This document shows, piece after piece, positions 1 through 56,059 of a stretch of 56,059 nt of DNA. The notes beneath the pieces were generated by a model, which made no database searches, was not told the DNA's origin, and saw only the letters and a program-made list of their open reading frames with translations. The first letter of the stretch is position 1. Every line of letters begins with the position of its first letter. Source of the stretch: a virus. The stretch lies in IMG/VR virus record IMGVR_UViG_3300027865_000011, positions 1 to 56,059 of that record. One strand, written 5' to 3'. A program made the position numbers and the translations under genes.

Positions 1-1
1 C

Positions 2-175
2 GACAACTCCGTGCAGACTGAGTACCAGTTCCACAGCGTCACGCTCTCCCCGGAAGGTGATCTCGCGATGCTCGGTGACGAGTTCTCCACCATGCAGTTC
101 ACGGGCAAGGCAGAAGCCCGAGAGGCTGTAGACGCCTCCGCCCCAGTGGTGCGTATCCGCACCTACAGCCAGTAG
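2..175 (+). CDS. Major tail tube protein, 3' fragment (wrap-around copy)
   Basis: This is the last 57 codons of the tail tube gene that is complete at 55130-56020; the contig start repeats the contig end. The frame reads from base 2 to a TAG at 173-175. Compared with the complete copy there is one missense change (Asp here for Asn at the second base of the window) and one silent change. It is not a second gene but the same locus seen twice because the contig closes on itself. Confidence 0.9.
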   Translation, partial: DNSVQTEYQFHSVTLSPEGDLAMLGDEFSTMQFTGKAEAREAVDASAPVVRIRTYSQ

Positions 176-183
176 ACCTCCGC

Positions 184-211
184 GGGCACCTCTCGATAGA
201 GGGTGCTTCTT
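184..211 (+). terminator. Weak terminator-like hairpin after the tail tube gene
   Basis: GCACC-TCT pairs with AGA-G-GGTGC around a CGAT loop, with one bulged G, and TTCTTTT follows. It lies 9 bases after the tube stop codon, before the chaperone gene, where a partial terminator would lower expression of downstream tail genes relative to the abundant tube protein. In the other copy (56029-56056) two substitutions turn the bulge into an internal loop, so the stem is weaker there. Confidence 0.45.
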
Positions 212-242
212 TTCAAGGCAGACCAGCAAGCAAGGAGATACC

Positions 243-941
243 ATGTCAACCCAAAAGGGATTCCTGAGCAAGAAGGGCATCGAGTACGAAATCGTGCTCG
301 AGGACGGGACCTCGCGGACCGTCCACTTCTACCCCATCAGTGTTCTGCGCCTCTCGTCGCTGCGAGACATCGTCTCCGCAGCTAGTCAGTCGATGATGGT
401 TCTGTCCGAGAAAGCTCCCCTCTTCGAGGACGCGAAGACCGTCATCAAGAAGGACGGGGATTTTTCGGAGACCGTCCAGGAACCACCTTCTATCGAGCAC
501 CGCGAAAAGCGGCACGCTCGGAGAGCGTTGGCTTTGGAGAACCTTCTGACTGTGCTCCTTCATGAGGCGAACACCAAGACAGTCGCTCAGCTCCTGATGA
601 GCTCCTTGAAGGACGACGTGCCCAAAGATCAGGATCCTCTCGAGTTCCTGGATGATGTGGAAGTCAGTGTGCTTCCGCAGCTCTTCAAGGGCTTCGTCAA
701 GGCCAACAAGAAGGTCCTCCCAGCCCCTTTGCAGAAAAGGGCTCTGGCGATTTGGGAGTCGGCTCTCCTGAAAATGGAGGCCGACAAAAACGAAAGCCAG
801 GCCCTGTCCCCAGAACCGAACGAGGCCGCCGACTCGCCGCCCAGCTCCGAAGCATTGCCGACAAGCGACGCGGACAGCCTGTCGCTGAGTCTGGTAAAGG
901 CTCCGGATCCCGAACCGGACCTGCTAGCTACCGACCAGTAG
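243..941 (+). CDS. Tail assembly chaperone (G-like), 232 aa
   Basis: The call rests mainly on place: the gene lies directly between the tail tube and the tape measure, where siphophages encode the tail assembly chaperone that coats the tape measure during tail assembly. The start is well supported by AAGGAG six bases before the ATG. Residues 1-165 look like a folded domain. The last 45 residues are a Pro/Ser/Asp/Ala-rich linker, typical of the region before a frameshifted extension. A second frame in the -1 phase carries a conserved-looking domain up to 1237 (next entry). No sequence motif alone proves the family. Confidence 0.65.
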   Translation: MSTQKGFLSKKGIEYEIVLEDGTSRTVHFYPISVLRLSSLRDIVSAASQSMMVLSEKAPLFEDAKTVIKKDGDFSETVQEPPSIEHREKRHARRALALENLLTVLLHEANTKTVAQLLMSSLKDDVPKDQDPLEFLDDVEVSVLPQLFKGFVKANKKVLPAPLQKRALAIWESALLKMEADKNESQALSPEPNEAADSPPSSEALPTSDADSLSLSLVKAPDPEPDLLATDQ

Positions 942-1237
942 ACCTCTCAACAGCTGATGACCAAGATTGGGTGAACCTCGAGCTCACCATCGTCGACTTG
1001 GTTGGCTTCGGCTTCTCGGAGGACTACATCCTGAACATGGATGTCGAGAGCTTCGATGTCCTCGTTCAGCGAGTTTTAGAGGTGCAAGTCTGTCACAAGG
1101 TGGAAACACTTTGGTCACGCTTTCTTGCAGCACAGGGCACCAAGAAGGGTGTCCAAAGCATGGCGGAAGCCTTAGATCCGCGAAAACTGTCTCGCAGAAA
1201 GGATCCCAAGGATGGCTCTCGATCGCGGAGGACTTGA
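941..1237 (+). CDS. Probable frameshift extension of the tail chaperone (GT-like)
   Basis: About 98 codons in the -1 frame relative to the upstream chaperone, ending 26 bases inside the tape measure gene. From about base 945 the residues look like a real helical domain (for example DWVNLELTIVDLVGFGFSED), whereas the same frame before 940 is Arg/Pro-rich and looks out of frame. No good ATG or Shine-Dalgarno site starts it; the only close option is GTG at 971 without a visible ribosome site. The arrangement matches G/GT tail chaperones made by programmed -1 frameshifting. I could not find a canonical slippery heptamer; the nearest is CAAAAAC at 785-791, and a site near the 0-frame stop is also possible. 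The start given is therefore nominal. Confidence 0.5.
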   Translation, partial: DLSTADDQDWVNLELTIVDLVGFGFSEDYILNMDVESFDVLVQRVLEVQVCHKVETLWSRFLAAQGTKKGVQSMAEALDPRKLSRRKDPKDGSRSRRT

Positions 1238-4200
1238 ATACCCGATCAACGTCGAGGATCAGTTCTCCGCGAACCTCACGAAGTTCAGGAACGATACCCA
1301 GAAAGCCACCGAAGACTGGAAGCGGCTCCGCGAGGAGCTCTCCAAGACCGCTAGCGCTCAACGGGCTCTCGGCAGACGGCGTGCGGGCCCTTCCGAAGCT
1401 GTTCGACAGGCGAGGGAAGAACGGTCGATCGCAAACGAGCGCGCCAAGAGCGAGCGCAAGGTAGCGGAAAACCGAGAGAAGGCCGACCGCCAAGCCTCGC
1501 GCTCTCGACAGGGCCGAAGACGAGATCTCCAAGAAGAGGAACGGCTCAACGTTCGACAGGCGGAGATTGAAAGGCGTCGGCTAGATGAGGCCGAGAAAGC
1601 CCGCAAGAGCGCAACCGCAGCAGACAGGAATCGCCGAGCAGAATCCGAGAGGAGCGAGCGAGAAACACAACGGCGCCGCGTAGCGGCCGCTGCCAGTCAG
1701 GCAAGGGCCGCCAGAGCTCGCCAAGCCGCCGTTGAAGGACAAGCTCGGGTCGAGAAGAAAGCCGCTGAGGATCGAGCTAAGAGCCTCCAACGAGCCGAAG
1801 CTCTGGAAGACCGTCGGGCCGCCAGCTCCGCGCGGCGGGTCGCGGCCGAAAAACGAGCAGGGCTCCAGATCCTCAGTGGGCAAGAGAGGCTGGCCAACCA
1901 GCGCGCAACCCAGCAATCACGGGCGAATGCGGCAGCCGAGCTCGCGACCACAAGACAAGAATCGGCCCAGTCCAGGCTCCTGGAACAACAGCTCCGCGGG
2001 GCCGAGCGCGTTTCGCGGGAAGGTGATCGGACATCTCAGCAGCGGGAGACCGCGGCCAGGAAAGCTCGACGAGACGAGGAAGCCCTCAGAGTAGTTCAGG
2101 ATCGACGAGCCCGCGCGCAGGTGCTGGGCACGACTCGACAATCCGAGGCAGAGGCTGCTTCGCAAGCTCGTCGTCTGCGAGAGACCCAGCAACTCGAGCA
2201 AACCGAGCTGCGCATCGCCGCCGCTCGCCGGCGAGCGGCTCGCGAGCAAACCCGGATCACCAAGGAGACCAAGCAAGCAGGTACAGCCGCGGGACAGCTC
2301 CTCTTCACGTTCCGTCGACTGGTGGGTGTCCTGGCGATCTTCACAGCAGCACGCCTCCTGGTGCAGTCCCTGAGGGCCGCTGTGCGAGAGGCCATCGACT
2401 TCAACTCGCGGATTCAAACGGCCGTCTTGGGGATCCAATCTCTGCTGGCTGCCACCGGAGAACTCTCCACCGCAACGGGGCGAATGGTTCAAGGAGCGGA
2501 GGCCTTCGCCGCAGCGAATGCCGAGGCCCGCCGCCAAGTGTCCCTGCTTCGGGTCGAGGGCCTGAAGACGGCCGCGACCTTTACTCAGCTCCTGGAAGCC
2601 TTTCAGACCGCCCTGGCGCCTGGTCTGCGTGCGGGCCTCTCCCCAGACGAGGTCCGAGGCTTCGCGGTCAGGATCGCCCAAGCTGCAGCTGCGATCGGTC
2701 TTCCTCAGAATCAGCTCGCCGAAGAGATTCGCTCCATCCTCCAAGGGACCATCCAGGCCCGGACGACCAGGATCGCCGTTGCTCTGGGGATCACGAACGA
2801 GGACATCCGCAACGCGAAGGAGGCTGGCGAACTGGCCGACTTCCTCCTCGAGCGCTTCTCCGCCTTCCAGTTCGCGGGCGAAGCGAGTCTATCCAACTTC
2901 GCGGTCATCATCGCCAACTTGAAGGATGCCACCTCTCAACTCCTCGGAGAAGGCGGCCGCGAGTTCTTCAACCAGCTCGCTGATGGGCTCCGCAATGTCC
3001 TCGCCCTCCTGATCCAGACAACCGAGAAGGGAACGGTGGTCAACCCCGATGCCCTGCGCATCATCCGCGCCTTCTTCTCGATCCTCACCAACGTGGGCGA
3101 AGAGCTTGGACGGATCTTCGACTCCTTCTCTCTCGAAGGGGCCGCCGACGCCGCCACTGTGATTGCATCGGTCGTCAACTCGATCGTAGACGTGGCCGCC
3201 GGATTTGCTCAAGGCTTCGTGGAGGTCTGGACAGACGTCCTCGACATCATCGGGGATATCCTGAAGAAGGCTGGGGAGCTTGCCGAAATCATCGGCTTCG
3301 AAGATGGGGAGTTCACGGCCACCTTCCGAGACGTTGCCAAGTTCTTCGGGCAACTCGTGGCCTTCGGTCTGGTGTGGCGAGCAATCATCTTCACGATCGT
3401 CAAGCCGATCTCCTTGATAGCTTTTGCTTTCAACTCCATGGCCAAGGCAATCAAGTTCGCCATACCGGTGATGCGGATCCTCGGTGGCCTGTTCTCCCTC
3501 GCTGCACTCAAGGTGGCTTTGATCACCGGCATCTTCATCGCAATCGGAGCAGCTATCGCGCTGGTAGTCGCGGCTTTCCGCAACGACTTCATTCGCTCCA
3601 TCGAGATCGGCGGTCTGAAGATCGGCACTATCGCGGATACCATCAAACTGCTGCTCAGCTCGGCGATCAAGAAAGCGGCCCTGCTCTTCTCCTCCGCCTG
3701 GGGCAAGTCCATCAACTTCGTGAAGAAGCTCTTCGTCACCGTGGCGAACTTCTTCCTGGACAAGATCCTGGCCATCGTAGAGTTCGTTCTCGATATCGGT
3801 GCCATCTTCTCAGACGCCGCCGAAGACGCCGCCAAGGGTGTGGCCGCCACGCGGAGAGAGCTGGATTCCGCATCTGAGGCTTTCGGAAAACGAGAAGACG
3901 CGAGGCTCAAGAAGCGTCTCGCAGGCATAAAAGAGGAACGTCGCGCCAACCAGATCGCCTTCAACGAAAGGCTGGCAGCAATCCAGCAAGCCGAGAGAGA
4001 AGGACCACGAATCACTCCGGAGGAGGCTGCCAAGCAGTTCGCCGAAGGTGCCAAGCGTTTCTTGGGGTTGTCGGAAGCGGCCGCCGACTCCCAAGATGAG
4101 ATAGCCTCTACCGTGGAGGACTACGCAAAAGCGTTTGCCGAAATCCCTCCCACCGTAGGCGCGACCAACATCAAGCTGGAACAGCAGGCTGCCATCCTCC

Positions 4201-6152
4201 AGAGACTGCAAGGCAGCATCGAGCAAAACCAAGAGAGCTTGCGCTTGGCTTTCAGCGCCCAAGGTTTGGAGAATGCAGAGCGTCGCATTCTCAGAGACCG
4301 CGTGCGCGCCGCGGGTGAGCTGAGAAAAGCCACAACCCAGATCGACGCTCGTATCAGAGAGAACGAACAATCACTCGGCAACATCGCAAACAAGGAAAGG
4401 AAGATCACCGAGGAGATTCTTCGACAGAACACGGCCAACCGACAACAGGTGAGCTCTCTGGTGGCCATCGGCGCCGAACTCAATGATCTTCAACGGCGAA
4501 GAGAAGGTGCTGCCACCGCCTTGCTCACTCTCGAACGACAGCAACGCTTCGCCATTCGCTCCAACGACGCCGAGCGAACCAAAGCAACTCTGCGCCGCTT
4601 GGTAGCCATCGACGCGGAAACCTTGAAGATCGACGAGCAGATAGTCTCTCAGCGAGCACTACTGAAAGCCGAAGTCGAGAGACTTGGTCTCTCTCAGGAA
4701 GCTGGACGAAAGCTTCTGAGCAACTTGACCGAGTTGGTCAGACTGAACGGTCTTCGCGTATCCACCGAGCAAGACCTCACCTCCGCCACCAAGGAACGTG
4801 GCCGAGCCGAAGAGTTGATCAATGATGCTCTCGAACTCCGTCTACGCACGATCCTCGTGCTGGAAAGAGAGCGATTGAGGGTCAACAGACTCCGAGCCGA
4901 GCAGGAACTGGTCAACGCTCGCTTGGTCCAGGGTGCTGCGCAAAAAACCGCTGGGGTCGGCGGCCCCCTCGGCGGTACCGCTGCCGATGCTCAACGAGAA
5001 GTCGCGGCTGCTCAAGTCCGCTTCAATCTGCTCATCCGCCAAACCCAAGAGCTGGCTAGGCAGAACACCCTGAGAAAAGAGGCCCTGCAAGATCAACTCG
5101 CCCTAACGGAAGACGCAGATCTTCGCGCCGAGATTCAATCGCGAATCAACTCCCTGGACGAAGTCTTTGTGGCTAACCTCCGTCTGGCACAACTCGAAGC
5201 CGCGGAGATCACGAAGGAGCTCGCTCGCCTCGAGTTCATTCTCGATCAGCCCCTTACAGCCGGACTGGAAGCGGGCTTCGAGGATTTCGTCACCAAGGCC
5301 GGTGATTCCTTCGCGCAGATAAGAAACATCGGGGAAGCTTCCATCACCGGGCTTGCGGACACCATAGCGCAATCCTTGGGTGATGCTTTGGATCCTTCCA
5401 AGAAGCTGGACTTGGTCGCTCGCTTCGAAGAATTCTTCCAGCAAATCACCGCGATGGTTCTGAGGCTCATCGTCAACCTATTGCTGGTGAAGGCCCTCAC
5501 CGAGGTCCTGGGGCTCGACACCTCAGCCGGGGATAGGGCCGCCGCCGAAGCTGCCGCCTCAAAAGCCGTCGTAGCCGCTGCCGTGGCTTCTGCTGCTGCG
5601 GCAGTCGCTCAGGCAGCTGCGGCCGAAGCCGCTGCCAACAGCGCCTTGTCGTCGGCTGGTGGCTTCGTCAAGGGTGGTTTGATCGGGGGCGCTTTGCCGG
5701 GAGCTTCTGGCGCAGCCTTCCGCCATGCTCAGGGGCTCTCCGAAGGTGGCATCCCTCGACCGAAGGGGCTCCACCCCAGCGATCGAATCCCGATCTGGGC
5801 AGGGATTGGCGAGTTCATGCAGCCCGTGAAGTCTGTCCAGGCCTATGGCGTGCGTGTCATGGAAGCTATCCGAAAACGCCAGATCGATCCGGGCATCCTC
5901 AAATCCCTCGTGGGCAGTGGCACAGCTTCGGCAGCCCGAACATCCTTCGCGACCAAGGGCCCAGGTTTCCAGACCGGCGGTGGTGTCAGCTCAACCTCCG
6001 GGGACTCCGCAAATCAGGAATCTCAATCCCTCACCATCATCAACGTTTTCGATAGGCAGCAGCTCCTACAAACGTTGGCTGAGACCGATGGGCAAGAAGT
6101 TCTCGTCAATGTCATGCGATCTCGCCACGACGATCTAAGGCCAGCAAGATAA
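1212..6152 (+). CDS. Tape measure protein, 1646 aa
   Basis: Sets tail length and fills the tail tube until DNA ejection. Size, place after the chaperones and composition all fit. Residues about 40-360 are an Arg/Glu/Ala-rich coiled coil. Hydrophobic segments occur near 365-385 and in a cluster near 710-790, likely to contact the host membrane. A second long coiled-coil region covers roughly 900-1400. An Ala-rich stretch is followed near 1490-1560 by the Gly-rich 'FVKGG...GLSEGGIPRPKG...' tail that resembles the processed C-terminus of many tape measures. AAAGGA lies about eight bases before the ATG at 1212. At about 1646 residues, the usual 1.5 angstroms per residue would predict a tail near 240 nm. 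Confidence 0.92.
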   Translation: MALDRGGLEYPINVEDQFSANLTKFRNDTQKATEDWKRLREELSKTASAQRALGRRRAGPSEAVRQAREERSIANERAKSERKVAENREKADRQASRSRQGRRRDLQEEERLNVRQAEIERRRLDEAEKARKSATAADRNRRAESERSERETQRRRVAAAASQARAARARQAAVEGQARVEKKAAEDRAKSLQRAEALEDRRAASSARRVAAEKRAGLQILSGQERLANQRATQQSRANAAAELATTRQESAQSRLLEQQLRGAERVSREGDRTSQQRETAARKARRDEEALRVVQDRRARAQVLGTTRQSEAEAASQARRLRETQQLEQTELRIAAARRRAAREQTRITKETKQAGTAAGQLLFTFRRLVGVLAIFTAARLLVQSLRAAVREAIDFNSRIQTAVLGIQSLLAATGELSTATGRMVQGAEAFAAANAEARRQVSLLRVEGLKTAATFTQLLEAFQTALAPGLRAGLSPDEVRGFAVRIAQAAAAIGLPQNQLAEEIRSILQGTIQARTTRIAVALGITNEDIRNAKEAGELADFLLERFSAFQFAGEASLSNFAVIIANLKDATSQLLGEGGREFFNQLADGLRNVLALLIQTTEKGTVVNPDALRIIRAFFSILTNVGEELGRIFDSFSLEGAADAATVIASVVNSIVDVAAGFAQGFVEVWTDVLDIIGDILKKAGELAEIIGFEDGEFTATFRDVAKFFGQLVAFGLVWRAIIFTIVKPISLIAFAFNSMAKAIKFAIPVMRILGGLFSLAALKVALITGIFIAIGAAIALVVAAFRNDFIRSIEIGGLKIGTIADTIKLLLSSAIKKAALLFSSAWGKSINFVKKLFVTVANFFLDKILAIVEFVLDIGAIFSDAAEDAAKGVAATRRELDSASEAFGKREDARLKKRLAGIKEERRANQIAFNERLAAIQQAEREGPRITPEEAAKQFAEGAKRFLGLSEAAADSQDEIASTVEDYAKAFAEIPPTVGATNIKLEQQAAILQRLQGSIEQNQESLRLAFSAQGLENAERRILRDRVRAAGELRKATTQIDARIRENEQSLGNIANKERKITEEILRQNTANRQQVSSLVAIGAELNDLQRRREGAATALLTLERQQRFAIRSNDAERTKATLRRLVAIDAETLKIDEQIVSQRALLKAEVERLGLSQEAGRKLLSNLTELVRLNGLRVSTEQDLTSATKERGRAEELINDALELRLRTILVLERERLRVNRLRAEQELVNARLVQGAAQKTAGVGGPLGGTAADAQREVAAAQVRFNLLIRQTQELARQNTLRKEALQDQLALTEDADLRAEIQSRINSLDEVFVANLRLAQLEAAEITKELARLEFILDQPLTAGLEAGFEDFVTKAGDSFAQIRNIGEASITGLADTIAQSLGDALDPSKKLDLVARFEEFFQQITAMVLRLIVNLLLVKALTEVLGLDTSAGDRAAAEAAASKAVVAAAVASAAAAVAQAAAAEAAANSALSSAGGFVKGGLIGGALPGASGAAFRHAQGLSEGGIPRPKGLHPSDRIPIWAGIGEFMQPVKSVQAYGVRVMEAIRKRQIDPGILKSLVGSGTASAARTSFATKGPGFQTGGGVSSTSGDSANQESQSLTIINVFDRQQLLQTLAETDGQEVLVNVMRSRHDDLRPAR

Positions 6153-7366
6153 TGACCTACACACCTTGGGGAATCACCCACGGAGGCATCGCACTCTATT
6201 CGCAGGTGGTAAAAGCTGCCGTCGCCGCTGGCTGGGCCTTAGACACGACGTCCTACGGGCGCGCTGATTGGGGCACGCAGCCTGTTGTACAGAACAACAC
6301 CATCCCCATCCAGACCGACATTACAGGGGTGCCTCTCCCCTTCGTTCTGCCTCTGCCGATCATGTTCTTCGACAACTACGTCGTGAAGAAGGATTTTGTC
6401 ACCTCTGTTACTCTTGGCGTCGATTATTCCATCGATCCAGACTTCGGCACGGTCACCATTCTCTCCGGGGGCGTTTGGGACAACGGCTCTGGCTTCGGGA
6501 CCGGGGAGTTCACGATCCTCCAAGGCTACGATATCAAACGTGGTTGGGTCATTCTTCGAAGCTTCGGCATCAGCACCACTGAGGATTTTCGCATCGGCTT
6601 CCGCTTCAACTCCGCCGCGACCAACCCCTCCAATCCTCAACAGACCGGTGTCGAGATCTCCTGTTGGACAACCCCGCCGACAGCCTTCGAAAGCTATGAG
6701 TTGGTTGACCTGACTCGTAGAAACGCACTCGTGCATGATGTGAAGTGCATGATCTCCCCAAACGCCGATGTCACGGGGGCCTATTCTCTCGACGCTGATC
6801 GAATCATCTTCCACGGTAGAGCCGACTGCTTCACTGCTTGGGGGTGTGCCGGCATCCCGGCGCGCTTCAGGCCCCTTGCGGAACAGCCGCTGCTCACCGG
6901 CATGATGGGCAGCACCTCTTTGCAACAGGACCGTGCTGGTGGTCCTGTAGGGAAGACGGACGAGCCTGGGGATCTCTCGCTCTCGACAGAGATGGGATCC
7001 ATCTACTTGTTCGAGCAAGGCGCTTTCTGTGCTGTGGACGACAACGTGGAGTTGAACGCCAACTACTGGGAGAATGAAGTAGGTCACCCGACCAATGGCT
7101 ACACCACCAGCCAACGAGTGATCACCCCCGGCAGCGGCGCAACCTTGCCCGTGCCTTATTTCGAAGTCCATGACGTAATCACGGGTCGGGCCATCGACGT
7201 GGTAGGCAGCTCCTCCAACATCCTCTACGGGCTTTGGAACGGACTGCATACCGTGCTCTGCGCGGAGCCTTCGCACAACCTGCAAGTAACCATGGACGGA
7301 CGAGCTTTCAGACTCTGGAAAGTTGGTGGAAGTCTCTCCCGCTTCATCGCAGTGGAGGAGATCTAA
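6152..7366 (+). CDS. Tail protein downstream of tape measure, 404 aa (GW-module paralogue A)
   Basis: The start overlaps the end of the tape measure stop codon by one base (TAATG), so it is probably translated by coupling. I do not recognise a named family. The N-terminus has a short segment ('VVKAAVAAGWALD', about residues 19-31) that matches in spacing the start of the next protein ('FIRSVAVLAGWVVDE'). Together with its mixed beta-rich composition this suggests two related virion proteins. Position right after the tape measure, before the tail-tip hub genes, suggests a distal tail or baseplate component. Function is inferred from place only. Confidence 0.6.
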   Translation: MTYTPWGITHGGIALYSQVVKAAVAAGWALDTTSYGRADWGTQPVVQNNTIPIQTDITGVPLPFVLPLPIMFFDNYVVKKDFVTSVTLGVDYSIDPDFGTVTILSGGVWDNGSGFGTGEFTILQGYDIKRGWVILRSFGISTTEDFRIGFRFNSAATNPSNPQQTGVEISCWTTPPTAFESYELVDLTRRNALVHDVKCMISPNADVTGAYSLDADRIIFHGRADCFTAWGCAGIPARFRPLAEQPLLTGMMGSTSLQQDRAGGPVGKTDEPGDLSLSTEMGSIYLFEQGAFCAVDDNVELNANYWENEVGHPTNGYTTSQRVITPGSGATLPVPYFEVHDVITGRAIDVVGSSSNILYGLWNGLHTVLCAEPSHNLQVTMDGRAFRLWKVGGSLSRFIAVEEI

Positions 7367-8691
7367 TGCCTTTTCAAGATCCTGTCTTCTCTGTCCAACA
7401 ACAGCTGCTGTCCCCAGGAAGCGCGGAGGGTGTGCTCTCTTTCATCCGCTCCGTAGCTGTGCTCGCTGGTTGGGTCGTCGATGAATACGACGTAACCCCC
7501 AGCCCTGCCTTAGAGACGGGGGGAGATGAGCTCTACGTGCATCCCGCCGTAGGTGGAGTGACCAATCCTCCCTATTTCTCTTTGAAGGCTTTCGATGGCT
7601 CAGCGGCTGATCAGCAGGCTATCAAGATCTGGATGAACACGGGCTACGATTCCACGAAGCGCGCAGACAACCAACCAGGCATGTACGCGCAATCCAAGCC
7701 GTGGCCAACCAATGCCGTGGATCGAACGCAAGTATTCTCCGGCGCATGGGACACCCTGCCCAATGCCAACCCCGCTGATCTGGGGATGTACCTCACGCAG
7801 GCTTGGAATCCTGCTTTTCCTCTTCTGGGTCCTGCTCCAGTGATCAGCTCGGCGGCCACGAGCTTGCACACCAAAGCAACCTCTTCCATCGATCAGATCT
7901 ACGGATTCTACGATGCGCCGTTGTCCCTCGGTTCTTCTCGCTGCTTGATCTTCGTCTGGTACATCGACAACACGATGTATGGCATCGCCATGGGTCACGT
8001 ACTATGGGACGTGGAGGGTGTCTCGCCGGACGACGACGAAGGTCATCTCTTGACCTGCTGGGGAAACGCCTACGACGATCGCCTTCTCGAGCTCCCGCCG
8101 CACCCAGACTCTCTCGGCGGCACCATCAACCAAGCAACCCCCTCGGCCATCATCCTTGAACTGATCCGCAACCGAACGAGCGGCAGCGAAACCTTCCCGA
8201 CCGGCACACCGAACGGGAACCCGCTCATGGATTCTGGTCCGGTAGTCCTTCAACAAGGTCGCATCGAAGCCAGCGACAACGTAGCGGACGCCAACATCTC
8301 CGCGGTAGTGCGTCCCGATCAAGACTTCGAGAGCCTCTGGAACAACCTCCAAGGAGACGCTTTCCCAAACCCTCGGATCACCATTCACCGCGAACCCATC
8401 GTCGGTCCGATGACGCAGGAACGACTCGGATTCCACCGGCCGCGGCACATCTCCCGGTTCCCTGATGGGGGCGTACTGTTGGGCAACTACGCTATTGGGG
8501 AAGGTTCTTCGGACTGGAGCGACAGCGGTTTTTCCTTCCCGATCTACTTCGCCCCCCTCCGCCTGCAAGCGGACGGAGACACGGTCACCGAAGGTACTCG
8601 GCAATACATGCTCTTCCCGGGCAACCGGAGTGGCGGCTCGCCCTACACCCAAGCTTGGAGAGTCGCCGGCCTCGCGGTTAGGATTGCTTGA
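7366..8691 (+). CDS. Tail protein, 441 aa (GW-module paralogue B)
   Basis: ATG at 7366 overlaps the preceding TAA (TAATG), and the preceding gene's GTGGAGGAG region can serve as its ribosome site. A longer open frame from 7234 lies inside the upstream gene and is not the likely start. It shares the N-terminal 'xxAGWxVD' segment with the upstream protein and is otherwise beta-rich with many Gly, Asn and aromatic residues. Unrecognised family; a structural tail or baseplate part is inferred from the operon. Confidence 0.6.
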   Translation: MPFQDPVFSVQQQLLSPGSAEGVLSFIRSVAVLAGWVVDEYDVTPSPALETGGDELYVHPAVGGVTNPPYFSLKAFDGSAADQQAIKIWMNTGYDSTKRADNQPGMYAQSKPWPTNAVDRTQVFSGAWDTLPNANPADLGMYLTQAWNPAFPLLGPAPVISSAATSLHTKATSSIDQIYGFYDAPLSLGSSRCLIFVWYIDNTMYGIAMGHVLWDVEGVSPDDDEGHLLTCWGNAYDDRLLELPPHPDSLGGTINQATPSAIILELIRNRTSGSETFPTGTPNGNPLMDSGPVVLQQGRIEASDNVADANISAVVRPDQDFESLWNNLQGDAFPNPRITIHREPIVGPMTQERLGFHRPRHISRFPDGGVLLGNYAIGEGSSDWSDSGFSFPIYFAPLRLQADGDTVTEGTRQYMLFPGNRSGGSPYTQAWRVAGLAVRIA

Positions 8692-9908
8692 TGGCATTCA
8701 TCACGTGGAACAACGGGACTCTGGGTAGGCTACCCAACGTGCAGGGGATCACCCGCACACAGGTGGCGCTGCCCGTTGTACTGACGGTCTACGGCCCTCT
8801 CTTCTCAAAAACCCACAGCAACCCCTGGTGGGTGAACTACATCAACGCCATCCGCGCCACGTGGCTCAACAACCTCTTCCTCTATCGAATCTTTCCACAG
8901 ACCTCCTTGGGCGATCTCCTCCGGTCGGATCCCTCCCTGGTCGTGGTGTCTTACGGAAACGTGCTCGACGATGTGCTTGATCCCCTGACCCTCTTGAGCA
9001 CTTTCCAGGCCACTGCCACCTTCTCCAGCCCCGGGCCTGGGCTCGGCAACTCAGAAGGTCTGGATCGCACCGAGCCCAACAACGATCCTCCTATCGCTCC
9101 CCCGAACCCTCCGCTGCCTTCGTCGCTCGCTCCCACCGTGGCCTCCTCTGGCACCGTGGAAGCTGGAGGCGAGCTTCCTTTCGACGTCGCCATAGATGGA
9201 CAAGACGCGCACTCCTCCCTGCTGTTCTCCTACTGCTACGCCTGGACTGTGGCGAGCCCCAACCAAAGACCAACGACCTGGGAGCCAGGAACTCTTTGTT
9301 ACCAGATCGTAGGCTCTCGAGCCGTTCTGATGTCGTTCTTTCCCGACTGGAAAGAGCGCCCGCCCAGCTGTCGTTGGTCCTACCCAGACGATGTCTTCGA
9401 AAGCGACGCTTTCATAGAGCAGCGAGTTTCGACTCTCCCGGCTCCTGTCCTTGCCAATGCTGCCGAGTCCGAATGTGTCCACTTCCTCCAAACCCGCTTC
9501 AAGACGGATGGTCGAGAAGACAGCATCAACCTTTGGACGCGGTTGATCAGGATGCGGCATAACAGGGTGGCTCTACCCTTCTGGTTTGAGCCTCTCGTGA
9601 CAGCAATAGACTCCTCCGGGTTGTCTACCATCACAATCGTCAGCCTCCCTCTCGACTCGCTCATGTACGAATCTGGCGAAATCGTCCGCTTCGACAGACG
9701 AGATCGCTACTACGAAACCCGTGCCGTTACAGGCATCAATCGCCCTGCCAACACAATCGACACTGCTGCCCCTTGGGAGCGCGCTATCCCTCCGCAGCAC
9801 GCCGTCATCTACATGGTCCTATACGGGGCAATAGACTCTCCGCCAAAGCGAACTCTCGACACGGACACCCACCAAACGATCGACGTTGATTGGAGGAGTA
9901 TCCGATGA
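8691..9908 (+). CDS. Distal tail/baseplate protein with PFW module, 405 aa
   Basis: ATG overlaps the stop of the previous gene (TGATG). Near residues 285-310 it has 'LIRMRHNRVALPFWFEP', which matches in pattern 'LFDNMRRWQGRVMPFWMPSW' in the following protein, so the two probably share a fold. A Pro-rich linker lies near residues 125-145. Placed between the tape measure and the tail-tip hub genes, it is likely part of the distal tail. I cannot name the family with certainty. Confidence 0.6.
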   Translation: MAFITWNNGTLGRLPNVQGITRTQVALPVVLTVYGPLFSKTHSNPWWVNYINAIRATWLNNLFLYRIFPQTSLGDLLRSDPSLVVVSYGNVLDDVLDPLTLLSTFQATATFSSPGPGLGNSEGLDRTEPNNDPPIAPPNPPLPSSLAPTVASSGTVEAGGELPFDVAIDGQDAHSSLLFSYCYAWTVASPNQRPTTWEPGTLCYQIVGSRAVLMSFFPDWKERPPSCRWSYPDDVFESDAFIEQRVSTLPAPVLANAAESECVHFLQTRFKTDGREDSINLWTRLIRMRHNRVALPFWFEPLVTAIDSSGLSTITIVSLPLDSLMYESGEIVRFDRRDRYYETRAVTGINRPANTIDTAAPWERAIPPQHAVIYMVLYGAIDSPPKRTLDTDTHQTIDVDWRSIR

Positions 9909-10597
9909 GTGTTCCAGACACCCCCCTGACGGTACGGACAGTGACCGGTTTAGACACAACTGGTGGGGAAGGCTTTTTCGTGGAGCCGGCCTGGACCGCA
10001 CCGTCAGACACTATCGATTTTGGCTCCTTCTTCATCGAAGGACGCTCCACGAAAGTGAAGCCGAGTACCAAGGTGGGTCCTACCGTTGCCCGATCTTCTG
10101 GAGATCGAAACAAGCTGGGAGGCCATCGTTGGTCAGGGAACTTCCTCTTTCGGCCCTACACCCACGCGAGATTGTACACTCTTTTCGACAACATGCGCCG
10201 CTGGCAAGGTCGTGTGATGCCGTTCTGGATGCCTTCTTGGTCTTCTGATTTTCGCATCGTGCGAAACGTAGATCCTCTCGAGGGGGACGTGGTGCATGTG
10301 CTCCCCAACGGCTTCGAGTGGTTGTTCGAGGATTCCCGTTATGGGTTGATGATCGAGACCTTTGATCGCTTCCTCGACATTTACGAAATCGTGGGGTACG
10401 ACTCAGCAACCGGCCACCTCTTTGTGCGTGATACCCTCAAAGTCCTCATAGAGTTGACCAACATCGCGCGTGTCTGCCTTGTTCGTCGGGTACGCTCTGA
10501 CAGCAACACCTTCGACTGGCGGTACCTCACCGACGCCATAGCAGAGGTTCCTTTGGGTGTCCGTGAGGTTTTAGGAGAAGGGCTCTTCCTTCCTTAG
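9905..10597 (+). CDS. Distal tail protein with PFW module, 230 aa
   Basis: ATG at 9905 overlaps the preceding TGA (ATGA); GGAGG lies five to ten bases upstream. The central motif 'RVMPFWMPSWSSDFRIV' (about residues 99-115) is shared in pattern with the preceding protein. Place immediately before the BR0599-like gene corresponds to the DUF2460-type position in gene-transfer-agent-like tail modules, but I do not see enough to assign DUF2460. Likely a hub or adaptor between tube and tip. Confidence 0.6.
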   Translation: MSVPDTPLTVRTVTGLDTTGGEGFFVEPAWTAPSDTIDFGSFFIEGRSTKVKPSTKVGPTVARSSGDRNKLGGHRWSGNFLFRPYTHARLYTLFDNMRRWQGRVMPFWMPSWSSDFRIVRNVDPLEGDVVHVLPNGFEWLFEDSRYGLMIETFDRFLDIYEIVGYDSATGHLFVRDTLKVLIELTNIARVCLVRRVRSDSNTFDWRYLTDAIAEVPLGVREVLGEGLFLP

Positions 10598-10599
10598 CC

Positions 10600-11430
10600 A
10601 TGTCCTTTGATCCCATACAAGAAGCTTCTACGATCGTTGGGGAGCGAGAGTTCTACATCTTCGATATGGGCGAACTGCCCAACGAGCACTACACAACCCA
10701 CCACGAAGCGGTCACAGAAAGCGACCTCACTGGTGCGCCTGTCACCTGGCAACCATTGCCGATCCTTCGAAGGGGGGTCAAGAAGAAGCACACGGCCCAG
10801 CCGGAAACCACCAAGCTAATCCTTCCTGTGCTCAACAGCTTCGTCTCTTTGGTTGCTCAAGGCGGTTTGGACGCCATCGGCATCACCATCATACGAGGTT
10901 TCGGGGACGACTACGCCAACGACTACCGAAGCCCTTGGTGGGTAGGCTTCTTGCAAGACATCACGGTTAGCACCGACATAATAGAGGGGAACCTGCGTTC
11001 TGTGGAGTCCTTGTTCGAGGACTCTTTCCCTCGGCTCTTTCACCAGCCGGGATGCAACAACACCCTCTTCGATCCTGTTTGTGCTCTCAATCCAGCCTTG
11101 TTCCTGATCACCCGCACGATAACAACTATTGCCGGCGACGGTCGTTTAGTCGATGTCGATGGGGCCATTCCTACCTCTGATTTCTACTCCTTGGGCAGGA
11201 TGCGTCTGGTAGGTTCTGGGGATATTTGGCGACACGTGATTCGCCAAGATGGTTTGCAGTTCATTCTCCATATCCCCATCCTCGGACTTGCTGTGGGTGA
11301 CTCCGTGGACATCCTCCCAGGCTGCGCAAAGCGCGTTCTGGAGGATTGCGTGACCAAGTTCGGCAATAAACCACAGAACGTGTCGATGGCAAATATCCCT
11401 GTGGCCAACCCGGTGATAGACGGCTTCTGA
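10600..11430 (+). CDS. BR0599/DUF2163-like tail hub protein, 276 aa
   Basis: The C-terminal half carries the Cys-containing signatures I associate with the BR0599 / DUF2163 family: 'FHQPGCNNTLFDPVCALN' near residues 147-164 and 'PGCAKRVLEDCVTKFGN' near 244-260. These Cys pairs are often thought to bind iron in the gene-transfer-agent baseplate hub. The gene is followed directly by an NlpC/P60 gene and a very large tip protein, the same order as in the Rhodobacter gene transfer agent. The ATG starts two bases after the previous stop. Confidence 0.75.
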   Translation: MSFDPIQEASTIVGEREFYIFDMGELPNEHYTTHHEAVTESDLTGAPVTWQPLPILRRGVKKKHTAQPETTKLILPVLNSFVSLVAQGGLDAIGITIIRGFGDDYANDYRSPWWVGFLQDITVSTDIIEGNLRSVESLFEDSFPRLFHQPGCNNTLFDPVCALNPALFLITRTITTIAGDGRLVDVDGAIPTSDFYSLGRMRLVGSGDIWRHVIRQDGLQFILHIPILGLAVGDSVDILPGCAKRVLEDCVTKFGNKPQNVSMANIPVANPVIDGF

Positions 11431-11924
11431 TGCACGCTAACGAAAGGATCCTCCAAGCGGCTCGTTCCTGGCTCGGGGTCCCGTATCGAAAAGCCGGGAG
11501 AGATCGCCGCCGAGGAGTGGACTGCCTCAACTACGTGGGTCAATGCTTCCTCCAAGCTGGCATATCTCACTCACTGCCGGCTTGGAGGAACTACGAATAC
11601 GGATTCTGGAAAGCTCCTGGAGATGTCATCCTTGCTGCCATCGAGGACGGTCTACGTCTTCTCGGATCCGAGGTAGAGGTGGAGGAGTACCAATCTCTCG
11701 GCCGCGCCGATTGGCGTCCTGGTGATCTGGTTTGTGTTAGTCAAATGGAGGGTTTGAACAAGGCAACCCACGCTGTGATAGTGGAATCGGTTACCTCTCA
11801 TTCCGTTCGTATTCTACATGCTCGACAAGGTTCCGGGGGTTGCGTAGAATCTACTCGAATGCCTCCAAGTTGGCGGATGATCCGCTTGTATAGGTTCTTA
11901 GGATGGGAAGCCCCGGCAAAATAA
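11430..11924 (+). CDS. NlpC/P60 tail-tip peptidase, 164 aa
   Basis: A papain-like cysteine peptidase of the NlpC/P60 family, expected to cut peptide cross-links in peptidoglycan at the tail tip during infection. The start is overlapped by the previous stop (TGATG). Catalytic residues are visible as Cys32 in 'GVDCLNYVGQC', His114 in 'KATHAVIVES' and a third polar residue, probably His130 in 'VRILHARQGS'. The preceding 'ARSWLGVPYRKAGRDRRRGVD' pattern is typical of the family N-terminus. It lies between the hub and the large tip protein, as in gene-transfer-agent-like tails. Confidence 0.85.
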   Translation: MHANERILQAARSWLGVPYRKAGRDRRRGVDCLNYVGQCFLQAGISHSLPAWRNYEYGFWKAPGDVILAAIEDGLRLLGSEVEVEEYQSLGRADWRPGDLVCVSQMEGLNKATHAVIVESVTSHSVRILHARQGSGGCVESTRMPPSWRMIRLYRFLGWEAPAK

Positions 11925-14782
11925 TCTTGGGAATCGCTGGCGCAATCGTCGGCTTCGTCGTTGGTGGTCCCGGCGGCGCCGTCGTCGGTTTCAGTTTGGG
12001 GTTCTCTGTTGGGGGTTTGTTGTTCCCTCCGGATATCTCCACGCCCACGCAGACCACAGACAGCTTCAACGTAACAGGAGCTTCTGAAGGATCCCCTCCA
12101 GCGTTCGTGTTGGGTCGCCGGGTAGTCAAGGGCAACATCATCTTCTTCGGCGATGTGGTGACCGAAGAAGTCACAGAAGACCCAGGAAAAGGTGGCGGAG
12201 GGGGTGAATACGTAGTAGAGGTTCGCCCCTACGCTCCTGTGCATATCACGCTCTGCCTGGACACGCTGCTTACCCTACACGAAGTGGCAGACGGGAAGGG
12301 TCGCAACTGGGAACAACTGAACTCGGACGTGGGAGGGGCGCCGCTCCAGATCAGTACCGGAATCGGTACCGACTTCGGGTATCTGCCCGATGCCGTTCCC
12401 ATGCCTGGTGTCACGTCGGTCTACTCCGACGCTCTGTTCCTGGGAGAGAATGCTCGCACCTTCCCTCCTTTGTCGTTCGATGTCTCTGTGCTTCCCGATG
12501 CTACGGTGGGTGACCCCACCTTAGGTCTCTCTTCCGGCGTGAATCCTGCCAATGCTTACTGGCATATTCTAACCAATCTACAATATGGCCTCGGACTTGA
12601 TCCCTCTTCACTGAATCTTGCCAGCTTCCAGGCAGCGTACACCATCTACAAAGACGAAGATAGAGGCCTCAATGTACTCCTCGAGAACGCGACCACTTTC
12701 AAGAGAATGGTTGAGGTTCTCAACTTCCACACGAACTCCATTCTGCGTGTGGACTCTGAAGGTCGCTTAGAGCTCTTCCCCCTTAGGTGGGGCAACTGGA
12801 CCGCGGTTCCTGTTGCTGAATCCGAATGCAAAGATGCTCAAGTTTCGGTGCGCACTTGGGCCTTTGTGGACAATGATTTCGTCGCCACCTTCCCCGACGA
12901 AGCCAATCGCTACACGCAGCGCACCATCCGCCAGAAGAACGAAGCCGTCCAAGAAATGGTAGGCTCCAGCCAAACCAGGACGTACGACTTCCCCTGGTTC
13001 ACCGACATCGACAACGCCACTCGCCGGCTCTCCGAGCTCATGGAAGCGCACTCCTTCCCCGACTCGGTTCTCGCGATCAAGGTGTCCAAGAAGTTCCACG
13101 ACATCCGTCCAGGAAGCGTCATCGCACTGACGCATTCTGCTTACGGATTCGACGGAACCCCGAGCAACGGATACTTCCGAATACTGGAAGTCCAGGACGC
13201 CGACTTTGGGAAAACCGGAATGCTCCTGAAGGGGCTCCAAATCCGTGAGCCTTTGTCGACCAACTACGTTCCTCCTATCCCTGCTCCAGCTCCTCCTATC
13301 CCCATAGTTGACCCTCTGCCTCCTCTCGCAGTAGGTGGGCTCTCCCCCAAATGGCGAAGCCATCGACACCCTCCAGAGATAGGAAGTCCCAAGGGCATCC
13401 CTGCGCCGGCTCCTGGTGCCCCTCCCGGCGGTGGGGGAGCTCCGATCGGAAGCCCCCAACAGCTGTCCCCTCTCGAACCAGAGGCAAATTTCTTCGGCTA
13501 CCCAATGCCATTCTGGGCTGCTCGAGGCGGCGGCCGAGATGTCCTCTACATGATGGAGACCGCGCATGCCAAGACGGCGAATCTCCCAGTAGGAGAAGCC
13601 GGCAGAACCATCTCGAATCGGTGGGCCTTCGGGTTCTACGCTGCGCAAACCATCGGCGCCAAGCAGCACTTCCGGGGCGACGAGCCTTTGCCGGTGTCCC
13701 TGAACGGCTTCTCCGGGCAGCTGCTCCCTGACTTCGGGCTTGACAGCGCGGACGCCAACGGGTTCTTCCGAAAGCAGGAAACTGGCCCTTGGGCGCTACT
13801 CATCGGCAACACGGAGATAGCCCTCTTCGAGCAGATCGTCTTGGTCAATGGCACCGACTACGAGATCTACGGCCTCAAGAGAGGTGCCAACAAGGAATAC
13901 CTCTACGAGTGGCCTACCAACACTCCCCTCTTGGTCATCAACCTCAGGCCCTTCTCCCGCCAGATCGGGCTCCCCCAATCGGAGTGGGCTTTCCGGCAAC
14001 GCTACATCCGGCAAGTCGACTACGACGATCCCACGCTCCTCGCACGCATCCGAACCTTCTTCCAGACCGCTGATCTGGCTGGTCATGTGCAACGCCCTGA
14101 CCAGGGCTGGAACGGTGTGAATGGGGAGACATGGGAAGATCGCGCTGGCGCCATTGCGCACGCCAGCGGCTTCTACGCCCCCGCGAACGAGCATCTGGCC
14201 AACCGAGGCCCTATGCCGACCTGCCAAGCCTACAAGAAGGGCACCAGCGGCTCAGGCGTAGAACGCTCCTGGTACGCCGAAGACAATGGGATAGGGGCCT
14301 CGGGTGACTGGATCGTCGAGCTCCCTCCGTTCCCCGACGACAGCACGGGTATCGGGGACCGCGTGGCCTACGACCAACTCGAAACCGTGGGGGAGCCTTT
14401 CGGGCCTCCTGTCGACCCCTGGGAACGGTTCCACGGGCCAACCGATCTACCTTTCAACGACCATGTAGGAGCCTCTGCTGCGGTCAATGGGCAGCTCTAT
14501 AGGCTCTTCATCATGGCCAACATTACCCAAGATCCTCTCGTGGATACCCCAATCAGAGAGATTGATGTCTCGTTCTCGGGTGCTGAGGTGGAATGGCCTG
14601 CTTTCCTGTATACTGTAGCCCTACAGATCACCGATGGGGTTACGTCCTTGGGCGCAACAATCGCATTTTGGGTGGCTGTTAGGGGGCGGGGCAATCACTT
14701 CTGCCGCCCTCGTCTGGTGGACAAGATTGGCTTCGCATGGCCTCCTCAAGAGGATCCCCTGCTGGCCATCGTACCGAGCTGA
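11903..14782 (+). CDS. Tail tip / host specificity protein (J-like or megatron-like), 959 aa
   Basis: Large protein at the end of the tail-tip module, overlapping the NlpC/P60 gene by 22 bases. The N-terminus has a Gly-rich hydrophobic segment (residues about 5-36, 'IILGIAGAIVGFVVGGPGG') as found in tape-measure-interacting tip proteins. The next 400 residues, including 'TFKRMVEVLNFHTNSILRVDSEGRLELFP', resemble the tail-tip central domain that forms the hub. Residues about 455-520 are a Pro-rich linker, and a C-terminal half of unrelated beta-rich sequence is likely to reach the host receptor. The family assignment is by architecture and context, not a single motif. Confidence 0.75.
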   Translation: MGSPGKIILGIAGAIVGFVVGGPGGAVVGFSLGFSVGGLLFPPDISTPTQTTDSFNVTGASEGSPPAFVLGRRVVKGNIIFFGDVVTEEVTEDPGKGGGGGEYVVEVRPYAPVHITLCLDTLLTLHEVADGKGRNWEQLNSDVGGAPLQISTGIGTDFGYLPDAVPMPGVTSVYSDALFLGENARTFPPLSFDVSVLPDATVGDPTLGLSSGVNPANAYWHILTNLQYGLGLDPSSLNLASFQAAYTIYKDEDRGLNVLLENATTFKRMVEVLNFHTNSILRVDSEGRLELFPLRWGNWTAVPVAESECKDAQVSVRTWAFVDNDFVATFPDEANRYTQRTIRQKNEAVQEMVGSSQTRTYDFPWFTDIDNATRRLSELMEAHSFPDSVLAIKVSKKFHDIRPGSVIALTHSAYGFDGTPSNGYFRILEVQDADFGKTGMLLKGLQIREPLSTNYVPPIPAPAPPIPIVDPLPPLAVGGLSPKWRSHRHPPEIGSPKGIPAPAPGAPPGGGGAPIGSPQQLSPLEPEANFFGYPMPFWAARGGGRDVLYMMETAHAKTANLPVGEAGRTISNRWAFGFYAAQTIGAKQHFRGDEPLPVSLNGFSGQLLPDFGLDSADANGFFRKQETGPWALLIGNTEIALFEQIVLVNGTDYEIYGLKRGANKEYLYEWPTNTPLLVINLRPFSRQIGLPQSEWAFRQRYIRQVDYDDPTLLARIRTFFQTADLAGHVQRPDQGWNGVNGETWEDRAGAIAHASGFYAPANEHLANRGPMPTCQAYKKGTSGSGVERSWYAEDNGIGASGDWIVELPPFPDDSTGIGDRVAYDQLETVGEPFGPPVDPWERFHGPTDLPFNDHVGASAAVNGQLYRLFIMANITQDPLVDTPIREIDVSFSGAEVEWPAFLYTVALQITDGVTSLGATIAFWVAVRGRGNHFCRPRLVDKIGFAWPPQEDPLLAIVPS

Positions 14783-14785
14783 ACC

Positions 14786-15238
14786 ATGATAGGAGACGGA
14801 AGACTACAACTGACCGAGGCGGCCCCGGGTTCACAGACCTGGCTCGCGCAGCTCAACGCGAACATGCTGGTGCTGAACGACACTTCGCCGGCGCAGTGGT
14901 TGGCCACCGCCGGGGAGACCATTTCAGCCGGGGACATAGTCGCTCTCGAGAGCGATGGCCTGTTCTACCTGGCGGACAGCAACCACGCATCCGTCCCTCG
15001 TAGAAACGCCTTCGGCGTCGCTTTGTCGGACGCGGCCTCTTCCGCGACCTTTGTTGTGCGGCTCCGGGGCCCTCTTGAGTCGACAGCTCATGGCTTCTCG
15101 CTCGCCAGCATTCTCTACCTATCAGAGACCGCGGGAGCCTTTACCACGACCCCGCCCACGACTCCTCGTATCGTGGGGATGGTGCTAACGGCCAATCTCT
15201 TGTGGCTGGATTGTCCTCGTAGTTGGGCTGCTGCATGA
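14786..15238 (+). CDS. Small virion protein after the tail tip, 150 aa
   Basis: Starts three bases after the tip protein stop. It is beta-rich, with 'AGETISAGDIVALESDG' near residues 49-65 and 'RNAFGVALSDAAS' near 77-89, a pattern seen in small decoration or fibre domains of the DUF2190-like type. A strong terminator follows, so it closes the long tail operon. Function is inferred to be structural; the exact role is unknown. Confidence 0.6.
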   Translation: MIGDGRLQLTEAAPGSQTWLAQLNANMLVLNDTSPAQWLATAGETISAGDIVALESDGLFYLADSNHASVPRRNAFGVALSDAASSATFVVRLRGPLESTAHGFSLASILYLSETAGAFTTTPPTTPRIVGMVLTANLLWLDCPRSWAAA

Positions 15239-15279
15239 TCGATCATTCGAACAGCGGATCTTGCTCGCTGTGTCTGCCT

Positions 15280-15320
15280 GGGGCGGCGGCTCCTTTTCGC
15301 GGCCGTCGCCCCTCCTTTTT
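15280..15320 (+). terminator. Rho-independent terminator of the tail operon
   Basis: GGGGCGGCGGC (15280-15290) pairs with GCCGTCGCCCC (15302-15312) through 11 base pairs with one G-U wobble, an 11-base loop, then TCCTTTTT. It lies between the 150-aa virion gene and the fibre-like gene. This separates the tail operon from the receptor-binding genes or reduces read-through into them. Confidence 0.85.
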
Positions 15321-15331
15321 GAGGTACCTCT

Positions 15332-16435
15332 ATGCCTGATCCTCCACTCCCAGGCCTCGGGGAACACGTTGGTGGTCGATACTATCAACTGACCAAGGGG
15401 TCTTTCGGCGAAGCCGGCTCCGCTGTTGATGTTTCCCGAACCAATCCTCAACCAGTCGATGACTGGAAACTGGAGATCCCAAGAGGCAACCGCCCCGGTC
15501 TGTCTCCAATGATCAAGTTCGGCGAAAATCCGAACATCAACAATAGCGGAGACTTCTTCCATCTTTGGGATGCTACGGGGCTCTACGCTCCTCCCACTAT
15601 TCCGCGTATCCACAATGTGGCATCCGACAACGCCGCTGATGCAGGAAACACCATCGTCAGTGGTACCGCAACTGGTGGCTCTGTACTCACCCTCGTAGAT
15701 ACCTCAGAAAACTTCGTAACTGCGGGGGTCGTAGCTGGTGATATCGTCCTGAGCGATACCAACTGTGATATTGGAATCGTTTCCTCCGTGGCCACGGACA
15801 CTCTCACGGTCAATGGTTTCCGAGACCCCGAAACGGGCTTTTTCGGCGACGCGATCTCTGCTGGTGATAGCTATCGAGTGGTCCACGAAGGCTCGACGGG
15901 TGCCTGTGTCGTTTATCTGCAAGGGCTGGACTCTTCCTTCTTGTTGGTGAATGAGTTCGTCGTCCTGAACGGTATCTCCGATGTGGCCACGGTAAACAGC
16001 TACATTCGCCAATACCGTGCTCGTTCTTTTGGGACTACCAGAGTCGCGACATTGGTGGGTGTACTGACCTCCACTGCCGTAGGAGACGGTACTGTCTCCT
16101 GTCAAATCAACGATGGCAAAAATCAGACCCAGATGGCCATCTACACGATACCCTTTGACAAGAACGCCTACATCCTCCAGTGGTGGGGGTCTTTGTCGAA
16201 GGCTGTAAACGCCATTTCCATCATCAATCTTCGTGTTGGCCAGCTTGATGGTTTCGGCTACATCGTGCAGCCCTGGTCGCTCTCTGCCTCTGGTCAGTCT
16301 AGCTTCTGCTACGAGTGGGGGACCCGTCTACCGCTCCCTGGCGGTGCTGATATCTGGATAGAGGCCAACTCCAACCTTCCAAGCACCGGCGTATCCGGTG
16401 GTTTCGATATCATCCTGGTTGACAAGGTATCCTGA
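15332..16435 (+). CDS. Fibre-like virion protein, 367 aa
   Basis: Begins 12 bases after the terminator T-run with GAGG eight bases before the ATG. The middle has a repeated beta pattern 'IVSGTATGGSVLTLVDTSEN' (about residues 107-126) and later 'QTQMAIYTIPFDKNAYI' (about 266-282). I associate these with adsorption or fibre-type structural proteins of environmental phages, from memory. No catalytic motif is seen. It is paired with the beta-helix spike gene one base downstream, so both probably belong to the receptor-binding apparatus. Confidence 0.55.
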   Translation: MPDPPLPGLGEHVGGRYYQLTKGSFGEAGSAVDVSRTNPQPVDDWKLEIPRGNRPGLSPMIKFGENPNINNSGDFFHLWDATGLYAPPTIPRIHNVASDNAADAGNTIVSGTATGGSVLTLVDTSENFVTAGVVAGDIVLSDTNCDIGIVSSVATDTLTVNGFRDPETGFFGDAISAGDSYRVVHEGSTGACVVYLQGLDSSFLLVNEFVVLNGISDVATVNSYIRQYRARSFGTTRVATLVGVLTSTAVGDGTVSCQINDGKNQTQMAIYTIPFDKNAYILQWWGSLSKAVNAISIINLRVGQLDGFGYIVQPWSLSASGQSSFCYEWGTRLPLPGGADIWIEANSNLPSTGVSGGFDIILVDKVS

Positions 16436-16436
16436 C

Positions 16437-18296
16437 ATGTCCAACGACATCTACATCGACTCTGTAACCGGGGATGCCGGTGGAGATGGCTCCGCTCGCA
16501 GTCCCTACCAGGCCTACTCCACGGCCCTCGCGGCCGGCATCTCGTCCGGCGACACCGTCTGGGTTCGTGGTTCTCTCGCCGAGCAGATCAGCCTCCTCGG
16601 GGGTGTGACCTACCGCAAGTGGGGTTCCGCTCGCTTCGTGGTCACTGGCGGTGGTGCTCGAACCTACTGCATGCACGCGGAAGACGGCTCCTCGGGATGG
16701 ACCGTGATCGGTGCTGAGTTGACGGCCGCCACTTCTCACGGCTTCGCTCTCGTGGGCTCTGGTAGTGGTCGCTTCTTCGGTTGCTACTCCCACGCGAACC
16801 CGGCCGGGAACGGCTTCGGCTCGGTGGCCTCCACCGCAGATGGAGAAGTCCACTTCTACGGCTGCATCACGGACAACAACCTTGACGGTTTCAGCGCGGT
16901 CAACACGGCCAAGTTCGTGTGCTACGACTGCGCGGCCACCACCGAGACCAATGGCTTCGAAGCCCTCGACGATGCCAACCTGAAAGCCTTCCGTTGTGTG
17001 GCCACCACCTGCGCAATCGCTTTCAACCTTCGCCACAACTCCGGTAGGGCCATCCTTGCCGGCTGTCAAGCCTACCTCTGCCAGGACAGCTTCCTCCATA
17101 TCCCCAGCTCCACCTCCCTGACCACCGCCATGGCGCAGCCCTCCACGTTGGCCTATGCCTGCGCGGGGGGCCTGGGCATTGCACCCTCCGCCGAAGCCGC
17201 GGGGTTCGTTGTGTCCGAAGGAGCGCATATGGACGTGCTCTCCTGCTCCGTCTACAACGCAGGGGACACGGTGGCCAGCAACCTTCTCATCTCCTTCGAT
17301 TGTCGGGACGCGGCCAACGCTGGGGGCATGGTCACGACCATTCGTGTCCTGGGGTGTGCCACCCACACCTTGGTGGATGTGCAGGCCTACCACGGGCGCG
17401 CATTCACTCCGGCGAATGTCCTGGATTGGGACTACAACGCCTATACCAGCGTCTCTGGTGATCGCTTCCTGATCGGAGCCGTTGCCAAGACTTTCGCCGA
17501 GTGGCAAGACGAGGCCAACCTGGATAGCGGCTCCTTCCAGTTCACCGCCGTGATGGTGGGGCCTCCGGTGAGCGAGGCCACGTTGCTGAATGCTCGGCTG
17601 ACTCCCACCACGGGCCCCGACACCCCCTTCGTCCCCAATCTCCAAACCTTGCTCGAGAGCAAGGGCCTGTCCTCGATCTGGACAGAACTGGCCTGGGCAA
17701 CTCCCGCCATTGTCGCTCGTGATCGGGATTTGGCGAACGCCAATCGCCGGGTCTTCGCATTCTCCGCTTCGATGGCCTTCTCCGCTGTCGCGGGGGGTGT
17801 CTTCGACGTCACCGAAGAGCTCTGGTTCCCCGGAGCCTTCCAGGAAGGCATCCTGGCCGGGACAGATACCGAAGTCCATGTCAACGCATCCGCCAATGGT
17901 GGCACCCTGCTCCTCGTAGACCGGGACTTCAACACGGCTCTGCTGGATCTCCGGATCAACAGGGAATCCGTCGCTGGTGATCGCTCCCGCCGCGTGGTGA
18001 TCATCGGAGGTTTCGTGACCCAGAACGCCATCACGGTCCCCACGAAGGTGGTGATCTGGGCGGGGAAGAAAGCCGCTGGCTTGCCTGTGGCAGTGGCCAT
18101 GTTGACCTACGCTCAGCAGATCCCAGAGAGGGCTCTTCCGCCCGGGATGGATGCCTACTTGGAAGTCGGCGATCCTGGGGTGGCCGTGCAAGGCGTTGGG
18201 GAGATCAACTACCGGATCGAGACCGTGGACGACGTCGACGGCCTCGCCGGTCCCAAGCCAGTCGGCGTCGGTCTCACTGCTGCGCGGCTGTCCTGA
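16437..18296 (+). CDS. Tail spike with right-handed parallel beta-helix, 619 aa
   Basis: ATG lies one base after the previous stop. The N-terminus 'DIYIDSVTGDAGGDGSARSPYQ' is the typical lead-in of pectate-lyase-like beta-helices (periodic Asp/Gly, then '...SPYQAYSTALAA'). Residues about 80-330 show repeated coils such as 'GFALVGSGSGRFFGCYSHAN' and 'GFSAVNTAKFVCYDCAATTE', each turn ending in small residues. Such spikes bind or degrade surface polysaccharide. The C-terminal third is different and may trimerise. The last 23 bases overlap the end of the convergent minor head gene. No strong terminator was seen between them. Confidence 0.75.
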   Translation: MSNDIYIDSVTGDAGGDGSARSPYQAYSTALAAGISSGDTVWVRGSLAEQISLLGGVTYRKWGSARFVVTGGGARTYCMHAEDGSSGWTVIGAELTAATSHGFALVGSGSGRFFGCYSHANPAGNGFGSVASTADGEVHFYGCITDNNLDGFSAVNTAKFVCYDCAATTETNGFEALDDANLKAFRCVATTCAIAFNLRHNSGRAILAGCQAYLCQDSFLHIPSSTSLTTAMAQPSTLAYACAGGLGIAPSAEAAGFVVSEGAHMDVLSCSVYNAGDTVASNLLISFDCRDAANAGGMVTTIRVLGCATHTLVDVQAYHGRAFTPANVLDWDYNAYTSVSGDRFLIGAVAKTFAEWQDEANLDSGSFQFTAVMVGPPVSEATLLNARLTPTTGPDTPFVPNLQTLLESKGLSSIWTELAWATPAIVARDRDLANANRRVFAFSASMAFSAVAGGVFDVTEELWFPGAFQEGILAGTDTEVHVNASANGGTLLLVDRDFNTALLDLRINRESVAGDRSRRVVIIGGFVTQNAITVPTKVVIWAGKKAAGLPVAVAMLTYAQQIPERALPPGMDAYLEVGDPGVAVQGVGEINYRIETVDDVDGLAGPKPVGVGLTAARLS

Positions 18297-19236
18297 GCCT
18301 GAGCACTGTCCGGCAACGCCCATGGAAGGGGGGCACCCCCAGCGCGTGCCGGCTGAACACCTCTTCCGCGGTTCCGTCTTGCAGCTGCGCCTCCTTCGAG
18401 GAGATCAAAGGCAGCGCGTCTTTGGCGTCCGCAACATCCCCTCTGGATTGGCTGAGGTAGTAATTCTGGAATCGCCCAAGAAGTCCTTGGGTCGCGACCA
18501 CTCGACCATGGATGGCCCGGCAGAAGGACGTCGTGCTCGAGTCCGGGCCCCCGCCGGCGGGGTTATTGAACAGTATCAGCTCCTGGATCCCCGCGGCCGA
18601 GGCGGCCGCTACGACCCCTGCATTGAAGGTCCGGTAGGCCCAAAGATCCGTGATGTAATCGCTCACCGTGCCCTTCGGGTCCCCGACGACATCGGCGACG
18701 TCCGCCAGAAGAGCCTCCAGATCCTCTGTGCGCTCCTCGGGGGGTGAGGCGGCCCAAGCCTCGAGCAGCTCGCGCAGAGGCTCCTCCCGCTCCCGCAGCC
18801 TCTGCCTGAGCCAGAAATGCAGATCGTTGGCTGCGCTCCGCTCCAAAGCCAAGAATCTCGGGTCGAAAGTGACCCTCTCGAGCTGCCCGATGCTGCGGGC
18901 CCCCGCCTCGAGTAGTCGCCGGGTCGCCGGGAGCAGCACGCTGCTCTCCAAGCTCTCCTGATCGAAGGCCACGAAGAGCGAGAGCAAGAATGCGACGACG
19001 ACGTCCTGCTGGAAATCCTCCTGCCGGACGGCCGCAAGGCTCTCCGCCTGGGCGAGCAGCTCGCCGAGGGCCCTCTCAGCTCCCAGGGCCCAGAGCCTCT
19101 CGACCAGCGAGGCCAAGAGCTGAATCTCGAACTGAACCTCGGGGATGTCCTCCTTGCGGAGCCTCTCGTCGGTCGCCGCACCCAACGCTCTAGCCAGCGT
19201 GTGGCGCCTCATCAGCAGTTTCAGATCCAGTTCCAT
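18274..19236 (-). CDS. Mu F-like minor head protein, 320 aa
   Basis: Minor capsid protein of the phage Mu F / SPP1 gp7 type, thought to act in head morphogenesis near the portal. The C-terminal signature is clear: 'TSFCRAIHGRVV' near residues 235-246 and 'ALGVPPFHGRCRTVLRL' near the end, the His/Cys pair that characterises the family. The N-terminal 200 residues are helical, Leu/Glu/Arg-rich. AAAGGA lies six bases before the chosen start. It is the last gene of the leftward packaging operon and converges on the tail spike gene. Notably it is not next to the portal, which lies about 30 kb away. Confidence 0.78.
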   Translation of the reverse strand: MELDLKLLMRRHTLARALGAATDERLRKEDIPEVQFEIQLLASLVERLWALGAERALGELLAQAESLAAVRQEDFQQDVVVAFLLSLFVAFDQESLESSVLLPATRRLLEAGARSIGQLERVTFDPRFLALERSAANDLHFWLRQRLREREEPLRELLEAWAASPPEERTEDLEALLADVADVVGDPKGTVSDYITDLWAYRTFNAGVVAAASAAGIQELILFNNPAGGGPDSSTTSFCRAIHGRVVATQGLLGRFQNYYLSQSRGDVADAKDALPLISSKEAQLQDGTAEEVFSRHALGVPPFHGRCRTVLRLRTAAQQ

Positions 19237-19420
19237 CCTGTTCCTTTCGCAGTCTCTGGGCCAGCTTGTAGGCGCTTTCCCTGCCGGGATGCTTCACGAG
19301 TATGTAAGTGCTGGTGTGTCTGCAATTCGTGCAGCGTCTCTCCTGGGTTTTCGCTCTGCCTGCCTGGAAGGTCTTCTTGACCCTCATCAGACCTATACCG
19401 CAGGCTTCGCAGATCATCAT
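19190..19420 (-). CDS. Small zinc-ribbon protein, 76 aa
   Basis: A longer frame runs upstream to 19615 but lies inside the terminase gene. The ATG at 19420 overlaps the terminase stop (ATGA) and follows GGGGAGA, so it is the likely start. It has two CxxC pairs, 'ICEACG' (residues 4-7) and 'RRCTNCRH' (about 28-31), separated by about 20 residues, typical of a zinc ribbon, followed by a basic, helical C-terminus. Overlap at both ends with the terminase and minor head genes points to a packaging or late role. The function is not known. Confidence 0.65.
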   Translation of the reverse strand: MMICEACGIGLMRVKKTFQAGRAKTQERRCTNCRHTSTYILVKHPGRESAYKLAQRLRKEQDGTGSETADEAPHAG

Positions 19421-20790
19421 CCCGCTACTCTCCCCTGCATGGCCAACATGTCGTAGAACGTCATGACCATCGCATCGGCATGATCTGGGGAACCCGCTTG
19501 CACCCTCTTGCGGTACTCCTCTTTGGACTCGACCTTGATCTTGCCTTTGAGCGTCATCGCATACTGGCGGCTGGAGAGCTCCTCTATGAGCTGTGGGTCG
19601 TTTGGGATATGGCAATCTCTCTGTCTGACGTACTTCGCCATGCTGAAAAACGCCTCTGTGACCTTGTCATGGTACTCGCTGCTTGTAGGTTTCCCTCCAA
19701 AATGGAACTCGTGGGTCTGTTTCCGGTTGTTGTGGAAGTGGTGCAAGAGGCCTTGGCCTACGCCACCCGCGTCCACGACGTACCAGCAATCTCGATTCTC
19801 CCAACCAAAGCTGCCTTGGTCTGCAAAGACCTGAGCTATGATCTTGTCCGGTTCGGCTTTGTAGTGGATCCTCTGGCCCACCACCGCGTGCCCGCTGCGC
19901 CGATACGCCACCGAAGCATCATCCCCGTAGCGGGCAAAGTCCATCCCGAACTGCTTGGTCGAAGATCTCCTGACCATATCCATCTTGTCGGTTCGGGCGC
20001 AGGCCTCGAGATCGTCGGACGACATGACGCAGTTAGGATCTGATTGTGGGAACTCTCCGAGGACCCGCACCCGATAGACGTCGCTGTCTGTGCCGTAGAG
20101 ATCCGCGAGCCGTCGGACGTTCTCCTTGTCCACGATGGGGCTCTCTTCTGCATTCAGGGTGAGCGTCCACCACTTCCTGCGATCTCGATTGAAGCAATCG
20201 AAGAAGGAGCTGTCCCGCGTGTTTGGGTTGCCGATCATCAAGAGCATCTTGTCGGTGTTCGACAGCGTCCCCAGGATCGTCTCGATGATGTTCCGAGCTA
20301 CGCCAGAGGCCTCGTCCACGATGAAGGAGAGGTGGTCGTTGTGCCAGCCCTGCATGTTCTCGGGCTTGCTGGCCGACGCGAGCTTGATGCCCCAGTCCTC
20401 GACCCCGAGGATCTCGATCTCCGTCGCCCGCACCTCGAAGAACTTCCGAATCTCAGGGTGGGCCTTCATCACCCGCCCCCGGGCTTCTGCAAGCCATACC
20501 TCTTTGCACTGCCGCATGGTGGGGGCCGTGACGACTGTCAAAGCCATGAAGTGGCGAAAAGCCTTCCAAAGCCCCGCGATGGTCGCAAGTGTAGTCTTCC
20601 CCGGGCCTTGGCCACTTTTGATGGCCATATGCGTAGGCTTGCCGTAGTAAACCTGGCTCTGTATCGCGGACAACACAGGAACCTGCTGGGCTGTCGGCTC
20701 GAAGTTGAAGCCTCGGCAGAACGCAAAGATGTCGTTTCTGGCGCGGTTGTAGAACTTCAAGAAATCAGCCGATGCTCGGGAAAGATACAC
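19417..20790 (-). CDS. terL: Terminase large subunit, 457 aa
   Basis: The packaging motor: ATPase and nuclease that pumps and cuts phage DNA at the portal. Walker A is 'SGQGPGKTT' (residues 59-67) and Walker B 'FIVDEASG' (156-163). The RNase H-like nuclease half shows acidic residues in 'GMDFARYGDD' (282-291), 'YVVDAGGVGQGL' (337-348) and 'SPDHADAM' (434-441). The start is GTG, supported by AGGAG nine bases upstream; an ATG nearby is in another frame. It is followed by the zinc-ribbon gene with a four-base overlap. Confidence 0.95.
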   Translation of the reverse strand: MYLSRASADFLKFYNRARNDIFAFCRGFNFEPTAQQVPVLSAIQSQVYYGKPTHMAIKSGQGPGKTTLATIAGLWKAFRHFMALTVVTAPTMRQCKEVWLAEARGRVMKAHPEIRKFFEVRATEIEILGVEDWGIKLASASKPENMQGWHNDHLSFIVDEASGVARNIIETILGTLSNTDKMLLMIGNPNTRDSSFFDCFNRDRRKWWTLTLNAEESPIVDKENVRRLADLYGTDSDVYRVRVLGEFPQSDPNCVMSSDDLEACARTDKMDMVRRSSTKQFGMDFARYGDDASVAYRRSGHAVVGQRIHYKAEPDKIIAQVFADQGSFGWENRDCWYVVDAGGVGQGLLHHFHNNRKQTHEFHFGGKPTSSEYHDKVTEAFFSMAKYVRQRDCHIPNDPQLIEELSSRQYAMTLKGKIKVESKEEYRKRVQAGSPDHADAMVMTFYDMLAMQGRVAG

Positions 20791-20802
20791 TTGCCATCGC
20801 TC

Positions 20803-21180
20803 CTATTTGATATCTCCTATATGTTGACCGACTTCGTCTAACTTCCCGTCGATCTTGTCCATCACATCAGCGATCCTCATCAGCGCTTCGGCCAACTTCC
20901 CTTGGGCTTCCGCGCATTGAAGGACCGCCTGTTCCAGGCTTCTCTTGACGTACCAGACAGGGACACCGTCGGCATCTCGGTGGTTGTGGATGTCCACCAA
21001 CCACTGCATCTGCACGCGCAAGCCCTCCCAGTTCTTCTTCTCGTCCGTCTGGAGGACACACTTTGAAGCTGTGGAAGAGCTCTTGCTTGCGCGGCTCACG
21101 AAAGGCTTCAGCTCTCGCAGAAGCAGAATCGTGAAGACCCCGAAAGCTCCTATCCCGGTTACGTCCATCTCGGGCAGCAT
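20803..21180 (-). CDS. Small membrane-anchored protein, 125 aa
   Basis: Residues about 8-22 form a short hydrophobic segment ('GIGAFGVFTILLLREL'), followed by a soluble helical domain with 'HNHRDADGVPVWYVKR' and a heptad-like C-terminus ('EALMRIADVMDKIDGKLDEV'). The build (one N-terminal membrane helix, coiled C-terminus) fits a holin, spanin-like or accessory membrane protein, but no family can be named. It lies just upstream of terL in the same operon, with AAGGAAC upstream of the ATG. Confidence 0.6.
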   Translation of the reverse strand: MLPEMDVTGIGAFGVFTILLLRELKPFVSRASKSSSTASKCVLQTDEKKNWEGLRVQMQWLVDIHNHRDADGVPVWYVKRSLEQAVLQCAEAQGKLAEALMRIADVMDKIDGKLDEVGQHIGDIK

Positions 21181-21195
21181 ATCGTGTCAAGTTCC

Positions 21196-21501
21196 TTATT
21201 CCTTGACAGTCAGCGCTTCGACCTGCTTTGCTGTTCTTGCCGCATATGCGTCTTCTAATGCGGCACAGTGCCTACCCCAGGCTGTCTGTTTTTTGAAAAA
21301 TCTCTCTGGCTTCGTCCACCAGAAGAGCGTTCGCCAGAATACGATTCTGACTACTCGTTGATTCCGCCATTGCTTTTGGCCATATTCGTGACCTATCTGT
21401 GCCATCAGGATCTTGCGATACTCCAGAACCTTGGTGCAGTACCACGAAACCCCCGCCGGGAAAATTACGATGCGCAATACGATCAAAAGCCAACGTTTCA
21501 T
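21196..21501 (-). CDS. Small membrane-associated protein, 101 aa
   Basis: The N-terminus 'MKRWLLIVLRIVIFPAGVSWYC' is an uncleaved-looking membrane anchor; the rest is basic and aromatic-rich ('FWRTLFWWTKPERFFKK'). AAGGAGG eight bases before the ATG is one of the best ribosome sites in this operon. Unrecognised. It could belong to the lysis functions, which are otherwise not visible, but that is a guess from topology only. Confidence 0.55.
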   Translation of the reverse strand: MKRWLLIVLRIVIFPAGVSWYCTKVLEYRKILMAQIGHEYGQKQWRNQRVVRIVFWRTLFWWTKPERFFKKQTAWGRHCAALEDAYAARTAKQVEALTVKE

Positions 21502-21546
21502 CTGACTTGCCTCCTTACGTCAGAGGGGCATGAAGAAGCCACAACT

Positions 21547-21885
21547 TCATGGTTGATCTCCTGTCTGTGGGCTTTCGCCCGTGGATGATTGCTCGCTTCC
21601 TTGCGGATCTGTGTTTCTTGCTTTGGTGGTTGCTTCGACGAACCCGTCAACGAACTGCCCGACGATTCCTTGGGCCGTAGTTGATTTGATGTCGTAGACC
21701 ACCGCCATGTGGATGGCCAGAGCCGTGGTGATGGTCTTCTTGACGTAGTCTAAATCCACGTAAGCCTCCATCATCTTCGCCAACACCTGTTGCTGTGTTG
21801 GGGGCTCGTATCCTCTGGGTTGTGTCGGGTTCGGACCCTTGCCTTTCCGGGGTCCGCCGAACGGTCCTTGTCTTCGCTTGCTCAT
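21547..21885 (-). CDS. Hypothetical protein, 112 aa
   Basis: Basic Gly/Pro-rich N-terminus ('SKRRQGPFGGPRKGKGPNP'), a central helical segment of about 55 residues, then a Ser/Gln/Thr-rich tail. No known motif. It lies in a run of small genes in the leftward operon between the putative small terminase and terL. The ribosome site is weak (AGG about nine bases upstream). Confidence 0.5.
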   Translation of the reverse strand: MSKRRQGPFGGPRKGKGPNPTQPRGYEPPTQQQVLAKMMEAYVDLDYVKKTITTALAIHMAVVYDIKSTTAQGIVGQFVDGFVEATTKARNTDPQGSEQSSTGESPQTGDQP

Positions 21886-21903
21886 GTGTCTACCTGCTGT
21901 TGC

Positions 21904-22182
21904 CTAATCAGGAAGGTGCGCGATCACGGGAGCGCTCCCGTTGCCCGCGATGAAGTTGTTCATCGATCGGACATTTGCTGTGGTGGTGCTCAGAGCAGCT
22001 CGCTGTGGTGGTTTGAGAGCATTGTCGATGAGTACGATGTCATCGTTCTTCTCCGCGGCCTCTATCGCTGCGCCGTCGCCGGTGTCGATAGTGGCGTACT
22101 CCTCAGGAATCCCGAGCGCTGTCAGATGCCGGTTGTAGGCTATCAGCATCATGGCGCTGCTTCCGACTTGGATTAGCTTCAT
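21904..22182 (-). CDS. Hypothetical protein, 92 aa
   Basis: A longer frame continues upstream but overlaps the neighbouring gene and looks Arg-rich and out of frame. The ATG at 22182 is preceded by GGAG at good spacing and overlaps the upstream gene's stop by four bases. Contents: '[20 protein letters not shown]', an acidic middle and a Pro/Ala-rich end. Unrecognised; expressed with its neighbours by coupling. Confidence 0.55.
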   Translation of the reverse strand: MKLIQVGSSAMMLIAYNRHLTALGIPEEYATIDTGDGAAIEAAEKNDDIVLIDNALKPPQRAALSTTTANVRSMNNFIAGNGSAPVIAHLPD

Positions 22183-22952
22183 GGTCGACTCCGTTCTTTC
22201 TCGAGCTCTCGGCGTTCTTCGTCTGTGAGCACCTCGATCATCGGCGGCACGGGCGCGTCTATGACTTCTCCTTCCAGCACTTTGCGGACCGCTGGGGCGT
22301 TGTCTTGGCCCCCGCCGCACACCATCCTCGCCAGCTCTGCGATCTCTCCCAGCGCCCCCGCGCCTTCGTCGCGGATGACCCCCGTGACCCGATCGAGGTG
22401 CTTCACGGTGGCGAGCGCCGTCTTGGGGTCCATGCAGATGTCGGACTGGTGGAAGATCCGCTCGAGCCGCGCGATGGAGACCGCCCGGTGCTCTTCGATA
22501 TCGGTGGCAAGATGCTCCTCGGCGAGGGCCATGCGGGCCTCTTTGCAGATCGCTTGGCACTCGATGGCGTTGTAGCCCATCTGCTCGAGGCCCACCCGCA
22601 CGTACCGCGCTCCGTAGCGGACCAGCTCCGTCGTGACCTCATGCAGGAAGGCGGAGCGCCCCTCGCGCTCCTCGAAGGCCTCCATTGATGCGGGGTCTTT
22701 GAAGCTCGCGGCATCGGCGGTGAGGGGTTCGATCGGCCGGTGGTAGATGGTCTCCGGGTTGGGTAGCAGGGGATCGGCCCCGCGGGCGGTGGTCGCCGGC
22801 CGCCACTGGTTCGCCCCGTTGGTGGCCGAGGGGCTCTCCTTGGGGGTCATGTATCTTTGGCTATGGAGGTGTGGCCTCTCCAGGGAGGCCACGTAGGCAT
22901 TGTGCCGCGCGAAGGCTGCATTCCAGAAGGATTGTGTTTCGATCGGGGTCAT
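22179..22952 (-). CDS. Possible terminase small subunit / DNA-binding protein, 257 aa
   Basis: ATG at 22952 overlaps the thymidylate synthase stop (ATGA). The central part (about residues 105-195) is all-helical, with an HTH-like stretch '[15 protein letters not shown]' and then '[31 protein letters not shown]'-type spacing. This resembles the conserved second half of helix-turn-helix small terminase subunits, where such helices form the oligomer ring. The N-terminal 90 residues are Pro-rich and disordered-looking. It is in the same operon as terL, four genes upstream. The call is an inference from pattern and place; a general DNA-binding role is the alternative. Confidence 0.4.
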
Positions 22953-23749
22953 ACCGAGATGGGTGCTTTTATCGCGGGGTGGCTCTTGTAGCCCTCGATC
23001 TGAACATCCTCGAAGACGAAGTCGTCGATCGACTGTCGGTTGCCTTCCAGGAGGAGTGTAGGAAGATCCATGGGGCCTCGGCCGAGCTGCTCCCTGGCCT
23101 GCTTGAGGTGGTTCAGGTAGAGATGGGTGTCTCCCGTGCTGATGACGAGATCCCCCGCGACGAGCCCGGTGACGTGCGCCACCATGTGGGTGAGCAAGGC
23201 GTAGCTGGCGATGTTGAAGGGTAGCCCCAAGAAGACGTCCACGCTCCGCATGTTCATATGGCAGGAGAGCCTCCCGTTGGCCACGTAGAACTGGAAGACG
23301 AAGTGGCAGGGCGGAAGGGCCATGTCGGGGACGTCGCCCACGTTCCACGCTGAGACGATGTGCCGGCGGCAATCAGGGTGGGTCTTGATGCGTGCGATCA
23401 CCTGAGCGAGCTGGTCGATCGGCTCTTCCAAGCCTTCGTTATCTCCCCAGGCCCGCCACTGTGACCCGTAGACCGGCCCCAGGTTTCCGTTCTCCCTCGC
23501 CCACGCATCCCAAATCTTGACGCCATTGTCTTGGAGGTACCAGACGTTGGTGCCTCCGCTGATGAACCACAGGAGCTCGTGGATAATGGACTTGAAGTGG
23601 AGCTTCTTGGTCGTGACCGCTGGGAAGCCGTGCTGGAGATTGAACCGCAGCTGGCGGCCGAAGACGCTCAACGTTCCGGTGCCTGTTCGATCGCCCTTCT
23701 GGACTCCGTGGTTGAAGATGTCCCGAACGAGATCCAGGTACTGTTTCAT
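22949..23749 (-). CDS. thyA: Thymidylate synthase, 266 aa
   Basis: Converts dUMP to dTMP with methylene-tetrahydrofolate. The length matches bacterial ThyA (264 residues in E. coli). Catalytic Cys148 sits in 'LPPCHF'; other family signatures are 'GDRTGTGT' (19-26), 'YGSQWRAWG' (94-102), '[10 protein letters not shown]' (127-136), '[17 protein letters not shown]' (168-184) and 'GDTHLYLNH' (206-214). The start at 23749 gives the standard N-terminus and follows GGGAG at six bases; an ATG 14 codons upstream lacks this. It overlaps the 223-aa gene by four bases. It presumably raises dTTP for phage replication although it sits in the packaging operon. Confidence 0.96.
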
Positions 23750-24417
23750 GATGGCTCCCCTTCCTTGGAATTCTCCTGACTCTCCCACCAACTCTTGAAG
23801 GTCGTGGAAACCTCCATCAATGCAGCGAAGATCTTGCGAGGCGGATCATCCGTCCGATACCACCGCACCAAGAGGAGGAACTGCACGCTGGGGAGGGTGT
23901 CTCCTGCGAGGGCCCGTGGTTTTCCGTAGATCTTGATCCGCTTCCAAGCTTCCGGTGCTTGCTGCACGGAGGGAGTCCGTAGGACCTCCTTGACGTCGAC
24001 CGCGTCTTCGATCGCCCATCCCGACACGTCGTTGGTCTTGAGGAAGGGGAAAACCGGTCGCGTGGTGGTCGCGGGCGCCTCGGCCGCCTTGAGTTCTCCC
24101 CGGACCTTCGCGCGTGCGCGCGCCTGGGCCTCTTCCAGGCCTTTGTACGTCGCCGCGACCCTCTCGGCGAAGGATGGCCGCGCGGGGGTGTCGGGGAGGA
24201 GGAACCTCTCGGCCCGCGCGGCGAGGGCGCGCACCGTGGTCCGCGTCGCTGCCTGACAACCATGGACCGTCTCGTGGGGGCAATCGCCCGAGAAGCACCC
24301 GTAGTCCGCCATGCTCGCAACGTCCGCGAGCATCTCGTTGAGCTCTGAGTATCGCTCGAGAAACATGGAGGGCACGGCCCTCGGCGGGATGTCGCGCGGG
24401 ATGTCAGGTGTTGCCAT
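23746..24417 (-). CDS. Hypothetical protein, first gene of the leftward operon, 223 aa
   Basis: ATG at 24417 has AAAGGAGA six bases upstream; longer frames extend into the hairpin region and are not favoured. The N-terminal half has several Cys ('[19 protein letters not shown]', about residues 39-57) that could bind metal, then an Arg/Ala-rich helical stretch and a C-terminal domain with '[10 protein letters not shown]' and '[15 protein letters not shown]'. I do not recognise it. It overlaps thyA by four bases and is the promoter-proximal gene of the leftward transcript. Confidence 0.6.
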
Positions 24418-24573
24418 ATCGGTCTCCTTTTGGCTGTTCTGCTTGGTCTGCGGCTCCGCTGGTGGCGGCCTATGTTCTCCCCATGGTCCAGGATACCGCC
24501 GCAAGAAGCAAGTGTCCGTGAACGAATATCGCGAACGAGTGTTGCTCCGGGGATGGACCGTGGTATGCTCAGG

Positions 24574-24641
24574 TCGTCGCGCACCAGGCTCTCCCTCGCT
24601 CCACGCACACCTCACCGTCGCTCGAGCCTGGTGCGCGGCGA
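24574..24641. other. Long hairpin 1 in the non-coding region
   Basis: Bases 24574-24591 and 24624-24641 are complementary over 18 pairs with one G-U, around a 32-base loop. No T-run follows on either strand, so it is not a standard terminator. It sits between the leftward operon start and the AT-rich repeat region, in a stretch (24418-24792) without a gene. It may be a structured RNA, a processing site or part of the replication origin. Confidence 0.6.
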
Positions 24642-24684
24642 TCTGGTTAATGTAGTACTATCGAGTCGCTGAGGCGGTTCCTCA

Positions 24685-24772
24685 CGGGCCGAGGTCTTCA
24701 CAGATAGTGTTGCTTCAGGGATGGCTGTTCCTGAGGCTCCGCTGGTGGTTGTGCTTGACCTCGGCCCGTTTT
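24685..24772 (+). other. Long hairpin 2 in the non-coding region (terminator-like on plus strand)
   Basis: CGGGCCGAGGTC (24685-24696) and GACCTCGGCCCG (24757-24768) are perfect 12-base complements around a 60-base loop that can itself fold, and TTTTCT follows on the plus strand. It could end rightward transcription or be a structured non-coding RNA. With hairpin 1 only 43 bases to its left it forms a tandem structured element. Confidence 0.5.
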
Positions 24773-24877
24773 CTACGCCCACAGGTGATGTGCGTGCCTC
24801 AAAGCCCCACTCGTGCCTCAAAGCCTCGCTTTTGATAAAGGCATTTCTTTGTGCGTGATGTTTTCCCTCGTTTTCTC

Positions 24878-24906
24878 ATAAATGCGTTTATCTGTACGTG
24901 TCATTA
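24878..24906. repeat. 29-bp compound repeat, copy 1 (copy 2 at 25488-25516)
   Basis: Both copies begin ATAAATGC, have TTA at the same offset and share TACGTGTCAT ten bases further on; 22 of 29 positions agree by eye. Core 12-mers related to the first half recur alone at 24921-24932, 24967-24978 and 26477-26488. Confidence 0.65.
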
Positions 24907-25329
24907 CCCCACGTTCTGGAAAATGCACTTATGGGGAAAGTTCGTCGTCTCAGGTCGTGTTTCTGTATAAGTGCATTTTTTTGTTCCTGGAAATTTAGGG
25001 GTTCCCCGTGAAAAGGGAGGGCACACTGGGGAGCGCGAGGATCTCTACGTGTCCGTTCGACATGTTTTGCGTGCATGATGGGCACTACCCCACCCTCGAG
25101 CGGACAGAAACGCGCATTATCATCCACTGCCTTACCCAGCCTATGGCCCTTGATTGGTGTTTTCCGCGCTCGCCCGACCTTTGTTGGGCAAAGCCTCAAT
25201 AGTCGAAGGGTGACAATCCCCACCGTTTCGGAGCACCACCGGACACTGACTTGGGACAACCGCCATAAGCCCCGCAACCGCAGTAGGTTATGAGGTGGGG
25301 AGAATTCCACACATGGGGTGGGGAAAAAT

Positions 25330-25362
25330 TTGGCAACACCTTGGCAACACCTTTGCAACACC
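25330..25362 (+). repeat. Three tandem 11-bp iterons
   Basis: TTGGCAACACC, TTGGCAACACC and TTTGCAACACC follow one another without a gap. The core GCAACACC returns in both units of the 77-bp repeat at 25611 and near 25688, and the inverse GTTGC occurs near 25558-25572. One turn of helix per repeat places the cores on the same DNA face, as for an initiator-protein binding array. Confidence 0.8.
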
Positions 25363-25566
25363 AAAAAGGTGCTCGATAACCGGGGGACATCGTTGGAGTT
25401 ACAATCATTAGCAACAGCGCAACAGTTTTTTATGAATACTATATGTGAGAAATACCCCTTCAATGCTTTTTATACACGCTATTCTATATAAATGCACTTA
25501 ATAATACGTGTCATAAATACATCATGTTACATGTATCTCTATATGGTTTCCGCCAACTGTTGCACT

Positions 25567-25700
25567 GTTGCCAACCGACCCTAACCCCTGCTCTCATGGG
25601 CACTTGCTGGGCAACACCAGCCCTTTTTCAAAGTGTAGCCGCCGTTGCCAGCACCACCTAACTCCTGTTCTCATAAGCACTTGCTGGGCAACACCTGCCT
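25567..25700 (+). repeat. 77-bp direct repeat, two diverged units
   Basis: Starting at GTTGCC (25567 and 25644) the two units match over about 55 bases with scattered changes, including the shared CACTTGCTGGGCAACACC at 25601 and 25678. Each unit ends with a GCAACACC iteron core, linking it to the tandem 11-mers upstream. Confidence 0.75.
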
Positions 25701-25810
25701 TTCGGCACCTCTCAGCGGGCTATCGAGGGGAGGCCAAGTGAGGGGGTGGGGGCCGCACTGGGCAGACGTCCACAGCGAAGCACGGAAAGCCTGTTGTGGG
25801 CGAGGCTACG

Positions 25811-26146
25811 ATGACACAGGCCCCAGTGGTCGATTTAGCCTTGCCCAGCCTCTATGAGGCACTGAGAGCGGCTACAGGCAAGGAGCCTTTGACGTGCCGA
25901 TACTACATCCTATGGGCGCCGGGGGATGGGGATCCCGGCTCGGCGCGACCACCAAGAGGCCGGACCCGTGATGGGGAGGGGGAGGATCCTCGAGAAATGT
26001 ATTTTCTGAGAGGCCGAGCCTTGGGGGGGCGCAACCCCCTCCCCAGCAGGTACATACGCCAATCCGAACACATCGCCACACGCTCATCACGAACATTTTT
26101 TGAGAAAGAGTGTATGATAACGCTCCGGGATCCGTTATATAGGTAG
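25811..26146 (+). CDS. Doubtful small ORF, up to 111 aa
   Basis: An open frame from ATG 25811 begins 'MTQAPVVDLALPSLYEALRAA', which looks protein-like for about 40 residues. It then becomes Arg/Gly/Pro-rich and runs into the repeated leader at 26088, which is clearly regulatory. The ribosome site is poor. Either a short real gene with a degraded end or chance; kept only as a possibility. Apart from this frame nothing is seen in 25711-26087. Confidence 0.2.
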   Translation: MTQAPVVDLALPSLYEALRAATGKEPLTCRYYILWAPGDGDPGSARPPRGRTRDGEGEDPREMYFLRGRALGGRNPLPSRYIRQSEHIATRSSRTFFEKECMITLRDPLYR

Positions 26147-26183
26147 CAGCGAAGAACAACACGAGCGACACAGGAGCAAGACC
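26088..26183 (+). promoter_or_regulatory. Repeated leader, copy 1
   Basis: The bases before the 73-aa gene match those before the 57-aa gene (26580-26680) almost throughout. Shared parts are a T6 tract, GAGAAAGAGTGTATGATAACG, a variable hairpin, 'GTAGCAGCGAAGAACA', 'CACGAGCGACA' and the ribosome site AGGAGCAAGACC. TATGAT at 26113 could be a -10 element but no good -35 is seen. The hairpin arms here are ATAACG and CGTTAT (26117-26122, 26133-26138). Likely promoter/operator plus 5' leader. Confidence 0.6.
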
Positions 26184-26405
26184 ATGACGACCATCAACCA
26201 AGACACCACGCCACAGCAAGACGCGACCAGGGCCTTCGAGCTCGGCAACGCTGCGGGACAGGGGCGCCCCTGGTACGGAGCCCCCCTTGGCGCCGAGCAG
26301 CACGTGGTGGCCCGCACCCAGGACGAGGTGAGCACCTGGCAGCTGGCGGATGGCTCGATCGTGGCGGTGCGCAAGAATGGCGGATGGGCGATCACCATCG
26401 GGTAG
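26184..26405 (+). CDS. Small early protein, 73 aa
   Basis: ATG preceded by AGGAGCAAGACC, the ribosome site shared by several early genes here. The first five codons (MTTIN) lie in the repeated leader and are the same as in the 57-aa gene downstream. The rest is different: 'RAFELGNAAGQGRPWYGAPL', then 'VSTWQLADGSIVAVRKNGGWAITIG', which looks like a small beta domain. First clear gene right of the origin-like region, so probably immediate early. Function unknown. Confidence 0.65.
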   Translation: MTTINQDTTPQQDATRAFELGNAAGQGRPWYGAPLGAEQHVVARTQDEVSTWQLADGSIVAVRKNGGWAITIG

Positions 26406-26579
26406 GGGACACCCGCACAAACCCCATTTGTTCGGCACGCGGTAGCTCCCTGAGAGGGGCCACCTACCAGGAGCTGATAAGTGCATTTCTTTCCATCAAG
26501 CAGTTGTTTGTGGGTTCTCGAGGGCCGCTTAGAAGCCAGCACACGTACGCTCAGAGCGAACAAACACACGAACAAGAAA

Positions 26580-26680
26580 CACGAACGTTTTTTGAGAAAG
26601 AGTGTATGATAACGCTCCGAGAAGCGTTATCTTGGTAGCAGCGAAGAACAAGCTGACACGAGCGACACAGGAGCAAGACC
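26580..26680 (+). promoter_or_regulatory. Repeated leader, copy 2, with perfect inverted repeat
   Basis: Second copy of the leader. Here the variable part is a perfect inverted repeat: GATAACGCT (26608-26616) and AGCGTTATC (26623-26631) with a six-base centre, overlapping the putative -10 TATGAT (26605-26610). This is the layout of an operator over a promoter. Copy 2 has a small insertion (about five bases) after the hairpin compared with copy 1. An ATAAGTGCATTT motif of the origin type lies upstream at 26477-26488. Confidence 0.6.
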
Positions 26681-26854
26681 ATGACGACCATCAACCGCAA
26701 CCGAGCCTTGATCAGAATCGCAAGTGACCATGGGTGCAGCGCATTTGTGGATGCCGCGGGTCTTCACGTGGAGCATCAGTTCTTCAACGCACCCTCCGAA
26801 TGGAGCATCATCCCCGCGACCTTCCAAGCCTTGTGGGCCCACTTGGGCTATTGA
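26681..26854 (+). CDS. Small early protein, 57 aa
   Basis: Short gene with the same leader and ribosome site (AGGAGC, eight bases before ATG) as the 73-aa gene. It shares the first residues MTTIN, then differs: 'RNRALIRIASDHGCSAFVD' and 'FFNAPSEWSIIPATFQALWAHLGY'. The C-terminal part looks like a small helical domain. Ends 35 bases before the next gene, in a CACC-rich spacer. Unknown function; the duplicated 5' end suggests a cassette in which coding parts have been exchanged behind a common control region. Confidence 0.6.
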   Translation: MTTINRNRALIRIASDHGCSAFVDAAGLHVEHQFFNAPSEWSIIPATFQALWAHLGY

Positions 26855-26889
26855 TCAACCACCACCGACCACCACCAGGAGCAACAGCC

Positions 26890-27498
26890 ATGACGACCAC
26901 CAACACCAACCAAGTCCTGAAAGTTCGCGTATCCGTCGACCCGTGCATCCGACTGATCCCGGGGTTCTTCTGCAATGGGCAGATCGTCGTGGCCGATCGC
27001 TACTGCGACTTGCCGCCCAATGTGCGAAGGATTCAGAAGGATGCGACGGATGGAGAAGTGTGGCTGCCCGGTACCAACACGCGGAGAATGCCGACAGAGG
27101 CGATTCAGGCCATGGTCAAGGACAACATGGTGCAAGACGATGACCGCACTGTCTCGGTGGTGATCCCTACGCGGTTTGGGGATACGGCCAGCGAGTCCCC
27201 GTATTGTCGTGTCGTCAACCTCGCAGGTGCGGTCAAAGGGTTCACCGCGCTGTCCACCCGTTACGCCGATGCGTTTGGGTCCGGCGAGTTCCGGATAGTC
27301 GCACCAGCCACGTACGACTGGAAGAAGGGGCAGGATCCCTTGACCATTCAACGAAGGCAATCAAGTACGGCCATGCACGGCAAGACCACCGAAACTTGGT
27401 TCGGCGTAGGCGTCTTGATGAGCATGACGCTGCGGAGTGCACGGGATTTGGCTGAGGAACTGGAGTTGCTCCTGACTGCCTTGAACAAGAGCAAGTAG
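26890..27498 (+). CDS. Hypothetical early protein, 202 aa
   Basis: ATG at 26890 follows AGGAGCAACAGCC; a longer frame from 26734 overlaps the 57-aa gene and is not used. Soluble, mixed alpha/beta composition with two Cys ('VDPCIRLIPGFFCNG') and a C-terminal helix ('SARDLAEELELLLTALNKS'). No family recognised. A CACC-rich spacer separates it from the next gene. Confidence 0.6.
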   Translation: MTTTNTNQVLKVRVSVDPCIRLIPGFFCNGQIVVADRYCDLPPNVRRIQKDATDGEVWLPGTNTRRMPTEAIQAMVKDNMVQDDDRTVSVVIPTRFGDTASESPYCRVVNLAGAVKGFTALSTRYADAFGSGEFRIVAPATYDWKKGQDPLTIQRRQSSTAMHGKTTETWFGVGVLMSMTLRSARDLAEELELLLTALNKSK

Positions 27499-27545
27499 TC
27501 CCCACCACCACCACCGACCAACCACCACCACAAGGAGCAATAGCC

Positions 27546-27932
27546 ATGACCGACACAACCGATACACTCCGCCACGTGCGACTCGAGGCGACAATCAACC
27601 ACCCATTCACCCTACGCACATGGGACACCCACAGGATCGAACCTCTGGGTAAGACCATCCTTGGCTACTGCCTATCGGATGCCAATGGCCCCATCTTCGA
27701 GGGAGAAGACTTCGCGTGCTCGCCCTTGGATGCCATCGACTCAGATGACTGCCTACGATCGCTGCTCGGGTTCCTCACTCTCAGCTCTGGTGATGCGGAT
27801 GCCGAGTATTTCGCAGACTACTCGGCAAGGCAGATGGAGTTTGCCGAGCAGGATGCCGAGTGGTTGGCCGTCTACACCGAGACTGATGAGAGTTCCGAGC
27901 ATGGCGCTGTTCCTTTCGAAGACATCGCCTGA
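27546..27932 (+). CDS. Hypothetical acidic early protein, 128 aa
   Basis: ATG after AGGAGCAATAGCC. The C-terminal 70 residues are strongly acidic ('SDDCLRSLLGFLTLSSGDADAE', 'AEQDAEWLAVYTETDESSEH'). Small acidic early proteins of phages often mimic DNA to block host enzymes, but nothing here proves that. Sits between the 202-aa gene and the clamp-like gene. Confidence 0.6.
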   Translation: MTDTTDTLRHVRLEATINHPFTLRTWDTHRIEPLGKTILGYCLSDANGPIFEGEDFACSPLDAIDSDDCLRSLLGFLTLSSGDADAEYFADYSARQMEFAEQDAEWLAVYTETDESSEHGAVPFEDIA

Positions 27933-27971
27933 CCCGCACGCACTACCCGACTGCCACAAGGAATCGTTACC

Positions 27972-28625
27972 ATGTCTGCTACTCCAACCACCCCCACCGT
28001 AGTTCTGGACCGTCCCACCATCAAGGCCTTGATGAGCATTGTGTGCAAAGAGCGTACACGCCACGCTCTGCACACCATGCAAATCACAGACACTGAAGTG
28101 TCAGCTTCGGACGGCAAGGTAGGCATGATGGTAGCCCCGATCCCCCCGCAAGACGCCCCAGACGCCACCAACGGGTTCGCCCCCATGCTCTTGGGTCGAA
28201 AGGAGGCAGCTACTACGCTCAAGTTGATGGGATCGGCCAAGAAGATGGCGCCACCCACAGTAGCACTGTCTTTGAGCGATGAGCACAACCCGATCGGGCC
28301 TACCAAGATCGCAGCCGAGGTGCGGAACAGCTCAGGCGTTTTGCCTGTGCAGTTGCCCCAAGTGACTGGAGCATTTCCCAAGCTACGGTCAGTCATAGAC
28401 GATACCAGAGCCAGAGGCGAGGGAAAGAACACAGTGAGAGTCGATCCTCGCAAGTTGGGCGAACTCCTGTTGGCCGCTGCCGAGGTGCTTGAGTCCCGGG
28501 TACTCGGCAGGCAAATATCTGTAGTTACGCTATCGGTTTACGACAACCCGGAAATCCCGGTGTTCATCGACGGCCCAGAGTTTTGCCCATTGGTCGGTCT
28601 CAGCATGCCATGCTCGGCGCGGTAG
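27972..28625 (+). CDS. Sliding-clamp-like protein, 217 aa (shortened DnaN type)
   Basis: AAGGAAT lies upstream of the ATG. The C-terminal half follows the pattern of the bacterial beta clamp. 'GAFPKLRSVIDD' near residues 134-145 corresponds to the clamp's 'FPxYxxVI', 'VRVDPRKLGELLLAAAEVL' to the start of its third domain, and the final 'VTLSVYDNPEIPVFIDG...LVGLSMPC' to its '...PLxI...xxxIMPM' end. At 217 residues it could hold only two of the usual three clamp domains, so a ring would need three subunits rather than two. It is in the replication half of the genome with a family A polymerase. The assignment is from pattern memory. Confidence 0.5.
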   Translation: MSATPTTPTVVLDRPTIKALMSIVCKERTRHALHTMQITDTEVSASDGKVGMMVAPIPPQDAPDATNGFAPMLLGRKEAATTLKLMGSAKKMAPPTVALSLSDEHNPIGPTKIAAEVRNSSGVLPVQLPQVTGAFPKLRSVIDDTRARGEGKNTVRVDPRKLGELLLAAAEVLESRVLGRQISVVTLSVYDNPEIPVFIDGPEFCPLVGLSMPCSAR

Positions 28626-28645
28626 CCACCACAGAAGGAACAGCC

Positions 28646-29011
28646 GTGAAAACTACCAGAGCCTTCCTCGACGGAGACCGGTACCACTTCGATTGGGTCA
28701 CGTGCTCATCGTCCAAGGGTTTCGCCCAAGTGGACACTTACCAAGATGCCAGCTACTTCGGTACGTGGGCCAACCCGACCACCCGCACGATCATCTGCTT
28801 CTGTGAAGGTGACTTGACCGTGCAAGAGGCCGAGACTGATGCCGAGTTCTGCGAAGCACTCCGGGCCATCAAGACTTGGAACACCGAGCACGGGGGCGAT
28901 GGGGGCTTCAAAGGGATCGACACTATGTGCCGACCCGAGATCACCGAAGCCTTCGTAGCGCTCGGGCTGCAAGACCTACTGCAACAGCAACCACCGAAAG
29001 AACAACCATGA
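28646..29011 (+). CDS. Hypothetical protein, 121 aa
   Basis: GTG at 28646 is preferred because GAAGGAA lies about eight bases before it; an alternative frame start at 28583 is inside the clamp-like gene. Residues include 'AFLDGDRYHFDWVTCSSSKGF' and 'TRTIICFCEGDLTVQEAE'. No family recognised. The stop overlaps the next gene's ATG (ATGA). Confidence 0.55.
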   Translation: MKTTRAFLDGDRYHFDWVTCSSSKGFAQVDTYQDASYFGTWANPTTRTIICFCEGDLTVQEAETDAEFCEALRAIKTWNTEHGGDGGFKGIDTMCRPEITEAFVALGLQDLLQQQPPKEQP

Positions 29012-29328
29012 AAACCGCAAGCATCAGGTGCCTCGAGTGTGGCGAGCCCATGCGCTACCGCTACGCCGCGGACAACTTCGGAACGATCTTGGGACAACGT
29101 TGTGTTGCCTGTGCCGACGTCTCCGCGAGAGGATCCGACACGTGGGTACCGCGGCACCAGGGGACCTACTTCTACTTGGCCAGGGAACCACTTTGCGCGG
29201 TATCCCACTGCTTGGGGAAATGGTACGCCTACTACCGCGGAAAGTACGTGGGCAAGGCAATCGAGCGCAGCGGCGCGCAGGCCATGGTCCTACGGGCCGA
29301 GCAAAACAAAACCGCCCCAGGGGCGTAA
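29008..29328 (+). CDS. Small zinc-binding protein, 106 aa
   Basis: ATG overlaps the previous stop. Two CxxC pairs, 'IRCLECGEPM' (Cys8 and Cys11) and 'QRCVACADV' about 25 residues later, form a likely zinc ribbon. It is followed by an aromatic-rich part ('YFYLAREPL', 'KWYAYYRGKYVGKAIER'). Small zinc-ribbon proteins in early operons often modify transcription or bind DNA; no specific role can be assigned. Confidence 0.6.
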   Translation: MKTASIRCLECGEPMRYRYAADNFGTILGQRCVACADVSARGSDTWVPRHQGTYFYLAREPLCAVSHCLGKWYAYYRGKYVGKAIERSGAQAMVLRAEQNKTAPGA

Positions 29329-29483
29329 CCCCCCAAGACGGCATGTTAGGTCGATGACGAGCGAAGCTCGACGCCGCTCACCAGTAAGCAACCCCCGCGG
29401 CGAAACACCGCAGGCCAGCGAGACGGCCTAAGACAGGAGCAAGCTACAGGAGCCCACCGGGATGGGCAAGAACTTTCTCGACC

Positions 29484-29561
29484 GGACTCGTCGACCGGAC
29501 TCGAGAATAGGACTCGTCGACCGGACTCGAGAATAGGACTCGAGAATAGGACTTGACAAGC
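29484..29561 (+). repeat. Array 1: six tandem 13-bp GGACTCG repeats
   Basis: GGACTCG starts at 29484, 29497, 29510, 29523 and 29536, and GGACTTG at 29549: exactly 13-base spacing. The six-base remainders alternate between TCGACC and AGAATA, and a degenerate seventh unit precedes from 29471. The last unit contains TTGACA, the -35 of a putative promoter. The 29329-29483 stretch before it has no gene. Confidence 0.9.
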
Positions 29562-29581
29562 CGCACGCCAAGACGTACGTT
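29553..29581 (+). promoter_or_regulatory. Putative sigma70-type promoter for the recombinase operon
   Basis: Perfect TTGACA (29553-29558), 17-base spacer, TACGTT (29576-29581), 29 bases before the ATG of the 145-aa gene. The -35 lies inside the last 13-bp unit of array 1, so any protein bound to the array would control this promoter. Confidence 0.55.
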
Positions 29582-29610
29582 GACCACGAACACGAAAGAA
29601 GATCAGAGCC

Positions 29611-30048
29611 ATGAGAACGAGAACAGCCGACACAGATCCCCAGATGCGCCACGCCAACACCGACGGCGATTGTGCTCGAGAAAACGTGATGACCATGGCT
29701 ACGCTGCTCATCACAAGACGTACGTCGAAGGTGGCGGAGCAGGTGATCTTGCTTGACATGCTGGGAGCACTCCCCATCGACATGATCCCCACGACACCGA
29801 GCTTGCGACATTTCGTGGTTGATTTGTTGACGGAGGGATTAGCAGCGGCACGCTACGCGCAGTCGAAGGTCTTGGGCGACTACATCCCGGCTACCCTGCT
29901 CCCTGCTCGGGTGGTCGATTGGCTGGTGCTGTGGGCCCTCAACTACGCTGGCGACACTGGCCCGAAGAAGCTCCCACCTCCACCGATCGAGACATCGGGA
30001 GGCCAACTGATCGAGCAAGGCGACGATCCCGAGGCACCAAGAGGATGA
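29611..30048 (+). CDS. Hypothetical protein upstream of the recombinase, 145 aa
   Basis: First gene behind the array 1 promoter; no strong Shine-Dalgarno (AGAAGA upstream). The polar N-terminus is followed by a helical hydrophobic part ('VAEQVILLDMLGALPIDMIP', 'PARVVDWLVLWALNYAGD') and a Pro-rich, acidic tail. The stop overlaps the recombinase ATG, so the two are translated together. Could be a partner or regulator of the recombinase; no known motif (no excisionase-like HTH seen). Confidence 0.5.
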   Translation: MRTRTADTDPQMRHANTDGDCARENVMTMATLLITRRTSKVAEQVILLDMLGALPIDMIPTTPSLRHFVVDLLTEGLAAARYAQSKVLGDYIPATLLPARVVDWLVLWALNYAGDTGPKKLPPPPIETSGGQLIEQGDDPEAPRG

Positions 30049-31007
30049 CCACCCTACCCACAACCACCGCCGGCACGCCCCTCATCACCGTGGCCGACGT
30101 CCGGCGCGATATGCTCGCGGCATTCACCTGCGGGAAGAAGGGTACGACCGTGCGAGCCTATACGCGGGACCTGCGGGACTTCGCCAGGTTCCTCGGCGCA
30201 GAGCACCCCAACGCGGCCATCGCCCTCCTGGTGGGCCAGGGCCAGGGGGAAGCCAACGTCAAGGCCCACGCCTACCGAGCGTGGATGCTCGAGAAGAGAC
30301 TCTCCCCCGCGACGGTCAACCGGAGGCTATCGGCGCTTCGGTCTGTCGTGCGACTGGCCCGGACTTTCGGTTTGGTGTCCTGGGGACTCGATGTCACGTG
30401 CGTCCCCTCGCAGGCCTACCGGAACACCGCTGGCCCGGGGACGCCCGCATTTCAAGCTATGTTACGTAACACGGAGGACCCGCGGGATCGTGCAATCCTG
30501 CGCCTGCTGTTCGACGTGGCGCTGCGCCGGGGGGAGATTGAGAGCTTGGATCTCGAGCACGTGCGCCCACAGGGGGAGGGCTTGTCACTCGAGATCCAAG
30601 GGAAGGGTCGCTGGGAGCGCGAGCTCCTCGAGCTCCCAGCGCCTACTGCAGAAGCTTTGGCCGCATGGCTCGAGATGCGTGGTACGGCCCCGGGGCCCTT
30701 GTTCCTGAATCGGGACTCCGCAAGGAAGGGAGTGGACGGTCGACTCTCGTCCACCAGTATCTACCGGATCGTCCAAGCCGCGGCCGCGCGCGCCGAGGTG
30801 CCGGGGCCCGTGAGTCCCCACCGCTTGCGACACTCGGCAATCACCCGAGCAGCCAAGCTGTTGCAGGGAGACATGGTGAAGCTGGCGAAGTTCAGCCGGC
30901 ACCGCGACATTCGAACGGCCGCGCGCTACGTGGACAATGAGCAGGGTGTAGCTGCTTCGGTGGCGCGGCAGGTGGCGGACCTGGGGACTGATGAGGAGGA
31001 CTCGTGA
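30045..31007 (+). CDS. Tyrosine recombinase / integrase, 320 aa
   Basis: XerC/D-like tyrosine recombinase. The N-terminal SAM-like domain (residues about 13-110) contains 'TTVRAYTRDLRDFARFL' and 'LSPATVNRRLSALRSVVRLA'. Catalytic residues in order: Arg161 ('DVALRRGEIESL'), Lys187 ('QGKGRWERE'), His259 and Arg262 ('SPHRLRHSAIT'), His286 ('SRHRDIRTA') and Tyr295 ('AARYVD'). It may integrate the phage into the host chromosome or resolve genome dimers. No attachment-site core, excisionase or repressor was recognised. GGACTCG repeats overlap its last codons (30998-31017) and flank the region. Start overlaps the preceding stop (ATGA). Confidence 0.9.
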   Translation: MTTLPTTTAGTPLITVADVRRDMLAAFTCGKKGTTVRAYTRDLRDFARFLGAEHPNAAIALLVGQGQGEANVKAHAYRAWMLEKRLSPATVNRRLSALRSVVRLARTFGLVSWGLDVTCVPSQAYRNTAGPGTPAFQAMLRNTEDPRDRAILRLLFDVALRRGEIESLDLEHVRPQGEGLSLEIQGKGRWERELLELPAPTAEALAAWLEMRGTAPGPLFLNRDSARKGVDGRLSSTSIYRIVQAAAARAEVPGPVSPHRLRHSAITRAAKLLQGDMVKLAKFSRHRDIRTAARYVDNEQGVAASVARQVADLGTDEEDS

Positions 31008-31023
31008 CATGGACTCGAACATC
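30998..31023 (+). repeat. GGACTCG pair at the recombinase stop
   Basis: Two units 13 bases apart (30998, 31011). The first ends the recombinase gene (its TGA is inside the unit) and the second lies at codons 2-4 of the 95-aa gene. The same pair with nearly the same spacer (GTGACAT here, GTGACAC there) recurs at 31753/31766. Confidence 0.75.
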
Positions 31024-31296
31024 AAGTGGCCGAGACACAAAGCTTCTCTGTCTGTGGAACATCAGCCACACAAGGCGTACTACGAGTCCATCGCCCAACA
31101 CATGGAGTCTTTGGGAGGCGCGGCACCCTCTTGGGCAACGGAGGACTCCGAGAGGTTGGCATTGGAGAAAGATGAGTTGTGGTTTCTGCTGTGGTATCCG
31201 GACACCCCGGTAGCCTTTTTCTCAGTAGCAGGCCACTCCTTGGAAGACGCGCTCGAGGGGGCACGAATGATCCAGGAACAGGAGGACTCGCGATGA
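31009..31296 (+). CDS. Hypothetical protein, 95 aa
   Basis: ATG right after the recombinase stop with GAGGAGG upstream. Contains 'AYYESIAQHMESLGGAAPSWA' and 'LWFLLWYPDTPVAFFSVAGHSLEDAL', a small alpha/beta build. Unrecognised. It ends with a single GGACTCG unit (31284) overlapping the next start. Confidence 0.55.
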   Translation: MDSNIKWPRHKASLSVEHQPHKAYYESIAQHMESLGGAAPSWATEDSERLALEKDELWFLLWYPDTPVAFFSVAGHSLEDALEGARMIQEQEDSR

Positions 31297-31703
31297 AAGA
31301 TCCGATGGACGATCTGAAAAGCTCCGCAAACACGGTGCTGGGGTTTCGGTACGCGGCTGCTCTTTTCGCAGGCGTGGCGATCTGGGCTCTCTTGGGCTTC
31401 GGGTGGTGCATGCTCTTCTTGGCAGCTTGTGCTTTGGGTTCTGCGTTCTATCTCCGGCGTTCGGCTGACAAGAAGATAGTGATGGACTTGGTTGAGAAAT
31501 CAGCCCAGAAGGAAGCGCCAGCCCGAGGCCCCTTCGTCCGCAACAGCAAGATGGTCCTCGGAGATGATGTGCATCTGGAGTACAAGAACCCTGGCCATAC
31601 CCTCAATGGGCCCATGTCTTGGCGGCTTGGAAAGAGCTTTGGGAAGACCCCAGGCGCCCCGGCATCAAGTACGGGCATCAGTACACCATCAGTCTCGCGT
31701 TGA
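31293..31703 (+). CDS. Small membrane protein, 136 aa
   Basis: ATG overlaps the previous stop and follows AGGAGG. Residues about 18-52 form two adjacent membrane segments ('RYAAALFAGVAIWALLGFGW', 'LFLAACALGSAFYL') followed by a basic stop-transfer patch ('RRSADKK') and a soluble C-terminus. A two-helix membrane protein in the recombinase region may act in superinfection exclusion, but this is a guess. Confidence 0.55.
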   Translation: MKDPMDDLKSSANTVLGFRYAAALFAGVAIWALLGFGWCMLFLAACALGSAFYLRRSADKKIVMDLVEKSAQKEAPARGPFVRNSKMVLGDDVHLEYKNPGHTLNGPMSWRLGKSFGKTPGAPASSTGISTPSVSR

Positions 31704-31739
31704 TGGAAGAGGAGGTGACGGACGGTGGGACGGACGGTG

Positions 31740-31778
31740 GGACTGATGGCGAGGACTCGTGACACGGACTCGAAGGAG
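31740..31778 (+). repeat. Three 13-bp GGACT repeats before the 58-aa gene
   Basis: Units start at 31740 (GGACTGA), 31753 (GGACTCG) and 31766 (GGACTCG), all 13 bases apart. They lie in the 82-base spacer before a gene with a near-perfect ribosome site. Confidence 0.75.
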
Positions 31779-31785
31779 GTGAGAC

Positions 31786-31962
31786 ATGAGTAGGAGGCGC
31801 GATATCTACCAAGCCATCAAGGATGCCGTCGATGAGGGTCGTGGCCTGCACTTGTCGGCGTATGAGGTTCTTCTCTTGTGGCACGACCAAGCTATTCAGC
31901 AGATCATATGGACCGCGCTGGAAGAGCAAGCGGATCTCATAGACCCAGGAGGTGAGACATGA
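31786..31962 (+). CDS. Small helical protein, 58 aa
   Basis: Excellent Shine-Dalgarno AAGGAGGTGA before the ATG. Begins 'MSRRRDIYQAIKDAVDEGRG', then 'SAYEVLLLWHDQAIQQIIWTALEEQ'; wholly helical, HTH-sized, so a small regulator is possible. The last codons form the ribosome site and start of the next gene (ATGA overlap). Confidence 0.6.
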   Translation: MSRRRDIYQAIKDAVDEGRGLHLSAYEVLLLWHDQAIQQIIWTALEEQADLIDPGGET

Positions 31963-32300
31963 GCGAAGCTGAGAAGCGTGAGTACCTGCTCAATCGTGGG
32001 TGGTTCTTCCTACACATCGACACACTCGGAGGCGATTCGAAGGAATACGCCATAAAGCACCCGGACCTGCCGAGCTACGATGCGTTCGGGTTCGAGAGTC
32101 TGGACCCGGTCGAAAACGCCGTCGAGCTACAGCGACATGTCGACAAGGCCCGCGAAGAGGGGCGGCAAGAGGAACAAGAGGCGTGCGCGAAACTGGCGGA
32201 GTCTGCTTTTCCTCCGGCGTTCGGACCGGTTTCCATGTTCTGTCCACGAGAACTTGGCAGGATCATGGCCGAGCGTATCCGCGCCCGAGGTGAGACATGA
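31959..32300 (+). CDS. Hypothetical protein, 113 aa, with GW-F module
   Basis: Overlaps the previous stop by four bases with AGGAGGTGAGAC before the ATG. The first 22 residues ('MSEAEKREYLLNRGWFFLHI') match in pattern those of the next, 35-aa product ('MSESIKEHLEGKGWLFHLET'), showing a tandem partial duplication. The rest has an acidic helix ('KAREEGRQEEQEACAKLAES'). Function unknown. Confidence 0.55.
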   Translation: MSEAEKREYLLNRGWFFLHIDTLGGDSKEYAIKHPDLPSYDAFGFESLDPVENAVELQRHVDKAREEGRQEEQEACAKLAESAFPPAFGPVSMFCPRELGRIMAERIRARGET

Positions 32301-32404
32301 GCGAGAGCATCAAAGAGCATCTTGAGGGCAAGGGGTGGCTGTTCCATTTGGAGACATCCGATTGTGACGGAGCACAGTGTATACACTCGCGTGACGCTAC
32401 CTGA
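32297..32404 (+). CDS. Truncated paralogue of the 113-aa protein, 35 aa
   Basis: Preceded by GAGGTGAGAC and overlapping the upstream stop (ATGA), exactly as for the 113-aa gene. The N-terminus repeats that protein's first segment, then a few Cys-containing residues ('SDCDGAQCIHSRDAT') and a stop. Looks like the start of a second gene copy cut short, or a real micro-protein expressed by coupling. Confidence 0.45.
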   Translation: MSESIKEHLEGKGWLFHLETSDCDGAQCIHSRDAT

Positions 32405-32479
32405 ATGAATCTTGCGAGGCCTCGCGAAGTAGCTGGCCTCTTCTACCGGGGCATGAGCCCCTCAACTTGGAGAACTACC

Positions 32480-32983
32480 GTGAAGCAAGCGCTTCTTTTC
32501 CTGGCCATCATTGGCCTGTTCTTGGTGCCCGCCGTTTCGCTGGCGCAATGCCCTCTCTCGGGTGGTGACGCCAACATCAGGTACAACGAATCGTCAACGG
32601 GTGCTTGGGGGATCCACCACATGGGTCGTTGGGATGTCGATCTTGACGAGTCGTTGATCCCGTTCAACCCTGGCGGGGAGTGGCATTTCCATTCTGCTCT
32701 CATCGTGAGCGCGGACTGTGCTTGTGGCGGTGAGCACAATACGGCGGATTGGGCTACCGAAGCTGGCGGCAAGATGTACATCGACGTACCCGCTGCACGA
32801 GCGGCGGACTGCTTCAAGATCGAGATTGAGATTTGGGTAACGTGGGCCGACGATTCGACGCCGACCAACTACACCCACACGTGGTACACACAAGAGATCG
32901 ACATTTCGAGTTGCGCTCCGCTCGTGACGACCACCACCGGCTGGCATGACCGAAGCCTCCACCGCATGCTGCTCGTGATGTAG
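32480..32983 (+). CDS. Predicted secreted protein, 167 aa
   Basis: GTG at 32480 has GGAG seven bases upstream and gives a classic signal peptide ('MKQALLFLAIIGLFLVPAVSLAQ') with a cleavage site after 'VSLA'. The mature part has several Cys ('QCPLSGG', 'SADCACGGEH', 'AADCFKI', 'ISSCAPL') that could form disulfides, and a beta-sandwich-like composition. The open frame extends upstream to 32405, but that part lacks a ribosome site. A phage-encoded exported protein in an accessory region could be a lysogenic conversion or exclusion factor; this is inferred. Confidence 0.6.
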   Translation: MKQALLFLAIIGLFLVPAVSLAQCPLSGGDANIRYNESSTGAWGIHHMGRWDVDLDESLIPFNPGGEWHFHSALIVSADCACGGEHNTADWATEAGGKMYIDVPAARAADCFKIEIEIWVTWADDSTPTNYTHTWYTQEIDISSCAPLVTTTTGWHDRSLHRMLLVM

Positions 32984-33041
32984 CCAGCCCGACCACGACC
33001 ACCGGAGCATAAGGCAGCACCCCCATGAGCGTCGCCTATGC

Positions 33042-33101
33042 TCCCCTCCTAGAGTCCGAGGAGCAGGACAAGGGACTTGCCTCTCGGACTCTAGGAGGGG
33101 A
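33042..33101. repeat. 19-bp perfect inverted repeat overlapping array 2
   Basis: Bases 33042-33060 are the exact reverse complement of 33083-33101, with a 22-base loop. The right arm contains a 13-bp unit (33086) and part of the next, so the left arm is an inverted unit. No T-run follows. A symmetrical protein-binding site or cruciform is likelier than a terminator. The spacer 32984-33166 has no gene. Confidence 0.8.
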
Positions 33102-33150
33102 CTCGAGGAGGGGACTCGAGGAGGGGACTCGAGATCTGGACTCGGTAACA
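33073..33150 (+). repeat. Array 2: six tandem 13-bp GGACTCG repeats
   Basis: Units start at 33073 (GGACTTG), 33086 (GGACTCT), 33099, 33112, 33125 and 33138 (GGACTCG), 13 bases apart; a degenerate unit precedes at 33060. The two middle units are identical over all 13 bases. Same period and core as array 1, 3.6 kb away on the other side of the recombinase. Confidence 0.9.
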
Positions 33151-33166
33151 CCAAAGGAGATCGACA

Positions 33167-33349
33167 ATGAGCATCGGCGGCTGGCACATAAAAGGCATTC
33201 TGCGCAAGGTCACGAAAATCGAGAACGTCGAACACCACCCCAAGAAGAAGAAGATCACCCTTCACTGCGGGCACACCATCCTGCGGTGGGATGCCGACGT
33301 GCCCAAGAAGCGCGCGCGGTGCCTTGAATGCGCCAAGCGTAGGCCTTGA
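33167..33349 (+). CDS. Small basic zinc-binding protein, 60 aa
   Basis: Starts 17 bases after array 2. Lys-rich middle ('EHHPKKKKITLHCGHTILR') with a likely zinc site formed by 'HCGH' and 'RCLECAKRR' near the end. Small basic zinc proteins usually bind nucleic acid. The ribosome site (GGAGAT) is about nine bases before ATG. Confidence 0.55.
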   Translation: MSIGGWHIKGILRKVTKIENVEHHPKKKKITLHCGHTILRWDADVPKKRARCLECAKRRP

Positions 33350-33363
33350 ACAGGAGCAAGAAG

Positions 33364-33564
33364 GTGAAGAACTTCAATGGCAAGGCACTGGCGAGGCTTT
33401 GGATCCACTCAACATGCACGGTCATCATGTTGCTGGTGGGGGCGCACTTCTTGGATAAGGGCTACTACTGGTTTGCCGTCATCGCAGCGGTCTTGACGCC
33501 TTGCAATCTTTGGTCCGCCGTGGACGCCATGATCGACTTCCGCAAAGAGGAAAACAAGAAATGA
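33364..33564 (+). CDS. Small membrane protein, 66 aa
   Basis: GTG at 33364 chosen because AGGAGCAAGAAG lies just upstream, as for other early genes. Two hydrophobic segments ('STCTVIMLLVGAHFL' and 'YYWFAVIAAVLTPCNLW') flanked by basic residues. Stop overlaps the helicase start (ATGA). Unknown role. Confidence 0.5.
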   Translation: MKNFNGKALARLWIHSTCTVIMLLVGAHFLDKGYYWFAVIAAVLTPCNLWSAVDAMIDFRKEENKK

Positions 33565-34730
33565 CACTCGTAAGAGAGCAACTCAACGGTTGCCAGCTTG
33601 CCGCCGTCCAAGCAATCAAGGCTTGGTTCGATGAACGGCCGGACGACGTGAGAGAAGACGACATCGTCTGGCATCCCCAAAGCAAGGAGCTCTCCCTGGG
33701 AGGCCTCGCCGGCACGGGGAAGACGTCCCTCGTTGCCTTCTTGATGCAGGACTCGGAGTTCCTTGGATTGTTCGCCGGGGTCCTCACCCCCACGGGCAAG
33801 GCGGCCGAGGTGCTTCGAAGCAAGGGCATCCCCGCGGACACCATCCACAGTGCGCTCTATCGCTGCACGGGCGAGGAGGAGGAGAACGACCGCGGTGAGC
33901 TGTCGCCGGTCTTCGAGACCAAGACCCCGATATTCCGCCGCGGGGACTTCGTCATCATCGACGAGGCTTCGATGGTCAATGCGGAGCTTGCTCGAGACAT
34001 CCGAAACGCGGGGTGGAACGTGCTCTGGGTCGGTGACCACGGACAGCTCCCCCCGGTGGGCGAGGATCCGGGGATCATGACCGAGCCCGATCTTCTCCTC
34101 GACGAGATCATGCGCCAAGCCGCTGAGAACCCCCTCATCGCCTGCGCGTACCATCTGAGGCAAGGAGGCACTCCACAAAACTGGGGCCCCACATATTCCG
34201 AAGTGGTGGTGAGGGCGAGGACCTACCCTTCGCACTACGCAAAAGCAGCCTACGACGGGCGCTACGACCAGATAATCTGCGGCTTCAACCGAGATCGCCA
34301 CGCAATCAACATCCAATCCCGAGCCCTTCGGGGCTTCACCGACCCTCTTTGCGTGGGGGACTTGGTGATCTGCCTGCGAAACTCTCGGAAGAAGGGGATC
34401 TGGAACGGGCAGATCTTCGAAGTCCTCGAGCTCAGCGAAGGCTCCGTCACGAACTGCGTGAGCGCGGTGCTCCGCTCGGAAGATCCCGACGCGGGCGCCA
34501 TCTACGTGGACATCGACGTGCCGTCGCTCGGCGGCGCTCCGGCGGGGTACGGACGAGCTAAGAAGGCGCATCTCTTCGACTACGCCTACGCGATCACCTG
34601 CCACAAGGCCCAAGGGAGCGAGTGGGGAAAAGTCCTCGTCGTGGATTCTCCCTGCCAGTCTTGGGACAACGACCGGTGGCGCTACACCGCGGTAACGCGC
34701 GCGCGGGACCAAGTCACGATCTTCGCATAG
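33561..34730 (+). CDS. RecD/Dda-like SF1B DNA helicase, 389 aa
   Basis: 5'-3' helicase of the RecD/Dda group. Walker A 'GLAGTGKTS' (residues 48-56), motif Ia-like 'LTPTGKAAEVLR' (75-86), Walker B 'VIIDEASM' (131-138), motif III 'WVGDHGQLPPV' (about 155-165). Near the end are motif V 'AITCHKAQGSEW' and motif VI 'RYTAVTRARDQV'. The order and the short spacing fit phage recombination and replication helicases. Overlaps the upstream membrane-protein gene by four bases. Confidence 0.92.
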   Translation: MTLVREQLNGCQLAAVQAIKAWFDERPDDVREDDIVWHPQSKELSLGGLAGTGKTSLVAFLMQDSEFLGLFAGVLTPTGKAAEVLRSKGIPADTIHSALYRCTGEEEENDRGELSPVFETKTPIFRRGDFVIIDEASMVNAELARDIRNAGWNVLWVGDHGQLPPVGEDPGIMTEPDLLLDEIMRQAAENPLIACAYHLRQGGTPQNWGPTYSEVVVRARTYPSHYAKAAYDGRYDQIICGFNRDRHAINIQSRALRGFTDPLCVGDLVICLRNSRKKGIWNGQIFEVLELSEGSVTNCVSAVLRSEDPDAGAIYVDIDVPSLGGAPAGYGRAKKAHLFDYAYAITCHKAQGSEWGKVLVVDSPCQSWDNDRWRYTAVTRARDQVTIFA

Positions 34731-34822
34731 ACCAGGACAACAGCGGACCCGAGGTGGATGCCTCTCGACTCGGGGCCGGAGAAGCGGTACGGTGAGAGGC
34801 CATACACGGAGCGAGTACGACT

Positions 34823-36265
34823 ATGAGCACACAGAAGACGAACGTACCGACGGAGAGAAGTGAAACCATTCTCGAGGAGGCCGCGCGCATTGTAGACGGC
34901 CCGCGGCGGAAGGAGTACGGCCATCCGAAGGCCAATATCGGCCGGGTCGCCATCTTCTGGTCGGAAATCGTCGGCGTCCCCATTTCCCCCGCGCAGGTGG
35001 CCCTCTGCATGATCGCCCTCAAGATCGCGCGGCTCGCCCACAAGGTCGATCGGGACGGCGTGGTGGACATCTGCGGCTACGCCAGGATCCTCGAGCTGCT
35101 CTGCCTCGGAGCCGCGGAGGGTTCGGGTGGGGAGGATTCTGCGCAGGCCGCGGAGGAACCCCCAAGTGCTTCGCCGGGCACCAACTTCCAGGGATCGTGC
35201 CTCAACATCCCGGCGTCGGCGAGCGCCCCGAAGGAGCCTACCCCATCTCTGCGTGACCACACCGTACGCAGCAAAGGGCTTGACGCCTTGCACGAGGCGC
35301 TCAAGACAAGCCAGGCCGCCTTGCGGGAGCTTTCCCTCGAGCAGCGCATCTTGAAGCAGCGGATCTGCCAAGAGGCGCTCAAGATTCCGCCCTCTTCGAC
35401 CGTCGAAGACGCACCTGAACCCAAGCCAAAGCGCAAGATTTCGGAACTGATCGACGAGGCTGTTAGAGATGGTGCGGATGAGCCGTCGCCCTCTGCTTGG
35501 GCCCTGGCACACATCAAGCAGTACACCCTCCCCTGCCCCAAGGAGCAGCTCCCCAAGCACTGGGTCCGCAAGAAGGATCTGCGCACGGGCGAGTTCTTTC
35601 CCTTGCGAGCGAACGGGGCGATGTTGGTGGGCTTCTACGAAGACCACCCGATCAAGCTGCTCATCGACGAACAGGGCCGCCCCTGCACGCTGATCTACTC
35701 CGGGGCGTTCAGCCCTGGGCCGTCGTCGTTGACCCCCAAGCCGGACAGTCAATGGATTTGGGAGTGGGACGCAGACAAGAAGCTCTTCCGTAGAGACCTC
35801 ACTGCGACGGAGATCGATGGCATCCTGGCGGGGGTCTTCGGGTTCGACACGATAGGAGGCAACGGCTTCCGGATCTTCAGGGTGCTCGGGTACGAGAACC
35901 CCTACGCCGAGGAGCCCTCCAGAGAGGCCCCTCAGCCTACGCCTGAGCAGGAGACACCGGCCAGCCCGCCCTGCTCGACCTTCCCGCGCCGAGAGACCGT
36001 CAGCAGCTTCCGAGGGAACCCGGTGGAGCTCCTGATCGGTGCCGACGACATCCCCTACGCCCTCTTCTGCGCGTCGACCGTCATCCCCTGCAAGGCAGAT
36101 GATTGGGGACACGACGACGTGAGGACTGGATGGCTCCGGGATCTCTCCCCGGAGGAGATCGCTGCTTGGGCCTCCGAGTCGCTCACCTTCGAAGAAGTCT
36201 CGAACCACGGACCCGGCTATCTGGAGATCAGCACATCCACCACCATCCCTCCCGAGGAGGACTGA
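34823..36265 (+). CDS. Protein with N-terminal DUF6378-like domain, 480 aa
   Basis: Residues about 15-95 follow the DUF6378 pattern known from phages: 'ILEEAARIVDGPRRKEYGHP', 'IFWSEIVGVPISPAQVALCMIALKIARL', 'DGVVDICGYARI'. This small helical domain resembles MazG-like nucleotide-binding folds. A Pro/Ser linker and a coiled-coil segment follow (about 150-190), then an unknown domain with two related blocks ('HPIKLLIDEQGRPCTLIYSG' and 'NPVELLIGADDIPYALFCAS'), suggesting an internal repeat. The 92 bases upstream hold only a weak inverted repeat (GCCTCTC / GAGAGGC). GGAG precedes the ATG. Confidence 0.65.
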   Translation: MSTQKTNVPTERSETILEEAARIVDGPRRKEYGHPKANIGRVAIFWSEIVGVPISPAQVALCMIALKIARLAHKVDRDGVVDICGYARILELLCLGAAEGSGGEDSAQAAEEPPSASPGTNFQGSCLNIPASASAPKEPTPSLRDHTVRSKGLDALHEALKTSQAALRELSLEQRILKQRICQEALKIPPSSTVEDAPEPKPKRKISELIDEAVRDGADEPSPSAWALAHIKQYTLPCPKEQLPKHWVRKKDLRTGEFFPLRANGAMLVGFYEDHPIKLLIDEQGRPCTLIYSGAFSPGPSSLTPKPDSQWIWEWDADKKLFRRDLTATEIDGILAGVFGFDTIGGNGFRIFRVLGYENPYAEEPSREAPQPTPEQETPASPPCSTFPRRETVSSFRGNPVELLIGADDIPYALFCASTVIPCKADDWGHDDVRTGWLRDLSPEEIAAWASESLTFEEVSNHGPGYLEISTSTTIPPEED

Positions 36266-36266
36266 T

Positions 36267-36596
36267 ATGTCCGGAGCACTCCTGCATTTTCGCGACTGGC
36301 ATCGGGAAGTCCACTGGATCGTTTTCCACGACCAGCAGCGGGTGAAGAACACGATCGCTGCCATCAAGACCTACCAGTGGTACAAGACCGCGGGGCTGGT
36401 GTTCGATCCGAAGAACCCCCCGCCGGCCGATCGCCTCGAGCTTGCAGGAGTGTTCCGCCGTCGAACTCAGCAAGTGGTGAAGTTCGACGGCACCAAGGAT
36501 CTGCTGGAGCAAGGAGAGCTGGCCGAGAAGGTGGCTTGGATCCAGAAGGAATGCGGAAAACGAGGCATCCCGGTAACCTTGAGCGATTCCCAATGA
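36267..36596 (+). CDS. Hypothetical protein, 109 aa
   Basis: One base after the previous stop, with GAGGAGG upstream. Basic and aromatic N-terminal half ('HFRDWHREVHWIVFHDQQR', 'IKTYQWYKTAG'), then a helical part. Lies between the DUF6378-like gene and the primase-helicase, so a replication role is possible. No motif recognised. Confidence 0.55.
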   Translation: MSGALLHFRDWHREVHWIVFHDQQRVKNTIAAIKTYQWYKTAGLVFDPKNPPPADRLELAGVFRRRTQQVVKFDGTKDLLEQGELAEKVAWIQKECGKRGIPVTLSDSQ

Positions 36597-36652
36597 AACC
36601 CAGAAAACCACCTTCGGCCGCGCAGAAGAGACGTCGCGCTATCTGGCCCTGA
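36593..36652 (+). CDS. Possible 19-residue basic peptide
   Basis: ATG overlaps the upstream stop (ATGA) and the frame closes one base before the next ATG, so ribosomes could pass through it to re-initiate. Eight of 19 residues are Lys or Arg. Either a leader that couples neighbours or a micro-protein; chance cannot be excluded. Confidence 0.25.
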   Translation: MKPRKPPSAAQKRRRAIWP

Positions 36653-36653
36653 C

Positions 36654-37040
36654 ATGGTGGTCTCCTTTGGCATTCGAAAGACTCAAGAAGGCTATGCGGT
36701 GACCCGCAAAGCTGTCACCGAGGGTCTCATGGGGCCGACTTGGACGAAACGAGCCTACGCCCGGACGTTCAAGGTACAGCTGGAAGAGCTCTTGGCTAGT
36801 TGTGTAGCGGAGCTGCGGGACTCTGTTCCTTGGGCCACTATCCAGAGGGATACTCGACACTCGTTGACCTACATGACCAAGATGCGGCTTCTGGTAGAAG
36901 ACGACCCTGTGCTGTGGTGCTGGGAAGTCGATCAGCTCGTGCTGATGCTCTGTCTTTTTGCAGCCAACGAGTCTCAAGTGCCTATGCCTCCAGTCATGCT
37001 TGAGAGTTGCCGGGAAGCGCTTGAAAACTCCTACTTGTGA
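36654..37040 (+). CDS. Hypothetical protein, 128 aa
   Basis: No Shine-Dalgarno; starts one base after the 19-residue frame, so coupling is likely. All-helical, with 'KRAYARTFKVQLEELLASCVAELRD' and a hydrophobic C-terminal half ('LWCWEVDQLVLMLCLFAANES'). Just upstream of the primase-helicase. Unrecognised. Confidence 0.5.
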   Translation: MVVSFGIRKTQEGYAVTRKAVTEGLMGPTWTKRAYARTFKVQLEELLASCVAELRDSVPWATIQRDTRHSLTYMTKMRLLVEDDPVLWCWEVDQLVLMLCLFAANESQVPMPPVMLESCREALENSYL

Positions 37041-37049
37041 CACACGCCC

Positions 37050-39683
37050 ATGCCTCAATGGCCAAACGTAACCGTCTTGCATTACCGGAACACCCGAGGC
37101 ATCAACGCCTACGGGGACGAAGCGCCGAAGCTTCCTGTGATGCCCCTCAAGACCGCGTTGGAGAAGAGGTGGGTCACAGACTCCCACATGACCGGCTACT
37201 TGCTGCACCACGACGCCTCTGAGGTCTATGCAAAAGATGGGGAGATGGTCAGGGTCAACAAGCCATCTCTCGAGTCTTTAGCCAGCGAAGGGTTCTCTGT
37301 CCTGACCAGTGTGGTCCTCGTAGATCTCGATCTTCCCAAGCACATCTTTTGGGACGAAGAGCAGCTGGCGCTGTTCCTCGAAGCCTTCGAAACCGCCAGC
37401 ACCCAAGACGAGATGTTGAAGCAGTGGCACGCTTTCTATTCCACGAGATCCGGTGCTCGTCTCGTCTACGCGCTGGATCGGCCGGTGCCCTGCCCCGCGG
37501 CGGAAGGAGTGATTAGGGGGATCCTCTTTCGGATATCGCAGACAGCTCTCGGCCCCTACACAGACACCAGCACCTACGACTTCACTCGACTGTTCCGGCT
37601 TCCTCAAGTGACTCGGGACGGTCATCCTTCTTGGGAGCAGGACTACTGCCAGCTCGAGTTTCAGCCCGAGCAACCGCTCTTGGCCACGAAAAACATCGCC
37701 CCGATCCTGACCACGGCGAAGAAGTACGGGAAGGTTCTACGGATCACGGGGGATTGCCCCGGGGCCGACGAAGCCAAGGCGTGGCTCACCATAACCAGCG
37801 AGACCACCGGGCAGCCCGTGATGAGCGAGTGGTTCAAACGGGCGAGGAGACAACTCAAAGGCCGAGAGAGCGCCGACCTGATAGACGGGAAGCTGGACCT
37901 CGAGACCTGGCCCGACGGAAGGAACAACGGCCTACGCTTCTGCGTCGGGCAAGCGGTGAACCTGCTCTACCTCCTGCCAGGAGCAGACCCGAAGCTGCTC
38001 TTCGCCCTCTTTGTGGACCCTTGCGAGCAGCTCGAGGCAAGGACCGGGGACGATGACGGCAAGTCTTGGTTGGACATCCTCTGGCATTTGACCACTCATT
38101 GCTGGGAGAAGGAGTCGGCCAGCGTTCAGGTGGAGGACGCGAAGCGTGAGCACGTGGCCCTTCAATCGGGCAAGATCTCCCTGGACATCTTGACAGGCAT
38201 GAGGAAGTGGTGCTCTTGCTCTATCGTGCATGGCCCGGAAGTCGAAGCGATGCTCTGGCTGAATCGGTATCTGATCGTGTTCTGCGACGGGTTGTACTAC
38301 GTGATGCGCCCCGACGGTTACTACGACAGCGTGGGCGTGGGCGTGCCCAACTTGGTCGCCCGAATCCGAGAGTTGGGGATGCAGGGGATCATTCCCATAG
38401 AAGAAGAGGTGGTCGTAGGTGGGCAGGTGGTTCGGCGAGATGTCCCGACACAGAGGATCATCAACCGTCATGTTTCGGTCGTCCCCTACTGCGCCGGAAT
38501 CGTGGGCACCGCCGGAAGCGTCGTGCGGGATCTGGGCACAGACTCTGCCACGTTTCAGTTCAAAATGTACTCGAGGCGCACCGACATTGATCCGCAGTGG
38601 TCCGACGAAGTAGACGCTTGGATGGCAGCGACCTTCGGAGAGGCCTACGAAGAGGTGAAGAACTGGATAGCCCACGCCTTGAACTTCGAAGGCGGCGGGA
38701 TCTGCGCGCTCAGCATCAATGCGCCGCCGGGCATCGGCAAGAAGCTTCTCCTCGAAGGCCTCGCGGAGTGCATCGACACCAAGGCGGTAGCCAGCGCCAA
38801 GGAGCTGACGGGGCGCTTTCAATCCATGATGCTCAGCACGCCCTTCCTATCCATCAACGAAGGTCTGCCCAAGGTATCCCGCGACGGGAGCAACGACCCC
38901 GCTGACTCTTTCCGTGCCTTGATAGCCGGAGACACCCACAAGGTGGAGCAGAAGGGCCGCGGCATCATCTCGATCCACAATCCGATGCGTATTGTGATCA
39001 CCGCGAACAATGACAGAATCCTGCAAGACTTGTACGGCAACCAAGACCTAAGCCCCCAGGACCGGGCAGCTCTCGGTAAACGCATCCTCCATTTCGATCT
39101 TGGAGCCGAGGGAGAAGCGTGGTTGCGCAGGAAGGGAGGCATGGCCTACACCGGGAACCCACAAAGACGATGGATCCGAGGCGACGATGGCCGACAGAGC
39201 CACTGGCTGATGGCCAGGCATTTCTTGATGCTCTACAAGCATCGTCTTCCTGTCCCGATCGGCAACCGTCTCTTGGTTGAAGGAGACCCAGACAGCGGCA
39301 TCGTCCGAGAGATGGCCGTGTCAAGCGGTGGGTCGCCAGAGATCATCGAAGTGATCGTGAGGATGACGGAGGAATCGCAATTCCCCCCAGGGATCCAGCT
39401 AAAAAACGGGGGCGTCTATGTGTCCGCCCTCGGCGTGCGAGACTTCCACACACAGCTCTTTCCCTTCGAGAAGAAGCTGAGGCTCTCCCGGGTGAGCTCG
39501 GTACTTCGGGGCCTGTCCTCGAGGAGTGCCAGCCAAGCTCGACAACTCCACGGCCCAGGCACGCCGAAAGTCCGAGCTTGGAAGATCGACACGAATATCC
39601 TGATGCGACATGCAGACACGAACGGACATCCTTGCGAACGCCTAAAGGATCTGGTAAGCTCCAACGCGAACGCGAACGAATAA
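37050..39683 (+). CDS. Primase-helicase (AEP-like primase plus SF3/D5-like helicase), 877 aa
   Basis: Probably makes primers and unwinds DNA at the origin. The N-terminal third looks like an archaeo-eukaryotic-type primase domain: 'VVLVDLDLPKHI' near residue 89 and 'STRSGARLVYALDRP' near 131. The C-terminal half is a helicase-like ATPase: 'NAPPGIGKKLLLEGL' near 556-570, 'TPFLSINEGLPK' near 600 and 'MRIVITANND' near 650. The P-loop is unusual: Lys replaces the Ser/Thr after GK, and Asn replaces the Asp before the Walker B Glu. Start site is uncertain (no Shine-Dalgarno before ATG 37050). Confidence 0.78.
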   Translation: MPQWPNVTVLHYRNTRGINAYGDEAPKLPVMPLKTALEKRWVTDSHMTGYLLHHDASEVYAKDGEMVRVNKPSLESLASEGFSVLTSVVLVDLDLPKHIFWDEEQLALFLEAFETASTQDEMLKQWHAFYSTRSGARLVYALDRPVPCPAAEGVIRGILFRISQTALGPYTDTSTYDFTRLFRLPQVTRDGHPSWEQDYCQLEFQPEQPLLATKNIAPILTTAKKYGKVLRITGDCPGADEAKAWLTITSETTGQPVMSEWFKRARRQLKGRESADLIDGKLDLETWPDGRNNGLRFCVGQAVNLLYLLPGADPKLLFALFVDPCEQLEARTGDDDGKSWLDILWHLTTHCWEKESASVQVEDAKREHVALQSGKISLDILTGMRKWCSCSIVHGPEVEAMLWLNRYLIVFCDGLYYVMRPDGYYDSVGVGVPNLVARIRELGMQGIIPIEEEVVVGGQVVRRDVPTQRIINRHVSVVPYCAGIVGTAGSVVRDLGTDSATFQFKMYSRRTDIDPQWSDEVDAWMAATFGEAYEEVKNWIAHALNFEGGGICALSINAPPGIGKKLLLEGLAECIDTKAVASAKELTGRFQSMMLSTPFLSINEGLPKVSRDGSNDPADSFRALIAGDTHKVEQKGRGIISIHNPMRIVITANNDRILQDLYGNQDLSPQDRAALGKRILHFDLGAEGEAWLRRKGGMAYTGNPQRRWIRGDDGRQSHWLMARHFLMLYKHRLPVPIGNRLLVEGDPDSGIVREMAVSSGGSPEIIEVIVRMTEESQFPPGIQLKNGGVYVSALGVRDFHTQLFPFEKKLRLSRVSSVLRGLSSRSASQARQLHGPGTPKVRAWKIDTNILMRHADTNGHPCERLKDLVSSNANANE

Positions 39684-39684
39684 C

Positions 39685-41370
39685 ATGAGCAACCTACCCC
39701 CAAGAGCCTGGACCACGACGTCTGCTTCCCAGATCAAAACCTACGAACTGTGCCCAAGAAAGTGGTGGCTCGAGAAAAGAAAAAGGCTACCTACCGAGCA
39801 CAAGGGGTACCTTTTCTACGGAACGGTCATCCACAACATCGCGGAACGGTTCTTCCGAGCCAGTGACACGGGCCGCGACGCTAAGACAGATGCTCCGGTG
39901 GAGCTCTTCCCGCCTGGTTGGGATCAAGTGCGCGACGGCTGGAACAACGATGGGGAGATCGTGTTCGTTTGCTCGGACGAAGAACGCGACCGCATCATGC
40001 TGCAAGTCGCCGAGGCTATTGCCAACGGAACGTGGGAACGACGACCGGATCGAGAGGTAGAGAGCAAGTTCGTGTTCCCGGTGGGCGACACAGGGGTGGG
40101 GATGTTGGGGTACATCGACCTTTGCATGCCCGGCGAGGTGCAAGACCACAAGACGGCCAAGAACGCTCGATACGCCACTACTCAAGGCAAGTTGAAGAAG
40201 GGAGACAAACAGCTTCTGATCTACGCCAAGGTCATGGCCGAAGCGCTTCGAAAGGGCAGCGGAGCGGACCCGGACAGGATCCTTGTCGGACACAACGTCT
40301 TTCGGAAAGACGGGGTGCCTCCGTACCGGGTGGAGGTCTTCTACTCCGTCGAGATGATCGACGAAGCTTGGGAAGCTGTGATCGAGACCACGCGCGAAAT
40401 GCTCCGCGCGTCCAAGATTGTGTCGCTTGCCGACATCGACAAACCAGACGCCAAAGCATGCTGGGCCTACGGCGGATGTCCTTTCCAAGGCGTGTGCGGC
40501 CAGCGTGAAACTCTCGAGAGATACGAGAAGCGGGTCAAGACCCTAAACGAGACTCGTGCTCAACTGATCCAAGCCCAGTTACAAGGAGATTCCGACATGA
40601 CAGTGTTCGATAAACTGGTCGCGTTGAAGCAAGGTGCTGCAGCAGCAGCAGCAGCCCCGAGCTCACCCGCCGAAGCGATCGCGGTGAATCCGCCCAAGGC
40701 AGCCGGCGTCGCCCGAAGGATGGCGCCTTGGGCGGATGCTGCGTGTCCTGCGTGCGACGAGAACGACGTTGGGGGCTTCAACTCCAAGGGGAACCTCTGT
40801 CGAATCTGCGAGACCTCTGCACCAAGCCGAGGTGTCGACCCTCCCATTTCCCGGTACGAGCTAGATGGTGCTTACTCGTGGCGGCTGAAACTACCGGTTG
40901 AGCAAGCACCCGCCGCGACCACGGTTGCTGAGCAAGCAGCAGCTGCTACGGTCGTCGAGGAGCGGCCGGTGGAGGAAGAGCCGCCCGTGCTCTTGGCCGA
41001 AGAGAAGGCGCTTCCCACCAAGAAAGTTCCGGCAGAGAAGGCTGGCAAGGGCCGTCCACGGAAGAGCTTCACTCTTTGCGTCGGTTGCGCCCCCCTCGTC
41101 ATGCCGAACCCGAACAGCAACTACGTATCAGGGGATCAGCTCTTCTTGCGATTCCGCGAGCAGTTCTGCGAGGAGAAGGGGGTAGACAGCTACTGGGAGT
41201 ACGACAACTTCGCTCGCCGCAACTGCATGGCTCTCGCAGCCGAATCGATAGGGGACACTTTGGGCACTCGCACTGTGGTGTTCTCTTCGTCACACACTCC
41301 AGACGTGCGCGCGTTCGTGGAAGCCCTCAAGGCCGTCGCGTCGGTCGTCTACGTAGCCACCATGGGTTGA
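39685..41370 (+). CDS. Cas4/RecB-like PD-(D/E)XK nuclease with Fe-S cluster site, 561 aa
   Basis: Residues 1-285 form a RecB/Cas4-type exonuclease domain: 'SASQIKTYELCPRKWW' (Cys23), His50 in 'GTVIHNIAERF', Asp145, 'EVQDHKTAKN' (Asp154, Lys156) and 'QLLIYAKVM'. Cys23 with Cys259, Cys265 and Cys271 ('CWAYGGCPFQGVC') would hold a 4Fe-4S cluster. Residues 305-561 are a different part: an Ala-rich linker, a CxxC pair ('ACPACDEN', 'LCRICE') and a C-terminal domain. An internal start with a strong ribosome site lies at codon 305 (next entry). Likely works with the adjacent SNF2-like helicase in recombination or end processing. Confidence 0.85.
   Translation: MSNLPPRAWTTTSASQIKTYELCPRKWWLEKRKRLPTEHKGYLFYGTVIHNIAERFFRASDTGRDAKTDAPVELFPPGWDQVRDGWNNDGEIVFVCSDEERDRIMLQVAEAIANGTWERRPDREVESKFVFPVGDTGVGMLGYIDLCMPGEVQDHKTAKNARYATTQGKLKKGDKQLLIYAKVMAEALRKGSGADPDRILVGHNVFRKDGVPPYRVEVFYSVEMIDEAWEAVIETTREMLRASKIVSLADIDKPDAKACWAYGGCPFQGVCGQRETLERYEKRVKTLNETRAQLIQAQLQGDSDMTVFDKLVALKQGAAAAAAAPSSPAEAIAVNPPKAAGVARRMAPWADAACPACDENDVGGFNSKGNLCRICETSAPSRGVDPPISRYELDGAYSWRLKLPVEQAPAATTVAEQAAAATVVEERPVEEEPPVLLAEEKALPTKKVPAEKAGKGRPRKSFTLCVGCAPLVMPNPNSNYVSGDQLFLRFREQFCEEKGVDSYWEYDNFARRNCMALAAESIGDTLGTRTVVFSSSHTPDVRAFVEALKAVASVVYVATMG
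40597..41370 (+). CDS. Possible internally started C-terminal product of the nuclease gene, 257 aa
   Basis: In frame with the nuclease. AAGGAGATTCCGAC precedes ATG 40597, at ideal spacing. The same 18 bases (GGAGATTCCGACATGACA) occur in the protease gene at 51498-51515, again at an in-frame internal start between two domains. The product would hold the zinc-ribbon-like CxxC pairs and the C-terminal domain without the nuclease. In phages such internal starts make stand-alone partner proteins. Translation is not proven. Confidence 0.4.
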   Translation: MTVFDKLVALKQGAAAAAAAPSSPAEAIAVNPPKAAGVARRMAPWADAACPACDENDVGGFNSKGNLCRICETSAPSRGVDPPISRYELDGAYSWRLKLPVEQAPAATTVAEQAAAATVVEERPVEEEPPVLLAEEKALPTKKVPAEKAGKGRPRKSFTLCVGCAPLVMPNPNSNYVSGDQLFLRFREQFCEEKGVDSYWEYDNFARRNCMALAAESIGDTLGTRTVVFSSSHTPDVRAFVEALKAVASVVYVATMG

Positions 41371-41384
41371 GCTGAGGAAATCCT

Positions 41385-43538
41385 GTGCCGAATGCCCTGC
41401 ATAGATTCTTGGAGCGCCGAGCGGCAGAAGCTCAGCAGAAAGCACTTGCGACACCCACTGCGGTGGCCGCGGCGCTTTCTGCTGCCAAGAGCTCTTCAGA
41501 GGGCTCTGCTCCAGACAGGGCGAATCCTCTGCATGCCTTCTTGACCAACCAACAGGCAAAAGAAAACCCCGCGGCCTATGCCGAGGTGCGCAGGATCGTG
41601 AGGCTGCCGACGGTCGACGGATACCCACAAGAAACCCGAGATGCCTACCAGCGAGAGGTTGTGATCGCCGAGCATCTCGAACGAGGGTTTCGTCTCTACG
41701 ATCTGCAATGCGACGCGGTGCTCGCCTACCGAGACCATGGCTGCCTTTTCGCTCCTATCGGTGTGGGCTGGGGGAAGACGCTCATCACGTTGCTGATCGC
41801 AGGGGAGGCCTTCGCGAAGGGTTTCCATCGGAGCATGCTGATCGTGCCTCCCCAAGTCATGTCTCAGCTCATTCGGAGAGATCTGCCCTGGGCACGGCAG
41901 AGGGTGGCTCTGCACGGCGTCCCGTTCATCCAGGTGTTGGGCTCGCCAGCAAAAAGGATGGCCATAGCCGGTAGCGGACGGAGGGGCTGCTACATCATGC
42001 CGTCGTCGATGCTGTCTGCCCCCAACGCCGAGGACGTGCTCCAAGCCATCGCTCCACAACTCGTCATCGGCGACGAGGCCCACCATCTCCGCAACCCAAA
42101 CAGCGCGAGGACGAAGCGGTTGCTGCGCTACATGAACAGCGTCGCGCCGGAGGTAGTCTGGCTCTCTGGCACAATCACCGCCAAGAGCGTGCTGGACTAC
42201 CTGCACCTCGTCTGTCTCATGGATGGTCTGTGTCCGCTCCCCAGGAAGAACGCCATAGCCCGAGAGTGGGCCGCGGTGTTGGATTCTGGGGCAGAACCCA
42301 ACGAGCGCGAGACAGGCCCCGTGCGGCCGTTGATAGAGTGGACCCTCAAACTCCCAGGAGCTCCTGACTGCCCCATGAACGGCATGGGATTTAGGAGAGC
42401 CTACAAGCACCGGTTGCTCACCAACCCGGCTGTCGTGGCGACTGGGGACCAGGAACTGGGGGTCTCATTGACCATCGCCCAGCGCAGAGTGCCTTTGGAG
42501 GAGGGCGCCCCCGGAGCCACCGAACTGCGAGAGCTCCAGCAGGGCGTCGATACTCAGTGGGTAGCGCCCAACGGGGACGAGATCGATCACGCATTCCACA
42601 AGTTCCGATGGCTCTTCGAACTGTCCGCAGGCATCTTCAATGACCTCTTCTGGCCAGCACCCGAAGTCTTGGCCGCGCGCCGAGACATCTCGGAAGCCGG
42701 CGCAAGCGCTCTGCTGCACAAAGCCAAAGAGCACCACGAGCACCTTCAAGAGTTTCGAAAGACTCTGCGCTCTTGGCTGCTATCCCATCATATTAAGGGT
42801 CTCGATACCCCATTCCTGGTGGCTGGCGACATGGCCCGGCACCAAGGAGCAAACGTGGGATTAGAGCTCTACGAAAGCTGGCGCTCGGTCAAGGATCTGG
42901 AAGACGCCACCCCAGATCTGCCGGTGCGAGACAGCCGCATCGTCCGAGTGTGCGACTACAAAATCCGATTTGCCGAAGCTTGGGCTCGAGAGCACCAGAA
43001 AGGAATCATCTGGTACCACAACGCAGGAGTGGGGCAGTGGTTGGCGGAACGATTGCCGGACGCGCTGTTCTGTCCTGCGGGACGGCCGCACGATGCAGCG
43101 ATCATCGACCCCGAGACAGCCAACCGCATCGTGATAGCGAGCATAAGCGCCCACGGTACCGGGAAGAACCTCCAACACCACAGTGACCAACTCTTCGTGC
43201 AGTGGCCGAGACCTGCGGCGACAGCCGAACAAGTTCTTGGGCGCTTGCATCGCGTGGGGCAAATGGCCGACGAGTTGGTGGTCAATATTGCTTGCGACCT
43301 TCCAATAGCCCGCGAAGGGCCCGCTGCTTTCGATGAGCTTCTCTACGCAGCCATGCTTCAAGATGCTCTGTACATCCACCAGACCACCGGGTCTAGACAG
43401 AAAGTGATCTATGCCAACTACGAAACGCTTCCCAGGATTTTCCCATCCGCTGTCCTGGAGGAAAGAGGATTTGAACTGACCCACAGACTCGACGCATCGC
43501 AGCAGAAGACTCTCACCGAACGCTTCTCCAACGCCTGA
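41385..43538 (+). CDS. SNF2-like SF2 helicase/ATPase, 717 aa
   Basis: GTG start at 41385 with GAGGA upstream. Walker A 'GVGWGKT' (126-132) and DEAH box 'GDEAHH' (229-234), with motif III 'WLSGTITAKS' near 257-266. The C-terminal half has 'VQWPRPAATAEQVLGRLHRVGQ', the motif V-VI arginine-finger region typical of SNF2-type translocases. The N-terminus has two short related segments ('NALHRFLERRAAEAQ' and 'NPLHAFLTNQQAKEN'). Probably a DNA translocase in replication or recombination, alongside the Cas4-like nuclease, single-strand binding protein and polymerase. Confidence 0.88.
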   Translation: MPNALHRFLERRAAEAQQKALATPTAVAAALSAAKSSSEGSAPDRANPLHAFLTNQQAKENPAAYAEVRRIVRLPTVDGYPQETRDAYQREVVIAEHLERGFRLYDLQCDAVLAYRDHGCLFAPIGVGWGKTLITLLIAGEAFAKGFHRSMLIVPPQVMSQLIRRDLPWARQRVALHGVPFIQVLGSPAKRMAIAGSGRRGCYIMPSSMLSAPNAEDVLQAIAPQLVIGDEAHHLRNPNSARTKRLLRYMNSVAPEVVWLSGTITAKSVLDYLHLVCLMDGLCPLPRKNAIAREWAAVLDSGAEPNERETGPVRPLIEWTLKLPGAPDCPMNGMGFRRAYKHRLLTNPAVVATGDQELGVSLTIAQRRVPLEEGAPGATELRELQQGVDTQWVAPNGDEIDHAFHKFRWLFELSAGIFNDLFWPAPEVLAARRDISEAGASALLHKAKEHHEHLQEFRKTLRSWLLSHHIKGLDTPFLVAGDMARHQGANVGLELYESWRSVKDLEDATPDLPVRDSRIVRVCDYKIRFAEAWAREHQKGIIWYHNAGVGQWLAERLPDALFCPAGRPHDAAIIDPETANRIVIASISAHGTGKNLQHHSDQLFVQWPRPAATAEQVLGRLHRVGQMADELVVNIACDLPIAREGPAAFDELLYAAMLQDALYIHQTTGSRQKVIYANYETLPRIFPSAVLEERGFELTHRLDASQQKTLTERFSNA

Positions 43539-43587
43539 CAACTCTCAGGCGTGAGGACAGCTTCCCGAACGAATACAAGGAGACAGC

Positions 43588-44109
43588 ATGGGACTTTTTG
43601 ACAAGATCTCGCAAGTCAAAGCCAGCCAGAATGCCGACTACTTCCGGCCCGGCACCTACGTGGTTTCGGTGGATCGGGTCAAGACGGACAAGGCCCGATC
43701 AGGTTCTGAGTACGTCGCGGCCGAAACCACGATTTTGGCGGTACTCGAGGTAAAGCACAACGCGGACGGACAGCCCATGTCTCACGCGGTGGGGGATCAG
43801 CCGTCTCACCTCATCATGGATGGCGGAAATGGGAAAGACATGTTTCTTCCCAACGTCAAGGCCATGGTCATGGGCTTGATCGGTTGCGAGGAAGCCGACG
43901 TCGACGCCGAGGCTTGTCAGCAGATGGTGAGCGCTTCGCAGCCCATGGCCGGTCTCGTCGCCAGGGTGGAGGCTCGAGAGATTACCACGAAAGCTGGTAC
44001 CCCCTTCACGAAGGTCTGCTGGATTGGCACCCTGACCCAAGCCGAGTTCGCGGCGCTGGAGGTTCCGGTACCTGAGGGAGCAGTCTTCCGAGACATCATT
44101 ACTACGTAG
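43588..44109 (+). CDS. Probable ssDNA-binding / replication accessory protein, 173 aa
   Basis: Strong ribosome site AAGGAGACAGC. The build ('YFRPGTYVVSVDRVKTDKARSG' ... 'ETTILAVLEVKHN' ... 'LVARVEAREITTKAGTPFTKVCW') resembles the OB-like DUF669-type phage single-strand binding proteins, in which a beta barrel alternates with Lys/Thr loops. Place between helicase and polymerase supports this. A strong terminator follows at once. Confidence 0.55.
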   Translation: MGLFDKISQVKASQNADYFRPGTYVVSVDRVKTDKARSGSEYVAAETTILAVLEVKHNADGQPMSHAVGDQPSHLIMDGGNGKDMFLPNVKAMVMGLIGCEEADVDAEACQQMVSASQPMAGLVARVEAREITTKAGTPFTKVCWIGTLTQAEFAALEVPVPEGAVFRDIITT

Positions 44110-44126
44110 AATTACTCGTGCTTGAA

Positions 44127-44171
44127 GGGGGTTGAGGGCAAGCTGCCGTTGCTTCTCAACCCCCGCTTTTT
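44127..44171 (+). terminator. Rho-independent terminator of the replication operon
   Basis: GGGGGTTGAG (44127-44136) pairs perfectly with CTCAACCCCC (44155-44164), with a further inner GCAA/TTGC pair, then GCTTTTTC. It lies 17 bases after the ssDNA-binding gene and 15 bases before the methyltransferase start. Confidence 0.9.
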
Positions 44172-44185
44172 CGGGAGAGAACAAC

Positions 44186-45130
44186 TTGGCAACGTACTAC
44201 AACGAAATCGATCCTTTCGCTGTGTCCTGGTTGCGAAATCTGATCTCTCGGAAGTTGATAGCCGATGGTGAGGTAGATGACAGGAGTATAGAAGATGTTT
44301 CCCCAGCAGAACTCCGGGGATACAAGCAATGCCACTTCTTCGCAGGGATCGGTGGATGGTCACTTGCCCTGCGACAAGCAGGATGGCCGGATGATCGATC
44401 AGTGTGGACAGGATCCTGCCCTTGCCAACCTTTCAGCACGGCAGGTAAAGGAGAGGGGTTTGCTGACAAGCGGCACCTGTGGCCCTCCTTCTTCTGGCTC
44501 ATCCAACAGTGCAGACCTGACACTGTCTTTGGGGAACAAGTTGCAGGAAAGCCAGGTCAAGCTTGGCTCGACCTTGTATCGACAGACCTGGAAAATGAGC
44601 ACTACCGCTGCGGGTCGGCAGTTACCGCGGCTTGTGGCGTCGGGGCGCCGCATCTTAGACGACGCATTTATTGGGTGGCCGACACCCACGGTAAAAGACA
44701 GTTCGAACGCCAGGAACCGAACAGCTCAAAGAAGCTCCCAAGACAGCAAGCACCACGACGGAGAGACGTTGGTGGATGCTGTGGACCTCACAGGATGGCC
44801 GACGCCCAGCGCGAACGAAGCAGGAGGAACCCCAGAGCAATTCCTCGCACGCAAACGAAGAGCTGTCGCACAAGGGAAGTCCTTGGGGATCTCGTTGACG
44901 AGTTTGAATCTTGTGGCGGGCCTGACAGGCCCCAACCGACGAACGGCTTCTGGCGAGATCCTGATTGGCTCCTCTGCCGAGATGACAAGTGGCGGTCAGT
45001 TGAACCCGGAACATTCCCGTTGGTTGATGGGCTTCCCGGCCGAGTGGGAAGACTGCGCGGATACGGGAATGCAATCGTCGTCCCGCAAGCGCGCCAGTTC
45101 GTCGAAGCCTACCAAGAAGGAAGCAATTAA
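44186..45130 (+). CDS. C5-cytosine DNA methyltransferase, 314 aa
   Basis: Dcm-type enzyme that methylates cytosine C5, likely a solitary modification gene protecting phage DNA, as no restriction enzyme is seen. Motif I '[12 protein letters not shown]', motif IV '[12 protein letters not shown]' with catalytic Cys, motif VI-like 'VFGEQVAG', motif VIII '[10 protein letters not shown]', motif X '[16 protein letters not shown]'. TTG at 44186 is chosen: GGGAGAGA lies just upstream and the longer frame runs back into the terminator. An independent long open frame overlaps it (next entry). The DNA polymerase starts one base after the stop. Confidence 0.9.
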
Positions 45131-45131
45131 G
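44295..45131 (+). CDS. Overlapping open frame inside the methyltransferase gene, in phase with the DNA polymerase
   Basis: 279 codons without a stop in another frame across most of the methyltransferase gene, running straight into the polymerase. It reads like a protein: '[19 protein letters not shown]', '[19 protein letters not shown]', two 'GWPTP' repeats and '[20 protein letters not shown]'. I recall similar hypothetical proteins annotated over phage dcm genes, with the same GWPTP and 'RWLMGFPPEW' segments. The latter also resembles a C-terminal signature of other phage DNA methylases. ATG 44295 has no convincing ribosome site. It could be a real second protein, a 976-aa polymerase fusion, or a by-product of methyltransferase codon conservation. 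Confidence 0.35.
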
Positions 45132-47225
45132 ATGCGTCTGATAGCGATGGACACCGAGACCTACCCGATGAAAACAGGGTGCACACTGCCCAAGCCGGTG
45201 TGCTTGCAACTCGCCACCAGGGCCAGCGAGGACGCATTAGAGATCGAGGTGCTTCTGCGAGACGACCCAAGAGCTCTCCAACTCTTGATTGGTGCCCTCC
45301 AAGATCCCGAAGTCCACTTCACTGGAGTCTACATAGCCTACGACTTCGGGGTGCTCTGCGGTCAGTGGCCCCAGCTATGGTCCCTCGTCTGGCAAGCCTA
45401 CGAAGACGAGCGCATCCATGATCTAACCCTCATGGACAAGTTGCTGCGGATCAGCACCACCGGGGATATCGAATACTTCTCCCTGCCAGACGGATCCCGC
45501 GGGAAGCTGGGCTACACGCTTAGCGATCTTGAGAATCGCTGGCTGGGCGTCGATCGATCGGAGGATAAAAAATCGGCCGACTCTTGGAGGGTCCGGTACT
45601 GCGAGCTGGATGGCGTCCCTGTGGCGGAGTGGCCCGCAGATGCTCTGCGGTACGCAAAGGACGACGTGGTAGGTCCTCTTCTGGTCCACGAAGCAATCCT
45701 CCAAGAAGCCAACCAAGAGGGGCACGGCAGCATCGTCACAGAGGCCTTTCAGGCGGCCACCAGCTTCGTCCTGTGCCTTTCAACGGCGTGGGGCATGGAA
45801 GTGGACCCCGAGCGCGTGGCGCGCTTGGCAAAGGCTCTCGACGAACGGATCGGCCCGGAGAAGATGCAACCGCTCTACGATGCAGGGCTCTTGTCTCCGG
45901 CTGTTCCGCCAATGCCCTACGCCAAAGGCACGATCGACAAAGCGACTGGCTTGGTCAAGATGAAGAAGGCCAAGCCAGAGGCCCGCAAGGATACAGACAT
46001 CAAAAAGTACATCGAGAAGATGTGCAACGACCGCGGTCTCGAAGTCAAGAGGACGCCCACCAACCAAGTCTGCAAAGACGCTGATGTACTCCGCCGGCTC
46101 GGAGATCTGGGCCTCCCTCTGCTGAGTCTCCTCGCTGATAGAGAAGAGATCATCAAGCTGAGAAGCACCTACTTACCGGTCTTGCAGAACGATCAAGGCG
46201 TAGTCCACTTCGGCTTCAACGCCTTGGTGACATCTGGCAGAACTTCCAGCCACGGAAGCAAGCTTTTCGCCTCCACCAACGGACAGAACCAGCCACGAGC
46301 CGGCGGAGAACTGTCCACGCGAGAGTGCTTTGTAGCACGCAAGGGGTGGATCCTTTGCGCGTCGGATTACGCGGGCCAAGAGTTGACTTCTGTAGGCCAA
46401 GTGACCCACAGTCTCTTCCCCGGCCAGAGCAAGCACCGCGAAAAGAACCTCGCTGGCTACGACCTGCACGCCTTCTTGGGCGCTCAACTCTGCGCCCATA
46501 TGGACGAAGACTTTGGGCAACTCGTGACCTCGCGCGGGCTGGATATCGATGAGACCTATCGAGCATTCCTCCAGTTCAAAACCTCCGAGGACGAGGAGCT
46601 TCGAAGACTCTTCCAGCATTACCGCCGGTTCGCGAAGCCCACGGGGCTGGGGTACCCCGGCGGATTGGGGCCCAAGACGTTCGTCGAGTTCGCCCGCGCC
46701 TCCTACGGGGTTGTCGTCGATCTGGCCACCGCGGAACTTCTGCGAAATATTTGGTTCAAGACCTACCCTGAGATGCGGCAGTATTTCAGCTGGATCAACG
46801 GACAGACAGACCCGCGCAACGTGGGCAAGCATGCCTACAAGTCGCCCATGGGCATGTACCGCGCGGGTTGTCGTTTCCCCGAAGCGGCCAACGGAATGGC
46901 GATGCAGACTCCCTCAGCAGAAGGGGCCAAGATCGCGGACTTCCGAATCACTCGGGAAATGTACGACCCTTCTCAGGGGTCGATTCTCCTCGGCTGTCGG
47001 ATGCCGAACTTCATCCACGACGAGTTTTTGACTGAGTTGCCGGACGATGATCGCGCACACGATCGCGTTATGCGTATCGAGGAACTCATGGTAGACTCGA
47101 TGCGCATGATTCTGCCGGACGTGGAAAGCAAGGTCGAGTCCGCGCTGATGTACAGGTGGTACAAGAGCGCCGAACCTCGCTTCGACGATACAGGTCGGTT
47201 GATCGCTTGGGAGCCAAACAAATGA
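45132..47225 (+). CDS. polA: Family A DNA polymerase with 3'-5' exonuclease, 697 aa
   Basis: Replicative polymerase of the Pol I family. Exonuclease motif 'MDTETYP' (Asp7, Glu9) opens the protein. Motif A is '[12 protein letters not shown]' near residues 409-420 (usual form DYSQIEL), motif B '[16 protein letters not shown]' near 497-512, and motif C 'HDEF' near 629. In motif B the residue equivalent to E. coli Phe762 is Leu, and Tyr766 is replaced by Gly in the phage-type 'PGGLG' loop. AAGGAAG lies about nine bases before ATG 45132, one base after the methyltransferase stop; an upstream in-frame extension exists (previous entry). Confidence 0.95.
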
Positions 47226-47572
47226 AATTGGGAAAACCGACGAGTGTCGCGAACCTGCCTGCGAGGAAGCGCACGCCAAAGACAGAGTACAGCGACCTAA
47301 TCCAAAGGGTGTTGTCTCTGTCTCGGGATCAAGCCTTTAGCGTGCCTCTCGGCAACCCTCCAAAGAAAAACCCGGCGCACGCCGAGTACCATCGAATTCA
47401 CCTGGCTTTCAGGAACCGGATAGCGGCGGTTGTGCGGAGAGCGACTGCGGACATCCCGGACCACTTCAAGGTCTACCTCACCAGGGATGGTGTGGGGATC
47501 GTGCGCGAGAAGGCCAAGAAGAAGGTCACCAAGAAGGCCGTTCGGAAGAAGGCCCGCAAGAAGGCTCGGTGA
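47222..47572 (+). CDS. Small protein with histone-like Lys/Arg/Ala tail, 116 aa
   Basis: ATG overlaps the polymerase stop (ATGA). Residues 25-90 look folded ('[21 protein letters not shown]', '[16 protein letters not shown]'). The last 20 residues are almost only Lys, Arg and Ala, in KKA/KKV repeats like bacterial histone-like tails, suggesting DNA binding. Last gene of the rightward replication operon; its stop lies directly against the stop of the convergent lipoprotein gene. Confidence 0.6.
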
Positions 47573-47944
47573 TCAGCCGCCGGCTTCGGCGACGAGACGG
47601 AGCAGGAGCTCGCTGGTACGCGACCTTGTTCGCTTGGAGAACTCGTCCAACTTCGAATCGCTCGCGACGTAGGCCTGGTAGGTCTGCGCAACGTCTCGAA
47701 GCTGTGGTCCATAGGCCCGGACGTCGATGGTCTCTCCCGCGGTGAGAGCCGCCGAGACGGTCATCAGGGCGCTTTGGTGGATCAGCTTCTGATCCTGGGG
47801 CATGAGCTCGTCGAGGGTCAGGTAGCTCGTGAGCTCCGGCCCGATGACCTGGATGGCGGGTGCCACGAGATCGACGGAGACGGAGGAAGGTGTCGCGCAA
47901 CTGAGGAGAAGCATCGAGGCGCTGAGGATGATGATCAATCGCAT
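47573..47944 (-). CDS. Predicted lipoprotein, 123 aa
   Basis: ATG at 47944 follows GAAAGGGG. Classic lipoprotein signal: 'MRLIIILSASMLLLSCATPSS', lipobox 'LLSC' with lipidated Cys near residue 16. The remainder is helical. An outer-membrane spanin partner (Rz1-like, but longer than usual) or another cell-surface lipoprotein are options. Its start is two bases after the stop of the neighbouring gene, with which it forms a two-gene unit. Confidence 0.6.
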   Translation of the reverse strand: MRLIIILSASMLLLSCATPSSVSVDLVAPAIQVIGPELTSYLTLDELMPQDQKLIHQSALMTVSAALTAGETIDVRAYGPQLRDVAQTYQAYVASDSKLDEFSKRTRSRTSELLLRLVAEAGG

Positions 47945-47945
47945 G

Positions 47946-48308
47946 TCAACCCCTTTCGCCGGAGGGAATATGGGTAGCAACAGCCGCCAGGCCTGTAGTG
48001 AGCCCTGCGGTCAACACTCGGCTGGCCACTCCCACAATCTTGAAGATAGTTTCGTTGGCCTTCTGGGTAATACGGACCTGGTGAATGGCCGCGAGGAGAG
48101 GCAGCTGGGCCTCGAGATGCTCCTGATCCAGAACGCGACCTCCCGCAGATGCGAGGACCATATCCTGTCCGATGGATGCTACGTAGGCGTCGATGTCAGC
48201 GGCCGCGCCCTGGATCAAATCCGTCATCCCCTCCAACAGCGTATCGATGACTTCTGTCTTAGCGGAACGCCAATCGACATCGAGCGCTTTCTTTTCTTCA
48301 TCCGGCAT
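47946..48308 (-). CDS. Hypothetical protein with hydrophobic C-terminus, 120 aa
   Basis: AGGAGAA precedes the ATG. Acidic helical N-terminal 75 residues, then 'IFKIVGVASRVLTAGLTTGLAAVATHI', a long hydrophobic/small-residue helix near the end. One membrane helix plus adjacent lipoprotein gene suggests a lysis or envelope module, but no holin or spanin signature is clear. Divergent from the RuvC-like gene with 11 bases between starts. Confidence 0.5.
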   Translation of the reverse strand: MPDEEKKALDVDWRSAKTEVIDTLLEGMTDLIQGAAADIDAYVASIGQDMVLASAGGRVLDQEHLEAQLPLLAAIHQVRITQKANETIFKIVGVASRVLTAGLTTGLAAVATHIPSGERG

Positions 48309-48319
48309 GGGGTTCTCCT

Positions 48320-48886
48320 ATGATTACTCTTGGTTTCGATCCCGACCTCCACAGTAGCGGCGCCGCGATCGTTCGAGACAACCAGCTCTTGATGGTGGCC
48401 TTGACAAACGTCTCTGCTCGTGAGAAAGGCCCACGGGCAGCCAGCAGGAACATCCGCGCCGCCCAAGCTCTCGCGTGGCCTATCGATGCTGTGGAGCGTA
48501 TCGCCATCGAGATTCCCCAGGTGTACTCCGGGAGCAAGAACAAGGTCGATCCAGCGGACTTGATCAACTTGACCTTGGTGTCCGGTGGCGCGTCTGATGC
48601 TCTTTGGACAGCTTACCCCGCGGCTTCTCAGGCCTTCCTAACCCCCCAAGCTTGGAAGGGCCAAGTGCCCAAGCACATTCACCACGGACGGATCTGCGAA
48701 GCCTTAGGTATCCAATATACCACGAACAACAAGCGCGTACTACCTGTCTGGGCCTCGAGCACCCTCGTCCTGGGGAACATCACCGCGGCCCGCGCGCAAC
48801 ACGTATTGGATGCCTGTGGTCTGGCGTTGTTCGCTCAGAAGCTGGGGATTATCCGCCACCTCATCTGCCCTACAACCCGACTTTGA
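48320..48886 (+). CDS. RuvC-like Holliday junction resolvase, 188 aa
   Basis: RNase H-fold resolvase. First acidic residue in 'MITLGFDPDLHSSGAAIV', second in 'RIAIEIPQVYSG', third pair in 'QHVLDACGLALFAQ' near residue 165. The spacing and length fit phage RuvC homologues, which resolve branched DNA before packaging. It is the only plus-strand gene between two minus-strand late clusters; its last 17 bases overlap the convergent gene. Confidence 0.82.
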   Translation: MITLGFDPDLHSSGAAIVRDNQLLMVALTNVSAREKGPRAASRNIRAAQALAWPIDAVERIAIEIPQVYSGSKNKVDPADLINLTLVSGGASDALWTAYPAASQAFLTPQAWKGQVPKHIHHGRICEALGIQYTTNNKRVLPVWASSTLVLGNITAARAQHVLDACGLALFAQKLGIIRHLICPTTRL

Positions 48887-49430
48887 TCGTCCCTCGAGCA
48901 GTCTCTTTTCGACGGAAGTTTTTGCCCAACGTCTTTTTGACCAGCTCAGAGAAGTCCTTGGGGATGATCCGGGAGGCGTCCTGAGAAGGGTTGGTGTCCT
49001 CGAAGAATGGATCCCCCTCGCGGGCGCTCTGCCACCGCGAGACGATCATGAAGGGTCCGGAGAACGCAAACCCAAAGGCTCGGTTGATCTCCAAGCCTAT
49101 CTGGAACTCCTCCTTGGTCAGGGGGCGCCATTCCTCCAACCGGATGGGGTACTTGCCTCCGAGTCTGGGATCATCCGTCAGTGCATTCGTGAAGTAGACC
49201 AGATACGTGGCGTTCGAGGGACCAAAGGCCCCCGTGCCATCGTGGTAGTAGACGGCCCAATAGTGGGGAACCCCCAAGACGGCTTTCCCGTCCTGTGCCC
49301 GCTCGTACATCTGGAGGAACTCTCGCAGGGTGCGAGACCCGATCCGCCGCCGCACGCGAGGCAGGAGCCTTCGGGCAATCTTGAACTGTCGCGCCCGGAT
49401 CCAACTTGCGTAGGGTCCCCTGGAAGCCAT
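48870..49430 (-). CDS. Virion-associated protein downstream of the portal, 186 aa
   Basis: ATG overlaps the portal stop by one base (TGATG). Basic N-terminus ('RQFKIARRLLPRVRRRIGS'), then a conserved-looking block 'GVPHYWAVYYHDGTGAFGP', 'DDPRLGGKYPIRLEEWRPLT' and a helical C-terminus. I have the impression that such proteins often follow the portal gene in phages, but cannot name the family. A head-tail joining or minor head role is inferred. Confidence 0.55.
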   Translation of the reverse strand: MASRGPYASWIRARQFKIARRLLPRVRRRIGSRTLREFLQMYERAQDGKAVLGVPHYWAVYYHDGTGAFGPSNATYLVYFTNALTDDPRLGGKYPIRLEEWRPLTKEEFQIGLEINRAFGFAFSGPFMIVSRWQSAREGDPFFEDTNPSQDASRIIPKDFSELVKKTLGKNFRRKETARGTIKVGL

Positions 49431-50839
49431 CAGGCTGCCGGCGACAGGAGCCGATCCATGGCGGCCTTGTAGAGCTCGACGAGCAAGGAGACCCGCTCCT
49501 CAGAAGAGAGATCTTCTGCTGCGATGTTGGCGAGCCTCGCCGCGGGGGTGCCTGCCTCCGGAGCTCGCTTCCCTCCCTGAGGTCCCTGGCCGGCGGGAGC
49601 CACTCCTTCGGCCGCTGGCTTGCGTGTGCGCGCCACGGCATCCAACCCAGGAAGATCGATCTTCTCTACGATGGTGTTCCACTCAAAGCTCTTGCGAGTC
49701 ACGCCAGGTATGCCGAGACCTTCCTTACCAAGCGTGCATCCGAGCACCGAAGTCCAAAGCTTCTGCTTCTGGCTGATAACCATCGCCTGAAAGACTGCCA
49801 TGGCGTTGGGGAGTTCGTTCGTTGCACCGAGCTTGCCGGGGATCATGATTCCCGCCAGCTGCGGCGGCACTTGGTGGGCCGACACGATCCTCATCGATAG
49901 CGTATCGAGCATCTTGTCGAAGGAACCCTCTTCACTCGTGTCGATCCCGAGCTTCTCGAGCTGGACCTGCGCCTCTCCCGGGAAGTTGATAGCCATCGAC
50001 TTGTAGCCGTTGCCCAACCCGACGTGCTCTTGGATCTTGTTTTCGATCTGCTTCCAGTCCTCGTCGATCACTTTTTGACCGAGCACGAAGAGGATAAACT
50101 CGGGGACTCCTCGATTGTTGAAGAAGTCGTAGTTGTGCTGGAGGATCGACATCACCAACTCAATGGCAGCCACCGCCGACAACCATCGAGGCACGCCGTA
50201 CCAGCGAGACAGCGAGGAAGGATCCTTGATATGGATCACCTCGGAGAACGTGCCGGCTTGGCCTTCCACCAACTGTTTGGCAGCTCCGACGAGAGTGCCT
50301 TTGAGCCGATCCCCATCCCCAAAACGAGCGAAGCGTCTCTCCTGCCCCTCTTGCGAGAAGATCTCGTAGTGCCAATCCATCTGCGCCACGTCGTCGAGGT
50401 GCAACCAAACACCCGACGCTCGGAGGTGGTGGAGTCCCGTGATCTCGCCGCCTTGCCTCACGACTTCGATGTAGCCGTTCCCCGTGTTCTCGAAATCCTC
50501 GGCAACCTCGATGATCAGGGACTGCCAAGAGACGGTGCAAAGATCGTCCAGGATCTCTTCGGCATTCTCGTCTTTGATCCCGAGCCCGACGGATGCTCCG
50601 ATCTTCGCGGCTATGCTGGCCGAGTGGTGAGTATCCGCCGTCAGTAGTTTGCCCGTCGCCGCCATGTTGAAGGGGTGTTCTTTTCGGCCGGTCTCCACTC
50701 CCTGGTTGGACGCAGCCTCCTCCTTGTCAGCCTCTTTCGTGATATGCGTGTTCCAGGATTCTCCATCTCGTAGCCGTGGAAATAGAGGGATCCTGGGGCG
50801 CTCTACCGCGATGACTTTGTTCTGCTCTGACTCGCTCAT
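49430..50839 (-). CDS. Portal protein (PBSX-type), 469 aa
   Basis: Forms the dodecameric portal through which DNA is packaged and ejected. Patterns of the PBSX portal family: 'EDFENTGNGYIEVVRQGGEI' near 115-134, 'VIHIKDPSSLSRWYGVPRW' near 201-219, 'FFNNRGVPEFILFVLG' near 239-254, 'MRIVSAHQVPPQLAGI' near 315-330. The C-terminal 70 residues are Ala/Gly/Pro-rich and then helical. It is transcribed away from the protease/capsid operon, which is unusual. Confidence 0.88.
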   Translation of the reverse strand: MSESEQNKVIAVERPRIPLFPRLRDGESWNTHITKEADKEEAASNQGVETGRKEHPFNMAATGKLLTADTHHSASIAAKIGASVGLGIKDENAEEILDDLCTVSWQSLIIEVAEDFENTGNGYIEVVRQGGEITGLHHLRASGVWLHLDDVAQMDWHYEIFSQEGQERRFARFGDGDRLKGTLVGAAKQLVEGQAGTFSEVIHIKDPSSLSRWYGVPRWLSAVAAIELVMSILQHNYDFFNNRGVPEFILFVLGQKVIDEDWKQIENKIQEHVGLGNGYKSMAINFPGEAQVQLEKLGIDTSEEGSFDKMLDTLSMRIVSAHQVPPQLAGIMIPGKLGATNELPNAMAVFQAMVISQKQKLWTSVLGCTLGKEGLGIPGVTRKSFEWNTIVEKIDLPGLDAVARTRKPAAEGVAPAGQGPQGGKRAPEAGTPAARLANIAAEDLSSEERVSLLVELYKAAMDRLLSPAA

Positions 50840-50866
50840 GGGTACATGTATCCAAAGACTGGCTCA

Positions 50867-50900
50867 GGGTTTGCAAAACCCGAATGATCGATCCTATACT
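50867..50900 (+). promoter_or_regulatory. Promoter with palindromic operator for the head operon
   Basis: TTGCAA (50871-50876), 18-base spacer, TATACT (50895-50900), 24 bases before the protease ATG. The -35 lies in a perfect palindrome, GGGTTT (50867-50872) / AAACCC (50876-50881) with a GCA centre. Because the palindrome reads the same on both strands, it could also supply the -35 for the divergent portal gene, with a weaker -10 (TGGATA). Confidence 0.5.
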
Positions 50901-50924
50901 CCAAGAGTCTTTCGGGGAAGCTAT

Positions 50925-52004
50925 ATGGCCAAAGGACGACGAATCAAGAGCGCAGATATCCGGTTCGTGAGCCTGTGCCCGCGCGGCATGACGGGTCTCC
51001 GTACGCTTTACAAAGCGGACGATGGGGATCCTTCCAAGGGGACGGTCACACTAGAACCCATCCTCAAAGAGGATTCCGACTTCCTCGAACGGGGCCAGCT
51101 CATCGCGGCCATCTGGGTGCCCAACCACCAAGACCGCGAAGGGGATTGGGCTGGCCCCGACGCCATCGAAAGCATGGCGCATTCTTTCGCCCGCAATGGC
51201 ATGCAGCTCGATCTGAGACACGACGAACAACCCCTCACCAAGGAGCAGGTGTTCGTCGCTGAGAGCTTCGTCATCCAAGCCGGAGACCCTCGCTTCGCCA
51301 ACTTGAAGGACTACAACGGGACCACAGTGACCGCTACGGGCGGCTGGGGTGCTGTGATCCAGATCGAAGATCAAGATCTCCGCAAGCAGTATCGTGATGG
51401 TAAGTGGGGAGGCGTCTCGCTACAGGGACCTGCCCTTGTCGTAGAAGAGGACCCCCCCGCTTCGGCTCGCTTCGAGAAGATGCGGAAACAACTGGACGGA
51501 GATTCCGACATGACATCAGAGGAACTGGCAGAAGCAATCGCGGCCGGAAACAAGACTCTTCTCGGCGGACTGGCCACGCTGTTCAAGGAAGCCGGCATCC
51601 TGCAGAAAGCCGACGATCAGCCGGCTCCTGCGGCCAAGAAGACCGAGATCGATCTCACCGACCCGGCCGCCGTTCGAAAGCACCTCGCGGCCATGGAACT
51701 CGCCGCGATCGATCCCGATGACCCCGCCGCCTTGAAGAAGCATCTCGAGAAGCTCGAGAAGGCCTCCGATACGCCGGACGCCAAGGAGCCCGACGACTCC
51801 CCCGAGCTGCAGAAGGCGAAGGCGGATTTGGCGAAAGCCCAACTGCGGTGCAAACACCTCGCAGGAGCCTCCAACCAAAACGCCGATGGCGCCAACGCCG
51901 GCGACGACGAAACCGAACCCGTCCACCTGAAGAAGTGTTTCGACATGGCCAACGCCATGGCAGCGCACGCCAACGGGGTACCTCTGGAGAAGAAGGCAAG
52001 CTAG
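50925..52004 (+). CDS. Prohead protease (XkdF-like) fused to scaffold, 359 aa
   Basis: Residues 1-185 look like an XkdF-type serine protease that matures the capsid: 'IWVPNHQDREGDWAGPDAI' near 64-82, His99 in 'LDLRHDEQ', 'VFVAESFVI' near 109-117 and Ser165 in 'WGGVSLQGPA'. Residues 196-359 are an Ala/Lys/Asp-rich helical scaffold. ATG 50925 has GGGGAAG upstream; longer frames run into the divergent portal gene. An internal start at codon 196 probably makes the scaffold alone. Confidence 0.82.
   Translation: MAKGRRIKSADIRFVSLCPRGMTGLRTLYKADDGDPSKGTVTLEPILKEDSDFLERGQLIAAIWVPNHQDREGDWAGPDAIESMAHSFARNGMQLDLRHDEQPLTKEQVFVAESFVIQAGDPRFANLKDYNGTTVTATGGWGAVIQIEDQDLRKQYRDGKWGGVSLQGPALVVEEDPPASARFEKMRKQLDGDSDMTSEELAEAIAAGNKTLLGGLATLFKEAGILQKADDQPAPAAKKTEIDLTDPAAVRKHLAAMELAAIDPDDPAALKKHLEKLEKASDTPDAKEPDDSPELQKAKADLAKAQLRCKHLAGASNQNADGANAGDDETEPVHLKKCFDMANAMAAHANGVPLEKKAS
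51510..52004 (+). CDS. Capsid scaffold from internal start, 164 aa
   Basis: In-frame ATG at codon 196 of the protease gene, with GGAGATTCCGAC upstream. Product 'MTSEELAEAIAAGNKTLLGG...' is helical, charged and Ala-rich ('AAVRKHLAAMELAA', 'LQKAKADLAKAQLRCK'). It ends just before the decoration and capsid genes. The arrangement matches lambda gpC/Nu3, where an internal start yields the scaffold. The start cassette is identical over 18 bases to one inside the nuclease gene. Confidence 0.65.
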   Translation: MTSEELAEAIAAGNKTLLGGLATLFKEAGILQKADDQPAPAAKKTEIDLTDPAAVRKHLAAMELAAIDPDDPAALKKHLEKLEKASDTPDAKEPDDSPELQKAKADLAKAQLRCKHLAGASNQNADGANAGDDETEPVHLKKCFDMANAMAAHANGVPLEKKAS

Positions 52005-52060
52005 GGAGAGCAGACTCTTCCAGAGGCCTCTTTTCCAAGAACTGAGTAGGAGACAAGCAC

Positions 52061-52492
52061 ATGGCGCTCACACCTCGAAGCCTACGAACCACGAGTACCG
52101 CGGCGGCGCTGTTGCGAATCAACTCGATTCTCAACACTCCGCAGACCTTCGCCGCCGACGCCGGAGCAGCGACTGTGGAGCTGGTGGCCGGCACTCCCGT
52201 GGCCTTCAACACATCGACCAACCTCTGGGTCCCCTGGGTCCAAGGCGGTTCGAACGGTATCGACATCATCAGCGGCATCGTCTGGCCGGACTCGATCACC
52301 ATCCTGGCAACCGGAGGTGGAGAAGTCATCGGCAGCGTCATGCGGCGCGGCGAGATCCACTACGAGGATTTCCAGCTTCTCGCAGCTCAGGGAACCGCAG
52401 CGCAGCTCATCACCGCCCTACAAGAGGGTGGCTCCGCCGCGGCTCTGCGTACCCTCGGTATCGATGTCAAGGGTCTGGACTTGGTCATCTGA
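52061..52492 (+). CDS. Head decoration protein (lambda D-like), 143 aa
   Basis: TAGGAGACAAGC before the ATG. Placed between scaffold and major capsid protein like lambda D. Beta-rich, with 'GTPVAFNTSTNLWVPW', 'IDIISGIVWPDSI' and 'VIGSVMRRGEIHYED'; the 'G...V.R.G.' end resembles D-family decoration proteins that stabilise the expanded capsid. Confidence 0.7.
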   Translation: MALTPRSLRTTSTAAALLRINSILNTPQTFAADAGAATVELVAGTPVAFNTSTNLWVPWVQGGSNGIDIISGIVWPDSITILATGGGEVIGSVMRRGEIHYEDFQLLAAQGTAAQLITALQEGGSAAALRTLGIDVKGLDLVI

Positions 52493-52550
52493 TCGTCTCC
52501 CGATGATCGGAAACTGACTTCAAGGAACAAGAAACACAGGGGAGGCAAGG

Positions 52551-53627
52551 ATGCCCACGATCACGGAACTCGAATGGCAGACAATGTCGAGGGTTCTCGA
52601 AGAAGTACGCACGCCGTACCACTTCGTGACCCAACTGCTCTTCAACAACTTCAACACGAATCCGACCGAGAACATCGCAATCGACTCCTGGGTCGCTGGC
52701 CGTCTGATGGCTCCCTTCGTGACTCCAGGAGCCGGTGCCCAGCTGATTACCGGCATGTCCACCCGGCAGTCGATCGTGACCGCGCCTTCCATCCGGGCCA
52801 AACGCCCGTTCACTGCGCGGCAGCTTTTGACTGCTCGAGTCCCGGGATCTCCCGTGTTCGCGAATGACGGCAGTCCGGTGCTCAGCGCCGCGGCTAAGCG
52901 GGTCGCTCACGACCTGAAGTACGCTCGCGAGCAGATCGATCAGACTTTGGAATGGATGTGCTGCCAGGTTCTGACAGGCACGCTCACCTACAACATCGCC
53001 CTCACGGACGGTCAACTCGGGGATTCCTTCACGATCGACTACGGCCGCCCCGCGGGGCATACCGTGACTCTGACGAGCAACGATACGTGGGATACCGCGC
53101 TGGCTTCTGCCACGTCCCTCCCGCGGCAACACGTCACGGCCGTGAAGGAGCTGATCTCGGACACAGTCGGACTCGCCCCCACCGACTGCATCATGGGATC
53201 AGCCGCGGCCGACGCCTGGATCGCGAACGAGAGCATCCGGGAAGACCTCGACAATCGTCGCATCGTGCCCGGAAGCATGACCCTGGTGGAGCAGTTCCGG
53301 CAGTCCGGTGCGATCTTCCTCGGGGAAGTCTACGGCATCCGCTGGTGGAGGTATGCCCGTTCCGTGTCGGATCCCTTCGGCACCGCCACCCTACTCGTCG
53401 CGGCGGACGCGGCGCATTTCGTGGCCGCCACCCCCGGCGCCGAGAACGTCGTCGAGTACGGCGCCATCCAGGACCTGGAAGCTGCCGAGCAAGGAATGCT
53501 CGAGACTCGCTTCTTCTCGAAGTCCTGGCGGCAGAAGGACCCCAGCGCGGATATGTACCTCTGGGAGTCTCGCCCATTGCCCGTGGCGCGGCGGCCCGAG
53601 TCGATGGTGACCTACATCGTCGTTTGA
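52551..53627 (+). CDS. Major capsid protein (lambda E family), 358 aa
   Basis: Main shell protein of the head. Matches the lambda gpE-type pattern: 'TENIAIDSWVAGRLMAPFV' (about 38-56), 'RPFTARQLLTARVPG' (about 84-98), 'LEWMCCQVLTGTLTYN', 'CIMGSAAADAWIAN', 'YGIRWWRYARSVSDPFG' and the final 'KDPSADMYLWESRPLPVARRPES'. Length and place after protease, scaffold and decoration genes agree. GGGGAGG precedes the ATG. Confidence 0.93.
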   Translation: MPTITELEWQTMSRVLEEVRTPYHFVTQLLFNNFNTNPTENIAIDSWVAGRLMAPFVTPGAGAQLITGMSTRQSIVTAPSIRAKRPFTARQLLTARVPGSPVFANDGSPVLSAAAKRVAHDLKYAREQIDQTLEWMCCQVLTGTLTYNIALTDGQLGDSFTIDYGRPAGHTVTLTSNDTWDTALASATSLPRQHVTAVKELISDTVGLAPTDCIMGSAAADAWIANESIREDLDNRRIVPGSMTLVEQFRQSGAIFLGEVYGIRWWRYARSVSDPFGTATLLVAADAAHFVAATPGAENVVEYGAIQDLEAAEQGMLETRFFSKSWRQKDPSADMYLWESRPLPVARRPESMVTYIVV

Positions 53628-53663
53628 TCCTTTTCGAGGCAGACACCTTCAAAGAGCAAGCAC

Positions 53664-54086
53664 ATGGATGATCCCACCTACATCGCCAGAACAACGATCT
53701 TGCACAACGGCAAGAAGATCGAGGCTGGAACACAACTCACCTTCGAAGATAACGCAGATCTTCGGGACGAGTTTCTTCGAAAAAGAGCCGTCGTGCTTCT
53801 TGGTTCTCCGGAAGCCACGTCCCTCTCTTTGAGGGGACGCCAAACGACCATGGTCCAGAAGCCGGCGGAGCCGCCGAAGGGGAGGGATCCCAAGGGTCCG
53901 GCGGCTCCGCCCCCCGGCAAGAATTGCCAGGTCCAACACCTCTTCGCGTTCTCCGCGCAGCAGCTCGCCGGCAAGTCCCTCGACGATCTCAACACGATGA
54001 TCCTCGAGAGGGATTCCGACGTGGCCCCTTACGAGACTCCAGAGGAGGCGCGCGCCCACCTCATGAAGGATGCTACGAAGGACTGA
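53664..54086 (+). CDS. Head completion/connector candidate, 140 aa
   Basis: Between the capsid and connector genes. The N-terminal 60 residues ('TIARTTILHNGKKIEAGTQL' type beta hairpin) suggest a small beta domain. A Pro/Gly-rich linker follows, then an acidic C-terminal helix pair ('FAFSAQQLAGKSLDDLNTMIL', 'YETPEEARAHLMKD'). Possibly a head-tail joining protein (lambda FI-like by place). No clear family motif. Confidence 0.5.
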   Translation: MDDPTYIARTTILHNGKKIEAGTQLTFEDNADLRDEFLRKRAVVLLGSPEATSLSLRGRQTTMVQKPAEPPKGRDPKGPAAPPPGKNCQVQHLFAFSAQQLAGKSLDDLNTMILERDSDVAPYETPEEARAHLMKDATKD

Positions 54087-54094
54087 TCTGATCC

Positions 54095-54643
54095 ATGGCC
54101 GACGCTACTCCGATGTTCCAGACGAAGAGCAACCTTCTAGGTCTCTTGCGTCTCTCCGCCTTAGGCGCGAACACCGACGCCGACGAGCAGCTCGACGGCG
54201 CCATTCGGGAAGCTCGTGAGTTCTTCTGGCGCACGCTGGGATTGGTGCGCCTCGATGAGCTGATCGCTCTGTCCTTCGTCGATCCTCCGGTCACCAACGA
54301 CGACCATATGAGGCAGCTCGCTCTCACGATCGAGTTCTATCGCTGTCGTTGGTTCTTGTTCCCCCTCTACACCGCCCACTACAAAGATGGCGGCGCAGCA
54401 CCATTTCAGGAGTGGAGCCAAGAGGCTGCCTTCCGCAACCTGAACCCCTTCGCGGCCGATCGCCTGCGCTCGAAGCTACTCGACGAAATCAACGATGCGA
54501 TGGACATTCTCTCCCAAGAAGAGCTGCCGGGAGAAGAGACCGTAAGCCGGGTGTCCACGATCGGGTTGCCTGACAGCGCGAATCCTCCGATCGTTCTCGG
54601 AGAGAGTGTTATCGCAGGGGGGATCTTCCGTGGCCTCCCCTGA
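54095..54643 (+). CDS. Head-tail connector candidate, 182 aa
   Basis: Helical protein with 'DEQLDGAIREAREFFWRTLGL' and 'DELIALSFVDPPVTNDDHMRQLALTIEFYRC', the length and helix pattern of gp6/HK97-type adaptor proteins that bind under the portal. Place after the capsid genes supports it. The last 14 bases overlap the next gene. Confidence 0.55.
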   Translation: MADATPMFQTKSNLLGLLRLSALGANTDADEQLDGAIREAREFFWRTLGLVRLDELIALSFVDPPVTNDDHMRQLALTIEFYRCRWFLFPLYTAHYKDGGAAPFQEWSQEAAFRNLNPFAADRLRSKLLDEINDAMDILSQEELPGEETVSRVSTIGLPDSANPPIVLGESVIAGGIFRGLP

Positions 54644-55115
54644 AGTGCTCGCGCTTGATGCGTGGAAACCTCGGATCTGGAAGCATCTGCACGATCTATT
54701 CGTGAGGCTCCCCATCGGCAAATTCTATCGATGGTCTCCGGACTCCTCGACCGGCGATGTCAACTTCGAAAAGAATGCCGCTTTCGAGATCACGCCAACG
54801 GGTTTCTCCGCAAATGAAACCTCGACGAATGTCGGGGCCTCCGAGAACAAGCGCGATCTTCTCCGCGAACGAGAGTTCTTGACCTGGGAAGTGCTCCTGA
54901 CCTTCAAGGAAGAAGCACTGACCGAATACTTCGACAGCGAGCTTTTCAAAGTGGGGGAGCACGCAATTCCTATGGGCGTCGCGGATGACAACACGCGGAT
55001 CCCGCCCATTTGGCTGAACGTGGCTCAGATCGATTTCACACATCCGCCCATGCACGATGCCTCCAATGGTAGCTTCGTGCGTTACACGTTGCAGATGATC
55101 CCAGGAAGGATCTAA
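54630..55115 (+). CDS. Tail completion / terminator candidate, 161 aa
   Basis: GTG at 54630 with GGGGGGA upstream, overlapping the connector gene. Contains 'WKPRIWKHLHDLFVRLPIGKF' and a beta-rich C-terminus ('WLNVAQIDFTHPPMHDASNG', 'RYTLQMIPGRI'). Directly before the tube gene, where siphophages encode the tail terminator that caps the tube. Family not recognised; function by place. Confidence 0.55.
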   Translation: MASPEVLALDAWKPRIWKHLHDLFVRLPIGKFYRWSPDSSTGDVNFEKNAAFEITPTGFSANETSTNVGASENKRDLLREREFLTWEVLLTFKEEALTEYFDSELFKVGEHAIPMGVADDNTRIPPIWLNVAQIDFTHPPMHDASNGSFVRYTLQMIPGRI

Positions 55116-55129
55116 CAGGGAGATACGCC

Positions 55130-56020
55130 ATGGGTTTCTCGACCGGACTTGCACAACCCAACGACTACATCATCGGTCGTGGGATCATCTTTTTTGCGAG
55201 CGTCAACGCCGCAGGCTTTCCTCTGGAGTTTCGCGACCTCGGCAACGCCCCCGAGTTCTCCGCGACGCTCGAGACGGAGAAGCTCGAGCACCAGTCTTCC
55301 CGCGCCGGTCTGAAAGTGACCGATAAGGAAGTCGTGGTTGCCATCTCGGCTTCCATCTCGTTCACCGTGGACGAGATCAACCTGGACAACTTGGCGCTGT
55401 GGTTCTCGGGAGACACCACGTCGTTCAGCCAGTCCGCTACCCCCGTGGTGGGCGTCGAAAACGTGGTGCTGTCTCTCGCCAAGGCGGGGGTCGCCGAATC
55501 CGCGCTCGGCAAGTGGTACCTGCTCTACGTCCGAGCCGACATGAGCTCCGGAACGGCCTACCCGGGCACCTCGGCCGAAGTGCGGATGTACAACATCGCC
55601 GACGCGGGTTTCGCCGCCGAGAAGACAGGGAGTACGGCGCTCACCGAAGGGACCGACTACCAGGTGGATCGCATCATGGGGCGCATCTTCCTCTACGACA
55701 CCACCGCGAACCGGGCCGAGTTCCCTCTTGGCACCGAAACGCTCGACGTCGACTGGACCCCCGTGGCGCAGACCATCGAAGAGGTGGCCGGTCTCACGGT
55801 ATCCGAGATCTCCGGGGCCTTGCAGTTCATCCAGAAGAACGCCGCCAACAACTCCGTGCAGACGGAGTACCAGTTCCACAGCGTCACGCTCTCCCCGGAA
55901 GGTGATCTCGCGATGCTCGGTGACGAGTTCTCCACCATGCAGTTCACGGGCAAGGCAGAAGCCCGAGAGGCTGTAGACGCCTCCGCCCCAGTGGTGCGTA
56001 TCCGCACCTACAGCCAGTAG
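55130..56020 (+). CDS. Major tail tube protein, 296 aa
   Basis: Hexamer rings of this protein form the tail tube. GGGAGA before the ATG. Beta-rich throughout: 'FRDLGNAPEFSATLETEKLEH' near 31-51 and 'VAISASISFTVDEINLDNLALWF' near 69-91 follow the beta-sandwich pattern of tube proteins. 'ALQFIQKNAANNSVQTEYQF' and 'GDEFSTMQFTGKAEAREAVD' end the domain. It is the last gene before the contig end; its final 57 codons reappear at 2-175. Confidence 0.85.
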   Translation: MGFSTGLAQPNDYIIGRGIIFFASVNAAGFPLEFRDLGNAPEFSATLETEKLEHQSSRAGLKVTDKEVVVAISASISFTVDEINLDNLALWFSGDTTSFSQSATPVVGVENVVLSLAKAGVAESALGKWYLLYVRADMSSGTAYPGTSAEVRMYNIADAGFAAEKTGSTALTEGTDYQVDRIMGRIFLYDTTANRAEFPLGTETLDVDWTPVAQTIEEVAGLTVSEISGALQFIQKNAANNSVQTEYQFHSVTLSPEGDLAMLGDEFSTMQFTGKAEAREAVDASAPVVRIRTYSQ

Positions 56021-56059
56021 ACCTCCGCGGGCACATCTCGATAGAAGGTGCTTCTTTTC
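55846..56059. repeat. Terminal overlap with bases 1-214
   Basis: Direct repeat of the window start, 210 of 214 positions identical. Differences are at window positions 2, 19, 190 and 201. It shows that the contig closes to a circle or is terminally redundant. The mismatches mean the two ends come from slightly different genomes or carry sequencing errors. Confidence 0.95.

Follow-up and report, generated by a model that had tools for sequence, protein, structure and literature searches.

The window analysed here is an entire IMG/VR phage record of 56,059 bases. Its region of interest holds short GGACT-containing repeats on either side of a tyrosine recombinase gene and, several kilobases further on, a replication module headed by the gene for a DUF5906 protein (Table 1). 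Besides the SAM-like N-terminal domain of the recombinase, no separate arm-binding domain was recognised in that protein, which among the 15 records scanned is peculiar to the window and lies outside the conserved system described below. The 145-aa ORF has no Pfam or PHROG match and no relative upstream of the module in other members of the phage group, and its structure model is of such low confidence (mean pLDDT 46) as to be unusable. Homologues of the small early proteins of the window were likewise not found, apart from a weak match in one member (G013) to the 60-aa protein, which is zinc-ribbon-like.

Table 1. Repeats, promoter-like sequence and genes in the 56,059-base window
Feature	Position	Strand	Remarks
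Array 1	29484..29561	+	six 13-bp units, GGACTCG core
Array 1, final unit	29549	+	GGACTTG; GGACTTGACA
Promoter-like TTGACA-N17-TACGTT	29553..29581	+	overlaps last unit of array 1, 5' of 145-aa ORF
145-aa ORF	29611..30048	+	3' of array 1
Tyrosine recombinase, 320 aa	30045..31007	+	SAM-like N-terminal domain
First triplet, 13-bp phased GGACT	30985..31017 (30985/30998/31011)	+	at recombinase stop and next start codon
Lone GGACTCG unit	31284..31290	+	adjoins Shine-Dalgarno of ORF starting at 31293
Second triplet	31740..31772 (31740/31753/31766)	+	near-identical to 30985-31017; just 5' of start at 31786
19-bp perfect inverted repeat	33042-33060 / 33083-33101 (span 33042..33101)		inverted unit pairs with second unit of array 2
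Array 2	33073..33150	+	six 13-bp units, adjoining 60-aa ORF (33167) on its 5' side
DUF5906 protein, 877 aa	37050..39683	+	replication protein of PrimPol-SF3 helicase type; conserved in group
PD-(D/E)XK nuclease	39685-41370	+	conserved replication module
DEAD-type helicase	41385-43538	+	conserved replication module
SSB-like protein, 173 aa	43588-44109	+	conserved module; weak DUF669 match only
PolA-type DNA polymerase	44295-47225	+	conserved replication module

Phasing of the GGACT units in the window

A preliminary description of this DNA had reported two six-unit arrays with a 13-bp period, a triplet, a single unit and a pair of units, and all of these are present on the + strand, except that the supposed pair at 30998/31011, while made of two real units, is in fact the latter part of a triplet that begins with the unit GGACTGA at 30985. 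The two triplets constitute a near-identical 33-bp repeat located at the ends of two reading frames. Array 2 starts with two variant units (GGACTTG and GGACTCT), and the perfect inverted repeat said to overlap it was confirmed in the sequence. A hairpin is predicted at this inverted repeat, with a folding energy of -70.1 kcal/mol as against -51.4 +/- 3.9 kcal/mol in shuffles; Rfam gave no match above the gathering score, only chance miRNA-type matches on this hairpin. The TTGACA reported at 29553 is also real and is followed 17 bp further on by TACGTT. Since a consensus promoter scan of the window returned no + strand promoter-like site, the putative promoter at 29553 is graded as weak.

The abundance of GGACTCG in the whole record is only marginally high (25 copies versus 15.0 +/- 4.6, with 3 of 100 shuffles reaching as many), whereas its 13-bp phasing is far beyond chance. 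Over the full 56 kb the pattern GGACTN8GGACT occurs 14 times in the forward direction and never in reverse, the reversed-pattern control gives zero, and the count of GGACT in the 10 kb preceding DUF5906 would predict only 0.11 phased pairs. The phased pairs are confined to 29.4-33.2 kb on the + strand with none elsewhere in the record, which answers the concern that such spacing might be equally common in other parts of the genome. The proposal that the cores form dense targets for a CcrM-type methylase received no support, since GANTC is neither enriched nor depleted in the window (209 observed, 204 expected) and the GGACTT and GGACTG units of relatives contain no GANTC at all.

A phage group that shares the arrays

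With the recombinase as query no relatives were found in viral contigs or phages, and a nucleotide search of the region in phages yielded nothing beyond 64 bp of a helicase gene. When 2.9 million viral contigs were searched for GGACTCG in three phased units, three contigs were retrieved, two of which encode the replication module in the same order as the window at 26-41% protein identity; relaxing the three-unit pattern brought in one more contig, also a group member. The first relatives were thus found by their arrays and only then proved to share the module, and not the other way round. A homology-first set was assembled from a DUF5906 alignment (ten contigs) and a helicase alignment (34 loci). 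The relatives share the DUF5906 protein, the PD-(D/E)XK nuclease, the DEAD helicase, the SSB-like protein and PolA at 26-43% identity. A comparison with 50,697 phage records gave no relative for the DUF5906 protein and a single distant one for the helicase, and the group is one of uncultivated tailed phages, otherwise uncharted. A MAG contig assigned to Deltaproteobacteria (L080) was also noted and is not evidence of the host.

Scanning the contigs for four phased GGACT units returned nine, of which five belong to the group; L090 and L092 are two contigs of one member of 41% GC with five units and differing spacers. The other four (L009, L091, L093 and L094) are minisatellites in which the units are identical or nearly so. 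These unrelated contigs demonstrate that tandem GGACT arrays do arise by slippage, and it could be argued that the arrays of the group are functionless products of the same process. We consider this extremely improbable, since the group arrays combine random spacers with one core in diverged phages of 41-70% GC, and since the heterogeneous chains of at least four units at a non-multiple-of-three spacing upstream of the module are all of the GGACT type. In the viral contig scan, this phage group was the only source of four-unit arrays whose spacers vary.

The preliminary description had called for GGACTCG to be counted over the genome and in related phages. Where at least 5 kb of sequence upstream of DUF5906 was available, 12 of 17 genomes carried 13-bp GGACT pairs upstream of the module, and these 17 genomes together held 57 pairs against 1.35 expected from their number of GGACT; one further member with sites was found after this count. 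Two of the positive genomes (G012 and G020) depend on one pair each and have modest permutation values (50 and 39 of 2000, respectively). The five genomes with no such pairs despite at least 5 kb upstream (G014, G024, G027, G030 and G034) also lacked alternative heterogeneous arrays at any non-multiple-of-three spacing. In a ranking of 34,816 combinations of 5-mer and spacing over the sequences upstream of the module in 19 genomes, first place both by total (57) and by number of genomes (12) went to GGACT at 13 bp. Every pair upstream of the module lies on the module strand and none on the opposite strand, in agreement with the whole-record scans. The reversed-pattern control had no match in the first record set and 2 matches in viral records of the second. 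A GGDEF gene contains three to five of the 57 pairs, which may be driven by the protein sequence, and every genome stays positive when these are left out. Several deep branches of the helicase tree have phased sites, and about 1.9-9 kb separate the main arrays from DUF5906, which lies downstream of them. GGACT at a 13-bp period is therefore almost certainly a conserved control site of this phage group.

The recombinase gene of the window has arrays on both sides, which would suit arm-type sites of the recombinase, as had been suggested, or recombination sites bracketing its gene. PF00589 was found in only one of 15 records, that of the window, while nearly all 15 carry phased GGACT, and in the relatives the arrays go with the early region that precedes the replication module. 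Since none of the 14 relatives scanned has the recombinase, and that of the window shows only the SAM-like domain and none for arm binding, arm sites fail as a general explanation and we regard them as highly implausible. The further suggestion of a partition site found no support, as ParA (PF13614) was not detected in the 15 records.

Anatomy and placement of the site

Only GGACT itself, which was preset by the search, is strongly conserved in the unit, followed weakly by C (58%), G (48%) and A (37%), and the spacers between units are random. Upstream pairs at 12 bp were seen three times and pairs at 14 bp never, hence the 13-bp spacing is judged to be rigid. Spacings of 18 and 31 bp also look enriched, though largely as a result of the conserved GGDEF motif and of overlapping units. 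Single GGACT words show the same polarity, with approximately 2-4 per kb on the module strand upstream of the module in most members and about 1 or less on the other strand, and there is little strand bias downstream of the module.

The clusters are associated with gene starts, 54% of them lying within 100 bp of the next Shine-Dalgarno-type start compared with 27% of random points (p = 0.006). Half of the clusters are nevertheless more than 70 bp from the next start, and several are inside genes or far from recognised starts, particularly in G005, G008, G011 and G039. Promoter-like sequences, called by eye, overlap or adjoin the arrays in the window and in three relatives: GGACTTGCTC-N16-TATACT at or in the main array of G015, TTGACA-N17-TACACT upstream of the array in G039, and TTGACA-N17-TACGCT overlapping GGACT sites in G024. 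The last of these genomes has four cassettes of three to five GGACT, each directly before an early gene, in which the sites are not 13-phased (spacings of 26-30, 11 and 16 bp).

The strict strand polarity, together with the location of sites within mRNAs and near start codons, would also suit an RNA motif, in which GGACU in early transcripts is bound by a phage or host protein that affects translation, decay or antitermination. An exact spacing of 13 with almost no 12 or 14 would not be expected of flexible single strands, no RNA fold common to the arrays is conserved, and in the window and G015 there are arrays that seem to precede the promoter. We therefore think an RNA target improbable.

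Proposed control of early genes, possible replication origin and known systems

Our preferred reading, which we hold tentatively and at a little under an even chance, is that the GGACT units are directional early-gene control sites, in the form of operator arrays and stoperator-like copies to which a protein putatively binds. Since the 13-bp period is rigid, the target is probably double-stranded DNA. The polarity on one strand indicates a directional process, the location upstream of the module ties the role to the early genes, and the scattered copies imply more than an origin; for these reasons together we prefer early-gene control over an origin. A protein would bind GGACT on double-stranded DNA, best as GGACTCGA, with neighbouring molecules sitting side by side in a fixed 13-bp register. 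Its operators would be the arrays of four to six units at control regions. The pairs or triplets found further along the early operon would be stoperator-like sites, and early transcription may be affected at both.

The identity of the reader is constrained by the genes that the members share. The early genes mostly differ between members, and the replication module and the virion genes are common to the group. Among the 25 families listed, no HTH, RHH or sigma match was obtained for 119 early ORFs, and HTH_3 was above the cut-off in only one of 15 records. As the core has outlived the genes around it, its reader must be either conserved or provided by the host. With conservation across the group limited to replication and virion proteins, one candidate for an early-gene regulator is the PrimPol-SF3 protein itself; a small, fast-evolving phage protein is the other candidate binder.

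The DUF5906 protein also lies at the centre of an alternative, namely that the arrays are origin iterons at which this PrimPol-SF3 helicase binds or primes to start phage replication, the dispersed copies being secondary or incompatibility-type sites, or else sites recognised by the primase, which would account for the polarity. Its fold resembles those of the NrS-1 PrimPol, the SaPI5 primase-helicase and the AAV Rep helicases, and in sequence a profile search matches the NrS-1 primase (E = 1e-9). Furthermore, the replication module is the sole non-virion set present in all of the site-bearing genomes compared, while the early genes are not conserved. The two six-unit arrays of the window, with 3.6 kb between them, are reminiscent of the ori/crr pair in satellite phage P4. 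The GC-skew minimum is within 3 kb of the main array in five of ten genomes and within 12 kb in nine of ten, which would fit an origin without establishing one; these minima are confounded by divergent gene layout and kinship, and G002 is an exception. Since the NrS-1 PrimPol begins synthesis at a specific template motif (PMC8718748), the initiator reading is a serious rival. An origin does not readily account for the dispersal of pairs across kilobases, within genes and close to their starts, for the four separate cassettes of G024, or for three members (G014, G030 and G034) that carry DUF5906 and no phased sites, and we consider it possible but rather unlikely. Early-gene control and an origin are not mutually exclusive.

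The GGACT code is detectable by pattern alone and leads straight to members of an uncharted phage group. Its core persists while the proteins of the group have drifted far apart and the early genes mostly differ, and a conserved or host-provided reader makes a specific binding partner directly testable.

The closest known parallel amongst those offered in the preliminary description is the dispersed operator system of cluster A mycobacteriophages. The stoperators and operators of L5 and Bxb1 are short asymmetric sites of about 13 bp, present in one orientation with respect to transcription at many places along the genome and in some promoters, and in L5 each is a lone 13-bp site to which a monomer binds non-cooperatively (PMC6550527, PMC9283540). 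The GGACT sites are similarly short, asymmetric and oriented with transcription in every member with pairs, and comprise main arrays in control regions (with promoters called by eye) as well as dispersed clusters. They differ in having a 5-8 bp core that recurs every 13 bp exactly, with as many as six units to an array, in being restricted to the early region, and in that a cognate HTH repressor was not found among the early ORFs of the group. The directional likeness stands, but the sites are not L5-type by membership, as the search for a cognate repressor was negative and nothing in L5 corresponds to the 13-bp register. If our preferred reading of early-gene control is correct, the system would be stoperator-like, with the 13-bp register built into it, and no such system is described in the literature searched.

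The start-associated sequences of cluster K phages are also 13-bp asymmetric repeats in one orientation, near starts in the non-structural half of the genome, but they are single ribosome-binding-site-like words located 3-7 bp from the start (PMC3203893). The GGACT system, with its tandem arrays, random spacers and several sites far from starts, is not of this type.

P4 alpha and SaPI Rep belong to PrimPol/SF3 systems with iteron origins. Together with the NrS-1 PrimPol they resemble the present case in having the same kind of replication protein near arrays of short repeats. In NrS-1 there are two copies of an 8-nt PrimPol motif at the centre of the genome (PMC7102993), in contrast to the dozens of polar GGACT copies spread over several kb and placed before early genes. 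It is also conceivable, though unlikely, that the PrimPol-SF3 protein reads the one-strand 13-bp GGACT code both as an origin and as an early-gene switch, the core remaining unchanged as the early genes are replaced. Such a protein would be a prokaryotic counterpart of large T antigen acting on its GAGGC sites.

Open reading frames and minus-strand features around the arrays

Across 31293-31762, the open reading frame 31293-31703 is seemingly carried on in another frame, 31568-31762 (...AAWKELWEDPRRPGIKYGHQYTISL...GTDGEDS), and this apparent continuation suggests a frameshift. The end of the second frame resembles the recombinase C-terminus, GTDEEDS, because the same GGACT triplet (units phased at 13 bp) lies in both. 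Between array 1 and array 2, the small open reading frame 32405-32983 has a signal-peptide-like N-terminus (KQALLFLAIIGLFLVPAVSLAQC).

Inside array 1, the minus strand carries a promoter-like TTGTCA-N18-TATTCT, with a terminator-like hairpin approximately 200 bp beyond it (whole region 29559-29311). A small antisense RNA might possibly arise from this strand, at chance level.

Features of related genomes

In the relatives' genomes G002, G015 and G039, short palindromes with loops of 1-5 bases lie directly upstream of the GGACT array, and it is possible that they are sites for a second regulator. The early region of several relatives contains a gene for a GGDEF (diguanylate cyclase-like) protein, which is unusual in phages. 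In some relatives, a GGACTC pair at 13 bp arises incidentally from the conserved DSLTGLYNRR motif of this protein.

Locations in relatives (L-numbers, contigs or loci from the searches)
Feature	Location	Examples
GGDEF protein	L028:4331-5437	
GGDEF protein	L031:5000-5542	
GGDEF protein	L033:1538-2059	
Homologue of GGDEF protein	L035:8683-9384	
Short palindromes upstream of main arrays	L034, L083/L048, L092	CTGCCATTTTGGCAG, CTGCCAATCTGGCAG, TGTACAGATTCTGTACA

Replication-module proteins

The PolA-type polymerase of the window (44295-47225) has a fused N-terminal part of approximately 270 residues, which matches PHROG 1008 'DNA methyltransferase' and has no match in Pfam. In the relative G003, the DEAD helicase (L023:13490-16867) has a large insert at the Walker A lysine/threonine. 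The first residue of the insert is Cys and its last residues are HN, followed by Thr, the ends that an intein would have.

Follow-up and report, generated by a model that had tools for sequence, protein, structure and literature searches.

A second frame within a phage cytosine methyltransferase gene probably encodes the other chain of a two-part enzyme

Results

Two reading frames in one segment of DNA

In the window, by which we mean the whole stretch of 56,059 nucleotides of viral DNA that was analysed, a C5-cytosine methyltransferase gene (alpha) is overlapped in its +1 frame by a second long frame (beta), and a family A DNA polymerase gene follows directly (Table 1). The best start of alpha is the TTG behind GGGAGAG, and its stop is the TAA at 45128-45130. 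A Pfam profile search matches alpha to PF00145 (E 1.9e-17), with the PCQ, E[NQ]V and RxR motifs at 44420-44674, and these features, together with the M.HhaI fold of its model (see below), place it among the C5-cytosine DNA methyltransferases. It does not, however, qualify as a single-chain member of that class: motif IX is found only in the +1 frame, and the region after motif VIII is neutral and largely predicted to be disordered. The +1 frame itself is open from 44292 to 47222, with an ATG at 44295. The preliminary description of this DNA, which had reported a stop-free frame lying across the methyltransferase gene and continuing unbroken into the polymerase, was accurate on this point, and both the GWPTP repeats and the 17-residue segment that it quoted are present in the frame. 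In a PHROG profile search beta matches phrog_1008 (E 2.2e-31, positions 9-283 of 329). The wider context is that of a tailed phage, with tape measure, tail and structural proteins, exonuclease, helicase and polymerase (1212-18296 and 34823-47225); an ORF at 34823-36265 has, over its N-terminal part, matches to PHROGs named phosphofructokinase.

Table 1. Features of the two overlapping frames and of the adjoining polymerase gene in the window.
Feature	Position	Strand	Basis or remark
Alpha Shine-Dalgarno-like GGGAGAG	44173..44179	+	sequence
Alpha, C5-cytosine methyltransferase chain (motifs I-VIII and X)	44186..45130	+	TTG start, 314 aa; PF00145, phrog_363
Beta Shine-Dalgarno AGGAG, inside alpha Arg-Ser codons	44282..44286	+	AGG codon excess across loci
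Beta, +1-frame protein up to the polymerase ATG	44295..45131	+	279 aa; phrog_1008
Alpha motif I	44333..44362	+	sequence and alignment
Alpha motif IV, PCQPFS including the catalytic cysteine	44420..44437	+	sequence and alignment
Alpha motif VI region (GEQVAGK)	44531..44551	+	sequence
Beta conserved predicted beta-hairpin (begins STLYRQTWK)	44568..44642	+	invariant residues; best-predicted part of the beta model
Alpha motif VIII region	44642..44674	+	sequence
Alpha segment without detectable constraint on the protein, mostly predicted to be disordered	44675..44947	+	same DNA as the beta cassettes
Beta WPTP cassette 1	44676..44795	+	60% identical unit in L111
Beta WPTP cassette 2	44796..44930	+	72% identical unit in L103, 65% in L225
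Beta motif IX (predicted)	45000..45050	+	logo from 199 distinct peptides; corresponds to motif IX in solved methyltransferases
Alpha motif X	45041..45079	+	alignment; C-terminal helix after the motif has pLDDT >90
Family A DNA polymerase	45132..47225	+	PF00476, phrog_17; own Shine-Dalgarno-like GAAGGAA; in frame with beta

The second frame is kept open across the family

Taken by itself, the openness of the +1 frame in the window is unremarkable: permuting the synonymous codons of alpha gives an expectation of 1.7 stops in the +1 frame and a probability of about 0.10 of finding none. The picture changes when homologues are considered. Among 79 distinct loci, namely the window and 78 others picked by their methyltransferase frame only (from the best 80 of 580 candidates, hence closer relatives), 76 have no internal +1 stop where the same permutation predicts 4.6, and the stops observed total three as against 233 expected. 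In the +2 frame each locus has some 7-26 stops. The preliminary description had proposed checking homologues for stops in the alternate frame, and nearly all of them prove to have none. Relatives of beta are encoded in 229 of 50,697 phage records.

Selection acts on the second frame only where it overlaps the first

We classed nucleotide differences by their effect in both frames, using counts, uncorrected for multiple hits, from 54 independent pairs from which identical cores had been removed. Within the overlap, the alternative frame yields a dNN/dNS of 0.47 (0.41-0.54) and a dSN/dSS of 0.36 (0.31-0.43), whereas in the part of the methyltransferase gene just upstream of the overlap the same ratios are 1.08 and 0.94, indicating that the second frame is silent in that part. 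A locally reduced mutation rate might mimic such a pattern; doubly silent sites, though few, change at similar rates in both parts (0.56 and 0.60), which argues against this. The preliminary description had also suggested looking for constraint on synonymous sites of the methyltransferase frame: there is a strong excess, and it is confined to the overlap.

How the constraint is shared between the frames depends on the region. Where beta lies over alpha motifs I-VIII, beta is constrained (0.56 and 0.35 for the two ratios). From motif VIII to the C-terminal box, no constraint is seen on alpha, with a dNN/dSN of 0.96 (0.85-1.07), and beta is again constrained (0.44 and 0.29), so that the DNA of this middle region is maintained for beta. 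A distant subfamily (46 pairs) agrees with the main set, giving alternative-frame ratios of 0.42 (dNN/dNS) and 0.28 (dSN/dSS). As judged by comparative analysis, these results confirm the +1 frame as a second real protein-coding gene under purifying selection, constrained beyond what the first frame imposes. Of the options raised in the preliminary description, a second conserved protein encoded in the same DNA is therefore the one supported, by openness across the family and by selection specific to the frame.

An initiation site for beta is written into alpha

The start of beta is housed in an alpha motif, DxRSIxDV, whose codons are chosen in an unusual manner. The arginine is encoded by AGG in 61 of 156 loci (39%, compared to a background of 6.9%), and the excess is present in the methyltransferase-selected set alone (35 of 74, p ~2e-21). 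The aspartate is encoded by GAT in 133 of the 156 (85% versus 38%), a choice that provides ATG for beta. This ATG is found in 125 of the 156 loci, about 20% having none at that position. Codon usage thus points to an internal Shine-Dalgarno sequence and ATG of beta that are maintained through unusual codon choice in alpha. In the distant subfamily the ATG of beta often comes 4 nt after the start of alpha (53 of 124, for example ATGAATGAG); where both starts fall within 4 nt in this way, as in L242, L257, L277 and others (L numbers denote individual loci), beta and alpha overlap from the first codons onwards.

Beta is built of exchangeable cassettes and ends in a predicted motif IX

Beta consists of a Ser-rich N-terminus, the conserved predicted hairpin, a run of WPTP units (mostly one to six, with a median length of 35 residues each) and a terminal LNPxxxxWLMGxPxxW, the last derived from a logo of 199 distinct peptides. 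Units sharing 90-100% identity turn up at different ranks along beta chains that have only 37-59% identity in their N-terminal parts, and a single complete unit distinguishes L253 from L355; the WPTP units therefore behave as exchangeable cassettes. The units in L103 and L225 that match cassette 2 of the window come from beta chains with different numbers of units.

Profile searches with beta return no family in Pfam or NCBIfam (isolated weak Pfam matches in single members were disregarded), and no relative was found among PDB sequences. AquI-like beta chains likewise have no Pfam match, so that the identity of the terminal motif rests on three other lines of evidence. First, in L488 motifs I-VIII, IX (LNAKFVEYMMGLPVGW) and X (GNGVVPQQ) share one frame, which covers positions 2-317 of the 324 in PF00145. 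Second, LNAKFVEYMMGLPVGW of L488 aligns with residues 274-310 of M.HhaI, the known motif IX-X segment, although as a local segment the alignment is weak by score. Third, when a profile of such segments is searched against the PDB, DRM-type cytosine methyltransferases come out on top (E 0.0011). By these comparisons, the terminal motif of beta is motif IX of the C5-methyltransferases.

Natural variants move motifs between the frames

The arrangement of the window, with beta in the +1 frame relative to alpha and motif X on alpha, holds for 298 of 332 loci. In seven, two of which are one and the same contig, alpha stops shortly past motif VIII, and the cassettes, motif IX and motif X are all in beta; L253, L266, L365, L391 and L474 are loci of this kind. 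Motif X was called in both chains in none of the 332. That it is found in alpha or in beta and never in both is difficult to account for unless both chains belong to one enzyme. A third arrangement, in L448, L465 and L488, has motifs IX and X in frame 0, with an open +1 frame containing LPTP/WPTP units persisting upstream, and implies that the division of labour between the chains varies.

To gauge how general the layout is, we sampled 65 viral methyltransferases by the pattern PCQPFSxAG, which is blind to the second frame. Motif IX lies in the +1 frame in 61 of them (a regular expression picked out 49, and the others were recognised by eye); the other four are the three frame-0 cases just mentioned and L487, an ordinary single-chain enzyme. 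At L014, L016, L214 and L243 the relation between the frames changes inside the gene; these apparent frameshifts possibly reflect decaying prophages or sequence errors.

Structure models

The AlphaFold model of alpha has a pLDDT of about 95 for most of residues 1-150, and Foldseek returns M.HhaI as its best match. The model reproduces the large-domain fold of M.HhaI and contains no small domain; confidence is high for the catalytic part and the C-terminal helix, and residues 194-244 are unstructured (pLDDT <50). Beta modelled alone is poor (pLDDT 62, pTM 0.27), for which reason its recognition-domain fold stays putative. A poor lone model might be what one sees of a chain that folds only with its partner, but is not positive evidence that this is so.

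Discussion

A probable single enzyme in two chains

The computations show both frames to be coding and under selection, and they assign to beta a conserved initiation site of its own and a predicted motif IX, to which motif X is added in some loci; the evidence that beta is translated comes from sequence. What might the two proteins do? We consider it highly probable that alpha and beta are two chains of a single C5-methyltransferase, one catalytic and the other providing the recognition cassettes and motif IX. One DNA segment would then give rise to two proteins, each from its own start. Alpha would be the catalytic large domain with motifs I-VIII and X, and beta would supply what alpha is missing, a target-recognition region composed of WPTP cassettes together with motif IX. 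The two would assemble into a two-subunit enzyme that modifies phage DNA, probably as a defence against host restriction, and the WPTP cassettes would choose the sequence to be methylated.

Several other explanations deserve consideration. Beta might be a genuine product of the overlap with a function of its own, such as that of a regulator or an anti-restriction factor, while alpha works alone. That alpha has the catalytic motifs as well as motif X fits this idea, as does the want of a Pfam or NCBIfam family or a PDB sequence relative for beta. We nonetheless regard it as unlikely: motif IX belongs to beta, which also has the sole motif X in some loci with an alpha that stops shortly past motif VIII, and alpha contains no constrained recognition region.

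Alternatively, a programmed +1 frameshift after motif VIII might join alpha to the second frame and so produce a single-chain enzyme. The +1 frame does supply the region that alpha is missing, and for loci such as L253 and L266 the fused product would be a complete methyltransferase. However, a locus of the window type would lose its motif X, the conserved Shine-Dalgarno sequence and ATG begin beta far upstream, and beta is constrained over motifs I-VIII, a part that a frameshift product would not translate. A mechanism of this sort therefore seems very unlikely.

The preliminary description had offered a polymerase with a long N-terminal extension as its other option. In this record the frame is indeed unbroken: beta has no stop before that of the polymerase, and translation from 44295 would give a beta-polymerase fusion of 976 residues. 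To this extent the suggestion holds for this genome, as a read-through. As a general explanation it fails and is extremely improbable, given that the polymerase has an ATG and a Shine-Dalgarno-like sequence of its own and that, in nearly every other case, the beta ORF terminates close to the alpha stop. Only 1 nt separates the alpha TAA from the polymerase ATG, a spacing suggestive of translational coupling. The read-through in the window may be a real fusion or may come from a wrong base in the viral record; a search for relatives with the same gene order at the polymerase junction found none and returned one distant polymerase relative.

Finally, that the second frame is an untranslated by-product of codon bias and conservation in the methyltransferase can draw on the unexceptional openness of the window alone but has next to no probability, being refuted at the level of the family by the 76 open loci among 79 where 4.6 were expected and by selection limited to the overlap, and further opposed by the internal start signal and by a region in which only the second frame is constrained.

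Relation to known methyltransferases

The two-chain reading has precedents. The small subunit of M.EcoHK31I (YGGCCR) is encoded in another frame within the large-subunit gene, and the same nesting is seen in the window and in 298 of the 332 loci. The larger chain of this two-polypeptide C5-methyltransferase comprises motifs I-VIII and X and the smaller chain motif IX (PMC3404938), a split that the window pair reproduces. That the phage pair works like M.EcoHK31I is well supported, the likeness being drawn from the described motif layout. There are also differences. M.EcoHK31I is described as an isolated restriction-modification enzyme, whereas the pair is widespread in phages and its beta is built of exchangeable WPTP cassettes. 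Moreover, the predicted recognition domain of M.EcoHK31I is placed in the larger subunit (PMC3404938); this speaks against recognition in beta, unlike the phage loci themselves, where the DNA of the putative recognition region is constrained in the beta frame.

In M.AquI, alpha has motifs I-VIII, and the distal variable region and motifs IX-X belong to beta (PMC3404938). The window differs in having motif X in alpha, but the five loci named above, in which motifs IX and X are on beta, show this split; in loci of the type of L253, L266 and L474, which share the M.AquI division, the overlap with the beta ORF extends over all or most of alpha, and in this they depart from M.AquI. With M.HhaI the likeness is confined to the large-domain fold of alpha and the aligning motif IX, since M.HhaI and other single-chain C5-methyltransferases have all motifs in one chain and one frame. 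Phage C5-methyltransferases of the SPR and phi3T type are multispecific, with several recognition modules. The phage pair resembles them in having several exchangeable modules per enzyme, but its modules, for which a role in specificity is putative, sit in a separate overlapping frame.

The literature searched gave no account of the phage overlap or of its motif division. New with respect to that literature are the spread among phages, the selection that would place the recognition region in beta, the exchange of cassettes and the shift of motif X between frames. A broader proposal, which we judge to have an even chance of being right, is that nested two-chain C5-methyltransferases are the common form among phage PCQPFSxAG enzymes. 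The second frame would house a library of cassettes over an alpha segment that needs only to stay open, in-frame swaps of blocks would re-assort specificity while leaving the catalytic chain intact, and motif X would be mobile between the frames.

The pair appears to be a very widespread long same-strand gene overlap, and it provides a large natural data set in which one DNA segment serves two proteins, with catalysis probably in one frame and recognition in the other. If the two-chain reading is true, expressing the annotated gene alone would yield enzymes that are inactive or wrongly assessed, and one would need to look among ORFs at present labelled hypothetical for what gives many phage methyltransferases their specificity.

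Annotation of the pair

The phrog_1008/phrog_363 families correspond to the same pair of frames, including the 'Mte8-like' ORF30 of K1G inside the methylase ORF31. Phrog_1008 is already labelled 'DNA methyltransferase', and the pair is catalogued as separate families or as hypothetical proteins. This pair is mostly misannotated: one frame, the other, a fragment or neither has been called. Deposited annotation is accordingly erratic. Both frames are called in K1G (L232, 'Mte8-like') and only alpha in epsilon15 (L233); phage Riah (L540) has neither frame, and phage ZS04 (L541) has an antisense ORF and a fragment.
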